DNA of 39,120 nucleotides. Source: a virus. A model generated the notes under the pieces. That model ran no database searches, had not been told where the DNA came from, and saw only the letters and a list, made by a program, of their open reading frames with translations. The number at the start of each line of letters is the position of its first letter. Position 1 is the stretch's first letter. This document shows, one piece after another, positions 1 to 39,120 of this stretch. Where the stretch lies: positions 1 to 39,120 of the IMG/VR virus record IMGVR_UViG_3300020452_000067; one strand, 5' to 3'. The position numbers and the translations under genes are program-made.

Positions 1-889
1 CAATTAATTCAGAGTAAGACTCATGTAACTCACATCCTATATAATGTCTTCCTAATTTCTTTGCTACCATAGCAGTAGTTCCAGATCCCATAAATGGATC
101 AAGAATTATATCACCTTCTTGACTTCCTGCCAATATGCAAGGTTCTATCAAGTCAGGTGGATAAACCGCAAAGTGAGCATCTTTGTATGGTTTATTTGTT
201 ATTGACCAAACAGATCTTTTATTCTTCCTGTCATAAGACTTGGATAAACCACTATGAGGAGATAACCCAGTACCAGAATTATGGTACTTACCTTTTGTGC
301 GATCTCTTGTTCCCCAGTCTTGTTTGACTGGTTCTTTGATTGCTTCATTGTCATAATAATACTTTTTGTTTTTACTCAAAAGAAAAATGTATTCATGTGA
401 CTTTGTACATCTATCTTTTACTGACTCAGGCATAGGATTAGGTTTGTGCCATATAATATCTTGACGCAAATACCATCCATCTTTCCTTAGTGCAAATGCC
501 AACATCCAAGGGATGCCGATTAAATCTTTCTCTTTTAATCCTTCTAATTTATTTGCTCTACGATTGCATTTAGTTGGTAAATCCTGATTAGTTTTAGATA
601 CTGATTGCTTAACTAATCCTTGACCTTTTCCTGGTCTATAGTTATAATAACTATCTCCTATGTTTACCCATAGGACTCCATCATCAGATAGGACATTCTT
701 CACTTCTCTGAATACTTGAACTAACGATTCAATATATTCTTCGGGTGTATTCTCTTGCCCTATTTGATTTTCTTCTCCTCCATAATCCCTTAATCCATAG
801 TAAGGTGGTGATGTTACACACATCTGAACCTTACTATCAATTGTTTTTAGGGTATCCTTACAATCTCCAAATAATATGGTATCTTTCAT
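1..889 (-). CDS. DNA methyltransferase (N6-adenine or N4-cytosine type), 3' end cut by window
   Basis: Transfers a methyl group from S-adenosylmethionine to an amino group of adenine or cytosine in DNA. Reading leftward from the ATG at 889, the protein opens MKDTILFGDC and shows the catalytic motif TSPPYYGLRDYG near residue 25. Near the visible end comes the SAM-binding motif DPFMGSGTT. The catalytic motif preceding the SAM motif fits the beta-class (CcrM/MboII-like) arrangement. About 296 codons are present and the frame is open to base 1, so the C-terminus is missing. The start overlaps the stop of the 54-residue gene upstream by one base (TAATG), so the two are probably translationally coupled. 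No restriction endonuclease is recognisable next to it. It may be an orphan enzyme protecting phage DNA or mimicking host methylation. Target sequence and base cannot be told from sequence. Confidence 0.88.
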   Translation of the reverse strand, partial: MKDTILFGDCKDTLKTIDSKVQMCVTSPPYYGLRDYGGEENQIGQENTPEEYIESLVQVFREVKNVLSDDGVLWVNIGDSYYNYRPGKGQGLVKQSVSKTNQDLPTKCNRRANKLEGLKEKDLIGIPWMLAFALRKDGWYLRQDIIWHKPNPMPESVKDRCTKSHEYIFLLSKNKKYYYDNEAIKEPVKQDWGTRDRTKGKYHNSGTGLSPHSGLSKSYDRKNKRSVWSITNKPYKDAHFAVYPPDLIEPCILAGSQEGDIILDPFMGSGTTAMVAKKLGRHYIGCELHESYSELI

Positions 890-1053
890 TAGTTGAGATT
901 TACTCTTTTAATGTCAACATCACCATACTGTTCTCTGATAGTTCTCTTTGCACTATCATAATTAGTTGCAGGGACATCAACAGTAATTAGTCCCATATCA
1001 TTACGATAAAATGTGACTGACGCTGTTCGATTGTTTGTATCAAATAAAGACAT
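889..1053 (-). CDS. Hypothetical 54-residue protein
   Basis: A short ORF beginning MSLFDTNNRTASVTFYRNDM and ending VDIKRVNLN. It is not recognised. The sequence alternates short hydrophobic stretches with charged residues, suggesting a small folded soluble protein. There is no signal peptide or membrane segment. Its stop shares one base with the start of the methyltransferase downstream (TAATG), the packing seen between most real genes here. It lies 15 bases downstream of the 56-residue gene. Context points to an early or accessory operon with helicase and methyltransferase. Function unknown. Confidence 0.6.
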   Translation of the reverse strand: MSLFDTNNRTASVTFYRNDMGLITVDVPATNYDSAKRTIREQYGDVDIKRVNLN

Positions 1054-1068
1054 AATAATAAAATAGGA

Positions 1069-1239
1069 TTAGGATACTGGTGGAATAGTAGTTAAGTTCT
1101 TAACAATTTGTATGCTAGTTCCATCACGATTTTGGATGAAATTCTTAGCAGCAGTAGGTGTTGATGCTGTAACTTCTTCTGTTACTTCAGTAGATGAACC
1201 ATCTACCTTATAAGTTACAACTTGAATGAAAGTAGTCAT
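1069..1239 (-). CDS. Hypothetical 56-residue protein
   Basis: A short ORF starting MTTFIQVVTYKVDGSS and ending IVKNLTTIPPVS. The start overlaps the helicase stop by one base (TAATG at 1237-1241), which supports a real coupled gene. The composition (Thr and Val rich, no membrane segment) suggests a small beta-rich protein. The pattern 'TPTAAKNFIQNRDG' resembles small phage proteins that carry one helix between strands, but no family is recognised. It sits between the helicase and another small protein in the same leftward operon. Confidence 0.6.
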   Translation of the reverse strand: MTTFIQVVTYKVDGSSTEVTEEVTASTPTAAKNFIQNRDGTSIQIVKNLTTIPPVS

Positions 1240-2480
1240 TAGTTTGCGAATGAATGTGCAGGTAATCCGTCTTCAAAAATTAACTCAATTAGTTTTTGAA
1301 GTCTGTTTCTAGTTGCCTTACTAGATTTACTGTTGACAGGAACATTTACTATACCATGTGGTTTGCGATATGATTCTGTATCACCCGCTTTAAGTTTGTT
1401 TTCCTGTATATCTTGATAATCATATTTATGTAATCTGATGACCCTTCCAATAGTCTGTGCCATTTCAATTACAGGTAGATTTCTCAACAATACAGTATGA
1501 GTAAGACCTCTGACATTGATACCCTCTGATAGGATAGAATAATGAAACAAGATAAACTTCTTGTCATCATCATCACCCCATTTAGTAAGAGTATCAAAGA
1601 ATTTGTCTCTACGAACTTTCTTTTTATTGATATATGCACCATGCTTAGATGTAATGTGCATAATATGATAATCTCTCTTGTATAGTTCAGTAATAATGTC
1701 AGTTTGTGATAACATTGCCCATAGGACTCTAGTATTAGGTGATGCAACTAATACCTTAGAGTTATCACTCTCATCAATATTGTCTAGTATGTCTAGGACG
1801 ACATCCCTGTCAATCTCACTAGCATTTTCTTTGTTTCTCTCTTCTTCTCTATCAAATACTTCTAGTTTAGGTGATAGAATACATCCACTTTTTACTAACT
1901 CTGGAGCAGGGACATTTAATAGAGTATTACCAAATACTTTAGTATTGTTCATACCTCTCTTGTTATCTGCTGATCTAGTGTACTTAGGTGTAGCAGTAAA
2001 GAAATACTTTCTAGTAGAATGTCTTGCGAAGTATGATACAGCATCAAAGAAATTTCTTTGTACTGAGTTATGTGCTTCATCAAAATATATTGTATCGACA
2101 TTGATGCTAGAATCAGCAATCTTATGTAGTGAATGGTATGTAGTAAAGATGAGTTGATTTTCTGTGCTGTTGAAATGCCAGTCATCAATTACATCAGTTT
2201 TAGTTGTACTCTTGAACTCTGTTTCTGCACTATGTACATGAAGCACCTCTACATTTTTGATATGAGTCAAAAACTCTGAGCATAATTGTTGTGCTAGTAG
2301 TATTCTAGGAGCAACAACAATAATAGTCTTAGGTAGAGTAGTATTTTCTAGTTGTCTGAAAGCATCAGCAATCATACAAATAGTCTTACCTCCACCAGTA
2401 GGAACATAGACACATCCTTTAGGATGTTTTGCCATTATGTTAAGTGCTTTAGTTTGATGTGATTTAAGTGTTGTATTCAA
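1239..2480 (-). CDS. SF2 DEAD/DEAH-type helicase
   Basis: ATP-dependent nucleic-acid helicase or translocase, probably acting on phage DNA in replication, recombination or repair. Visible motifs: Walker A VPTGGGKT at residues 26-33, motif Ia VVAPRILLAQQL near 55-66, DEAH box FDEAH at 133-137, motif III-like FFTATP near 160, and motif VI QTIGRVIRLHK in the C-terminal RecA fold. At 413 residues it is shorter than T4 UvsW and lacks an obvious extra domain. The reading frame has no ATG before the Walker A region. The start is taken as TTG at 2480, because the preceding LKSHQTKAL segment resembles the N-terminal Q-motif region; a later ATG would lose it. A TATAAT box lies about 22 bases upstream. 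It may be UvsW-like or a separate helicase; sequence alone does not decide. Confidence 0.85.
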   Translation of the reverse strand: MNTTLKSHQTKALNIMAKHPKGCVYVPTGGGKTICMIADAFRQLENTTLPKTIIVVAPRILLAQQLCSEFLTHIKNVEVLHVHSAETEFKSTTKTDVIDDWHFNSTENQLIFTTYHSLHKIADSSINVDTIYFDEAHNSVQRNFFDAVSYFARHSTRKYFFTATPKYTRSADNKRGMNNTKVFGNTLLNVPAPELVKSGCILSPKLEVFDREEERNKENASEIDRDVVLDILDNIDESDNSKVLVASPNTRVLWAMLSQTDIITELYKRDYHIMHITSKHGAYINKKKVRRDKFFDTLTKWGDDDDKKFILFHYSILSEGINVRGLTHTVLLRNLPVIEMAQTIGRVIRLHKYDYQDIQENKLKAGDTESYRKPHGIVNVPVNSKSSKATRNRLQKLIELIFEDGLPAHSFAN

Positions 2481-2501
2481 AGTTTTGCTGTCAATAATAA
2501 T

Positions 2502-2507
2502 ATTATA
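2502..2507 (-). promoter_or_regulatory. Putative -10 box upstream of helicase
   Basis: On the minus strand the sequence reads CATTATAATATT, a perfect TATAAT with no convincing -35 box. A transcript would begin near 2495, about 15 bases before the TTG start of the helicase. It lies in the 66-base gap between the 114-residue gene and the helicase. In such AT-rich DNA one hexamer alone is weak evidence. Confidence 0.3.
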
Positions 2508-2546
2508 ATGGATAATGAATATAAAATCTGCTATTGATGTGACAGT

Positions 2547-2891
2547 TTAGAAATTGTAATCGTAAAATGCTCTCCATCCTTCATGTATGGTAGTCGGTCT
2601 AGTAGAGTTATCTCCACATCTACACCATCTACCATTTTTCCTTAAACTAAATTTACTAATTCTACCATCTTCATTTCTGGTAAAATCATATCGTTGACTA
2701 TTATTATTTGTACAATGTCCTGCAAATCCACCAGGAATTATCTCAGGTTTCCAGTCCTTTTGTAATGTATATTTGTCTTCCTGTATCCATACAAATTTTG
2801 GTGTTCTCTTAATAACAGTAGCAGGGTGAACATCACTATAAAAGTAGATGCCACAATGATCTCCTACTTTAGGTTGCCATTTAATTTTCAT
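2547..2891 (-). CDS. Hypothetical 114-residue phage protein
   Basis: Begins MKIKWQPKVGDHCGIYFYSD and contains a GGFAGHCTNNNSQ segment followed by a basic, aromatic region with RKNGRWCRCGD. The N-terminal half (GDHCGIYFYSDVHPATVIKRTPKFVWIQED) has the look of a small beta-barrel of the kind found in SH3-like or Tudor-like folds; that is only an impression. Conserved Gly, His, Cys and Trp residues suggest a binding protein. I recall similar proteins in other marine phages but cannot name a family. The start is supported by a 4-base ATGA overlap with the stop of the following small gene. Function unknown. Confidence 0.75.
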   Translation of the reverse strand: MKIKWQPKVGDHCGIYFYSDVHPATVIKRTPKFVWIQEDKYTLQKDWKPEIIPGGFAGHCTNNNSQRYDFTRNEDGRISKFSLRKNGRWCRCGDNSTRPTTIHEGWRAFYDYNF

Positions 2892-3067
2892 GATAAGTAA
2901 GTCTCCTTTGCCATTGTGATTGCTTGAAACAGATTATCGAAAGTTTGCATATCAAAATCTGGATTTGCTTGAGGATTAACCATCTGATTATGTTCACACA
3001 TAATATTATAGAGCATCATGTATTGACCTTTAGTAACATCAATGTTTAATCCTTTTTCTCTGTTCAT
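2888..3067 (-). CDS. Hypothetical 59-residue protein
   Basis: A short ORF, MNREKGLNIDVTKGQYMMLY to MAKETYLS, likely mostly helical and rich in Met, Asn and Gln. Its stop overlaps the ATG of the 114-residue gene by four bases (ATGA at 2888-2891), which strongly supports it as real. It is the first gene after the 124-base intergenic gap that holds a TATAAT box, so it probably opens the transcription unit running to the methyltransferase. No family is recognised. Confidence 0.65.
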   Translation of the reverse strand: MNREKGLNIDVTKGQYMMLYNIMCEHNQMVNPQANPDFDMQTFDNLFQAITMAKETYLS

Positions 3068-3092
3068 AATAATAAATCTGTCTTATACATCT

Positions 3093-3098
3093 ATTATA
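3093..3098 (-). promoter_or_regulatory. Putative host-type promoter (-10 box GCTATAATA)
   Basis: In the longest gene-free gap of the window (3068-3191) the minus strand reads TTCGCTATAATAGATG. The TATAAT is perfect; the expected -35 region (about 3116-3121) is only TAAAAG. The predicted start is about 3086, 19 bases before the ATG at 3067. The same GCTATAATA core recurs upstream of the nucleotidyltransferase and heme oxygenase genes, which supports a shared promoter class read by the host sigma factor. Nothing else is seen in the gap. Confidence 0.5.
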
Positions 3099-3191
3099 GC
3101 GAATCTAAGTCTCTTCTTTTATGTTTGTGTGTAGATATTTTTATTGTCACATTCCTCCTTGACATAAGTTTCTTTATGAAGTAGATAAAAT

Positions 3192-3452
3192 TCATCTAAT
3201 CACTCCATCCCTAGGATACTGACCCTGTGGTTCAGTAGGTAGAGGTTGATAATATCCTCTAGGTTGTCCTAATCTCTTTTGTATCATAATAGAGATAGTT
3301 TTATCGAACCACGCATCAAGTGATGACGACATTTGCCTATAACCAGAACCCACATAAATTTGTCCTGCAAATACTGATAGGGTTGCTGTTCCCCAAAATA
3401 GGTAATAGAATTTAGTCTTTACCTGTGCCTTTAGTTTTCGTTTAATTTCCAT
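3192..3452 (-). CDS. Small membrane protein, 86 residues
   Basis: A single hydrophobic segment, roughly residues 16-32 (YYLFWGTATLSVFAGQI), follows a basic N-terminus (MEIKRKLKAQVKTK). A soluble C-terminal tail rich in Pro, Gln and Arg comes after it (QPRGYYQPLPTEPQGQYP). The charge pattern predicts the N-terminus inside the cytoplasm. The start overlaps the previous gene's stop by one base (TAATG). I recall small proteins of this kind in other cyanophage genomes, but no function is known to me. Neighbour to a second membrane protein, so the pair may act together at the host membrane. Confidence 0.72.
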   Translation of the reverse strand: MEIKRKLKAQVKTKFYYLFWGTATLSVFAGQIYVGSGYRQMSSSLDAWFDKTISIMIQKRLGQPRGYYQPLPTEPQGQYPRDGVIR

Positions 3453-3706
3453 TAATTAATTCCAATAGCAATTTTACTGAATCCTATTGTCAATAGGAAT
3501 ACAAACATTATTACGACATCCCACATTTTATTTTGAATATAAAATGGTAATGCCATCAACTCAAATGTGACATTGAACATAGCACCAACATAAGTGCTAA
3601 TATGTAATGTAACAAAGTATCCTAATATTATTCCATAAGTGCCTATCATTCTTGCTAGAACAATGGGTTTAGAGGTTTTCATTAATGATCTGGATGACTT
3701 CATCAC
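3452..3706 (-). CDS. Small membrane protein, 84 residues
   Basis: Two hydrophobic stretches are visible: about residues 22-45 (IGTYGIILGYFVTLHISTYV) and 62-80 (WDVVIMFVFLLTIGF). The N-terminus is basic. The start is uncertain: ATG at 3706 overlaps the upstream gene by 38 bases, while the in-frame ATG at 3682 (MKTSKPIV) overlaps by only 14 and would fit the tight packing better. Its stop overlaps the next start by one base. Not recognised; a membrane location is the only supportable statement. Confidence 0.7.
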   Translation of the reverse strand: MMKSSRSLMKTSKPIVLARMIGTYGIILGYFVTLHISTYVGAMFNVTFELMALPFYIQNKMWDVVIMFVFLLTIGFSKIAIGIN

Positions 3707-3944
3707 ATTTGTCAGGATAATCGTTTTTGTCTAAAAAGTGATCTTGAACAGTAAAACCGATCTGATCTAATGCTTTATTATAGCATTTTTTGACACTATT
3801 AACAAGTGCTATTATTTCATTATATGCTTTATCATCCATAATAAATCTATGTTTTAACTCTGGATTTTCTTCTATCTCTCTAAGGATATGATCTAATTGT
3901 TCCATCTGGAATAAATCAAGTCCAACTTTAATTTTGTTTCTCAT
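3669..3944 (-). CDS. Hypothetical acidic helical protein, 91 residues
   Basis: Begins MRNKIKVGLDLFQMEQLDHI and continues as a likely all-helical chain (ILREIEENPELKHRF, EIIALVNSVKKCYNKAL). There is no signal peptide or membrane segment. The start is fixed by a 4-base ATGA overlap (3941-3944) with the preceding gene. No family is recognised. It lies among other small proteins upstream of the helicase unit. Confidence 0.7.
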   Translation of the reverse strand: MRNKIKVGLDLFQMEQLDHILREIEENPELKHRFIMDDKAYNEIIALVNSVKKCYNKALDQIGFTVQDHFLDKNDYPDKCDEVIQIINENL

Positions 3945-4189
3945 TTTGGTGTATCTCCCTCCTCATATTCTGTAACTTCAAACATATCAATTATTGAGTC
4001 CATACCCTCTCTGATATACTTATGTCTAGTTTCTGCTCTTTTGTTTGTTAGGTGACTTCTAAAATAAGTATCATATTTAATATAATCTTCTGCCATACCA
4101 TTTATTTTACAGTATTCTTTAAGTCCTTCCCATACCATGTCCCATGCTTCATCAGACATAATATCTCTTGCTTTGTGTTGATTAGTCAT
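3941..4189 (-). CDS. Hypothetical 82-residue protein
   Basis: A charged, soluble, probably helical protein (MTNQHKARDIMSDEAWDMVW; acidic C-terminus EVTEYEEGDTPK). Both ends are joined to neighbours by ATGA overlaps: the start overlaps the stop of the 38-residue gene at 4186-4189, and the stop overlaps the start of the 91-residue gene at 3941-3944. This argues firmly that it is translated as part of a coupled series. Function unknown. Confidence 0.7.
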   Translation of the reverse strand: MTNQHKARDIMSDEAWDMVWEGLKEYCKINGMAEDYIKYDTYFRSHLTNKRAETRHKYIREGMDSIIDMFEVTEYEEGDTPK

Positions 4190-4302
4190 AGGATTGAAAT
4201 AGTTTGTGAACCATCAGGATTGTCTGTGATTGTTATTTTTTTATTTGGATGAGACTTTTGTAATAGTCTCTTCAATTTTAAGTTTTTTAATAGTTTTTTC
4301 AT
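4186..4302 (-). CDS. Very small basic protein, 38 residues
   Basis: MKKLLKNLKLKRLLQKSHPN followed by KKITITDNPDGSQTISIL. It is strongly basic, with an amphipathic Lys/Leu helix in the first half. It would be dismissed by length, but its start overlaps the stop of the 242-residue gene by four bases (ATGA, 4299-4302), and its stop overlaps the next start in the same way (4186-4189). It therefore fills exactly the only gap in an otherwise continuous coupled series. It could bind nucleic acid or a membrane surface; that is inference. Confidence 0.65.
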   Translation of the reverse strand: MKKLLKNLKLKRLLQKSHPNKKITITDNPDGSQTISIL

Positions 4303-5027
4303 CTATAAATGTGAAACATCATACCATGATAACCAGAATTATATTTCTTACCACTACCCTTCATTTGTAGATGAAATAGTTTTTCACCATCTTTAGTTCT
4401 AAACTCTGCGGTAGTATTATTTAATGTCCACTTACCAGTTTTTACTTTTGTTCTTAATGTATCTAATGGAATCATAGTTATTCTCTCAGTACCCTTTAAA
4501 TGCCATACAAGAGTATTTACTGACTCACCTTCAAATCCCTTTGCAACAACTACCTCAAATACTTCCATCTTATTTGTATTCATCCATCTTAAGAATGATG
4601 ATGACACCTTAGTATCAATATTATTTTTATATACTCTGTTTTGATGTATTTCTTTATCAGATAATTCAAGTGTAGGATGTTTCTCTTGTACAATGGATTT
4701 TAGTCCTTCATTTGGATAACCAAAGAATTGAGTTAGAAATTCTCCACATAATGTATTAGATAATTTAAAGTGTTTAATCCATTTAGAGGTAGAATATAAA
4801 CCTACCTGTGTGTGGTTTTTTGATACACTCTTTACACTATAATTCCAGTCTCTAGTCTCTTCTTTAATATCAACCTTAGTATTTGGTTTTCCGTCAACAG
4901 TATGTTTACCACCAAACAAATTGTCAAATGTAGCAGCAAGTTTATGTTCAAACTCATGTCCTGCTACCTTAGCGTTTTTACCTGCAATTTGTGATGCTAC
5001 CATTTCTGACCTTTTTGGAATTTTCAT
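4299..5027 (-). CDS. Unknown 242-residue protein, possibly nuclease-like
   Basis: Begins MKIPKRSEMVASQIAGKNAK. Residues about 22-60 read GHEFEHKLAATFDNLFGGKH then TKVDIKEETRDWNYSVKSVS. A helix with Glu followed by Asp and then a strand with S-V-K is the rough layout of PD-(D/E)XK nuclease cores, with Ser where the second acidic residue usually stands. That makes a nuclease-like fold possible, but activity is doubtful. The C-terminus (HLQMKGSGKKYNSGYHGMMFHIYR) is rich in Lys, Gly and His. It lies 24 bases downstream of the halogenase and has its own TATAAT box, so it need not belong to that pathway. A methyltransferase lies further along the same strand, which keeps a restriction-like role open. 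Confidence 0.72.
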   Translation of the reverse strand: MKIPKRSEMVASQIAGKNAKVAGHEFEHKLAATFDNLFGGKHTVDGKPNTKVDIKEETRDWNYSVKSVSKNHTQVGLYSTSKWIKHFKLSNTLCGEFLTQFFGYPNEGLKSIVQEKHPTLELSDKEIHQNRVYKNNIDTKVSSSFLRWMNTNKMEVFEVVVAKGFEGESVNTLVWHLKGTERITMIPLDTLRTKVKTGKWTLNNTTAEFRTKDGEKLFHLQMKGSGKKYNSGYHGMMFHIYR

Positions 5028-5035
5028 ATATTTAC

Positions 5036-5041
5036 ATTATA
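5036..5041 (-). promoter_or_regulatory. Putative -10 box immediately upstream of the 242-residue gene
   Basis: The minus strand reads GGACTATAATGTAAATATATG with the ATG at 5027. The spacing would place the RNA start within about two bases of the start codon, giving an almost leaderless message. There is no clear -35 box. The halogenase stop lies 11 bases upstream of the hexamer. Moderate support comes from the same arrangement before the ligase-like gene. Confidence 0.42.
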
Positions 5042-5051
5042 GTCCATAATA

Positions 5052-6560
5052 TTATTGTAGGTAAGGTAGATGTGACAGATTTTTAATTGTCTCAAGATAT
5101 TCCTTATGATCTACCATATTAGTTTTACTCTTATAGTCTTGAATATAATCATGCTGTTGTTTAGCATCATCATATAATGCCTGTGGATTTTTCCTTGACC
5201 ACATATACTCCTCTATTGCTTTGTTATTAATCATGTTAATGCCTTTCATTATCTGTATATAATTATCGTTACCCCAGAAATCTAACATATCATCAGTATC
5301 AAATATATCTAGGAACTCATGCTTACATTTTTCCTCCAAAGTCCTTACCCAGTCAGTTTTATGATCTTTCATATATCTCCAGAATTTAGAGTCAGTTCTA
5401 TTAGTACAATAATGTAAGTTTAAAAATTGTGTGTAGTCAAACAATCTTTTATTCTGACACATATTAAATCTATCTCTATTATAGTCTAGCATTTTAAGAG
5501 TAGAATTTACACTCAAAAATGTCTCTACCATGAATGTAAGGTATTGATGAGTCAATGCTTCAAGTGGTTCTATAAATCCACCTGCTAAACCTACTGCTAC
5601 ACAATTTCCTATCCAAGGTTTTTTCCAGTATCCACTATTCCATTTAAGTATCTTTGGTTCTTCACTTAATCTTTCAGAATGATTTATTGCTAACCAATTA
5701 TCAAAGTCATGCTTTGCTTCATCATCAGTAGTAAACTTAGATGAGTACAAATAACCCGTACCATATTCAGTTTGTGACGGGATCTGCCAAATCCACCCAT
5801 TTTTAGTCGCATTTGCTAGTGTGTAACTAGGAATAAAATCACTGTGATTTTTTATTTTCTGTGGTATTGCCCTGTCTAATGGTAAATGCTCAGATAAATC
5901 TACCCACTCTGCATCATCCAACTTATTAAGTAACATAGCATTGAGTCCACTTGCATCTACAAATAAATCTGCAGTTACTTCCCCACTCTTCTCACATATA
6001 ATACTCTGTATATTTTTACCATCAGTTTTTACCTCACTCACTTTATCTTCTATAATATTGACTCTGCCCTTTAAATATTTGAATAGAAACTCACATAATT
6101 TATCTGTTGTTATATGAAATGCAAAATCATGCTTATGTAATTCATAATCAGCAGGAATAGTATTTGTTGGTTCATTGAAGTTAATGCCACCAGTATAACA
6201 ATCATTAAGTAGAGAATAAAAGGAACTCACATTACTTGTTAATATTTCACTTCTAGTTCCTGTTTCATCATCTGCAACTTCCACAAATCCATGATAATAC
6301 TGTGTATGTGGAATCCAGTCCTTGAACAATACACCTAACTTAACTGTTGCATCTAATTCTCTAATAACATCCTCTGTATTATATCCTAAAGTTTCTTCAA
6401 ACACATCAACAAAACTAGGTGTAGTTCCCTCCCCTACACCTATACTTTGATTCTCTGGATTATAATACAATGATATATTAACTTTATCTTTCCAAAAATT
6501 ATTGAATAATGCAGCAGTAACTAATCCAGATGTACCACCTCCAACTATTACTATATTCAT
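5052..6560 (-). CDS. Flavin-dependent tryptophan-halogenase-type enzyme
   Basis: In this family, reduced FAD and oxygen form hypohalous acid that chlorinates or brominates an aromatic substrate, classically tryptophan. From the ATG at 6560 the protein has 502 residues, the usual family length. FAD motif GGGTSG lies at 7-12. The lysine equivalent to the catalytic Lys of PrnA/PyrH is in TVKLGVLFKDW (Lys74). The family signature GWIWQIP is at 255-261, and the conserved GGFIEPLEALTH segment with its glutamates is near 327-338. All expected catalytic elements are therefore present. The start overlaps the stop of the flavoprotein-like gene upstream by four bases (ATGA, 6557-6560); a TTG at 6566 is less likely. 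Substrate and halide cannot be deduced. A reductase partner is not seen here and may come from the host. Confidence 0.9.
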   Translation of the reverse strand: MNIVIVGGGTSGLVTAALFNNFWKDKVNISLYYNPENQSIGVGEGTTPSFVDVFEETLGYNTEDVIRELDATVKLGVLFKDWIPHTQYYHGFVEVADDETGTRSEILTSNVSSFYSLLNDCYTGGINFNEPTNTIPADYELHKHDFAFHITTDKLCEFLFKYLKGRVNIIEDKVSEVKTDGKNIQSIICEKSGEVTADLFVDASGLNAMLLNKLDDAEWVDLSEHLPLDRAIPQKIKNHSDFIPSYTLANATKNGWIWQIPSQTEYGTGYLYSSKFTTDDEAKHDFDNWLAINHSERLSEEPKILKWNSGYWKKPWIGNCVAVGLAGGFIEPLEALTHQYLTFMVETFLSVNSTLKMLDYNRDRFNMCQNKRLFDYTQFLNLHYCTNRTDSKFWRYMKDHKTDWVRTLEEKCKHEFLDIFDTDDMLDFWGNDNYIQIMKGINMINNKAIEEYMWSRKNPQALYDDAKQQHDYIQDYKSKTNMVDHKEYLETIKNLSHLPYLQ

Positions 6561-7936
6561 ATACAATCGTATCCTATTGTTCCAAATGGTTCTGGTGGGT
6601 CAGTCTCTCCCAAAGTTGATAATAAATGAGCATACGGAGCTCCTAGACCTATTGAATATTCATAGAACATATTTGCATTGTTCATCCATGAGTAAGGTAG
6701 TATCAATTCTCCACTAGCATTTTGTGCGTGATGTGCTATTCTAAAATCCTCCTCAGTAAATGAGTCACTTATTATTTTATCTAAGAATTTATTTCCTGCA
6801 AATACGCCAGGATGTGCAAATACTGGACTGTTTAAATACTCAGTTGCTTGCTCTTTAAGTCTATTCCAGAATTCTGTATCATGTCTTGAACCATATTGAT
6901 AAGTAAAACATAAAAAAGACTGTAAAGTTTGTATAATATAACTTCCATAATTTAACTGTAGCATATGGTCATGCACTTCTCGATCTCTAGCATTATCATT
7001 ATAAAGGTATCTACATATTTGTTCTGCAACAAAATAAGTTGACTCTGCACTTGTGCCAGGCGATGCAGGTTCTATGTTTATTAATGCAGCACCATTTCTC
7101 ATATATCTTTTATTATCAGGATGTATTACATAATTTGATATTTTAGGTATCCATGAATGTTCTTCATAAAAGAATGTTCTTTGTCCACCATTGACTGTCT
7201 CATCAAATTTAAAATTAGGAAATACCTCCTTAAAATCCTCTACAACATCAAGTTCATGAGCAATATTATTATCATATAGATATATCCATCTTTGACTGTC
7301 ACGCAAGGGTAAACCCACTATGTGACCATACTTAGCAGCATATTCAATAGTATAATTCCAATTACCTTTTTCTGGTATTTCTATCATTATTGCACTATTA
7401 GTAAATGTCACACTAGGTTGCATATAATCCATTTCCCAACCTAATGGATTTTTTTCTGTGCAGTCTATGACATAATCATACTCATTATTATTAATTAAAC
7501 ACTTATCATCAGTAACAGAGAATGAATCTATTTTCTGTTGTATTATACTTACATTCTTTCCAAATATCTTACCACCATCTTCTAGAAAATGTTGTCTAAA
7601 TTTTTCAATATCAAATGTATTGCTACATCCTGATACCATAAAGTTTTTATCTCTTCTATTACCCCAACCAACATACTTATACCCACAACTATCAACACCG
7701 TCACAATACTTATCTAACCATCTTTTAGTAAAAAATATTTCTCTCTCTAATACTTCTTGAAAGGCAACACCAATACCACTTAACATATATGGATATACTT
7801 TGTCAGGGTCATGTATTAAAGTAAACTCATCATCACCAAATTTTTCTTTACCATCATACCTTCTATTCATTACTAATAATGATAACTGTATGAACGCTTC
7901 GGGTGTAGCACCCACTACTGCAATTTTTCTGGTCAT
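6557..7936 (-). CDS. Degenerate halogenase-like flavoprotein paralogue
   Basis: A 459-residue protein coupled by ATGA overlaps both to the halogenase downstream and to the 2OG oxygenase upstream. It keeps the general outline of a halogenase: an N-terminal beta strand and turn (KIAVVGATPEAF), a mid segment YGHIVGLPLRDSQRWIYLYD in place of the GWxWxIP region, and INIEPASPGTSAESTYF where halogenases have the conserved Pro-rich loop. Key residues are missing: the N-terminal loop is VVGATPEAF rather than GxGxxG, and no KxG lysine context is evident. It may be a non-catalytic partner, a substrate-binding subunit or an enzyme with altered chemistry. Assignment to the family rests on pattern and position, not on an alignment. 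Confidence 0.7.
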   Translation of the reverse strand: MTRKIAVVGATPEAFIQLSLLVMNRRYDGKEKFGDDEFTLIHDPDKVYPYMLSGIGVAFQEVLEREIFFTKRWLDKYCDGVDSCGYKYVGWGNRRDKNFMVSGCSNTFDIEKFRQHFLEDGGKIFGKNVSIIQQKIDSFSVTDDKCLINNNEYDYVIDCTEKNPLGWEMDYMQPSVTFTNSAIMIEIPEKGNWNYTIEYAAKYGHIVGLPLRDSQRWIYLYDNNIAHELDVVEDFKEVFPNFKFDETVNGGQRTFFYEEHSWIPKISNYVIHPDNKRYMRNGAALINIEPASPGTSAESTYFVAEQICRYLYNDNARDREVHDHMLQLNYGSYIIQTLQSFLCFTYQYGSRHDTEFWNRLKEQATEYLNSPVFAHPGVFAGNKFLDKIISDSFTEEDFRIAHHAQNASGELILPYSWMNNANMFYEYSIGLGAPYAHLLSTLGETDPPEPFGTIGYDCI

Positions 7937-8529
7937 GGCATAAAGTTGAAATTAATTAACACTCTTCGTTCATCCTTAGTTGGACTACCTGCGTGATAAT
8001 AATTTGATGGGAAAACAATTAATCTACCTTTCTTAGGTGATACTTTATCTACTGGACTCCACTGATGTTCAAATCTATTGTCTATTCCTATCTCATCATT
8101 AATATCTCTTTCTTGAAATAAGTATGTGTCTCCAGTGGCATCAGTAACATAATATATAGCACTAAATCCTCCAGAGTCAGTTGTATCTGTGTGTGGTGGA
8201 AAATGTACTATATCATCTTTTATTGGTGTCTGTAATATACCTCTAATCCTTACTGGTCTGTAGTCTGGTAAAATATCATCTACTACCTTACTCATTAAAC
8301 CTATCATAGTGTGATAGAGTGATGTATCCCATATCTTACCATCTTCAAATACATTAACAGTAAACTGTGGGTATCCACCACCTCTCTTATCACCTACTTT
8401 ATAATCCATTGAATCTTGCCAACTCCAAGGAATTTCTGGACTCGATAATAATTGTTCTATAACATCTTGGTAAGTTGGACTAACAAAATCATCAAAGACT
8501 TTAAATTTGTGTGCTATTGGTGTAATCAT
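7933..8529 (-). CDS. 2-oxoglutarate/Fe(II)-dependent oxygenase (hydroxylase family)
   Basis: Non-heme iron oxygenase that uses 2-oxoglutarate and O2 to hydroxylate a substrate. At 198 residues it has the size of the single-domain prolyl-4-hydroxylase-like group common in cyanophages. The iron triad is visible: HTD with His113 and Asp115, and His179 in NYYHAGSP; the 2OG-binding Arg is in DERRVLINF (188/189). The start overlaps the stop of the 89-residue gene (ATGA, 8526-8529). Its own stop overlaps the start of the flavoprotein-like gene (7933-7936). This links it to the halogenase pair and suggests it acts on the same small molecule or protein. Substrate unknown. Confidence 0.87.
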   Translation of the reverse strand: MITPIAHKFKVFDDFVSPTYQDVIEQLLSSPEIPWSWQDSMDYKVGDKRGGGYPQFTVNVFEDGKIWDTSLYHTMIGLMSKVVDDILPDYRPVRIRGILQTPIKDDIVHFPPHTDTTDSGGFSAIYYVTDATGDTYLFQERDINDEIGIDNRFEHQWSPVDKVSPKKGRLIVFPSNYYHAGSPTKDERRVLINFNFMP

Positions 8530-8795
8530 TCACAATCTTTGGTAGTTAATATATCAAATGGGATAATTTTGTCATCAAGTAAGAAGTCATGATACTGGTC
8601 GGGATCTTCAAAATTTTCCTCAACATTGTCCATAAATCCTTTGATTTCTCTAATGAGTTTCCAACAGGCATCTTGTTCAATTTTCTCCTCTGGAGATAAA
8701 TCTTTAAACCTACCTAGTCTAGCATAATACTCATACTTTAGTGTAATGTATTCCCTGACCTTAATAAAGTCTTGGAATGTTGCTACTTTGTCCAT
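8526..8795 (-). CDS. Hypothetical acidic 89-residue protein
   Basis: Starts MDKVATFQDFIKVREYITLK and is predicted helical in its first two thirds, with an acidic C-terminal part (NVEENFEDPDQYHDFLLDD). No family is recognised. It overlaps the end of the ligase-like gene by 13 bases and is joined to the 2OG oxygenase by ATGA. It therefore lies in a continuous coupled string from the nucleotidyltransferase to the halogenase. It could be a small adaptor in that string; this is inference from position only. Confidence 0.72.
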   Translation of the reverse strand: MDKVATFQDFIKVREYITLKYEYYARLGRFKDLSPEEKIEQDACWKLIREIKGFMDNVEENFEDPDQYHDFLLDDKIIPFDILTTKDCE

Positions 8796-9955
8796 GATTT
8801 TACAACGGTAATGTTTGCTTGCCTAAAATCATCATCAACAAACTTTAGGTTAGTACCTTTATATGATACCACATATCCCTCTGGTTGTGAAGGAACTCTA
8901 TCAACAAATGTTTTGATTCTATCAACTTTATTTAACTGACTTAATACCATTTTCTTAGCAGTACGAACTGAGATGTATGATGCTACCACAAAATAAATCT
9001 CCATCTCAAACTTTTGTATGAATTTTAAACCCATGTTCTTCATGTGCATATATCTTTTCTTTGCAGTCTCAGTCTTTTTCTTATCAATCTCTTCATCCAT
9101 TTTTCTAGCATAAAATAATGCAAAATCTCCTGCAACTCTCTTAGTGTCAACAACACCCTTACCAGTTCTAATTCTCTCATTGAAAAACTGTTTGAATAAT
9201 GTTGCCATCAAGAATTTAGATGTACCATACTCATGTATAAGTTTTAGAAATTCTTTTGATTTGTGAACTGAACCTGATGCTCTGTTGATAAGAGCAGTGT
9301 ACTTAGCACTGTCACGAACATTAAACTTAGTTATACCTGACTCATCTACAAAATTAGCATCTGGAACATAACACTCTTTAGTGCTAGGTATCTTTAACTG
9401 AGCATTTACTGCTGCTGTAGCAGTCTGTATAGTGTCTCCTAAGTAAACTGTATGAAATACTATACCTAACTCTGCCTCTGTGATACTGATGCCCTTGAGA
9501 GAGTCAACAGGAACTGCATAGGTAATAGCATTTGGTGTAAATGTAATATATCTTTCTCCATCTAAATTTGCATATTCTGTATCATTAGTAAATAACAAGT
9601 CTCCTTGAACCATACCTCTGATACCTAGTGTAGGTAGATACTTAAGACATACTTTGAGTTTATTTGCTAACTGTTCATCATCAGGTGCAAAATAATATAA
9701 ATCTATGTCTGTCTCTGTGTAACAAACTTTAGGATTGAACTTATTGAATACTGATTTAGTACCAACAAAGAATCTATCAGTCTGTGGGTCAATGCCACAA
9801 ATAATAGCAGGTGAACCATCCCACTTTGTACTAATTTTTAAGTCAGACTTTTTGCCAGTCAACATATGACCGAATGATTTGAGAAAGTCTATGGTTTCTT
9901 TAGGTGAACCATTAAGGATATTATCTTCTAAATGTTCTAGGTGTGTGTTTTTCAT
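8783..9955 (-). CDS. Nucleotidyltransferase of the ligase superfamily (KxDG motif)
   Basis: A 390-residue protein with the marks of covalent nucleotidyltransferases (RNA/DNA ligases, capping enzymes). Motif I TKWDGSPA has the candidate AMP-linked Lys44. Further motifs are FFVGTKSVF, a motif IV-like PEGYVVSYKG, and a motif V-like NLKFV near the C-terminus. The expected reaction is adenylation of the lysine followed by joining or modification of a nucleic-acid end. The frame is open to 9997, but the start is placed at ATG 9955 (MKNTHLEHLEDNIL). A GCTATAATAG promoter lies inside the upstream extension, and I recall cyanophage homologues beginning with KNTHLEH. Substrate (RNA, DNA, nicks or ends) is not deducible. 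It overlaps the next gene by 13 bases. Confidence 0.8.
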   Translation of the reverse strand: MKNTHLEHLEDNILNGSPKETIDFLKSFGHMLTGKKSDLKISTKWDGSPAIICGIDPQTDRFFVGTKSVFNKFNPKVCYTETDIDLYYFAPDDEQLANKLKVCLKYLPTLGIRGMVQGDLLFTNDTEYANLDGERYITFTPNAITYAVPVDSLKGISITEAELGIVFHTVYLGDTIQTATAAVNAQLKIPSTKECYVPDANFVDESGITKFNVRDSAKYTALINRASGSVHKSKEFLKLIHEYGTSKFLMATLFKQFFNERIRTGKGVVDTKRVAGDFALFYARKMDEEIDKKKTETAKKRYMHMKNMGLKFIQKFEMEIYFVVASYISVRTAKKMVLSQLNKVDRIKTFVDRVPSQPEGYVVSYKGTNLKFVDDDFRQANITVVKSWTK

Positions 9956-9961
9956 ATCTCT

Positions 9962-9967
9962 ATTATA
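9962..9967 (-). promoter_or_regulatory. Extended -10 promoter TGCTATAAT giving a near-leaderless mRNA
   Basis: The minus strand reads GTTTGCTATAATAGAGATATG, with the ATG at 9955. TGC before TATAAT is an extended -10 element, which can replace a strong -35 box; only a weak CACAAA is seen further upstream. The last base of the hexamer is seven bases from the A of the start codon, so transcription should begin at or next to the AUG. There is no Shine-Dalgarno sequence. This site decides the start of the ligase-like gene. Confidence 0.55.
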
Positions 9968-10006
9968 GCAAACTTTGTACCCTTTGTGTGAGTTCATTTG
10001 TGCCAG

Positions 10007-10606
10007 TTATTGAAATGGTTTACCAGATAACCATACTACTAAACTTTTCCTACTTCCTTTAGTGACAGGTGTAACTTGATGTAATGAATAACTTGGAAAC
10101 GCAATCACCAAACCTTTTTCCTTTGGAAGTGTTGAGAGTCTACTAGAATGAATTTGAAAATCACCACCCTCATACTCATCAGGATTTGATAACTGTAAGG
10201 TGATACTTAATTTTCGTTGAGGATATTCAGATCCTTTTATACCATTATCTATATGCCATCCATAAAAACAACCGTCACTATTATATCTTGTGTATTGTAA
10301 ATCTTCAGCAAATCCTGATATATCAAATCTCCAATGCAATCCATTTAAACATCTACATATATTTCCTAACCTTTCATATATCCACTCAGTATCCTTATTC
10401 AGTCCTATCCATGAATTTAATGATTTTCTTATTGCTTCATTTGATTTTTGTTTTTCTGAATCTGCACCTACTGTAGAGTTCATTGCATTATACAATTCAC
10501 CTATTTGAATTATTCTATCACATTCGTCAGGTGTAAATCCATCTTCCCAAGTTGCATAATCACACTCATCATATGTTGGATGAGGTAATAAAGGATAATG
10601 TGCCAT
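10007..10606 (-). CDS. 2OG-Fe(II) oxygenase, PKHD/prolyl-hydroxylase type
   Basis: A 199-residue hydroxylase using iron, O2 and 2-oxoglutarate. Iron ligands are His118 and Asp120 in GWHIDNG and His176 in SYSLHQVTPV; Arg186 in GSRKSLVVW would hold 2OG. The stretch LSITLQLSNPDEYEGGDF, followed by the 'SLH-VTPVT-G-R' block, is characteristic of PKHD-type hydroxylases (PiuC/prolyl 4-hydroxylase alpha-like). It is only distantly like the other oxygenase at 7933-8529, so the two are not recent duplicates. It starts 7 bases after the stop of the collagen-like adhesin gene with no promoter between, so it is co-transcribed with a protein full of Thr-Pro-Gly, a canonical prolyl-hydroxylase target form. 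Hydroxylation of that protein is a testable inference. Confidence 0.88.
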   Translation of the reverse strand: MAHYPLLPHPTYDECDYATWEDGFTPDECDRIIQIGELYNAMNSTVGADSEKQKSNEAIRKSLNSWIGLNKDTEWIYERLGNICRCLNGLHWRFDISGFAEDLQYTRYNSDGCFYGWHIDNGIKGSEYPQRKLSITLQLSNPDEYEGGDFQIHSSRLSTLPKEKGLVIAFPSYSLHQVTPVTKGSRKSLVVWLSGKPFQ

Positions 10607-10613
10607 AATAAAA

Positions 10614-12383
10614 TTAGTAAATTACTCGAATGTCTCCTCCATTTGGGATGACTTGATAAGGTGTACCAGAGACTGCTCTACCTGCAGCACCTCCACCAGG
10701 ATTTGTCTTACCCCAGTCTCCACCTGCAACACCATCTTGACCAGGTGTACCAGGTGTACCAGGTTGACCATCACCACCAGGTGTACCAGGTGTACCAGGT
10801 TGACCTGGTGTGCCAGGTGTGCCAGGTGTCCCATCACCGCCAGGTGTTCCATCTGTACCAGGTGTACCATCAGTACCTGGTTGACCAGGTGCACCATCAG
10901 TTGCAGCACCACCTTGTGCGGGTTGACCTGGTTGTCCACCAGAACCAGGATTTCCACTGCTTCCTTGTCCACCTCCTGTACCTGGTTGACCTTGTGTACC
11001 TTGAGTTGCTGCAGTTGCTGAAGTACCAGGTGTACCAGGTGTCCCTGCACCACCAGGTGTTCCTTGTGTGCCTGGTTGCCCTCCTGATGAGTTTAAAGTT
11101 CCAGTTAGATTGTTCCAACCTCTACCTCCACTACCAGAACCTGCTAATCCTTTAATACCCTTAACTCCATTATAACCCCCTTGTCCAGCTAAACCACCTT
11201 GTCCTCCTTGACCATGTAAACCCTTAACACCACCTTGTCCACCAGTACCTGCTCCACCACCTGCTCCTTTTCCTCCTCCAGAACCACCTTGTCCTCCATC
11301 ACCACCTGCCATAGCAACACGATTGTTGATAGCATATTGTTGTGACTGCTGAACATTTGCAGTTTGTTGTGTTGACTGTGTAGTAGTTTGACAACTAGGA
11401 TACCTTGACCACCATTCTCTGCGTCTTGAACAATTTTGACTGTAACTTAAAATAGTTTGTTGTGCTGTACTATTAACTCTTTGCCAGTTATATGAAATCC
11501 ATGTCTGCTGACCTGGTTGACCTGGTTGACCAGATGAACCTGGTGTACCCTCTATTCCATCACTACCTGAGTTGCCAGGTGTGCCATCTGTACCATCTGT
11601 ACCATCAACGCCAGGTTGACCGTCAACCCCTGCTTGACCTGGTGAGACATTATTAGTTCCATCTACACCATCCACACCATCCACACCATCAAATCCTCCA
11701 CCACCACCTGCCCATATTTTAGAAGTTGATCCTTCACATGATACAAATACAACTCTAGTTGCAGGTGCAGAGGGATTTGATATTGTTATAGCATGACCAC
11801 CAGGATTTCCTGATCCAGAACCTTTGACACCACCTGCTGCCATGATACCACTACCTGCAGGGGAATTATTAACAAATAGATTAAGATTAGATGATGCAGA
11901 GCTAGCAATGGATACAGCAGGTGTGCTAGTATCATCTGAAACTATCCTACCTCTAATTTTTAAGTATTTGGTAATATTTCTATTGAGGTTATTTCCCCAG
12001 TTTACACTAGCAGTTGGTGTGTCAGGTCCTGTAAGACTACCTGCATCAAATTTCTGCTCAGTTGCATTTGGGTCTTGTTCTATAACATATTCTTTTATTA
12101 TATCTTTTACATCTTGAGGTGATATAGCACCACTTGTGGGTACTCCAACATTTTCTACAGCATCTAAAATATATGGTAAATGTGGATCTGATGATGTAGG
12201 ATGTGCAGGAAAATTATATGGTGCGTCTATATCTGTAACTCTATACAATTCTGATGCAGAGATAGATTTTGATGTATCACCTATCGCTGCTCTAATTTGA
12301 CCAAATGAAAACTCGGTATTATTTGGTATATCAGATGTTTTTAATAATTGTTGGGTAGTATTTGACCAATCAGGTGCTGCCAT
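10614..12383 (-). CDS. Collagen-like and poly-glycine tail fibre/adhesin protein
   Basis: A 589-residue virion protein, probably a fibre tip or receptor-binding adhesin. Layout: an alpha/beta N-terminal region (1-225) with a DVKDIIKEYV helix. A first Gly-X-Y block follows (about 231-291), then a Trp, Gln and Ser-rich insert with two Cys (295-350). Next come a poly-glycine block (359-421, GGQGGSGGG type) and a long collagen-like block (about 435-554) made of GTP, GQP and GTD triplets. It ends with a short tail after GGGAAGRAVSG. In the Gly-X-Y block proline is always in Y, so X-Pro-Gly recurs. The poly-glycine block recalls the glycine-rich tips of T-even gp38-type adhesins (possible polyglycine-II packing). 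It is third in the fibre operon, followed 7 bases later by a hydroxylase gene. Confidence 0.85.
   Translation of the reverse strand: MAAPDWSNTTQQLLKTSDIPNNTEFSFGQIRAAIGDTSKSISASELYRVTDIDAPYNFPAHPTSSDPHLPYILDAVENVGVPTSGAISPQDVKDIIKEYVIEQDPNATEQKFDAGSLTGPDTPTASVNWGNNLNRNITKYLKIRGRIVSDDTSTPAVSIASSASSNLNLFVNNSPAGSGIMAAGGVKGSGSGNPGGHAITISNPSAPATRVVFVSCEGSTSKIWAGGGGGFDGVDGVDGVDGTNNVSPGQAGVDGQPGVDGTDGTDGTPGNSGSDGIEGTPGSSGQPGQPGQQTWISYNWQRVNSTAQQTILSYSQNCSRRREWWSRYPSCQTTTQSTQQTANVQQSQQYAINNRVAMAGGDGGQGGSGGGKGAGGGAGTGGQGGVKGLHGQGGQGGLAGQGGYNGVKGIKGLAGSGSGGRGWNNLTGTLNSSGGQPGTQGTPGGAGTPGTPGTSATAATQGTQGQPGTGGGQGSSGNPGSGGQPGQPAQGGAATDGAPGQPGTDGTPGTDGTPGGDGTPGTPGTPGQPGTPGTPGGDGQPGTPGTPGQDGVAGGDWGKTNPGGGAAGRAVSGTPYQVIPNGGDIRVIY
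10722..11081 (-). repeat. Collagen-coding tandem repeat tract (TACACCTGG-type 9-mers)
   Basis: On the plus strand the tract is dominated by CCAGGTGTA and close variants (CCAGGTGTG, CCAGGTTGA, CCATCAGTA) in nine-base register. It encodes Gly-Thr-Pro, Gly-Gln-Pro and Gly-Thr-Asp triplets (residues about 435-554). Near-identical neighbouring units, for example around 10741-10800, are suited to slippage and unequal recombination, so the tract length may vary between isolates. Confidence 0.85.
11511..11693 (-). repeat. Second, shorter Gly-X-Y coding repeat tract
   Basis: Encodes residues about 231-291 of the same adhesin, with GVD, GTD, GQP and GTP triplets. The plus strand shows CCATCTGTACCATCTGTACC and CACACCATCCACACCATC direct repeats. 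It is less regular and more Asp-rich than the 10722-11081 tract and is separated from it by a Gln/Trp-rich insert and a poly-glycine block. Confidence 0.75.
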
Positions 12384-12387
12384 AACT

Positions 12388-14949
12388 TTATGTGAATGTT
12401 CCTAATACAATAGAACCTACTCCTACTAGATTTAGTACCGCAGTATTTCCTACTGTAATTATTTCATAACCAGTGGTTGCACTACCTACTAATGATCTCC
12501 ATTGATCATCTGCACAATATACTTGAAGTTGATGAGTAGGTGAGAAGTAACCCATGTTAGAAGTTGACCAACCAACTGGTTCATCTACTGGTACTGTGGG
12601 TGTCTGTGCAGTTTTATTAACTTCACTCTCAAATATAGGACCTTTAAATCCTCTAATTGAAACGAAATCATTAAGTGTCTTACCAAATGTTTCTGTGAGT
12701 AATCCTATGAAATTACCACTGCCTTGACCCATAGCAATTTTAAGTTTCATATCATGCTTACTGAACCATAAGTTACCAACATGATCTCCCTCACTATGGA
12801 AATATGATCCACCACTTGATGCTGTATTTCCCTCTGCAACAGGTAAACATAATGGTTGCCCTGCTGATCTCATATCTAATGCACCGCCAGGTTGAGTGGT
12901 ATTAAATCCAATTTGAATTGTATTTGTACCAACACCAATAGTACCACCTATGCCAGTATGATCTCCAAATAATCTAATATTTCTATAGATATCTACATTT
13001 TCCAGACCTTCACTTGTAGCAGCAACTGCAGTTGTACCAATACCAATACTACCACTCTCAAATATACTTACTGAATCTAATAAAGCATTACCGTTTCTAC
13101 CATAACCAACATAGAACTTACTATTCATCAATCTGTCACCAGATGTTGTTCCAATACCCACACCCTGAGAGTATGCGTCCATGAACAATTCTGACTGTGT
13201 AGAATATATCTCAACACCATCAGTAATTCTACGATTACCAGTATTGACTCCAATATATTGACCAAAGATTCTGGTATTCTGTCCAGATGTAACCAATATA
13301 TCACTAAATGTGCTTATACCTGATGCTCTATATCCAACAGCAGATACAACACCTGTAAGACCATCAATTTTAATTTGACCCGTTGATATTGTTCCAATAC
13401 CCGTTACATTTAAACCACCTGCTATTTCTAAACTACTTGCTTTTGCAATTCCTATTGTAGATATACCTGCAATATTAATATTAGATCCAACTATATTTTG
13501 ACCTGTAATATTTCCACCACTAATAGCACCAGTCGCTGTAATACCATCAGCACCAGTGATAGAACCATTCATAGTAATTCCTGATCCTAGGATTAGTCCA
13601 CCACCATTCAACACTCTTATATCTGACCCTGCAACGGTATTACCAACAACTAGACCACTACCAATAGTCTGTCCTCCACCAATATTTGAACTATCAGTTG
13701 CATCTAATTCTCCTGCGGTTACAGTTCCAGTAACATTAAAGTCAGCACCACCTGTAACAGTTCCTTGGAATGTTGATATACCTGCAACAGATAGACCTGC
13801 ACCAACATTAAGTACATTGATATTTTGTGTAGAACCTAATTCAACACTACCTACTAAACTACCACCAATTGATATACTTCCACCTAATATTAGATCACCA
13901 TTATGAACTCTAACTGTTCCAATAAAACCTGCAGCATCACCAACAGCAGATGAAGTATTACCTACACCTAAAAATTCTCCAACTCTTAATTCTTCTCCTA
14001 CTGTACTAACACCTGCACCTCTGAGGAATGTGGGTGCTGTACCATTAATATCAACTGAATCTACTTGAATATCTGGATCTCCACCTATACCATATGCTAT
14101 TGATGCATTTAATGATGTGGTTGCAGTTCCACTAAATGTGGTTGCAGTAATAATACCATTACTTGCTGTGATTCCACCTGATACTTGTATAGCATCAAAC
14201 TCTGTAAGGTTGGAGAATGTTCCACCTCCAGATACAACACTGCTGACAACTATAGCAGGTACATCAGTCAGTCCTTGTGCGTTGGTTGCAACTGTAGCAC
14301 TATCAGCATTACCTGCTAGACTTCCAACAAAGGCACTGGATGCTGTTATGGTTGAAAATGTACCAACCTCTGCATTTATATTACCCTGTCCTGCACCTGT
14401 TTCATTTAATACTGTAATATTTTTTGTTACTAATCCTTCAAATGTACCAATACCACTCTCGGCATCCATGTATATTTCATATCCTACAGCAAAATCTGCA
14501 CCACCTCTAGGTTGGTCAGTTCCAATTCCTACATCTTTTAATGTAAAAATGGTGTCACCTGCACCAGGATTTGTCCAAACTGATGCGGGAATATTTGTTA
14601 AATTTGCACCAGAACCGAAATATTCTACAGCAGTAACATTACCTTGTTCATCTACTGTAAATCCTGTAGTTCCAATACCAACTTGAAATGCTGCCTCTGG
14701 AACTGTAGTTCCTATACCTACTGACGATCCACTGCTAACAGCAATATCATTCTTAAATGAACTAATACCTGTAACTGTTACATTATTAAATTCTGCACCT
14801 TCAGATACTATAACATTACCACGAACATCCAACTGCTGTCTAGGTATTGTACTACCAATACCCACCAGACCATTATTGGAGATCAGGTCATCAGTATCTA
14901 CTTGAATCCCATCTCTGAAATTTATGACGGTTTTATAATTGCTTGGCAT
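12388..14949 (-). CDS. Tail fibre-like structural protein with VGIGT repeats
   Basis: An 853-residue virion protein. The motif VGIGT/S followed by a Pro and a short strand recurs many times (near residues 30, 76, 141, 600 and 640). It is set in a Ser, Thr, Gly, Asn-rich beta-repeat chain (GGGTFSNLTEF, GAISGGNITG). Such repeats are typical of trimeric phage fibres with beta-helical or knitted shafts. The N-terminus MPSNYKTVINFRDGIQVDTD probably joins it to the fibre or baseplate base. The C-terminus (WSTSNMGYFSPTHQLQVYCADDQW, then GYEIITVGNTAVLNLVGVG) looks like a compact tip. It sits between the S74-type fibre and the collagen-like adhesin in one operon, five bases before the latter. No enzyme motif is seen. 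Confidence 0.85.
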   Translation of the reverse strand: MPSNYKTVINFRDGIQVDTDDLISNNGLVGIGSTIPRQQLDVRGNVIVSEGAEFNNVTVTGISSFKNDIAVSSGSSVGIGTTVPEAAFQVGIGTTGFTVDEQGNVTAVEYFGSGANLTNIPASVWTNPGAGDTIFTLKDVGIGTDQPRGGADFAVGYEIYMDAESGIGTFEGLVTKNITVLNETGAGQGNINAEVGTFSTITASSAFVGSLAGNADSATVATNAQGLTDVPAIVVSSVVSGGGTFSNLTEFDAIQVSGGITASNGIITATTFSGTATTSLNASIAYGIGGDPDIQVDSVDINGTAPTFLRGAGVSTVGEELRVGEFLGVGNTSSAVGDAAGFIGTVRVHNGDLILGGSISIGGSLVGSVELGSTQNINVLNVGAGLSVAGISTFQGTVTGGADFNVTGTVTAGELDATDSSNIGGGQTIGSGLVVGNTVAGSDIRVLNGGGLILGSGITMNGSITGADGITATGAISGGNITGQNIVGSNINIAGISTIGIAKASSLEIAGGLNVTGIGTISTGQIKIDGLTGVVSAVGYRASGISTFSDILVTSGQNTRIFGQYIGVNTGNRRITDGVEIYSTQSELFMDAYSQGVGIGTTSGDRLMNSKFYVGYGRNGNALLDSVSIFESGSIGIGTTAVAATSEGLENVDIYRNIRLFGDHTGIGGTIGVGTNTIQIGFNTTQPGGALDMRSAGQPLCLPVAEGNTASSGGSYFHSEGDHVGNLWFSKHDMKLKIAMGQGSGNFIGLLTETFGKTLNDFVSIRGFKGPIFESEVNKTAQTPTVPVDEPVGWSTSNMGYFSPTHQLQVYCADDQWRSLVGSATTGYEIITVGNTAVLNLVGVGSIVLGTFT

Positions 14950-14976
14950 TATCTTTTAGTAGGTAAAACCCTTGAG

Positions 14977-17900
14977 TTATTTATCTTTGATGTCATCAAC
15001 CTTATTAGAAAGATCTTTGACTGCCTCTATTAACAGAGGTATAAGTTTATTATAGTGGACACCTTTAGTGCCATCAGGTTTGGTAGATACTGCTTCGGGA
15101 AGAACCTTCTCAATATCTTGTGCGATCACACCAATGTCATGTCCAGAATAGTTTTTGTTACCTTCCTTCCAATCGTATTCAGTACCACGAATCTGCATAA
15201 CCTTAGCTAATGGATTCTCTAATGTAGATACATTTTCTTTTAATGATATATCAGAGGATTGACCATAGAATGCGACAATATCATCACACACATGTAAAGG
15301 TCCTCCACAGAATGTAGCACCTGCACCTGCAAAGTACACATCACCACTAAATGTTGTGAATCCAGTATTCTGAACTATTTGGTTGTAAGTTACAGGTGCA
15401 TCATACTGTGTATCGGTTGCGATTGCAACTCTGAAACCAGGTGCTGCATTTAAAATCAAGTTACCTTGAAGTGTTTTAGTTGTAATCTCATTCTTATTAG
15501 TACCAACACCAACAAGCACATTGTTGATAGCAGCACCGTTAGGGAATGAACCAGTAAAGTCTATATCACCTGCTAGTTCGATAGTTCCACTAGATACCAC
15601 CTTACCAGTCATGGAGACATCATTTGTCATAGTAACAGGACCATCAAGTTGTGATAGTATGTTTTGACCTGCACCACCCTCAACATTAAGTCTCTGTTTG
15701 ACAGTAACTTCATCAAATACAACAGAGTTTGCAGAAGGATCTTCTCCTGTAATACTTGGAATAGGAATATCAAATGATTTTTCCTGTCCAGTTGCAGAGT
15801 TAATCTTCTTGTTACCAATAAAGAAGTCTCCTCTATTATTCAGTCCAGTATAAACATTAGTACCACCACCTCTGTTTTGTGACTGTGCTAAGTATTCTTC
15901 AGTCTCAGTAAGAGTCCTGTTCTGAACTTGTGGTAGACCAGTTGAGTAGTTACCAGGACCATAACCAAGATATTCAAATGTGTGACCTGATGCTCTAAGT
16001 ATCGAAGGTCTTCTACTCTCCACTGCTAGAGTTTTTATCTTCCGCATTGGAGTGTTAATCGCATGAGTTTTAGGAACTGTTCCTAATTGTCCTCTAAGAA
16101 CAGTAAGTGAATCATTTCCTGATCCAGTTAGTCCTGTAGCAGAAACTCTTACAATCTCTTCATTAAGTTCAAGGTAATCTCCTAACTCAAATCTATTTGC
16201 AGTACCAATACCACTGGCATGTTGTACTGGAATTATTGTTGCTGTATTTGTTATGTCAGTTTTTAATCCTACACTATCTCCACCATATAGATTGAAATAT
16301 CTAGCACCTATTGCTTCTTTAACATCAACTGTTTGATTGTTGTCTGAGAAAGCATGTGGTAGTATTCTATATCCTGATACAAATACTGGATCTGTAACTG
16401 TGGTTGAGGTAAACTCATTAGGTGATGCGATAGTATTACTATAGAAATCTCCTACCTTATTATTATTGTTATCTACAACTGTAAACTGTCCACCTCTCCT
16501 GATATTATGAGGTGTGGATGTAGTAAATGTTGTCAATCCTGTAGTAACATCAAAGTGAGTAGACGCTATAGCAACAGAAGGACCTGATTTAAAGATATAT
16601 TGTCCAGATGCAGAATTATGAGGAATTATTGTAGGATCTCCTACTGTAGCAGCGATAGCAATACTACTTGGAGTTGGGAATGATAGTATTCTGTAATATC
16701 CATCATCTGTTTTACCAACACCAGTTACTTGTATTGTATCATTGACATTATTGATAATACCTGCAGTTGGAACTCCTATAGATGCACCTGTAAAGTTCTC
16801 AGGGTACAATGTCTCTCCACCTATAAAACCAGAGCCAGGTGACTGAAGTTTGAAGTATGTTATAGAAGTAGAACCAACACCAACTTTTATATGTGCTGTT
16901 GCACCATTCCAATTTTGTGATCCATCTAATAATCTTACATTATATTTGTCTGTAACAGCAAATCCTGTGCCACTACTGAATGGTGATAGATTTTCATATT
17001 CTTTCACCCCGTTAAAATCATGCTGATTGTCTAGTTGAACTGTTACAACACCTGCTGATACGGGAGTAACACTAGAGACAGCAAGACCAACACCAAAGTT
17101 TTGTGAGAATTTATCTATTGCTTCTCTGGTTGATGAGTTAAGTATATTATTAGAATCTACTTTACCAAGAGGAGCTCTCCTAGCAAATGATTTCATAGCA
17201 GGTGGATTCTTTCTTACATTATCTCTATCTAACTGTGGATAGAAGTCACTAACCTGTTGACTGTACTGTTGATCTGTAAATTCTGTTGGTGGTGTGTAAT
17301 CAGATGCTAAGATTTCTAATAGATATACACCATCAGTTTCATCCTTAGCATATGGTTTCAGTACAGTAGATCTATAAACATCAAAGTTACCTTTGTTATC
17401 TTTGACAGTAAATCTAGGTAGACTTAGACCTCTGCTTGCAGTATTGTCTATGAAATTACCTGTATTTTTTGTATCTCCATCTACATCAGTATTACTATAC
17501 TGGAATTCCATATTATTAGGAACTGCAGTTACAGTATAGAATCCATTATATCCTTTTTTATCTGCACCTGTAGGGTTGTTACTATCAAGAACATTCTCAG
17601 TATATACAAGTTGTCCTACTTTTACACCATGTGGTAGTTCTGCTCTAACTGTGACAGTATTGCCCACTTCACTTGTTGTTGCAATAAACCCGTAGTTTCT
17701 CTTAAAATTATTATCCGAAGAAGTAATTGAAGTTGCAGTAGCATCAGATGTTTTTGCGAATCCAGTTGTGCTTGAAGGTTGCAATACAAATCCATCTACG
17801 GGATCTCTTGAGTTCTCTGCTTCTTTTGGAATTACATAGCGAACTTTATATAATTTGTTATCAATACCTCTACGATCCTCATATCTCTTGAAGTATGATG

Positions 17901-20238
17901 CATCAGTCTCCTCATTATTCTTGACATAATCATTAGTATTAAGTTGACCGTAAAGATTAGAATTAGTGTCAGTTAAAACATACCAGTTTTTCTGTGTATC
18001 ATCAAATTGTACTGGATGTCCTATATCATTAGGTTTCTTATCACTTACTCTACTCTCTACTCTTAAATCACTACCACCATAGATTGATATAGGAATATTA
18101 TTTACAGCATTTGATAATGTGCTTGCTAATTTTAGTGCAGTTGATGTGGGTTTAATAGCATAGTAAACTCTATTTGGTTCTAATCCTTCTGGTAAATCAC
18201 CTGCATCACTGATAACACGAACAGTTTCACCATCTATAATACCAATATCCTGTATTGCTAGTTCAAAATTAGTATTAGGTACACCTGCAGTACTAAATTT
18301 AGTTCCTTGATGTGAGTTGATACCGATACTAGAAGTTTGAACACCAGTTGTTACATTCTCTGGCATATAAACTGGAGATCCAAATTCAGTACCACCTATG
18401 GATACATATAATTCTTCATTTAAGTTTGCACCTAATCTGTAACCCTGTGTTAATGGAAGTGGTGGTACATCCTCTCTATCAAATCCAGAGAGATATAAGT
18501 GTGATGATATACCTGCTTGTTTTGTCTTATTTACATCTAACTGGAAATATGATATTTTATCTCTGTCTTCTTCATAAGTAGGAACCCACTCAGGAGAAAC
18601 AATATGTGTGATATATCCTTGGTCATCTCTTGGGAAAGCATCAGGTCTAAATCCACCTGCAATCAAGGCATGTTGTCCAAAGTTGGAGTTAGAGTTAGTA
18701 ATTGATGCATCAGCACCACCTGACCCTTTAATATGACCATTATAACCAATAGCAAATACTGATACAATCTGCATGACCGCATCATTATCCATTTCTACAT
18801 GGGTTTGTTCCCATCCTTTACGATATATTGCACCACTATCTAAATGATAGACTGTATTAGGGTCAGTAGAACTAGATTCTGCTGCTAGTGTAGCACCTGT
18901 AGTTTTTTGATATGCTATTCCTTCGTATTGACGACTTTCTTTATTATATTTTACAAATGCTCTATCATCTTTCTGTAGTGATATACCAGTGAACTGTGCT
19001 ACAACCATTGATCTGAAACCAGTTGACTTAGCACCGTCTGCTTTCATACCGTTCATACCATATACAGAACGGAGTGAAGTATTAAAGATATATGGTGATG
19101 CTCCTTTTACAGTATCTGCTTCAATAGTTGCTCTTGCTGCACTAATATTTGTAGGTGTAGCAGGTAAGTTAGCAGGGACATCAGGTATTAAGTATGTAAA
19201 CTGAGTAGCTGATGGTACACTCTGAACAGATGTTGATATATTATAAGGTGTAACATTAACACCGCTAATCTTGATTGGTGTGCCTGTGGTTAATCCATGA
19301 GGTGACTGAGTTGTGACAGTTACCTGAGTTGTAGCTGTTGTACCATCACCTGCTATGATAGATGTTATGATAATAGGATCATTACCTAATGCACCAACTA
19401 TTTCATACTCTGGTCTTACTTTATCAAAGTCACCTAAGAAATTAGGATACTCATAATCTACTGCACGACCTGTTGGTTCTTGATATGCATAACTTAGTTT
19501 GTAATAGTACATACTAAGATCTGTTACATACCCTTCTACATCATTCACACCATCAGCATACTCAAAACAAGTTAGTTTGTGATGAGAGAATGTTGGTTTT
19601 GATTGATTTGCTTCATTAAACTGTTGATGGTCTGTATATACTAAACCATTCTCATTTCCATCAAAGAATGAGAATTGCCAGAAGTAACAACTACCTGTGA
19701 TCCTCATTATTGCGGATGGAGGTACTGCATCATCTGTAGGGTTTGGAACATATAACGGTCTTATTTTTGTCTTCCTTAAATCCATACCAACTATGGAAGT
19801 ACCTCTTGGTACAATTACACCACCATAGACTGAGTTAAATTTGTATAATACATTATTCTCAACTGATAAATCAAACTCACTTGTAAGACTTAATCCAAAT
19901 GTTAGTGATGCGAGTGCTTCTCCACCTGTAGGTGATACTGATAATGCTCTAGTTCCATCAGTAGGGTCTGGTTTTATTGCAAATCCTGGTCTGTTATCAA
20001 TCTGATGTTCACCTGGATAGATCAATATAGTTGTCTTATCTGTGTCATCATTATCAATACCTGGTTGATATGAAAATCTTGCAGACTCTATAAGAGCTCT
20101 TTGTATTGTCTTGAATGGTTTTGTTAAAGAGTTACCCTGATTAGTAATACTGTCTGTAGAGTCCAAATCATTTGGATTTACATAAAGGATTCTACCTTCG
20201 GTATTCTTTATAAAATTTTCTAACTTATTTAATGGCAT
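14977..20238 (-). CDS. Giant tail fibre protein with peptidase-S74-type C-terminal chaperone
   Basis: A 1753-residue protein, the largest in the window. The N-terminus (MPLNKLENFIKNTEGRILYV, then KPFKTIQRALIESARFS and TTILIYPGEH) is of the kind that begins right-handed beta-helix (pectate-lyase-like) domains in phage fibres. Long beta-rich stretches follow, with patterns such as TVTTQSPHGLTTGTPIKISG recurring in variant form. The last ~110 residues (SDISLKENVSTLENPL, YDWKEG, DIGVIAQDIEKVLPEAV, YNKLIPLLIEAVKDL) form a classic S74 intramolecular chaperone. That domain trimerises, folds the fibre and cuts itself off, with the SDISLK serine and lysine as likely catalytic residues. It is the first gene of the fibre operon and starts from the late-promoter region at 20270-20289. 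Probably host-recognition or side-fibre; which fibre is unknown. Confidence 0.9.
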   Translation of the reverse strand: MPLNKLENFIKNTEGRILYVNPNDLDSTDSITNQGNSLTKPFKTIQRALIESARFSYQPGIDNDDTDKTTILIYPGEHQIDNRPGFAIKPDPTDGTRALSVSPTGGEALASLTFGLSLTSEFDLSVENNVLYKFNSVYGGVIVPRGTSIVGMDLRKTKIRPLYVPNPTDDAVPPSAIMRITGSCYFWQFSFFDGNENGLVYTDHQQFNEANQSKPTFSHHKLTCFEYADGVNDVEGYVTDLSMYYYKLSYAYQEPTGRAVDYEYPNFLGDFDKVRPEYEIVGALGNDPIIITSIIAGDGTTATTQVTVTTQSPHGLTTGTPIKISGVNVTPYNISTSVQSVPSATQFTYLIPDVPANLPATPTNISAARATIEADTVKGASPYIFNTSLRSVYGMNGMKADGAKSTGFRSMVVAQFTGISLQKDDRAFVKYNKESRQYEGIAYQKTTGATLAAESSSTDPNTVYHLDSGAIYRKGWEQTHVEMDNDAVMQIVSVFAIGYNGHIKGSGGADASITNSNSNFGQHALIAGGFRPDAFPRDDQGYITHIVSPEWVPTYEEDRDKISYFQLDVNKTKQAGISSHLYLSGFDREDVPPLPLTQGYRLGANLNEELYVSIGGTEFGSPVYMPENVTTGVQTSSIGINSHQGTKFSTAGVPNTNFELAIQDIGIIDGETVRVISDAGDLPEGLEPNRVYYAIKPTSTALKLASTLSNAVNNIPISIYGGSDLRVESRVSDKKPNDIGHPVQFDDTQKNWYVLTDTNSNLYGQLNTNDYVKNNEETDASYFKRYEDRRGIDNKLYKVRYVIPKEAENSRDPVDGFVLQPSSTTGFAKTSDATATSITSSDNNFKRNYGFIATTSEVGNTVTVRAELPHGVKVGQLVYTENVLDSNNPTGADKKGYNGFYTVTAVPNNMEFQYSNTDVDGDTKNTGNFIDNTASRGLSLPRFTVKDNKGNFDVYRSTVLKPYAKDETDGVYLLEILASDYTPPTEFTDQQYSQQVSDFYPQLDRDNVRKNPPAMKSFARRAPLGKVDSNNILNSSTREAIDKFSQNFGVGLAVSSVTPVSAGVVTVQLDNQHDFNGVKEYENLSPFSSGTGFAVTDKYNVRLLDGSQNWNGATAHIKVGVGSTSITYFKLQSPGSGFIGGETLYPENFTGASIGVPTAGIINNVNDTIQVTGVGKTDDGYYRILSFPTPSSIAIAATVGDPTIIPHNSASGQYIFKSGPSVAIASTHFDVTTGLTTFTTSTPHNIRRGGQFTVVDNNNNKVGDFYSNTIASPNEFTSTTVTDPVFVSGYRILPHAFSDNNQTVDVKEAIGARYFNLYGGDSVGLKTDITNTATIIPVQHASGIGTANRFELGDYLELNEEIVRVSATGLTGSGNDSLTVLRGQLGTVPKTHAINTPMRKIKTLAVESRRPSILRASGHTFEYLGYGPGNYSTGLPQVQNRTLTETEEYLAQSQNRGGGTNVYTGLNNRGDFFIGNKKINSATGQEKSFDIPIPSITGEDPSANSVVFDEVTVKQRLNVEGGAGQNILSQLDGPVTMTNDVSMTGKVVSSGTIELAGDIDFTGSFPNGAAINNVLVGVGTNKNEITTKTLQGNLILNAAPGFRVAIATDTQYDAPVTYNQIVQNTGFTTFSGDVYFAGAGATFCGGPLHVCDDIVAFYGQSSDISLKENVSTLENPLAKVMQIRGTEYDWKEGNKNYSGHDIGVIAQDIEKVLPEAVSTKPDGTKGVHYNKLIPLLIEAVKDLSNKVDDIKDK
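14978..14984 (-). promoter_or_regulatory. Possible late-promoter element (GATAAATA)
   Basis: At the stop codon of the 1753-residue fibre gene the minus strand reads AAAGATAAATAACTC. The ATAAATA core matches T4-type late promoters (TATAAATA). The downstream fibre start lies 28 bases further on. It would allow separate late expression of the 853-residue and collagen-like proteins. The element overlaps coding sequence (Asp-Lys-stop), so its presence could be chance. Confidence 0.3.
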
Positions 20239-20269
20239 CTCACTATCAGTAGATACAGGTTGCTTCAGT

Positions 20270-20276
20270 TATTTAG
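20270..20276 (-). promoter_or_regulatory. Late-promoter motif CTAAATA for the fibre operon
   Basis: Minus strand GGCTAAATAACTG, 32 bases upstream of the ATG at 20238. It forms the left arm of an inverted repeat (TATTTAG, six bases, CTAAATA) shared with the divergent promoter at 20283-20289. It matches the shape of T4-type late promoters, recognised by phage gp55-like sigma in relatives. Confidence 0.5.
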
Positions 20277-20282
20277 CCTAGT

Positions 20283-20289
20283 CTAAATA
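20283..20289 (+). promoter_or_regulatory. Late-promoter motif CTAAATA for the plus-strand small-gene operon
   Basis: Plus strand AGTCTAAATACTTC, 19 bases before the ATG at 20309. It faces away from the minus-strand copy at 20270-20276; together they make a palindromic divergent promoter in the 70-base intergenic gap. Confidence 0.5.
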
Positions 20290-20308
20290 CTTCTATAACA
20301 ATAATATT

Positions 20309-20539
20309 ATGGATCTTCAAAAGATAGCAACTTATAGTTCAGCAGCAGCAGTCGTTGGCACAGGTGCATTCGTTGGCGGTGGTCAAGTTATTGACAACTA
20401 CAATGATGGTCCTGCAAAGAGACAAGAAGCACAAATTGAACAAATAAGAACAGTTATCGCAGAAGAAGTCTTTAAGCAATTAAAGGATGCATGGCCTGAG
20501 ACATCAGGACCAGTAAAAGGAACTCCACTAAAACAATGA
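20309..20539 (+). CDS. Small membrane-anchored protein, 76 residues
   Basis: The N-terminal part (IATYSSAAAVVGTGAFVGGG, about residues 6-25) is a weakly hydrophobic Gly/Ala segment that could span a membrane or act as an uncleaved signal anchor. The rest is a charged helix (KRQEAQIEQIRTVIAEEVFKQL). It is the first gene after the divergent late promoter, and its stop overlaps the next start by four bases (ATGA, 20536-20539). Not recognised. The anchor-plus-helix form and late promoter are compatible with a virion or envelope role. Confidence 0.72.
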   Translation: MDLQKIATYSSAAAVVGTGAFVGGGQVIDNYNDGPAKRQEAQIEQIRTVIAEEVFKQLKDAWPETSGPVKGTPLKQ

Positions 20540-20769
20540 AAGCATTTATCGGAACACAAATCAGCAGATTTTTCAACTCAGGAAAATGGGCATTGAAACT
20601 GATCTTTCTTGTTGTAATGGTTGAGTTAGGTATTGTTGTAGGTGCTATTGCTACTCAAGAACTTGATGAAAACGATAGTAACAACATCAAACATATATTA
20701 TCTTTAGTTGCTACAAAGTCATTTGCCCTATATGCAGCAGAGAAAGGTATAAAAGAGAAAGAACAATGA
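20536..20769 (+). CDS. Small membrane protein, 77 residues (holin-like size)
   Basis: A strong hydrophobic segment at about residues 20-41 (LKLIFLVVMVELGIVVGAIA) follows a basic N-terminus. A second, weaker amphipathic helix (KHILSLVATKSFALYAAEKG) comes before a charged tail KEKEQ. Size, late position and layout resemble small phage holins, but no endolysin is adjacent and no holin family is recognised, so that role is only possible. It is joined to both neighbours by ATGA overlaps. Confidence 0.72.
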   Translation: MKAFIGTQISRFFNSGKWALKLIFLVVMVELGIVVGAIATQELDENDSNNIKHILSLVATKSFALYAAEKGIKEKEQ

Positions 20770-20951
20770 AACTTTACTCCCTCCAATACTTAATAAGAAA
20801 ATACTTTCGTCTTCCTCGAAAGAAATTGTGGATTGCTGCTTTAAAACTGAACCGTGCTCCAGTTTTATGGTATAATGAGGAAGTAGAGCAGAGAAGAAAT
20901 AAAGAAAAATTAAGAAAACAACGAATCTCAAAACTTTATCCAAAACAATGA
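20766..20951 (+). CDS. Small highly basic protein, 61 residues
   Basis: MKLYSLQYLIRKYFRLPRKK, then LWIAALKLNRAPVLWYNEEV and a Lys/Arg-rich coiled tail. There is a very high positive charge and no signal peptide. It is coupled on both sides by ATGA overlaps (20766-20769 and 20948-20951), which is the main support that it is real; an antisense ORF covers part of it. It may bind nucleic acid or sit on the membrane face beside its hydrophobic neighbours. Confidence 0.62.
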   Translation: MKLYSLQYLIRKYFRLPRKKLWIAALKLNRAPVLWYNEEVEQRRNKEKLRKQRISKLYPKQ

Positions 20952-21262
20952 AATACACATCAGCATTAATTCTAGGCATTATATTTGCCTTCATGGTATA
21001 TCTCCCGAACATGGCATATGCCGAAACAACTAATAATGGTGAAACATTATGGGTTCAAGTTCCTCAGTGGTCAGATGACTGGGAAAAATGTGCAGTAGAT
21101 GTACCAGATGCTGCATGTCATTGGTATGTTGCTAATGCAGACAATACATTTGGTGAAGGATTTAATTGGGAAGATGCACCTTGGTATAGTGTAGAGGGAT
21201 TAAAAGATGTCGCACCTATACAAAAGAAGACTGTAGTAGAAAAGTTGCAGGAGATAGGATGA
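20948..21262 (+). CDS. Secreted or periplasmic protein, 104 residues
   Basis: A clear signal peptide: MKYTSALILGIIFAFMVYLP then NMAYA-ETT, with probable cleavage after AYA (about residue 25). The mature part is small, Trp-rich and has two Cys (EKCAVDVPDAACHWYV) that could form a disulfide in the periplasm. There are many Trp in short WxxxxWE patterns (WSDDWEK, FNWEDAPWYS). A phage protein exported to the host periplasm could act in lysis, superinfection exclusion or assembly; nothing in the sequence decides. ATGA overlaps at both ends. Confidence 0.75.
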   Translation: MKYTSALILGIIFAFMVYLPNMAYAETTNNGETLWVQVPQWSDDWEKCAVDVPDAACHWYVANADNTFGEGFNWEDAPWYSVEGLKDVAPIQKKTVVEKLQEIG

Positions 21263-21393
21263 ATTATTCTGAAGTAATGCAAGTGTATAAACAACCAATA
21301 TCAATGAAATACATACCTTTAAAGCATGTACCTAATATTTTTAGAGGTGCTTTGACTGTAGCAATATTATGTCAATTCCTTATATTAAGTTAA
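21259..21393 (+). CDS. Very small protein, 44 residues
   Basis: MNYSEVMQVYKQPISMKYIP then LKHVPNIFRGALTVAILCQFLILS. The C-terminal half is a single hydrophobic helix ending at the stop (a tail anchor). The start overlaps the stop of the secreted-protein gene (ATGA, 21259-21262), and the end overlaps the next gene by 25 bases. Short, but it fills the coupled series, so probably expressed. Confidence 0.55.
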   Translation: MNYSEVMQVYKQPISMKYIPLKHVPNIFRGALTVAILCQFLILS

Positions 21394-22178
21394 ATGGTGT
21401 TAATGTACCTTTTAATCAGGTACAACCAATCGGTATAACAGATACTCGCATATGGTTATTCACTCCACCATCAACAATACCAAATCATATTCCAGTAACT
21501 ACTCAGATTGGAGTTCCAATCGTGGATATGCCTGGTTGCGTGAAGATAAGTCGAGAGAATTCCAGTCGGAAGGAAGGCAATAACAGCAAGGCACTAGTAA
21601 ATGACGACCCCAAAGGTAATATTGTATTATGTGATGGCGGTCTTCCTTACTACGAACCGACTGACTATGAATCAGAGGATTTAACATGGGAAACAGTTGT
21701 AACAGAAAATGATGAACCACCTCCAGTAGATACAGGTGATCCTCCTCCACCTCCAGAATCGGATACATCACCACCTGATACACCGAAAGAAGATAAAGAA
21801 ATAGAATGTCCACCAATTAATGCTCAGAGAGTAGGTGATAGATCCCAAAAGGGTGATGAACAAATAGCAGGATACAAATTAACACCTGATGGATTAATCT
21901 GTGAGACAATTTGGGAACCAGTTCCTGCAGTTGAGCAATTTTTACCCTCAGCAGGAATGGTAACTACTACTGTCGCTGTTGCTACTGTGGCAACTGCGTC
22001 TGCCCTATTTGCAAAACCTTTAGCAGATCTGCTCCTCCGAGTTGTGAAGCCTGCTGTGAAGAAGGGGATTGATTCTGTGAAGAAGAAGATGGGAAAGACT
22101 GATAAGAAGTTGTCTCGTTCTCAGATTTTATCAAATAAGTATCGGGATTCAAGGGGTCTTCCTCCTTTGAAGAAGTAG
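21369..22178 (+). CDS. Proline-rich protein with C-terminal membrane segment, 269 residues
   Basis: Begins MSIPYIKLNGVNVPFNQVQP, a beta-rich domain to about residue 110. An acidic Pro-rich linker follows (DEPPPVDTGDPPPPPESDT), then a short domain with two Cys. Next comes a hydrophobic helix near 200-222 (VTTTVAVATVATASALFA) and a strongly basic tail (KKGIDSVKKKMGKTDKKL...). The order suggests a type of anchored protein with a long rigid spacer. The last 197 bases overlap the opposite-strand gene ending at 21982. Not recognised; the late operon position suggests a virion or host-envelope role. Confidence 0.75.
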   Translation: MSIPYIKLNGVNVPFNQVQPIGITDTRIWLFTPPSTIPNHIPVTTQIGVPIVDMPGCVKISRENSSRKEGNNSKALVNDDPKGNIVLCDGGLPYYEPTDYESEDLTWETVVTENDEPPPVDTGDPPPPPESDTSPPDTPKEDKEIECPPINAQRVGDRSQKGDEQIAGYKLTPDGLICETIWEPVPAVEQFLPSAGMVTTTVAVATVATASALFAKPLADLLLRVVKPAVKKGIDSVKKKMGKTDKKLSRSQILSNKYRDSRGLPPLKK

Positions 22179-22959
22179 GATTATTCCATTTTGGTTGTGG
22201 GAAGTCATGTTGATGCTGTACAACTTGACCGCCTGGTGCTGTAACTACTACATCTGAACAAATAGCAGCATATTGAGACTGAGGGTGGAAAAATATACCA
22301 GATTTTTTTAGCTCACCACAGTTTTTTAACCTAGCTAATTCAAAATCGAGTCTCTTATTGGCAACTAATTGATTTTGCATGTTATTCTGTGCTACTGCTG
22401 CCTGTTCACACAAATCTCTTAGTTTTTTATTTAATGGTATGGATAGTGTAGCAGATAAACCTAAGTTGAGACTTTGATTTGCTCTCATGTCTGTACGAAT
22501 AGGTTTGAACCATATAGGGTCTAATGATTGATTTGTTACTGCATCTGGAACTCCATCACCTGCAGGAACTGATTCTGTTATCTCCATGTCATCACCATCA
22601 GCAAACCATCTACTACCATCTGATTTAAGAGTTGTATTGTACCAAGTTTCCCAAGGATAGTTCTTAACTGTCCTAGTTTGATCTACCATTCTACCTGTTA
22701 TATCTGTAGTATTATATTGTGGTTCGTTATAAAAATCTTCCCAAGGATGCTTTCTTGAGTCTGCAAACTGGAAGTATGGAGTTACATTTAATGTTCTACC
22801 TTGACAACTGACTCCACCACCATAAGTATTAGTTATATAAGGACCCTGTAAAACTTGTATAGCTTGATTGGTCACCGAGCCAGAACTATTGGCGATCGGA
22901 TTTGCAGTCGCAGAAACACCACCTACACCCTCTGCATAGGTTGGTGATGCAACAAACAA
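21982..22959 (-). CDS. Secreted protein of uncertain start, about 325 residues
   Basis: The frame encodes a signal-peptide-like stretch YLYTIAALFVASPTYAEG followed by a soluble protein with YFQFADSRKHPWEDFYNEPQ, a helix DLCEQAAVAQNNMQNQLVAN, and a Ser/Gln-rich C-terminus. No ATG, GTG or TTG stands before the signal stretch except an ATG 105 codons upstream (23280), which lies wholly inside the preceding gene and yields unlikely sequence. The boundary given uses TTG at 22959, which shortens the signal peptide. Alternatives are AUA at 22968, overlapping the upstream stop (ATAG), or a -1 frameshift from the upstream gene. The coding frame itself is well supported. The C-terminal part overlaps the convergent gene by 197 bases. 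Confidence 0.6.
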   Translation of the reverse strand: MFVASPTYAEGVGGVSATANPIANSSGSVTNQAIQVLQGPYITNTYGGGVSCQGRTLNVTPYFQFADSRKHPWEDFYNEPQYNTTDITGRMVDQTRTVKNYPWETWYNTTLKSDGSRWFADGDDMEITESVPAGDGVPDAVTNQSLDPIWFKPIRTDMRANQSLNLGLSATLSIPLNKKLRDLCEQAAVAQNNMQNQLVANKRLDFELARLKNCGELKKSGIFFHPQSQYAAICSDVVVTAPGGQVVQHQHDFPQPKWNNPTSSKEEDPLNPDTYLIKSENETTSYQSFPSSSSQNQSPSSQQASQLGGADLLKVLQIGQTQLPQ

Positions 22960-22964
22960 TGCTG

Positions 22965-23453
22965 CTATTGTGTAAAGGTACTTGTCGTATCTGTGACGCT
23001 TTGGATGGTGGTGCTGCGTTGTATTATTGTTTGGTTCGTCATACCTGGTCCTTGATAGCTTTGTGTAAATTGGAAAGCACCATTTGGATCTGATATTGTA
23101 AAGTTGTTTGGACTGGAGAAATCTAACGAGTCGAATGAAGATGTTACGCTTCCCGTTATGATTCCATTGCCATTTGTCGCTGACACACCTGGTGTCACCG
23201 AAACCGTTGATGTTGTCACTGGTGGATTTAGGGCAGCTCCGTTGTTGTCGATGCCCGTTCCTGTCACTGAGTATTCCCATCCTGTACGATAATCAATTGA
23301 ATTTATGGTTTCCTGTACCGTAGATTGAGTCTCGGTACGGCTCGTCATTGAGCCTTGTTGGAAATTAGGGACCACTGGAACAGCAGTCGCAGTCTGTGCA
23401 TTCGCAAGGGCAAGTGCACCCGCAATCAGCACAAACTTCAGTTTCATGGTCAT
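22965..23453 (-). CDS. Secreted beta-rich protein, 162 residues
   Basis: Signal peptide MKLKFVLIAGALALANAQTATA, with probable cleavage near ANA or ATA. The mature part is Ser, Thr, Asn and Gly rich (VTGTGIDNNGAALN, ITGSVTSSFDSLDF), as in extracellular beta-sandwich or beta-solenoid proteins. ATG at 23453 or the in-frame ATG at 23447 may be the start. It ends STFTQ-stop, and the next frame opens without a normal start, so this may be the first half of a frameshifted product. Its neighbour at 23460 is also secreted and similarly composed, and the two may be distant paralogues. Function unknown. Confidence 0.7.
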   Translation of the reverse strand: MTMKLKFVLIAGALALANAQTATAVPVVPNFQQGSMTSRTETQSTVQETINSIDYRTGWEYSVTGTGIDNNGAALNPPVTTSTVSVTPGVSATNGNGIITGSVTSSFDSLDFSSPNNFTISDPNGAFQFTQSYQGPGMTNQTIIQRSTTIQSVTDTTSTFTQ

Positions 23454-23459
23454 GAGTCA

Positions 23460-23978
23460 TCAGTCTATGCTTATCTCGGAAACAAATTGTCCAGTAGCTG
23501 TTGTACCTGCTCCACCTGCTGTTAGTGTCATCACACCTGCTGAGGTAATTGTACCAGCTAATGATCCTGCTACTCCTCCAGACTGTGTAACTACACTACC
23601 GTAAGCTGGCATGTCTGCTACTATTCCAGAAGATACATCTACACCTGATCCAATAGGTGCTACGGCATCTCCATGTACAAAACTCTCGGAAAGGCTGAAA
23701 GCCGACCCTGCTGTCGTCACAGTGTAAACACCTTGAGTTTGTGTTGCTGCTGCTGTAGTTGCACTATCTCCAGATGCTTTAGTTAGACCACCCATAGTAC
23801 CTGCAGTGATATTGTTACCACTTACAGTATATGTAGACCCAATTCTGTTAGCCTGAGTTGCTGCACCATCAACAGAAAGTTGTGTTGATGTGGACAGTCT
23901 ATGTGTCAAATCTGCTTTAACCTGAGTTGTAAGTAACCCAGTTCCTGCTATCATAATGAAGGCGATAATTTTCTTCAT
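23460..23978 (-). CDS. Secreted Thr/Ser/Gly-rich protein, 172 residues
   Basis: Signal peptide MKKIIAFIMIAGTGLLTTQVKA, cleavage after VKA. The mature protein is low in charged residues and consists of short beta-type repeats (TVSGNNITAGTMGG, GSLAGTITSAGVMTLTAGG). A good ribosome site (CAGGATA before the ATG) is present, unusual in this window. It lies 6 bases upstream of the next secreted-protein gene, so the three form an export unit. Virion decoration or a host-surface protein is possible; no family is recognised. Confidence 0.75.
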   Translation of the reverse strand: MKKIIAFIMIAGTGLLTTQVKADLTHRLSTSTQLSVDGAATQANRIGSTYTVSGNNITAGTMGGLTKASGDSATTAAATQTQGVYTVTTAGSAFSLSESFVHGDAVAPIGSGVDVSSGIVADMPAYGSVVTQSGGVAGSLAGTITSAGVMTLTAGGAGTTATGQFVSEISID

Positions 23979-24020
23979 TATCCTGTTTTTTAGTATTATT
24001 ACTTACTAATATATAGGCTC

Positions 24021-24347
24021 TTAGATTTCGTATAATTCGCTGCTTTCTAGTTCCATTCGGATGTCATCATGCAATCTTTCTTGTGCTTCTTGCTGACTTA
24101 ACTTGTTAGCACTGGGAAGTCCCTGTTGACCTGGCAACTCTCCTTCATACTGTGCAGTAACATCAACAATATGTGGTGGTAATGGTTTAGGAGCATCTAT
24201 CCTCCTGTAAGTATAAGTTTCGTTTTGATGCTCTTCATGCAACTCAAGTGTTCTGATTGCATATTCTTCATGACTACAATCACAATACTGCTGACCCCTA
24301 TCATCGAATACTCTATAAAAGGGGTACATGTGCTCAGGTATTCGCAT
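24021..24347 (-). CDS. Hypothetical 108-residue protein
   Basis: Starts MRIPEHMYPFYRVFDDRGQQ and includes CDCSHEEYAIRTLELHEEHQ, a Pro-rich middle (DAPKPLPPHI) and an acidic C-terminus. It is soluble, with no signal peptide. The Cys-x-Cys-x-x-His group could bind a metal, but one such group is weak evidence. The start overlaps the end of the 43-residue gene by 14 bases. Not recognised. Confidence 0.7.
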   Translation of the reverse strand: MRIPEHMYPFYRVFDDRGQQYCDCSHEEYAIRTLELHEEHQNETYTYRRIDAPKPLPPHIVDVTAQYEGELPGQQGLPSANKLSQQEAQERLHDDIRMELESSELYEI

Positions 24348-24465
24348 AGTGTGTTAATTTTGAAATAAGGATTTTAGTTCTTTTTTTTGCTGCTCTAAGT
24401 GCTTGTGGTTTTAGAGTTCGCTTAGGTTCTTTCTTACTATGGTGTTTCCAGTTTGGAGTGATCAT
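24334..24465 (-). CDS. Very small basic protein, 43 residues
   Basis: MITPNWKHHSKKEPKRTLKP then QALRAAKKRTKILISKLTHYANT, with about a third Lys/Arg/His. The ATG at 24465 overlaps the stop of the upstream gene by four bases (ATGA, 24462-24465), the usual packing here. Lys codons create an A8 run (minus strand, about 24387-24394). It might bind nucleic acid. The call depends on the overlap and charge pattern only. Confidence 0.5.
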   Translation of the reverse strand: MITPNWKHHSKKEPKRTLKPQALRAAKKRTKILISKLTHYANT

Positions 24466-24647
24466 GCATCTGACCCCCTTCCGTAGTAATATTGTTCGTA
24501 GTATTTTTCCATCTCATCAACTGGATCTTTGTTGACAATTTTATCTTTTTGTATGTCAATAAACTCTATATGTGACCTTATGAAGTCAGCATCATCTTGC
24601 TCCACCGAACACGGTGCTGTATCTATTGATTCTTTTTCCATTTCCAT
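24462..24647 (-). CDS. Hypothetical acidic protein, 61 residues
   Basis: Begins MEMEKESIDTAPCSVEQDDA and ends EKYYEQYYYGRGSDA; acidic with a Tyr-rich tail. The frame is open to a GTG at 24653, but ATG 24647 is the simpler start. It lies 23 bases after the previous stop. Not recognised. Its charge is opposite to the adjoining 43-residue basic protein, so the two might pair; that is speculation. Confidence 0.62.
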   Translation of the reverse strand: MEMEKESIDTAPCSVEQDDADFIRSHIEFIDIQKDKIVNKDPVDEMEKYYEQYYYGRGSDA

Positions 24648-24670
24648 TGCCACGACCAGTATCTTGATAT

Positions 24671-24916
24671 TTAGGTGGCTACAACTTTTATCTCTTCGTA
24701 GGAGATATCTTCGGGTTCTAAGACTGTTTTACAGAACTCAACCACATTTATAAACTCTTGTCCTTTTTTACAAGTGACGAGTTTTTCTTCACCATCTGAT
24801 GATATGCAATTGATAGTTCTTTTTTGTACATTAATCACGACTCGTGAAATGTACTCGTCTTCTCTACCCATAGTGTGATGTAACCAGAAAATACCATTAT
24901 AGCATGAGAGTACCAT
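24671..24916 (-). CDS. Hypothetical protein, about 81 residues (start uncertain)
   Basis: The core reads GREDEYISRVVINVQKRTIN, with an acidic helical C-terminus (NVVEFCKTVLEPEDISYEEI). The frame extends to a TTG at 24928; ATG 24916 (MVLSCYNGIFW) is chosen. A TGCTATAAT promoter-like box lies inside this extension, so a third start at ATG 24871 (MGREDEY, 66 residues) is quite possible. The beta strands at its centre suggest a small alpha/beta fold. Function unknown. Confidence 0.62.
   Translation of the reverse strand: MVLSCYNGIFWLHHTMGREDEYISRVVINVQKRTINCISSDGEEKLVTCKKGQEFINVVEFCKTVLEPEDISYEEIKVVAT
24896..24901 (-). promoter_or_regulatory. Possible extended -10 box (TGCTATAAT)
   Basis: Minus strand CATGCTATAATGG with the RNA start expected near 24889, 18 bases before ATG 24871. 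It repeats the element before the ligase-like and heme oxygenase genes. It overlaps the N-terminal coding extension of the same gene (Cys-Tyr-Asn-Gly), so it may instead be coincidence. Confidence 0.35.
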
Positions 24917-24937
24917 ACCGTCAAGCAATAGGATATA

Positions 24938-25801
24938 TTATATAGTATTTGTATTTGGTGATCCTGCGAATCTAGAGTCGTTGGTTATTCTTTGATCTAT
25001 GGGAACTTTATTTGGATCGTAGTTTGGATCAGGATAATCATGCCAAGTATTTCCTTCATACTCAACAATCAGAGGATTAATATCTTTTCTCTCTCCATAT
25101 ACATGGTAGAAACAATCTACATTTCCTGATAGAGTTATCTTTTCATTATTAAAGTCCATCACAATTATATCCTGTGATGACCCAATTGGTTGTAGTTGAA
25201 CAGATATACTATCTTCATGAACTAAATCTTTCCAATAGTCAGGTAAAGTTATTTCATTTGTTTTAGTTCTACCTCTACAATATACTGCGACCTCTGGTCC
25301 TTCAATACATGCATATCTCAGTCTGTGTCCCTCACCCTTGGTAGGATGAACCATGTCAAATGGTTTGGGTAAACTGTCAGCAGTTGCAAATCTTGATGTT
25401 AGTTGTCCAATACCTGCTCCAAAATTTGCATCACCTGCTACGACTAGAGGAGTTCCAGTAGTACCTTGAATATATACATCTCCCTGTTGATAGGTAGCAC
25501 CTCCAACATATAATCTAGACTTTAGATCTGTGTCATTACATACATAAAGTTCTTTCTCTACCTGTACTTCTTGGAATGTTGATATTCCTGGTCTAACTAG
25601 AAGATTACCAGTATAGATTCTTACATCACCATTAGTAATCTCTATGTCAGTAGGACGGGATGGTATCCCTTGTACATCTATAAACCCTGAGCATATAACG
25701 GGATCTTCAAAATAATTTGTAGCATCACCAATTTTATATGGTTTGTTTGCTATGTCTTCTTTAGCACTACAGTTAAAGGAGTTTGGATTAGATTCTGCCA
25801 T
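24938..25801 (-). CDS. Fibre/spike-type structural protein, 287 residues
   Basis: An N-terminal region with a Pro/Asp-rich beta repeat (GDVRIYTGNLLVRPGISTFQ, RLYVGGATYQQGDVYIQG), typical of phage fibre shafts. From about residue 148 comes a domain HPTKGEGHRLRYACIEGPEV then YCRGR. I recognise this pattern, HPTK-LR-A-EGPE-x-VY-RG, from the C-termini of many phage tail fibre proteins; its role (trimer tip or chaperone) is not certain to me. It lies three bases downstream of the beta-helical protein gene in the baseplate operon. Likely a virion component at or near the baseplate. Confidence 0.8.
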   Translation of the reverse strand: MAESNPNSFNCSAKEDIANKPYKIGDATNYFEDPVICSGFIDVQGIPSRPTDIEITNGDVRIYTGNLLVRPGISTFQEVQVEKELYVCNDTDLKSRLYVGGATYQQGDVYIQGTTGTPLVVAGDANFGAGIGQLTSRFATADSLPKPFDMVHPTKGEGHRLRYACIEGPEVAVYCRGRTKTNEITLPDYWKDLVHEDSISVQLQPIGSSQDIIVMDFNNEKITLSGNVDCFYHVYGERKDINPLIVEYEGNTWHDYPDPNYDPNKVPIDQRITNDSRFAGSPNTNTI

Positions 25802-25803
25802 GA

Positions 25804-26964
25804 TTATTCTAGTGTGTAGTCCTCTGATACGGTATCAACAGCAATAACTTCCTCACCTTGAAGAAGTTTTTGTTCAACATCTTCAGAAGTTTGAACTGAT
25901 TTGTTAAGAGCATTTGGTGTATTCTTAGCAGAAAGAAGATCTTGTTTTAATGCTTCCATTCTTAGTGCAGTAGCATTATTAACACTATCTAGTTTCTGTT
26001 CAGCAGGTATGTCTGGGTGAGTTGGGTTAGCTCCACCTTCAAGTGTTGCTAGTGAATCACTAGATTGATTACTAACAGTTGCTGCAGCACCTTTACCAAC
26101 ACTTCCAGTTCCAAATTTTTCTTTTCTTCCAGTAAGAGAATTACCACCTTCAGTAACACCTAATTCTTTTGATGCTGATGCGTTCAATGAATCTATATTA
26201 CCTGTTAATACTTGATTCTCTGTAGCTGGTATTGGTGTTGGTGGTTCTACTAGATTATCTGGATTTTGTAATGGATCAGGTGTTCGTTGCTCTGTTGCTT
26301 TGTTAGTATTTTCTATTGCCTCTATGCCACCTGTCTGTGAAGTAACACCCAAATCCTTAAGACTAAATCCAAATCCTTTTAATGCTCCTCCTATCACACC
26401 ATTGAAACTACCTGCTGCTGCACCTGATATTACTGACTGTGCCATTGGAGCAAAAATCTTTGCCAACACACTATCAGGAATAAAACTATTTTTGGTTATC
26501 CTTGCACCCCATGTCTCAGGAACTAAATTACCTCTCAATGCTTTAACTTGTGCTGTATTTGCATCCAGAAGAATTCTACCACAAGATGAGTGTAAGTTTA
26601 TATTTCTTCCTGCGTTTATATCCACATCTCTATCAGCAGTAAGCATAATATCTTTTCCATGTAATCTAATTCTACCTCTAGAAGCAGTGATAGTTATATC
26701 TCCTGTAGCAGCACTTACTCTAATATCAATACTATTAGGATCGTTTTTATCTCCCGCATTAATCTCTATACTTTTATCAGATGATATTCTACCTAGTCCT
26801 GTTCCATGACCATGTGCTATTAAAAATACTTCACCATTATCATTAGATGAATATATTTTAGTTGGTTCGGGACCGTCTCTTCCTTGTCTTGGACTACCAG
26901 TTTCTATTCTAAAATGTCCACCTCTAGAGTCAACAACTCTTCTTCCCCAGTTCTGTTCTGACAT
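25804..26964 (-). CDS. Baseplate spike-like beta-helix protein, 386 residues
   Basis: Residues about 60-135 repeat short strands in register (SIEINAGDKNDPNSIDIRVS, DITITASRGRIRLHGKDIML, DVDINAGRNINLHSS). This is the pattern of the triple-stranded beta-helix in T4 gp5 C-terminal domains and VgrG spikes that pierce the outer membrane. The C-terminal half is a less ordered Ala, Ser and Asn-rich region with coiled-coil propensity (EQKLDSVNNATALRMEALKQ). Its start overlaps the stop of the gp5-like gene by one base (TAATG). I infer that T4 gp5 functions are divided here between this protein and its neighbour. Confidence 0.75.
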   Translation of the reverse strand: MSEQNWGRRVVDSRGGHFRIETGSPRQGRDGPEPTKIYSSNDNGEVFLIAHGHGTGLGRISSDKSIEINAGDKNDPNSIDIRVSAATGDITITASRGRIRLHGKDIMLTADRDVDINAGRNINLHSSCGRILLDANTAQVKALRGNLVPETWGARITKNSFIPDSVLAKIFAPMAQSVISGAAAGSFNGVIGGALKGFGFSLKDLGVTSQTGGIEAIENTNKATEQRTPDPLQNPDNLVEPPTPIPATENQVLTGNIDSLNASASKELGVTEGGNSLTGRKEKFGTGSVGKGAAATVSNQSSDSLATLEGGANPTHPDIPAEQKLDSVNNATALRMEALKQDLLSAKNTPNALNKSVQTSEDVEQKLLQGEEVIAVDTVSEDYTLE

Positions 26965-29186
26965 TATATTTTACCTATACAGTCTATTACTTTAGCAACT
27001 TTAGCAGGTGCTTTTGCTTCTGGTATTGTACCGAAGACTGGTCTAAGAACAGCACCAACACCAGTTGCAGATTTCATCTCTATCACAGGAGGGACATCAT
27101 ATTTAAGAATATTTAGAACCTCAACTGACTGGACTCCACCTGTATCTGGATCTACTTTTACATCAAATACAGGTGTCTTTAGGATCTCCTCTGTAGTTAA
27201 ATTTGCATAAGCATCAGTAAACTCATCATCATCAGAGGGTGCAAATCCTGTCTGGAATATGAATACAGTTTCATCAATCTGATCGCCAGGTACATAACCT
27301 CTTCCAGGATCTTCCACGATAACAGTTGTAACACCAACATTTTCTGGAGGATCTGTAACAACTGGATATCCTTCACCTACACTATCCATAACAATAGCAG
27401 CGATACCACCATTATCATCTAAAACTGCATGACCATGAGCTCCAAATCCTACTCCACATTTATCTGAGAAACTAATAGCAGGTGGTGTCTTATATCCTAC
27501 ACCAGGTATCTTTATGTCTACACCAATAATACTTGCAGTTCTAGTAACACCTTCTGCAATTCCACCTAGACCACTATTCTCTATAATACCACCAACAACA
27601 ACATTACCAATAGCACCTATTCCACCACCACCAAATATTTGTAATTTAGCATCACCACAATCTTTCTTACCACCTACACATGATCCACCTGCACTAAGAT
27701 CTTCTATTAGTCCTGCTACTCTGCCAGGTGCTCCAAGAGTATCTGATATACCTTTAGGAATTAAATTACCAAAGTCAGGAGTTAGACTACCAAATTCAAA
27801 TCCAGTTATAGAATCTATTGCACCACCAATTCCACCTAACGCACCACTAACAGCACCACCAATTCCACCGCCAGGTTTAGCAGTCTTTTTCATTTGTGAT
27901 GTAATATAATTATATGGGTCAGCACCTTTCTCCATAGCACTACCACCAACTTCATATTTTTTGACTGGAGGACACTTATCTTTATTAGTCTGACCACAAT
28001 CTAAGAATCCTGAGAAGTCTTCTAGTAAGAAAGCAGAACTTCTCAAAAATTCTGCAACATCTAATCCGCCAGGTAACAAATTACCCAATCCACTCAAAGG
28101 TCCTGACATAGCACCACTAATATCATCTATTATATTGTTCATAAATTTTGATACAAAGTTTGCACCAACACAACCTGCAATACCAAGACCAGATGCTAAC
28201 AAATCTTTTAACATATCTGATACTGTTCCTCTCAATCCCTCTACTACTTTATTAGCTACACATGCTAGAGCATTCTCTGCATTTTTAATATTGACAACTT
28301 CTCCTACCTGTGATGCTACTCCTGCAGCATGTCCCAAAGCAAATGACTGAGGTGAATTACCTGTTTGAGCAACTACTTCTGAAAACTTATCTGTATATAT
28401 TTTATCTAAACCTGCTTGTAATTTTGGTTCTAAGTGATTAAATAAACCTTGAAACATACTACCAACAAATCCATTTGCTTGAGTCTCAACCGCATCACCA
28501 ACTGCTTTTATTTCTGCTTCTAATTTAGCTCCTGTCATCTGGAGATCTTCTATCCTTTCTGCCATAGTTTCTATCTGCAATACCATTCTAGAAACAGCAG
28601 ATGGTGTACAAGTATCTGCAATTATCTCTTTCTTACCTGCACCAGATTGATCTACATTCTTTCCTTTTGTACCACTAGAGTTAGTGGTATTTGATTTTTT
28701 ATTTTGTTCGTTGGTAGTGTCTGGTTTACCAGTCTCTTCTACAATCTCTGTCTTAGGATTTATTTTTATATTACCTGTAAATCCTGTACCAGGTTCAAAC
28801 TTCCCGCCAAACTCTCCAGAGTTCTTTACACCTGCTGCTTGACCAAAATGTCCAAGAATTGCAGGTACTTGTCCATCATCACCATCTAAAAAGAATCCAA
28901 ATACAACATCACCCTGTTGTAATTGAGTTGATTTTGAATAGTTTGCAGCACCACTACCAGATGTAGTTGGCAACATACACATTGCCCAAGGCAAATCTTT
29001 ATCTTCTAGGTCATCTGTAAATGGGTGATAACCCATTATTCTTACTTTATATCTTTGACCCCAACCATCACCATCATCAACCTGATCTTTCTGAGCTTCC
29101 CTAGGAGCAACTTGACCGATCCACCATCTGAATCCGTCCCTGCCTAAAAATTGACTGTTGCCCAATAGGGATTCTTCGATTGCCAT
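26964..29186 (-). CDS. gp5: Baseplate central hub protein, gp5-like (OB-fold, no lysozyme seen)
   Basis: A 740-residue protein whose N-terminal ~125 residues (RWWIGQVAPREAQKDQ, RYKVRIMGYHPFTDDLEDKD, LPWAMCMLPTTSGSG, GDVVFGFFLDGDDGQVPAIL) match the OB-fold hub domain of gp5 in T4-like phages. The gp5 trimer caps the tail tube and holds the spike. A helical region (about 190-330) and Gly/Ile-rich beta segments (GVDIKIPGVGYKTPPAISFS) follow. No lysozyme motif is evident, unlike T4 gp5. A peptidase domain in the nearby 576-residue protein may supply wall cutting. It is coupled to its neighbours by TAATG overlaps on both sides. Confidence 0.82.
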   Translation of the reverse strand: MAIEESLLGNSQFLGRDGFRWWIGQVAPREAQKDQVDDGDGWGQRYKVRIMGYHPFTDDLEDKDLPWAMCMLPTTSGSGAANYSKSTQLQQGDVVFGFFLDGDDGQVPAILGHFGQAAGVKNSGEFGGKFEPGTGFTGNIKINPKTEIVEETGKPDTTNEQNKKSNTTNSSGTKGKNVDQSGAGKKEIIADTCTPSAVSRMVLQIETMAERIEDLQMTGAKLEAEIKAVGDAVETQANGFVGSMFQGLFNHLEPKLQAGLDKIYTDKFSEVVAQTGNSPQSFALGHAAGVASQVGEVVNIKNAENALACVANKVVEGLRGTVSDMLKDLLASGLGIAGCVGANFVSKFMNNIIDDISGAMSGPLSGLGNLLPGGLDVAEFLRSSAFLLEDFSGFLDCGQTNKDKCPPVKKYEVGGSAMEKGADPYNYITSQMKKTAKPGGGIGGAVSGALGGIGGAIDSITGFEFGSLTPDFGNLIPKGISDTLGAPGRVAGLIEDLSAGGSCVGGKKDCGDAKLQIFGGGGIGAIGNVVVGGIIENSGLGGIAEGVTRTASIIGVDIKIPGVGYKTPPAISFSDKCGVGFGAHGHAVLDDNGGIAAIVMDSVGEGYPVVTDPPENVGVTTVIVEDPGRGYVPGDQIDETVFIFQTGFAPSDDDEFTDAYANLTTEEILKTPVFDVKVDPDTGGVQSVEVLNILKYDVPPVIEMKSATGVGAVLRPVFGTIPEAKAPAKVAKVIDCIGKI

Positions 29187-29452
29187 TAGTCGTCGTATAC
29201 TCTACATTCAAATGCGTCTGGATGATTATCACAATAAATTTCTAAATGCTTGTCCTCATGACGAGTGTGCCAATCATTTATCTTACCTTCATTAGGATCT
29301 ACCACCTCATCTTTATGAGATGCTTCGTAGTCTGCATGAACTTCTTCTAGTTCAGATTTTTTATACTCTAACATACCATGATTGATATGTTCTTTTTTAT
29401 CTTTGGGATCAAGATAAACTTCGTGATCTAAGTCATGTTTAATAGTTGACAT
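29186..29452 (-). CDS. Hypothetical acidic/histidine-rich protein, 88 residues
   Basis: MSTIKHDLDHEVYLDPKDKK, continuing with about a quarter Asp/Glu and ten or so His (HTRHEDKHLEIYCDNHPDAF). It is soluble, probably helical in the middle. The stop overlaps the gp5-like start by one base, so it lies inside the hub operon between the gp27-like and gp5-like genes. It could be an assembly factor or a metal binder; neither is shown. Confidence 0.72.
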   Translation of the reverse strand: MSTIKHDLDHEVYLDPKDKKEHINHGMLEYKKSELEEVHADYEASHKDEVVDPNEGKINDWHTRHEDKHLEIYCDNHPDAFECRVYDD

Positions 29453-29455
29453 TTT

Positions 29456-30763
29456 TTACTCTCCTGATGTGTCTCGGATAACTTTTAATGCCGAATAGGA
29501 TCTGTTGCCACTAGAAAAATGACTAATCTCCTTAATGATATATAGTCCACTTTGAGCAGGATCTACTTCATCTTCGGTACTAACTTTAGGGAATGTACAC
29601 TTTATTATATCACCTGCACATAATTCTGTGTTAAGTCCAACAGTTAATGTTGCAACTTGTGTGAATAAAGAAGCATAACGAGAAATAGATTGACCGACAT
29701 CTGATAAGTTATCGTTGTTTACTTCTGTTGCTGCTTCATTATCTTTAATTGTTTCTTCTAAGCAACCAACACTGTAGATGCCACTAATAATTCTATTTGC
29801 CATTTCTGGTTTGGGAATTTGAGTGGGATCTGCCTCTTCTGATATTGATTTTTCGTCAGAATTTAAACCTTCCTGTTCTTTTGGATAGAATACAGATTGC
29901 TCTGGTCTAGTAAATTCAAAGGTATGTGGATTAAAATATATTCTGTATGTTGAGTTCTCTCCTGTTCTCATACCTGCCATCACATCCTTATTATTTGCTA
30001 TACCATAACTATAAATTTTAGCAAATGATTTTTCTGGATCGTTAAGACCCTCGTTTCCTCTATCATAAACATATTCCATTTTGACAGTTCCTTCTTTATT
30101 TTCTTTTGCATCAAATATCATTTTCTCAATAGATTTAAACTGCATACCTTTTCGGGTTTGCCATAGAAAAAATCCTGCGGAATTTTTTCCGACTTCTGGT
30201 ATTCCTCTTGCTGCTAACATAGGAGCAAGAGAAAAAGGTTTTCTCATGTTACCAATAAAGTTTATACTATTGACTGTCTTTTCAATATCTTCGTCCTCAT
30301 AATCTGCTTCTAATATATCAAGAAAATCTTTTATAACTTCATCAATTCTTTTTTGTTTATATTTTTTAAGTATCCTCTTGTTTAAATTAACAATACCTTC
30401 CTTAGATACAAGATGAAGTATAAAAGTTTCTTTTTGTTTTTCTAATTTGTAATCAGATATTCTATTAACATACATGGTCATTTCAAATACACCAGGCGAT
30501 TCTTCTCTTTGTTTTTCTATAGGAGAAGTGATATGTATTTTTACTTTTTCTCCTCCCACTATTGGAAGTCCACTATAAATTCCTTGACCGTCTATTGTAT
30601 CACCACTAGTTACCACTCCCATTACTGCAGTCACAACTGGAGACATTATATCTTCAAAATATTGAAAAGATGACACACCCAATCTAAGGTCTATAGTGCC
30701 ACCTGCACGACCTGTTATTTCTATTACTTCGTAAGTAGATCCTTGAGTTGCTACTGCTGCCAT
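29456..30763 (-). CDS. gp27: Baseplate hub protein, gp27-like
   Basis: A 435-residue structural protein. The N-terminus (YEVIEITGRAGGTIDLRLGV, SSFQYFEDIMSPVVTAVMGV, GEKVKIHITSPI) has the form of the gp27/gpD tube-like hub domain. It continues with LHLVSKEGIVNLNKRILKKY, typical of hub proteins joining the tail tube to the spike. Position supports this: immediately upstream of the small acidic gene and gp5-like gene, as T4 gp27 binds gp5. It begins directly after the stop of the M15-peptidase tail gene with no spacer. Confidence is lower for the T4 name than for a baseplate hub role. Confidence 0.75.
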   Translation of the reverse strand: MAAVATQGSTYEVIEITGRAGGTIDLRLGVSSFQYFEDIMSPVVTAVMGVVTSGDTIDGQGIYSGLPIVGGEKVKIHITSPIEKQREESPGVFEMTMYVNRISDYKLEKQKETFILHLVSKEGIVNLNKRILKKYKQKRIDEVIKDFLDILEADYEDEDIEKTVNSINFIGNMRKPFSLAPMLAARGIPEVGKNSAGFFLWQTRKGMQFKSIEKMIFDAKENKEGTVKMEYVYDRGNEGLNDPEKSFAKIYSYGIANNKDVMAGMRTGENSTYRIYFNPHTFEFTRPEQSVFYPKEQEGLNSDEKSISEEADPTQIPKPEMANRIISGIYSVGCLEETIKDNEAATEVNNDNLSDVGQSISRYASLFTQVATLTVGLNTELCAGDIIKCTFPKVSTEDEVDPAQSGLYIIKEISHFSSGNRSYSALKVIRDTSGE

Positions 30764-32494
30764 CTATGTAAATGTAGTGTTTACTGTTTGCATATGTCTT
30801 ATAACACTGCCACCAGACTGTACTGGTTGAGGCATCATTGGTTCACTTGATTTAGTTACAACTGGTGGTGGTGGTGTAAATGTATTTATTGGTATAGGGA
30901 TAGTCTTTTTCTTCTTTCTACCCAACATGGCAAGGTCAGTTGCTCTGTCAACCTTTTTTTGTATCTTTGCATTTCTTCTTCCCCTTCCTGTTCTCCTACT
31001 TTTTTGTGCACTATCAGCACCTATGAAGTTGAAATGGAATGGATCTGAAACACCTTCCCACTTCCAACCATATTTTGATGCATTTTTTGTCATCCATTTA
31101 TGTTCTGGAGTATTTACTGCAATATCAAGTGCTCTTCCCTGTACATGTGGTGATGTACCTGCAGGTGCAGGATCTACAACAGTATTACCATCTTCATTTT
31201 CGACTAATGTTTCCTGTTGTTCTGGTGTCCTCATAGATGATACAACTGCCTTGGTTAAATCAACACCATCTTCTGCTGCTGCTTTAAGAACTTTCTTCCA
31301 ACCCTCAGCAGCATCATCGCCAAGATTAATAGGTTTACTGTACATATCCATACCTAAACCTTGAGGAGTTACAACTTTCTTAGCACTCTTACCATCTCCA
31401 ACACCTGCCTTCTCATCCATCTGGACAGTAAGAGTTCCCTCTACAGTTGATGATGGTTTTTCAATAACTAATTTTGGTTTTGGTTCCTCTTGTGGTTGGA
31501 TATTATCCGTCATTACCACTTGTGTTTCCTTAGTCTCTTCCTTTAGATTCTCTTTCTTTTCTGTAGTATCGGTATCTCGTTTTAGAGAATCCTCTTTCTT
31601 ATCTGCTTTGCGTTTTACTTTATGTTCTTCACCTGTTTTTTCTTTTACGATCTCCTCTGCAGTTTGTCCTTTGCTTGTTCTTGATTCTAAATCTTTTTTA
31701 GTATCTTCAATCCCTGATTTAGCTTTGTCAACATTTTTATCAAGTCCTTTCTTAGTATCTTTTAAACTATCTTCTGCTGATTCCATATCAGACTTATTTT
31801 TCTTGAGATCTTTATCAAGTGACTTTGAATCATTACCACCACCAATGAGTTTTGCTAATCCTTCTACTATAGGAGATATAATATTAAACAATGTCTCAAA
31901 CACAGGTCCTGCTACCTTCCAGAACCCTTTCAATACCTTCATTACCTTTTCTAAAAATTTCATTATTTTGGGTAAGTTATTAATAATAAATCCACCTATG
32001 ATAGCAACAATAGCAGTCAATATTCTCATGCCACCTTTCTTTGCCATCTCTTTTATTTTACCACCTGCCTTTCCACCTCGTTTTCCTGTCTCCTCAAGTT
32101 GTTTTTCTGCGTCCTTTGATTGCTGTCTTTTAAGTAATCTAGCAGCATCAATCTTCTTTTCTTGCTCTAGTTTTTGTTCTCTCTCGGATCTCTTTTCAAA
32201 TGCTTTTTGTAATCCTCTAGTTGTTTCTAGTATCGCATTTAATCCAAAGTTCATTACATCAAATGCCTCAGAAGTAGGCATAAACTTTGGTTTCTTTCTT
32301 GATTGTTTAGCTGCTTCTTTAGCGTCTATCTCTGCCTTGATCTGCTCATAAGATTTGGCATTTTTATTTCTTTTTCTTCTCTTTTTTAATTTACCACCAC
32401 TCGCATCTATCTCTGCCTGTACCTTAGCATCATACTCTGCCTTCTCCTCATCAGACATTTTATAGAATGGTTTATTCTCGACAATCTTAGGCAT
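30764..32494 (-). CDS. Tail protein with M15-type (D-Ala-D-Ala carboxypeptidase-like) domain
   Basis: A 576-residue protein. Layout: a charged coiled N-terminus (1-170); a hydrophobic segment MRILTAIVAIIGGFIINNLP and helices to about 230; a very charged Lys/Glu/Asp coiled region (about 235-350). A globular domain (about 385-495) follows with the M15 metallopeptidase pattern: SPHVQGRALDIAV (His450, Asp457) and DPFHFNF (His487) as the zinc ligands. The tail is basic and Pro-rich. The M15 family cleaves peptidoglycan stem peptides. Placed between the gp51-like/hydrophobic protein and hub genes, where T4 has gene 29, it may be part of the tape-measure or tail-tip complex that locally opens the cell wall on infection. 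Confidence 0.8.
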   Translation of the reverse strand: MPKIVENKPFYKMSDEEKAEYDAKVQAEIDASGGKLKKRRKRNKNAKSYEQIKAEIDAKEAAKQSRKKPKFMPTSEAFDVMNFGLNAILETTRGLQKAFEKRSEREQKLEQEKKIDAARLLKRQQSKDAEKQLEETGKRGGKAGGKIKEMAKKGGMRILTAIVAIIGGFIINNLPKIMKFLEKVMKVLKGFWKVAGPVFETLFNIISPIVEGLAKLIGGGNDSKSLDKDLKKNKSDMESAEDSLKDTKKGLDKNVDKAKSGIEDTKKDLESRTSKGQTAEEIVKEKTGEEHKVKRKADKKEDSLKRDTDTTEKKENLKEETKETQVVMTDNIQPQEEPKPKLVIEKPSSTVEGTLTVQMDEKAGVGDGKSAKKVVTPQGLGMDMYSKPINLGDDAAEGWKKVLKAAAEDGVDLTKAVVSSMRTPEQQETLVENEDGNTVVDPAPAGTSPHVQGRALDIAVNTPEHKWMTKNASKYGWKWEGVSDPFHFNFIGADSAQKSRRTGRGRRNAKIQKKVDRATDLAMLGRKKKKTIPIPINTFTPPPPVVTKSSEPMMPQPVQSGGSVIRHMQTVNTTFT

Positions 32495-32500
32495 CAGTTA

Positions 32501-34036
32501 TCACCCCTGCTGATAAGTATGAGAAAAGTACATTCTATAATCATTACCGCTATTAGCAGTTTGTAACTCAGGTACACTTGTAGCATTACCACTATCCATC
32601 TGTCCAGTTTGAGCACTTCCACCATCAGTTTTAGTTTGCATTGGTATTACCTCTACCTGTTGTTCAGAGGTATCTTTAGATATATCATTAATCTTAGTAG
32701 CATTTGATGCATTGCTAGTGCTTGAAGAAGCTGCTATATCCATGCCACCATTACCTTTAATGTCAGCATCTGTAGTAGCACTAGGTTTATTGAGTAATTT
32801 GTTTGGATCAACTGTCTCTCCTCCCTCACTAGTGGTTGCTTTGTCTATAACATCAAGATCTTTTTCTGCCTGTCCTACCTCATCTGACTTAAGATTTTCC
32901 TTAGTCTCAGATGAGACACCCTCAATTGTTGATATGTCCAATTCTCCTGAGAATAATGCATCAATTTGTTTTGTATATCTTTCTCTAATTTCTTGTTTTG
33001 CTTTAGAAATTTTAGGTCCTGACTTTCTATTTCTACTACCCTTATTTTTAGCTCTTATTTCTTTCTCTTTTTCTTTCATCTCTTTTCTCATATTATCTCT
33101 AAGTTGTATAAGTCCATCTCTCTTTTCTACATACTTTGCTACTGCCTCTTTTTGCTGTGGAGTTCCATGTTCTGCTATAGTTTTTTTCTTACTCTTTCTA
33201 GTGTTTCTACTACCTGCAACATAGAATTTTTCTTTCTTTCCGTTACCAACAACCTCTATACCTTGGTCATCTAAATTTTGTTTTAATGAATTAAATCCTT
33301 CAAGATATTCTTCACCACCTGCTGCCCTAGTTTGTATTGCTTTGATTACAGTTTTAGTTAAAATGACTGTACCTGCGATACCTGCAATCAAACCTATCGC
33401 TGCCCAAGCCCAAGGATTCATTAATAATGCCATGATAGCTGGCATTGCTGCAGATAAAGCTCCAGTAATAGCAGTTATTGCACTAATAATAGGTCCTATA
33501 TTGAGTAAAGCAAATATTCCTGCGACCACTCCCAATGCTTTTACAACTTCCATTCCCATTTTTTTAAATGATTCAGTATCCCCATCCTTTAGGAACTGCA
33601 TCATCTTCATACCCTTATCAATCAACCATCCTGCAAATATAGCAGTCAATGCTGTAAACAATCTATTTAAAATACCCTTAGCACCTTCTGCTAATTTAGA
33701 TGTCTTCTTTGTTTTCTCTTTTGATTCTTTAGTATCTAACTCTAAAAACTTCTCTGCACCTGCTTTCTTTTTAGCATCTAATGCTCTTGCATCATCTGTA
33801 TCACCTTCTTTCTTTTCTTTCTTATCTAATTTTAATTGAGAATCAAGGATCTCTACTATTCCTTTTAGTGTATTATTAATATTGACTAAAGTTCTACTAA
33901 CTTCATTGATATTTTTTGGGTCAACACCTTCCATCGAAGCACCAGATCCCTTATTACTTTTGGAACCCATGAACTTCTGCGGATCTACCTTTGGTTTATC
34001 CTCAGTCTTGGTTAGTCTATTTGAAAAATCAGCCAT
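32501..34036 (-). CDS. Tail protein with hydrophobic core, tape-measure candidate, 511 residues
   Basis: A low-complexity charged N-terminus (TLVNINNTLKGIVEILDSQL, KKEKKEGDTDDARALDAKKK). A hydrophobic module follows, RLFTALTAIFAGWLIDKG (about 128-145), then a long Ala/Ile/Gly-rich stretch (about 165-235, GIFALLNIGPIISAITAITG...) of two or three membrane-type helices. A Lys/Glu-rich helical part and a Ser/Thr/Gln-rich C-terminus complete it. Tape-measure proteins often combine coiled helices with membrane-active segments, and its place between gp51 and the hub genes matches T4 gene 29. No sequence match to gp29 is claimed. It shares a hydrophobic segment with the neighbouring M15-domain protein. 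Its start overlaps gp51 by 8 bases. Confidence 0.7.
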   Translation of the reverse strand: MADFSNRLTKTEDKPKVDPQKFMGSKSNKGSGASMEGVDPKNINEVSRTLVNINNTLKGIVEILDSQLKLDKKEKKEGDTDDARALDAKKKAGAEKFLELDTKESKEKTKKTSKLAEGAKGILNRLFTALTAIFAGWLIDKGMKMMQFLKDGDTESFKKMGMEVVKALGVVAGIFALLNIGPIISAITAITGALSAAMPAIMALLMNPWAWAAIGLIAGIAGTVILTKTVIKAIQTRAAGGEEYLEGFNSLKQNLDDQGIEVVGNGKKEKFYVAGSRNTRKSKKKTIAEHGTPQQKEAVAKYVEKRDGLIQLRDNMRKEMKEKEKEIRAKNKGSRNRKSGPKISKAKQEIRERYTKQIDALFSGELDISTIEGVSSETKENLKSDEVGQAEKDLDVIDKATTSEGGETVDPNKLLNKPSATTDADIKGNGGMDIAASSSTSNASNATKINDISKDTSEQQVEVIPMQTKTDGGSAQTGQMDSGNATSVPELQTANSGNDYRMYFSHTYQQG

Positions 34037-34202
34037 TTTGCTGCTGTTTTAAATTTTCCTCTTCGATGTAATTTTTTAATAAACTAATATATATTTCCCG
34101 TTCCCACGGGATCATGTTTTCAATATCACTCAAACTATATTTATGATGCTGCATGAGGGCGAAGTTGATCTTGTAATATGAAACAAGATCCTCATGGAGC
34201 AT
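34029..34202 (-). CDS. gp51: Baseplate hub assembly catalyst, gp51-like
   Basis: A 57-residue protein, MLHEDLVSYYKINFALMQHH then KYSLSDIENMIPWEREIYIS and a helical tail EEENLKQQQNG. The 'HHxxSLSDIENMxPWEREIY' form is that of T4 gp51-type proteins, which help the hub assemble but are not in the finished virion. It starts two bases after gp26 and overlaps the next gene by 8 bases, keeping the T4 order 26-51. Typical annotation by length would miss it. Confidence 0.8.
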   Translation of the reverse strand: MLHEDLVSYYKINFALMQHHKYSLSDIENMIPWEREIYISLLKNYIEEENLKQQQNG

Positions 34203-34204
34203 CG

Positions 34205-34921
34205 CTAGTTGAAAAAAGCTGCTAAACCCTCCAACTTCACAGTACTTTCTTTTTTAGTCTTAGGATTTGTGACTGTTATTTCATGAGTAAGTTTAGGCAT
34301 AGTTGTAAAGAACTTCTCCAATTCTTTAAACTGTTTAGAACCTAATCCCTCTAGAAAGTCTACCATTTCCTTCTGCGTAAAGTCTGATCCTGTCCAAGTT
34401 TCATCCTCACTAAAGATCATTTCAACACAACTAGCAATCATCTCAATAGATTGCTCAAATCCAACATTATCAACTTGGAAATTATCTTTAATAAACTCAT
34501 CCAATGAAGGATACTTCATTCTCATTTTTAGTTTATCATCTAAAATAATGTCTTTATCATGATCTGGATCAAATGTCACTCCTATAGCATCTAAATCCAC
34601 AGTTACTGGTACATTAGTAACACCATCATCAGGACAAGTAACTTGAATGTCTACTGTCTCACCAACAGACTTACCTCGTACATTTAAGAACAGGTATTCA
34701 ATATCAAATGTTGATAATTTATCAATCTTAATTCCTTTTGTAAGGATACATTGTCCTAGAACTTGCTTAACTGCTCTAGCAATATCTCCAATATCATTAC
34801 TTTCCATAGCAATGACTAGAATTTTTTCTTCTTTAACCAAGAATGGTCTATATCTAATTTTCCTTTTTGATGAAGGAATCGTCAACTCATAGGTTGGTGC
34901 ATTAATCTGGGGTAATGGCAT
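34205..34921 (-). CDS. gp26: Baseplate hub protein, gp26-like
   Basis: A 238-residue protein. The N-terminus MPLPQINAPTYELTIPSSKR followed by RYRPFLVKEEKILVIAMES is highly characteristic of the gp26 baseplate hub family in T4-like phages. A beta-rich middle (TVDIQVTCPDDGVTNVPVTV) and a helical C-terminus (FKELEKFFTTMPKLTHEITV) complete it. It takes part in forming the central hub. The start overlaps the heme oxygenase stop by one base (TGATG), so the two are translationally linked. Confidence 0.88.
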   Translation of the reverse strand: MPLPQINAPTYELTIPSSKRKIRYRPFLVKEEKILVIAMESNDIGDIARAVKQVLGQCILTKGIKIDKLSTFDIEYLFLNVRGKSVGETVDIQVTCPDDGVTNVPVTVDLDAIGVTFDPDHDKDIILDDKLKMRMKYPSLDEFIKDNFQVDNVGFEQSIEMIASCVEMIFSEDETWTGSDFTQKEMVDFLEGLGSKQFKELEKFFTTMPKLTHEITVTNPKTKKESTVKLEGLAAFFN

Positions 34922-35595
34922 CAGTTTTTTCCTTTAACTACACCACAAAGATAAGACATTGTGGATTTCAATAAGTTACCATCCAATTCATCAAACATAT
35001 ACATGTTTAAACGAAATGCATAGTTTGCCTCAGTAACGATAGCATTTACCTGTGATGTTGTAACAGGCAGTTTATTTAGGGTAGCACGATAATTATTTTT
35101 AAATTCTTTTTTATCTTCAATATCAGGAAACTTGTAGAAGGCAAGACCTTCATCTTCAAGTTTTAGTGATTTCTCTGCTATATTTTTAAGAATTTGACCA
35201 CCAGAAAGATCACCAAGATACCTAGTGTAGTGATGTCCTACCAGAAGTTCTGGTTCTTCGTGAGCAACCTCTTGAATACGCTCCATGTATTGCTTACATG
35301 CTTGTGAAGGATATATTTTCTCTCGCCAATCTATGCCAAAGAAATAATCACAATCCTCTGATAAAGCATCATGCCTATACAGTTCTGGTATATCCAGAGG
35401 TCCTACGATAGGATCATCTTTTAATCTTCTGACCTCTGCTTCTATAGTATGATATATGAAGTAAAAGTTAGAAATTAACTCTCGATAATTCTCTTTGTCT
35501 ACGACTCCTTTAAGGAATGATGAAACAAATTTAGTGTTCTCTGCTGCTGAATGAGATTTTTTAGTTCCCGACTTCAGTTCTTGTGCAAGTCCCAT
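34921..35595 (-). CDS. ho1: Heme oxygenase (ferredoxin-dependent, phycobilin pathway)
   Basis: Opens heme to biliverdin IX-alpha, CO and iron using reduced ferredoxin. Biliverdin feeds phycobilin pigments of cyanobacterial light harvesting. The 224-residue length is close to the family norm (about 230-240). The proximal heme ligand is His15 in GTKKSHSAAEN. The heme oxygenase signature LLVGHHYTRYLGDLSGGQ is at 117-134, with the conserved Gly-rich distal helix GDLSGG. All active-site features are present. Cyanophage HO enzymes often pair with a phage bilin reductase (PebS/PcyA), which is not in this window. It sits inside the baseplate operon between gp54 and gp26 and has its own TATAAT box, so its expression may differ in time from its neighbours. 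Confidence 0.95.
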   Translation of the reverse strand: MGLAQELKSGTKKSHSAAENTKFVSSFLKGVVDKENYRELISNFYFIYHTIEAEVRRLKDDPIVGPLDIPELYRHDALSEDCDYFFGIDWREKIYPSQACKQYMERIQEVAHEEPELLVGHHYTRYLGDLSGGQILKNIAEKSLKLEDEGLAFYKFPDIEDKKEFKNNYRATLNKLPVTTSQVNAIVTEANYAFRLNMYMFDELDGNLLKSTMSYLCGVVKGKN

Positions 35596-35614
35596 ATCAA
35601 TTTTTAATGTATAT

Positions 35615-35620
35615 ATTATA
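35615..35620 (-). promoter_or_regulatory. Extended -10 promoter for heme oxygenase
   Basis: In the 32-base gap between gp54 and heme oxygenase the minus strand reads CTGTGCTATAATATATACA. TGC plus TATAAT is an extended -10; there is no good -35 box. The start is expected near 35608, about 13 bases before the ATG. It is host-sigma-like rather than the ATAAATA late form used by structural genes. Confidence 0.55.
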
Positions 35621-35627
35621 GCACAGA

Positions 35628-36413
35628 TTAACTACTTTCGCCAGTGGCTGCATCTAATTCTTCTTGAGTCAGTGTATAACCAGTACTTTGAAGACCATCT
35701 TCTTTAAATAAACCTGACCTATCTGGTATGCTACCAATTGCAGTACCTGATGTTACATTTGCGTAGTTAGCAGCATATGCTCTACGATCTAATGAACCCA
35801 TCTTACCAAAATAGTATCTGTCATATGCAAATGTAACCTGACATTCAAGCACTTGGTTACCATCATATGCAACAGGCATAGAAGACACAGCAACTGGAAA
35901 ACAATTTAAAAAATTATATTCTACACTTCTAAAATGATCTTTGTCAAACTTTTGAATCTTTATAGTATCAACCTTATATTCATCTGGATACTGCATTCTA
36001 TGGTAATATGCAATATTTGTTCTGTCTACTTGATCATTAGATCCAGATGCTATGAACTCATGCCATAACTCAAAAAATTCTAGTGTTCTATATTGATTAT
36101 CAACATAAAAAGTAAAAGACACATCAGTATATACTCTTGAATGTGCCATTTTTTCAACAATACCCATTCTTTGACCTTCTACCTGTGCTGTTGCCATAGT
36201 AGTTGCAGGTAACTCAGCACTGTTACATAATAATCCTAGATCTCTACTAATAAAGAAGTTAGTGACTCTAGGACATCTTGTATTAATATATCCTCTTAAT
36301 CGTTGCAGAGCACCAAAACCTGAGAAGAATACTTCATAGTGGTTTGTCGTAGCAACCTTTTGGAATAAACTACGAATTTGTTCTGTCTTTTTAACTCTTG
36401 GGTACTTGGGCAC
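35628..36413 (-). CDS. gp54: Baseplate tail tube initiator, gp54-like
   Basis: A 261-residue protein starting with GTG (PKYPRVKKTEQIRSLFQKVA). The segments NHYEVFFSGFGALQRLRGYI, CNSAELPATTMATAQVEGQR and DVSFTFYVDNQYRTLEFFEL are those of the tail-tube fold shared by gp19, gp48 and gp54. Size and place next to gp26 suit gp54, the protein that starts tube growth on the baseplate. No in-frame ATG lies upstream, a stop precedes the GTG, and the promoter region is on the other side. The C-terminus GYTLTQEELDAATGESS is flexible. It is first in the leftward hub operon. A gp48 assignment is excluded because a better gp48 is at 37243-38133. Confidence 0.78.
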   Translation of the reverse strand: MPKYPRVKKTEQIRSLFQKVATTNHYEVFFSGFGALQRLRGYINTRCPRVTNFFISRDLGLLCNSAELPATTMATAQVEGQRMGIVEKMAHSRVYTDVSFTFYVDNQYRTLEFFELWHEFIASGSNDQVDRTNIAYYHRMQYPDEYKVDTIKIQKFDKDHFRSVEYNFLNCFPVAVSSMPVAYDGNQVLECQVTFAYDRYYFGKMGSLDRRAYAANYANVTSGTAIGSIPDRSGLFKEDGLQSTGYTLTQEELDAATGESS

Positions 36414-36414
36414 A

Positions 36415-36421
36415 ATAAATA
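36415..36421 (+). promoter_or_regulatory. Late-promoter motif AATAAATA before gp4
   Basis: Plus strand CACAATAAATACCTATGG, in the gap between the divergent gp54 and gp4 genes. The ATAAATA core fits T4-type late promoters. An RNA start near 36428 would leave a leader of about 15 bases before the gp4 ATG at 36443 and would exclude the ATG at 36425. The reverse strand gives TATTTATT beside the GTG of gp54, with no clear promoter for that direction. Confidence 0.45.
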
Positions 36422-36442
36422 CCTATGGGAACTTATACGATT

Positions 36443-36877
36443 ATGGCACACTCTGGCATATTTAGACCTTCTAACATAAAAAAGTATAGAGGAGACTATC
36501 GTAATATTATTTATCGTAGTTCGTGGGAGAAAGTCTTCATGAGATACTGTGATAAAAATAGTAATATATTGGAATGGGGATCTGAAGAAACTATTATCCC
36601 ATATCGCTCACCATTAGACCAAAGAATACATAGATATTTTCCTGATTTTTATATTAAAGTTAGAGATAATGGTGGTAAAGCAAAGAAATATATTATTGAA
36701 ATAAAACCTAAAAAACAATGTATTGAACCAAAAATACAAAAAAGAAGAACTAAAAGGTATATCAGAGAAGTTATGGAATATGCTAAAAATCAAGCAAAGT
36801 GGAAAGCAGCAAGGGAATACTGTGCTGATAGACATTTAGAGTTTAAAATTTTAACAGAGGATAATTTGCCAGTATGA
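36443..36877 (+). CDS. gp4: Head completion protein, gp4-like
   Basis: A 144-residue protein required to finish filled heads so that tails can attach. The sequence MAHSGIFRPSNIKKYRGDYR, IIYRSSWEKVFMRYCDKNSN, ILEWGSEETIIPYRSPLDQR and RYFPDFYI is a close match, from memory, to T4 gp4 (50/65). The layout, with E in SEETIIPY, D in FPDFYI and IIEIKPKKQ, also resembles the nuclease fold of TnsA-like enzymes, a known feature of this family. The frame is open from ATG 36425, but T4-type proteins begin at the MxxSG corresponding to ATG 36443. The stop overlaps the next start (ATGA). Confidence 0.9.
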   Translation: MAHSGIFRPSNIKKYRGDYRNIIYRSSWEKVFMRYCDKNSNILEWGSEETIIPYRSPLDQRIHRYFPDFYIKVRDNGGKAKKYIIEIKPKKQCIEPKIQKRRTKRYIREVMEYAKNQAKWKAAREYCADRHLEFKILTEDNLPV

Positions 36878-37224
36878 GTAGATTACAGGAAATTGTAGAT
36901 GGAGCGACTGGATTGAGAGATCCAGAAGATATCATGGAGGAAATTATGGAGGCACTTAATGATACTGTGTCACCTATTCCTGATCCTGGCAACTATTACA
37001 CTTTTGTATATAATGCAAAGACACCTAAGTTAAGATATGATCAACACCCTTTGATTGCATGTACAGATATACAACAATGGGGATTCAGAGGATTCAACTA
37101 TCATTGGGGTTTGATGAGAAAATATACATGGAATGAAGTAGCAGGTCAAGTTTATCAAGTACAATCAAATGAATTGCGACATGCTAGGTCATTAAAATAT
37201 GCAAAATTCTTGCTAAATAGTTAA
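36874..37224 (+). CDS. Conserved cyanophage-type structural/assembly protein, 116 residues
   Basis: Starts MSRLQEIVDGATGLRDPEDI and has the block YYTFVYNAKTPKLRYDQHPL then QQWGFRGFNYHW, which I associate with T4-like cyanophages in this same gene order. The pattern suggests a compact alpha/beta protein with several aromatics, perhaps a head-tail or baseplate assembly factor. It lies between gp4 and gp48 on the plus strand, joined to gp4 by ATGA and 18 bases before gp48. No T4 homologue is named. Confidence 0.75.
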   Translation: MSRLQEIVDGATGLRDPEDIMEEIMEALNDTVSPIPDPGNYYTFVYNAKTPKLRYDQHPLIACTDIQQWGFRGFNYHWGLMRKYTWNEVAGQVYQVQSNELRHARSLKYAKFLLNS

Positions 37225-37242
37225 AAAGAGGTCGATAAACCA

Positions 37243-38133
37243 ATGGCAAGTTTAATGAGATATCCTTCTGACATAATAGATGCCAGTACAGACTATTTCA
37301 AGATAGAAATTTTAAAAAATATAAAAACAGGAAAATTAGGTACAGAGACACTAAGTCAATTAGGTACTGGGAGCAACAGAGCAGCTCAAATAAGCGATCA
37401 ATATACTGATCAACCTGCAAGACATACAATTATATTACCTATACCAGGCAATATTCAAGATAACAATGGTGCTCAGTGGGGAGAAAACAAGTTAAATGAT
37501 TTTTCTGCAGCGATTACAAAAGGAATAGGTAATATGATAAATTCGGATACTGTTGGAGATGCTCTTAAAAGTCCTGTAAAAGATGTACAATCACTGTTTA
37601 AAGACCAAGGATCTGCAGGAAGTGATGTTGCAAACTATGCAAAAATGGTTGCAGCAACAACAGCAGCGAATGCTCTTGGTGCTAATGTCACTCTAGGTGG
37701 TTTACTATCAAGATCATCTGGTCAAGTCGTAAACCAGAACTTAGAAATGGTATTTAATGGTGTAACAATAAGAAGTTTTAATTTTGGTTTTGATCTCACA
37801 CCTAGAAGTAAAAGTGAGGCAGGAATAGTAAAAAGAATAATTAAAACTTTAAAAATACATAGTGCAGCGAAATTAAATAATGATGGTATGGGTTTCTTAA
37901 ATGCTCCTGATATATTCAGAATAGGATATTATAAAGGAGGAAGTCCTCATCCATTTTTAAATAGATTCAAAACATGTGCATTAACTAATATGTCTACTAA
38001 CTATACTGGGAGTGGCACATACGCAACATATGAAGATGGTACACCTGTACATATGAAATTAGATATGTCTTTTAAGGAACTTAATCCTATTTACAGAGAA
38101 GATCATGAAGAAGTTGAATCAGTAGGTTACTAA
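37243..38133 (+). CDS. gp48: Baseplate tail tube cap, gp48-like
   Basis: A 296-residue protein. The N-terminus MASLMRYPSDIIDASTDYFK, the TIILPIPGNIQDNNGAQWGE segment, NLEMVFNGVTIRSFNFGFDL and the C-terminal VHMKLDMSFKELNPIYREDH are characteristic of the cyanophage gp48 family. This family forms the ring at the top of the baseplate on which gp54 and the tube are built. A long low-complexity middle (residues about 80-160) separates the two parts. A ribosome site AGAGG lies 15 bases before the ATG. The stop overlaps the gp53 start by one base (TAATG). Confidence 0.85.
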   Translation: MASLMRYPSDIIDASTDYFKIEILKNIKTGKLGTETLSQLGTGSNRAAQISDQYTDQPARHTIILPIPGNIQDNNGAQWGENKLNDFSAAITKGIGNMINSDTVGDALKSPVKDVQSLFKDQGSAGSDVANYAKMVAATTAANALGANVTLGGLLSRSSGQVVNQNLEMVFNGVTIRSFNFGFDLTPRSKSEAGIVKRIIKTLKIHSAAKLNNDGMGFLNAPDIFRIGYYKGGSPHPFLNRFKTCALTNMSTNYTGSGTYATYEDGTPVHMKLDMSFKELNPIYREDHEEVESVGY

Positions 38134-38762
38134 TGTCAAAACACTATTTTAAACATGTACCAGATATCAGGTACAAAAATCCATTAACAAGTTCTCCTAA
38201 TAATGACAATTATGTCACTATTAAGAACTTATTTCTAAGAGCAAAACTTAGAGATGATGTTTATTCTGCAGTTACATTTCTACAGTCATATACAATACAA
38301 GAAGGTATGCGACCTGATAATGTAGCAGAAGACCTATATGGTAACTCAGAATTAGATTGGATTATATTAGTAACAGCAAATATTATTAATGTGAGAGATG
38401 AATGGCCAATGAGTGGTGATGTGTTATATCAATATTGTGAAGATAAGTATGGACTAGCAATAAATGACACAAGACATCATGAGACAGAGGAGGTCAGAAA
38501 TTCTGAGGGTAAACTAATTCTTCCTGCAGGTCAAATAGTTGATAGAGATTATACAATACCAAATCCATTAGTATTCAATACCACAATAAATCCAGTCGTA
38601 CCTATCAGTAACTTTCTAGCAGAAACTAGAGTTAATGAACAGAAAAGAAGTATTAAAGTTATGAGGAGAGAATATCTAACTATGTTTATGATGGATATGA
38701 AAGAAGCTCTGGAATATACTAAGTCTTCTCAGTTTATCAATAAAAAATTAAAAGATACTTAA
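38133..38762 (+). CDS. gp53: Baseplate wedge protein, gp53-like
   Basis: A 209-residue protein with the gp53 hallmark: YTIQEGMRPDNVAEDLYGNS followed by ELDWIILVTANIINVRDEWP. In the T4 family this LysM-like part (RPexxAxxxYGxxxLxWvll) holds wedges together. Also seen are SGDVLYQYCEDKYG and a C-terminal helical part (IKVMRREYLTMFMMDMKEAL). It is last in the plus-strand operon. Its stop overlaps that of the convergent gene by three bases (38759-38762). No terminator hairpin is visible there, only a five-base inverted repeat ACTTA-AA-TAAGT. Confidence 0.86.
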   Translation: MSKHYFKHVPDIRYKNPLTSSPNNDNYVTIKNLFLRAKLRDDVYSAVTFLQSYTIQEGMRPDNVAEDLYGNSELDWIILVTANIINVRDEWPMSGDVLYQYCEDKYGLAINDTRHHETEEVRNSEGKLILPAGQIVDRDYTIPNPLVFNTTINPVVPISNFLAETRVNEQKRSIKVMRREYLTMFMMDMKEALEYTKSSQFINKKLKDT

Positions 38763-39120
38763 ATAAGTGCCTCTAGTTCTGCAACACTAGTTGCGTTAGT
38801 TATTGTAGTATATGGTACTGCAGGGTTTGATTTAAGAGATGCAGACTCACCCTTCATGTCTGCTATTGATTGTATATCTGCATTTTCTTTTGCAATGGCA
38901 AGATATTGTGCTTCTAAAATTTCTGTTGTCTTAGTTTTTGCTACAGTTAGATCTACACCGACAGATTGTAAACTGTGGTCGTATTTCCAAGCATCTCTAA
39001 ACTGATTAGATGGTAACGCAGATGGTTCAATTAATGAATAGTCAGATGTAGGTATATCTTTTGCTATTACAGCATCATCCGATAGAGGGCAATCCATTGT
39101 AGGGATTACTACTCTACAGT
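38759..39120 (-). CDS. Tail-fibre-assembly-like protein, 5' end cut by window
   Basis: At least 120 residues. The visible part reads RVVIPTMDCPLSDDAVIAKD, then IEPSALPSNQFRDAWKYDHS and a helix DLTVAKTKTTEILEAQYLAI. The FRxAW motif followed by a helix of this kind recalls phage proteins encoded with tail fibres (tail assembly chaperone type). The ATG at 39097 is probably internal: the frame stays open to base 39120 and the codons before it (Arg-Val-Val-Ile-Pro-Thr) read as natural protein, so the true start is outside the window. It converges on gp53. The family call is from pattern memory. Confidence 0.68.
   Translation of the reverse strand, partial: CRVVIPTMDCPLSDDAVIAKDIPTSDYSLIEPSALPSNQFRDAWKYDHSLQSVGVDLTVAKTKTTEILEAQYLAIAKENADIQSIADMKGESASLKSNPAVPYTTITNATSVAELEALI

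Follow-up and report, generated by a model that had tools for sequence, protein, structure and literature searches.

A degenerate halogenase kept beside an intact one in the adhesin block of T4-like marine phages: a candidate adhesin-maturation module

The gene chain and its surroundings

The window, i.e. the whole stretch of 39,120 nucleotides of viral DNA that was analysed, belongs to a cyanophage-like virus from the sea and carries the following genes around the halogenase locus, given with the evidence for their assignment.

4299..5027, minus strand: conserved 242-aa protein, downstream flank of HAL or MID2 (same place in MID loci)
5052..6560, minus strand: HAL, flavin-dependent tryptophan-type halogenase of the long clade, 502 aa (PF04820, motifs, PDB relatives, tree)
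6557..7936, minus strand: MID, pseudo-halogenase, 459 aa (phrog_2928, motif table, AlphaFold2 model, fold matches, dN/dS)
7933..8529, minus strand: 2OG, Fe(II)/2-oxoglutarate oxygenase, 198 aa (PF13640, PF13759, invariant residues)
8526..8795, minus strand: small conserved gene upstream of 2OG, 89 aa (ATGA overlap, translationally coupled)
8783..9997, minus strand: DUF6267 protein, 404 aa (PF19782, E 1e-104)
10007..10606, minus strand: 2OGb, prolyl-4-hydroxylase-like Fe(II)/2OG oxygenase (PF13640, E 3.3e-16, above cutoff)
10614..12383, minus strand: collagen-like, glycine-rich adhesin, 589 aa (Pfam Collagen, E 1.1e-7, above cutoff; phrog collagen-like tail proteins)
12388..14949, minus strand: tail protein upstream of the adhesin (phrog_3269 tail, E 4e-11)
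14977..20238, minus strand: long tail fibre protein with an S74 chaperone C-terminus (phrog_529, 1360 bits; Peptidase_S74, E 1e-15)

The three open reading frames 7933-8529, 6557-7936 and 5052-6560 were confirmed on the minus strand, with an ATGA shared at each junction. The length of HAL is counted from the ATG at 6560; a TTG at 6566 is an alternative start given by the ORF finder. In the preliminary description, three genes were said to be joined by ATGA overlaps at 8526, 7933 and 6557. The overlaps are real and bear out the coupling of the oxygenase to the flavoprotein and the halogenase; however, the one at 8526 joins 2OG to the 89-aa gene upstream, and the chain consists of four genes rather than three. 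The oxygenase matches PF13640 (E 2.4e-7) and PF13759 (E 1.3e-6), both over the cutoffs, and the residues of its HxD...H...R motif (H113, D115, H179 and R189) are invariant among 8 homologues.

The co-occurrence of the three genes in other phages, which had been put forward as a check, was found among close relatives. The trio is present in the same order in five further contigs (020420_35, 020437_13, 020377_34, 020469_116 and 020470_1595), with MID identities of 59-91%, and two more contigs carry a partial trio. The contig 3300020459_000013 shows 0 differences over the 3478 nt of the trio and was excluded as not independent. The ATGA overlap between MID and HAL is retained in 6/6 HAL-bearing loci examined, and the one between 2OG and MID is not always kept, being replaced by an 8-bp gap in L005/L007. 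Both 2OG and the 89-aa gene are conserved in the HAL loci and in most loci in which a short intact halogenase, MID2, occupies the slot taken by HAL here. 2OG is absent from the L016/L017 locus, from L126 and from the loci of MIDx, a degenerate protein related to MID.

An intact halogenase and its degenerate partner

HAL matches the Trp_halogenase family PF04820 with an E value of 1.1e-80 (272.2 bits against a cutoff of 21), and its relatives in the PDB are PrnA, RebH and VirX1. When HAL is aligned with over 100 homologues from phages, GGGTSG, K74, GWIWQIP, FIEPLE and E334 are seen to be retained; the hallmarks claimed at the outset for the last gene of the chain are all in place. One qualification concerns the loop after the catalytic glutamate, which reads PLEALTH in the HAL lineage and PLESTG in PrnA/RebH and in S-SRM01, whose gp052 is 42% identical to HAL. 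HAL looks like a normal halogenase, and with the PLEALTH loop halide may still be bound through the main chain.

The middle gene had been described as lacking the FAD glycine motif and the context of the catalytic lysine, and the motif table confirms both. MID has GATPEA in place of GxGxxG, VDSCGY at the lysine, GHIVGLP for GWIWQIP and IEPASPG for IEPLE. In window-type MID proteins, the FAD glycines, the catalytic lysine, the catalytic glutamate and WxWxIP are thus all gone, and a clade-typical stretch resembling GNRxDKN is present. MID scores 16.3 bits against Pfam Trp_halogenase, which is under the cutoff of 21, and matches the tryptophan halogenase family phrog_2928 (E 1.2e-23). A search of the PDB with the MID sequence profile yielded nothing convincing. 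An AlphaFold2 model built from 58 sequences reached a pLDDT of 76.9 and a pTM of 0.81; four close sequences alone gave an unusable model (pLDDT 40). The superposition that had been suggested beforehand for 6557-7936 recovered the flavin halogenase fold: the model aligns with SttH (5hy5_B; Z 34.3, rmsd 2.9, 381 residues) and with PrnA (2ard; Z 33.5, rmsd 3.3, 379 residues), an answer that is not fully independent because halogenases were present in the input alignment. Moreover, purifying selection acts on MID, whose dN/dS of 0.09-0.24 resembles that of HAL (0.13-0.21).

MID had been taken for a duplicated, repurposed partner. Neither outcome named beforehand as a refutation arose in the form stated, since the middle protein is predicted to have a flavin halogenase fold and the three genes are found together in close relatives. 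A degenerate protein of halogenase fold is indeed kept beside an intact halogenase, but it is no copy of HAL: two trees rule out this origin and place MID as sister to the short intact lineage of MID2. According to the trees, MID and MID2 descend from the short "tryptophan halogenases" of the S-SSM5/S-SSM7_209 type, which keep the lysine and mostly carry GWMFGIP, whereas MID has lost both the lysine and the glutamate. MIDx keeps the catalytic lysine (DATQKLGL) and a near-intact nucleotide loop (GAGADA), and by these residues it may bind flavin. A scan of bacterial genomes limited to two short patterns returned no relatives of MID or MIDx.

The adhesin block

The surroundings of the cassette were surveyed with the N-domain of the adhesin alone as query, i.e. 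without any halogenase sequence, and 36 loci were returned. 2OGb, in which H118, D120, H176 and R186 are invariant, adjoins the adhesin in all of them (36/36); it follows the adhesin gene after 7 bp in the window, and in most loci the distance is no more than about 10 bp. The DUF6267 gene is likewise a constant member, being found in every adhesin locus of the scan. A MID-type pseudo-halogenase is present in 34/34 loci with enough flank, and 20 loci have an intact halogenase as well (6 HAL, 14 MID2). The idea that the pseudo-halogenase never occurs without an intact halogenase held for the first loci and was then refuted by the loci with MIDx alone: at least 12 loci keep the related degenerate protein and have no intact halogenase nearby. 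A halogenase search of the whole records of 12 halogenase-less adhesin contigs was empty, with a query that had no internal positive control there and matched elsewhere. The window-type adhesin was also sought in isolated phages, with no match.

The preliminary description proposed a small biosynthetic pathway acting on a metabolite, a peptide or a modified base. The cassette is no stand-alone biosynthetic cluster, and the peptide is the option among these that comes closest to the reading favoured here. The place of the genes in an adhesin and tail-fibre block favours a virion protein as candidate substrate over a metabolite or a modified base. A metabolic role is nevertheless conceivable, if unlikely: during infection, HAL and 2OG would produce or modify a small molecule or a surface sugar of the host cell, and MID would serve as their regulatory subunit. 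Cyanophage halogenases with 2OG neighbours do occur in clusters of sugar enzymes and carbamoyltransferases, for instance in S-SSM7 (PMC7824862). Moreover, VirX1, a phage halogenase of solved structure (6qgm), is reported to iodinate diverse substrates, going by the title of the work cited in PMC10452541, a diversity that also counts against an adhesin-specific reading. However, the neighbours are tail genes in the window and in its relatives, the searched window neighbours and the marked genes of the relatives include no carbamoyltransferase and no enzyme of sugar or amino-acid metabolism, and the pseudo-halogenase stays with the adhesin even without a nearby intact halogenase.

MID and MIDx are constant in the block, whereas the intact halogenase varies between HAL and MID2 or is missing. 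This pattern would also fit an assembly chaperone of the adhesin, or a minor constituent of the virion, for which the fold is only a scaffold, halogenation by HAL or MID2 being separate and dispensable. In T4-like phages, genes for tail-fibre chaperones commonly adjoin the fibre gene, which favours such a role. Nevertheless, we give it a low probability: wherever HAL or MID2 occurs, MID is tightly coupled to it, and the lysine and nucleotide loop of MIDx may still serve flavin binding.

Proline phase in the adhesin repeats

The window adhesin consists of Gly-X-Pro repeats flanking a Trp/Arg/Tyr-rich insert (TWISYNWQRV...SRRREWWSRYPS). In its 76 triplets, proline occurs 26 times at Y and 0 times at X. 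Across 32 adhesins, proline accounts for 38.6% of the Y positions in 2459 in-register triplets, and it lies outside the eight commonest residues at X; Gly-Pro-X is found only 0-2 times per adhesin. By contrast, Gly-X-Pro is scarce in adhesins without a neighbouring 2OG oxygenase (14 in 319 triplets, 45 adhesins). Bacterial collagens typically have proline at X and threonine at Y (PMC8968730). Y is the hydroxylase position, and hydroxylation of these prolines by 2OGb is predicted from the repeat sequence. The phase could also be fixed by descent through repeat expansion, which is a point against the hydroxylase reading.

Tryptophan in a second adhesin family

In many loci of a second set, a distance of 15-36 bp separates a relative of HAL from a related adhesin. 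S-SRM01 has just one Gly-rich ORF within the 220 kb examined, and it starts 36 bp after the only halogenase. Adhesins of this family have 5.2 tryptophans with a halogenase neighbour versus 2.1 without (p 3e-5), and a WW motif in 22/32 versus 0/13. This contrast lacks phylogenetic independence, as the adhesin tree holds about four halogenase changes and only 2-4 independent pairs. Tyrosine was considered as the covarying residue and rejected, the trend being opposite (7.8 with a halogenase, 9.3 without). The WW motif is found in 0/6 adhesins of MID2+MIDx loci, some halogenase-linked adhesins have only 2 tryptophans, and the halogenases of S-SSM7, P-SSM2 and S-H38 are distant from any Gly-rich protein.

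It could be argued that the operon is shared with the adhesin through vertical inheritance only. Gene order is inherited in T4-like phages, and linkage within one lineage is therefore weak evidence; moreover, synteny of the whole block is conserved, including DUF6267 and the 242-aa protein, which have no evident relation to the enzymes. However, distinct halogenase clades lie near Gly-rich proteins in differing gene orders, in 43/103 halogenases with full 3-kb flanks versus 3-5% of positions across three phage genomes, an excess that is uneven (0.21 when averaged over 40%-identity clusters). The lack of any functional link appears very improbable.

A proposed role in adhesin maturation

The arrangement suggests that the enzymes chemically finish a host-contacting part of the virus, and that a small molecule is not their product. 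The order of the genes, the lost motifs, the fold, the selection, the linkage with the adhesin and the bias of proline towards Y are read from the sequence; we infer what the substrate is, that it is hydroxylated and halogenated, and that MID acts as a partner. 2OGb would hydroxylate the Y-position prolines in the Gly-X-Pro repeats of the adhesin (10614-12383) after its synthesis, and 2OG may hydroxylate further residues. The halogenase, HAL here and MID2 in relatives, would halogenate exposed aromatics, chiefly the tryptophans of the inter-repeat insert. MID lacks the residues for binding flavin and for making and holding the halogenating species, and it is co-translated with HAL; most likely, it is a dedicated non-catalytic partner that binds the adhesin, holding or folding it, and presents it to the intact halogenase where one is present, possibly as a heterodimer.

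We see about an even chance that the cassette belongs to a module for adhesin maturation in T4-like marine phages. The more specific claim that the receptor-binding adhesin of tailed phages is halogenated and hydroxylated by the phages' own enzymes, with a conserved pseudo-halogenase as the dedicated adhesin-presenting subunit, is put forward only tentatively. The DUF6267 and 242-aa genes are likewise linked to the adhesin block, which is a point against the maturation reading.

If true, a conserved pseudo-halogenase would represent a new kind of pseudoenzyme, and halogenation of a virus-particle protein would be a new level at which host recognition operates in the ocean. In that case, chemical changes at the tail tip would, alongside variation in sequence, help to decide which hosts are recognised. 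The role of the cyanophage "tryptophan halogenases" has been a question since they were first noticed, and antibiotic protection has been called speculative (PMC2984593). As the halogenase sits in an adhesin block and the predicted target sites of the hydroxylase are visible in the neighbouring protein, this question becomes one for virion proteomics.

Comparison with known systems

The library of papers searched contained no report of the arrangement of halogenase, pseudo-halogenase and adhesin, and nothing on phage halogenase pseudoenzymes or on prolyl hydroxylation of phage tails. VirX1 and the PrnA-like halogenases of the cyanophages syn9/Syn10, S-PM2, P-SSM2 and S-SRM01 belong to the same Pfam family as HAL and share its catalytic lysine and glutamate; in the literature found, a degenerate partner and an adhesin/prolyl-hydroxylase context are not described for halogenases of this type. 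Two halogenases in tandem are likewise encoded by the phage syn9, behind Gly-rich tail proteins, but both of its copies keep the lysine, the glutamate and the FAD motif, which MID does not. In the S-SSM6a/S-SSM7 cluster, a phage halogenase likewise lies beside 2OG oxygenases, and a role in making a halogenated metabolite was proposed for the halogenase, 2OG and carbamoyltransferase genes of S-SSM6a (PMC7824862). However, that cluster is surrounded by carbamoyltransferases and sugar enzymes instead of adhesin and tail genes, and its halogenase, unlike that of the window, is not accompanied by a degenerate one.

The pairing of a collagen-like protein with a P4H-family oxygenase is also known from mimivirus and from the P4H of Bacillus anthracis (PMC8968730). 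Unlike in these pairs, the collagen-like protein of the window is the adhesin of a tailed phage with a hydroxylase-like gene close by, and its hydroxylation is predicted. Proline at Y, as found in the window adhesin, is also the arrangement of eukaryotic collagen.

Gene order in the tail region

At 39 kb, the window is an IMG/VR contig drawn from the part of a T4-like viral genome that encodes the tail. The virus is called cyanophage-like because cyanophage proteins are the closest matches to its long tail fibre (47% for S-SRM01). The relevant genes lie on the minus strand and are listed in the direction of transcription.

Genes of the adhesin block and its surroundings
14977-20238, minus strand, long tail fibre
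12388-14949, minus strand, tail protein
10614-12383, minus strand, collagen-like adhesin
10007-10606, minus strand, prolyl-4-hydroxylase (P4H)-like oxygenase (2OGb)
8783-9997, minus strand, DUF6267 protein
8526-8795, minus strand, 89-aa gene
7933-8529, minus strand, 2OG oxygenase of the preliminary description
6557-7936, minus strand, degenerate halogenase-like protein (MID)
5052-6560, minus strand, intact halogenase (HAL)
4299-5027, minus strand, conserved 242-aa gene

The ATGA overlaps by which the preliminary description had joined the genes (8526, 7933 and 6557) are all present in the sequence. The DUF6267 protein, which is constant in the adhesin block, contains a TKWDGSP stretch resembling by eye the KxDG motif of nucleotide ligases. 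The 2OG oxygenase matches phrog_274, labelled 'DNA endonuclease V' (E 5e-36), and the genes of that name beside halogenases in the cyanophages S-H38, S-SSM7 and P-TIM40 may be misnamed oxygenases. A 224-aa ORF between tail genes (34921-35595) looks by eye like a heme oxygenase, an enzyme already known among the auxiliary genes of cyanophages.

HAL and the pseudo-halogenase MID

Judged by its sequence, HAL is a canonical halogenase: the hallmarks GGGTSG, GWIWQIP, Lys74 and Glu334 are all there, the halide loop reads PLEALTH, the Pfam score is 272 bits and its relatives are PrnA, RebH and VirX1. MID stays below the Pfam cutoff in the family profile search, although phrog_2928, a family of phage halogenases, recognises it (E 1e-23). 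Its proposed degeneration was borne out, as window-type MID proteins have neither the catalytic Lys and Glu nor the Trp motif and retain a single one of the three FAD glycines. In a set of 202 non-redundant phage homologues, the Lys is kept in the complete ones outside the MID lineage, and the Glu position is occupied by Gln, Ser or Phe in some short families. Two families of short phage halogenases (L135-L145 and L114-L120) keep the Lys and carry Gln (PLQ) or Ser/Phe (PMS, PMF) at this position; thus, a lost Glu with a kept Lys occurs more widely. Almost all of an AlphaFold2 model of MID (pLDDT 76.9, pTM 0.81) can be matched to flavin halogenases (Foldseek E 3e-22; Z 34); however, independent support for its identity comes from the sequence evidence because the 58-sequence input alignment contained halogenases. 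The dN/dS of MID (0.09-0.24) resembles that of HAL (0.13-0.21) and the adjoining genes, and the protein is therefore maintained. MID is a pseudo-halogenase.

In two phylogenies, built from 103 and 60 proteins and with SH-aLRT values of 96-100 at the deciding forks, MID groups with MIDx, a related degenerate protein, and next with MID2, a short intact halogenase of relatives, within the short-halogenase lineage and separate from HAL. The slot after MID is occupied by MID2 in relatives and by HAL in the window lineage. Thus, the duplication suggested previously holds within the short lineage, but MID is not a copy of HAL, which came from another clade and would most simply be a replacement of MID2.

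Adhesin-based survey of the module

To keep the choice of loci independent of the halogenase, the search used the N-domain of the adhesin, which has no repeats. It returned 36 loci, one of them on a contig whose trio of 2OG oxygenase, MID and HAL is identical to that of the window. The 2OGb gene adjoins the adhesin in 36/36 loci, and all 34 loci with enough flank encode a MID-type protein beyond DUF6267, the order being constant and MID2 intervening in some cases. Six of the 34 bear HAL, six have MID then MID2, eight have MID2 then MIDx, 13 have MIDx with no intact halogenase seen (one ending right at MIDx) and one ends within MID. MIDx retains the Lys, but its Glu and Trp motif are gone. When G002 and G005-G008 (56-112 kb) were searched over the whole record, MIDx turned up and no other halogenase; as these records are fragments, an intact halogenase may lie elsewhere in such genomes. 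The 180-kb record G001, from which locus L222 derives, encodes besides MIDx a distant short halogenase (C1:18656-19795) with one in-frame TGA.

Window-type adhesins contain 53-103 Gly-X-Y triplets each. Pro fills the Y position in 38.6% of 2459 triplets and hardly ever the X position, whereas bacterial collagens have the reverse habit, with Pro at X and Thr at Y (PMC8968730). Prolyl hydroxylation is a known collagen modification (PMC8968730), and the P4H-like gene starts within about 10 bp after the adhesin in most loci. In the window (10007-12383), it follows the adhesin at once, with Pro at Y only, an arrangement conserved in the 36 loci. The second, S-SRM01-type adhesin family has few Gly-X-Pro triplets and almost no 2OG neighbour.

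Adhesin linkage and tryptophan

As a baseline, a Gly-rich ORF is found no farther than 3 kb from 3-5% of positions in S-SRM01 (220 of its 241 kb covered), syn9 and S-SSM7; for halogenase-family genes with full 3-kb flanks, the count is 43/103. The linkage is high for HAL, MID and syn9-type genes and zero for several other clades. Adhesin linkage is therefore not general among phage halogenases and is claimed for these lineages only.

Many S-SRM01-type adhesin genes are preceded, at a distance of 15-36 bp, by a HAL relative. When this family too was scanned starting from the adhesin, 32 adhesins proved to have a halogenase and 13 to lack one; the two groups have 5.2 versus 2.1 Trp in the receptor-binding part and a WW motif in 22/32 versus 0/13. 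In window-type adhesins, every locus with MID (beside HAL or MID2) has WW, and no MIDx locus does. These contrasts are leads rather than tests because few evolutionary changes underlie them (four on the tree).

Proposed mechanism and comparison with known systems

Gene coupling, motif losses, fold, selection and proline phase are directly supported, as is the finding that the adhesin, 2OGb and a pseudo-halogenase consistently occur together. In the proposed mechanism, 2OGb would hydroxylate adhesin prolines at Y, HAL or MID2 would halogenate Trp in the adhesin insert, and MID might bind and present the adhesin, perhaps as a heterodimer with HAL. This partner role is the weakest of the steps; the loci with MIDx alone fit equally well with MID acting as a chaperone, no halogenation being involved.

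Cyanophage halogenases had, as the preliminary description stated, been noted before, and VirX1 (6qgm) and halogenase/2OG clusters are likewise known (PMC2984593, PMC3037559, PMC7824862, PMC10452541). A literature search of partial coverage yielded no paper on a phage pseudo-halogenase or a halogenase-adhesin linkage. In another phage lineage (several loci in L149-L189), a Gly-rich ORF, a 2OGb-like oxygenase and a short halogenase also lie within a few kb of one another.

Follow-up and report, generated by a model that had tools for sequence, protein, structure and literature searches.

The window spans 39,120 bases of a virus record, and its source is an uncultured marine T4-like phage. It encodes a T4-type tail module in which a baseplate hub is accompanied by a peptidase/tape-measure-like ORF and by a tail fibre gene (best PHROG, a tail fiber family, E=0). 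A tightly packed minus-strand operon runs from the tail fibre gene (14977-20238) through a tail protein (12388-14949) and an adhesin (10614-12383) to a 2OG-Fe(II) oxygenase (10007-10606), and continues past the latter with a DUF6267 gene (8783-9997), a small ORF, a second 2OG oxygenase (7933-8529) and two halogenase-like genes. The adhesin gene comes after the tail fibre genes, close to where their block ends. Seven bases (10607-10613) separate it from the oxygenase, and the ORF list gives the gene coordinates and this gap exactly as the original prediction had them. Promoter and terminator scans across the operon returned signal at shuffle background only. The DUF6267 gene (minus strand), for which no function is known, follows the oxygenase in nearly all related loci. 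The second oxygenase, also on the minus strand, has phrog_274 as its best PHROG and very few relatives in viral contigs; it was considered as a control family and dropped, its relatives occupying only 5 loci. The features of the adhesin-oxygenase pair are the following.

10007..10606, minus: PKHD/prolyl-hydroxylase-type 2OG-Fe(II) oxygenase (OX), 199 residues, from ORF, PF13640, AF2 and Foldseek
10049..10081, minus: iron ligand H176 to 2OG-binding R186, invariant across 44 homologues
10247..10255, minus: iron ligands H118-x-D120, invariant across 44 homologues
10614..12383, minus: Gly-rich Gly-X-Y adhesin, 589 residues, the proposed substrate, from ORF and Pfam Collagen (E=1e-7)
10716..11081, minus: main Gly-X-Pro block, residues 435-556, Pro at Y 21 times and at X 0 times, three runs, tandem repeat
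11133..11306, minus: Gly-Gly-X block, residues 360-417, polyglycine-II-like, without Pro
11310..11510, minus: segment between Gly-rich blocks, residues 292-358, Arg/Trp-rich middle, candidate receptor-binding loop
11505..11705, minus: first Gly-X-Y block, residues 227-293, Pro at Y 5 times and at X 0 times
11709..12383, minus: N-terminal domains of the adhesin, residues 1-225, conserved in 37 loci

The oxygenase had been described as complete, with all iron and 2OG ligands, and this is confirmed by the presence of H118, D120, H176 and R186. The protein matches Pfam 2OG-FeII_Oxy_3 (PF13640) at E=3e-16. Its AF2 model (mean pLDDT 88.9) finds the P. putida P4H/EF-Tu prolyl hydroxylase 4iw3, the PKHD structure 3dkq and the algal P4H 3gze as best PDB matches in Foldseek, with 4iw3 ranked first and the PBCV-1 vCPH structure 5c5t lower down; P4H, PKHD and PHD2 folds all occur among the matches. 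By sequence, the nearest proteins are PKHD hydroxylases (Sbal_3634, 3dkq, E=9e-13; PiuC, 9ghl, E=2e-9). A profile of the oxygenase family matches PKHD structures first and P4H structures next, and also matches the prolyl hydroxylases of B. anthracis (E=7e-8), an alga and P. putida. The marks of a PKHD-type enzyme (PF13640 and an HxD...H triad plus 2OG-binding Arg on a double-stranded beta-helix) are all found, as is the prolyl-hydroxylase fold with HxD...H that a collagen-type P4H shares. A Lys that binds the C5-carboxylate of 2OG is typical of collagen P4Hs; the oxygenase has R186 instead, aligned opposite the Lys of the B. anthracis P4H (3itq) at the 2OG-binding position. Because it lacks this Lys, the enzyme is kept out of the collagen P4H family. 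Of the predicted PKHD/prolyl-hydroxylase type, the PKHD half stands, and likeness to collagen P4Hs stops at the 2OG-binding residue. On its sequence, the enzyme is placed with the PKHD-type hydroxylases; its action may resemble that of the collagen prolyl hydroxylases, to whose family it does not belong.

The adhesin scores 31.9 bits against a Pfam Collagen cutoff of 27.2. Its Gly-X-Y triplets in runs of at least 6 number 76, a count reached by none of 2000 shuffles. Within residues 226-560, 26 of 28 prolines precede Gly and none follows it. In the adhesin, Asp takes the Y position 16 times. Residues 435-554 had been read as Gly-X-Y triplets with Pro at Y; both the triplets and the Y-position prolines are there, arranged not as one unbroken array but as runs of 7, 9 and 20 triplets interrupted at 456-461 and 489-496. 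The repeats also extend beyond that region, to the Gly-X-Y block at 227-293 with its five Y-position prolines and the proline-free Gly-Gly-X block at 360-417, so that a Gly-Gly-X block and an Arg/Trp-rich segment stand between the Gly-X-Y arrays. The AF2 monomer model of the adhesin is of low confidence (pLDDT 32.5), and its repeats may form either a triple helix or a polyglycine-II bundle. Because pLDDT is only about 32, we can but infer the long beta-hairpin that the model draws for residues 292-358. This segment, in which W325 is invariant among 13 adhesin relatives, is a candidate receptor-binding loop.

Like gp38-type adhesins, the protein has several Gly-rich motifs set apart by variable segments and is encoded late in the tail-fibre block; a gp38-family sequence match is absent, Pfam Collagen being the only match at E<=0.1. 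Queried with 120 codons of the repeat region, phmmer matched no solved structure, and tblastn with the adhesin matched no GenBank phage record. The earlier label of a collagen-like adhesin is justified by the Pfam score, but plain collagen is probably too simple a description for a protein that joins polyglycine-II-type blocks to Gly-X-Pro arrays. A polyglycine-II adhesin to which Gly-X-Pro arrays have been added is the closer likeness.

At the DNA level the main Gly-X-Pro block is a 9-bp tandem repeat, as would be expected if the arrays were functionless products of slippage and their pairing with the oxygenase accidental. The repeat unit is nevertheless degenerate, with 15 GTP triplets encoded by 6 different 9-mers, yet most Gly positions of the array are invariant among the 13 relatives, and Y-position Pro is retained in 37 of 37 loci that carry relatives of the adhesin N-terminus. 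Slippage is already disfavoured and would be a highly improbable explanation.

In viral contigs, the enzyme lies downstream in all 37 of these loci. It is the abutting next gene in 36, and 846 bases intervene in the remaining one. Each locus holds 25-46 copies of Gly-X-Pro-Gly and 0-4 of Gly-Pro-X-Gly. Because the entire operon is syntenic across related loci, this linkage is weak on its own and is not taken as proof. At five loci (L328, L329, L342, L354 and L355) the adhesin-linked oxygenase occurs twice in tandem.

Such operon-wide conservation is also what one would see if the enzyme acted elsewhere, in DNA repair, as a drain on 2-oxoglutarate or on a host protein such as EF-Tu, and lay beside the adhesin through the habit of syntenic late tail operons of gathering accessory genes. 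Published discussions of 2OG oxygenases in cyanophages treat them as DNA repair (PMC3037559) or 2-oxoglutarate-modulating, nitrogen-signalling (PMC2984593) genes, and the top Foldseek match of the oxygenase is the EF-Tu prolyl hydroxylase. Distant homologues likewise sit in oxygenase clusters of phages without Pfam Collagen. These homologues, at 33-39% identity, come from cultured cyanophages, pelagiphages and other GenBank phage records and fall mostly outside the window's clade; no cultured phage carrying an enzyme of that clade was found. Two of the phages, S-SM1 and S-RSM4 (L531, L522), have several 2OG oxygenases clustered near their tail fibre genes, and S-SM1 has in addition a gene annotated leprecan. 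Against an action elsewhere stand the recurrence of the pairing with other adhesin families and in reversed gene order, the strand of the linked ORFs, almost all on the same strand as the enzyme, and a background of one enzyme in 130 loci without any Gly-X-Y ORF. On balance, it is unlikely that the enzyme serves a purpose apart from the adhesin.

In a tree of 81 homologues the window enzyme belongs to a clade of 44 rows. The labels of neighbouring genes follow a lenient rule, requiring 3 or more Pro and a twofold bias, that was written into the script ahead of the tree. The clade members have 35 Y-Pro neighbours, 0 X-Pro, 3 Gly-rich without enough Pro and 5 with none, as against 12 X-Pro and 3 Y-Pro outside it. 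The enzyme tree tracks the proline position of the neighbouring genes: the Y label changes 11 times versus 26-27 times when shuffled, with 0 of 500 shuffles as low, although the shuffles leave relatedness in. A slower tree of 77 rows gives the same split with a clade support of 62/88, in which the bootstrap of 62 is weak. Within the clade, the adhesin precedes the enzyme in one subclade, and the order is enzyme-enzyme-gene-adhesin in another. Since the subclades differ in this way, the pairing was kept while gene order and adhesin type changed. A separate branch of the enzyme lies beside GPT-type (X-Pro) collagen-like genes (L207, L218, L224, L254 and L462); at L218 an S74 chaperone domain is present as well, and Lys occupies some of the Y positions.

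Homologues in phages without a collagen-like gene had been named as the finding that would speak against a dedicated enzyme. They are common in the distant superfamily, where 11 of 12 GenBank phage records with 33-39% homologues have no Pfam Collagen match (Gly-rich ORFs are nearby in 5 of those 11), and largely missing from the enzyme's own clade, in which, of 43 members that could be classified, 38 have a Gly-X-Y gene no more than 2.5 kb away and 5 do not.

Association was also measured by distance and from the side of the repeats. Around 36 enzyme representatives with less than 70% identity, Gly-X-Y ORFs make up 16-17% of the sequence up to 3 kb away and 3-5% of that lying 3-8 kb away. Repeat genes were then collected with patterns chosen without reference to the enzyme, counting as long the complete cases with at least 25 Gly-X-Y triplets. 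The plain GXP and GPX patterns, each its own reverse complement, also hit GC-rich sequence by chance in many places; these hits were screened by ORF content, and some of them served as background. Two AT-rich patterns are directional. The enzyme is found within 2 kb of 11 of 15 long Y-Pro genes and 9 of 72 X-Pro genes (Fisher p=5e-6, for loci that are related and not independent). Per protein cluster the same contrast is 5/9 versus 2/11, which is not significant (p=0.16), and at GC<0.5 the per-cluster p is 0.59.

A scan for Gly-Gly-X genes, sampled regardless of Pro, found a 2OG oxygenase within 2.5 kb in 13 of 31 complete cases. This would suit an enzyme whose target in the adhesin is not proline but, for example, Asp at Y or a residue in the loops, with Y-position Pro as a by-product of the fold. 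The 16 Y-position Asp residues of the window adhesin point in the same direction, as do enzyme-linked Gly-rich genes with little or no Y-Pro (L014, L020, L022, L599 and L641). One Gly-rich Y-Pro family (L126) is found without the enzyme, and Y-Pro per triplet does not differ significantly between genes with and without it in the Gly-Gly-X scan (p=0.12). The number of Gly-X-Pro-Gly motifs, a second measure tested after Y-Pro per triplet, is higher in Gly-rich adhesins with a nearby enzyme (4.7 versus 1.6, p=0.015). This enrichment and the complete lack of X-Pro neighbours in the window's enzyme clade argue for proline, and modification of another residue is judged rather unlikely.

It is probable, at roughly 0.6, that the phage enzyme hydroxylates the Y-position prolines of its own adhesin, because its branch keeps Y-Pro partners across many phages, whereas the partners of other branches show another proline pattern or are absent. 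The predicted devotion of the enzyme to the adhesin is supported by gene neighbourhood and phylogeny and is opposed by the distant records without Pfam Collagen. Both the substrate and the target residue are what we infer from gene context and repeat composition. In the proposed mechanism, OX would be a phage-encoded protein hydroxylase devoted to the adhesin encoded just upstream. Working inside the infected cell and drawing 2-oxoglutarate, Fe(II) and O2 from the host, it would hydroxylate the Y-position prolines of the Gly-X-Pro arrays during synthesis or folding of the chain. The hydroxyproline formed would promote the extended polyproline/polyglycine-II geometry and place extra hydroxyls on the surface, so that the Gly-rich part would gain in stiffness, solubility or stickiness. 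Stiffening or a tuning of receptor binding, as had been proposed, may follow from the hydroxylation.

Further along the operon lie a flavin-dependent halogenase that appears intact (GGGTSG, WIWQIP; 5052-6566, minus) and a divergent halogenase-like neighbour (6557-7936, minus). The former matches RebH in the PDB (E=2e-49) and cyanophage VirX1 (E=1e-36), and halogenase-like genes follow the enzyme in nearly all related operons. It may be speculated that a Trp of the adhesin, such as the invariant W325, is the halogenase substrate. A broader proposal, put forward tentatively and with more doubt than confidence, is that many marine phages encode hydroxylases dedicated to the adhesins they make, one enzyme branch serving Y-Pro Gly-rich adhesins and another X-Pro collagen-like fibres, and that the enzyme of the window's lineage belongs to a wider adhesin-modification operon with the flavin-dependent halogenase.

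Hydroxylation of the adhesin, if true, would give one branch of the abundant and unexplained 2OG-Fe(II) oxygenases of marine phages a concrete substrate, and would mean that a phage adhesin is post-translationally modified by the phage's own enzyme. What viruses do with prolyl 4-hydroxylase was described as cryptic in a study of the Baltic Sea virome (PMC9301287). In viral and bacterial collagens, Pro is mostly at X with little at Y, a bias attributed to the missing prolyl hydroxylase (PMC3368898), to which the window would be an exception. No description of an adhesin-dedicated phage hydroxylase was found in the open-access literature searched, most subscription journals lying outside its scope.

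Several known systems resemble one or the other partner. The vCPH of the chlorovirus PBCV-1 is, like the window enzyme, virus-encoded and of P4H fold, and evidence of hydroxyproline in PBCV-1 viral proteins is credited to Eriksson 1999 where PMC9301287 cites it. However, it belongs to a eukaryotic algal virus, its sequence similarity to the window enzyme is weak (phmmer E=0.002), and no pairing with a tail-adhesin gene is known here. The Bacillus anthracis P4H, which acts on collagen-like peptides and prefers Y-position Pro (PMC8968730), is matched by the family profile but has Lys where the window enzyme has Arg. Sbal_3634 and PiuC share the iron triad and the Arg, yet are cellular bacterial proteins rather than phage genes beside a Gly-X-Y gene. 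Among adhesins, the collagen-like tail proteins of E. coli prophages (EPclP) also carry Gly-X-Y in putative tail fibre proteins; unlike the window adhesin, they have Pro at X and seldom at Y, and are reported without prolyl hydroxylation (PMC3368898). The polyglycine-II adhesin gp38 of phage S16 similarly combines Gly-rich motifs with variable segments at the tail-fibre tip (PMC6851490), whereas the window adhesin, which has no Pfam gp38 match, adds Gly-X-Pro arrays and a partner oxygenase.
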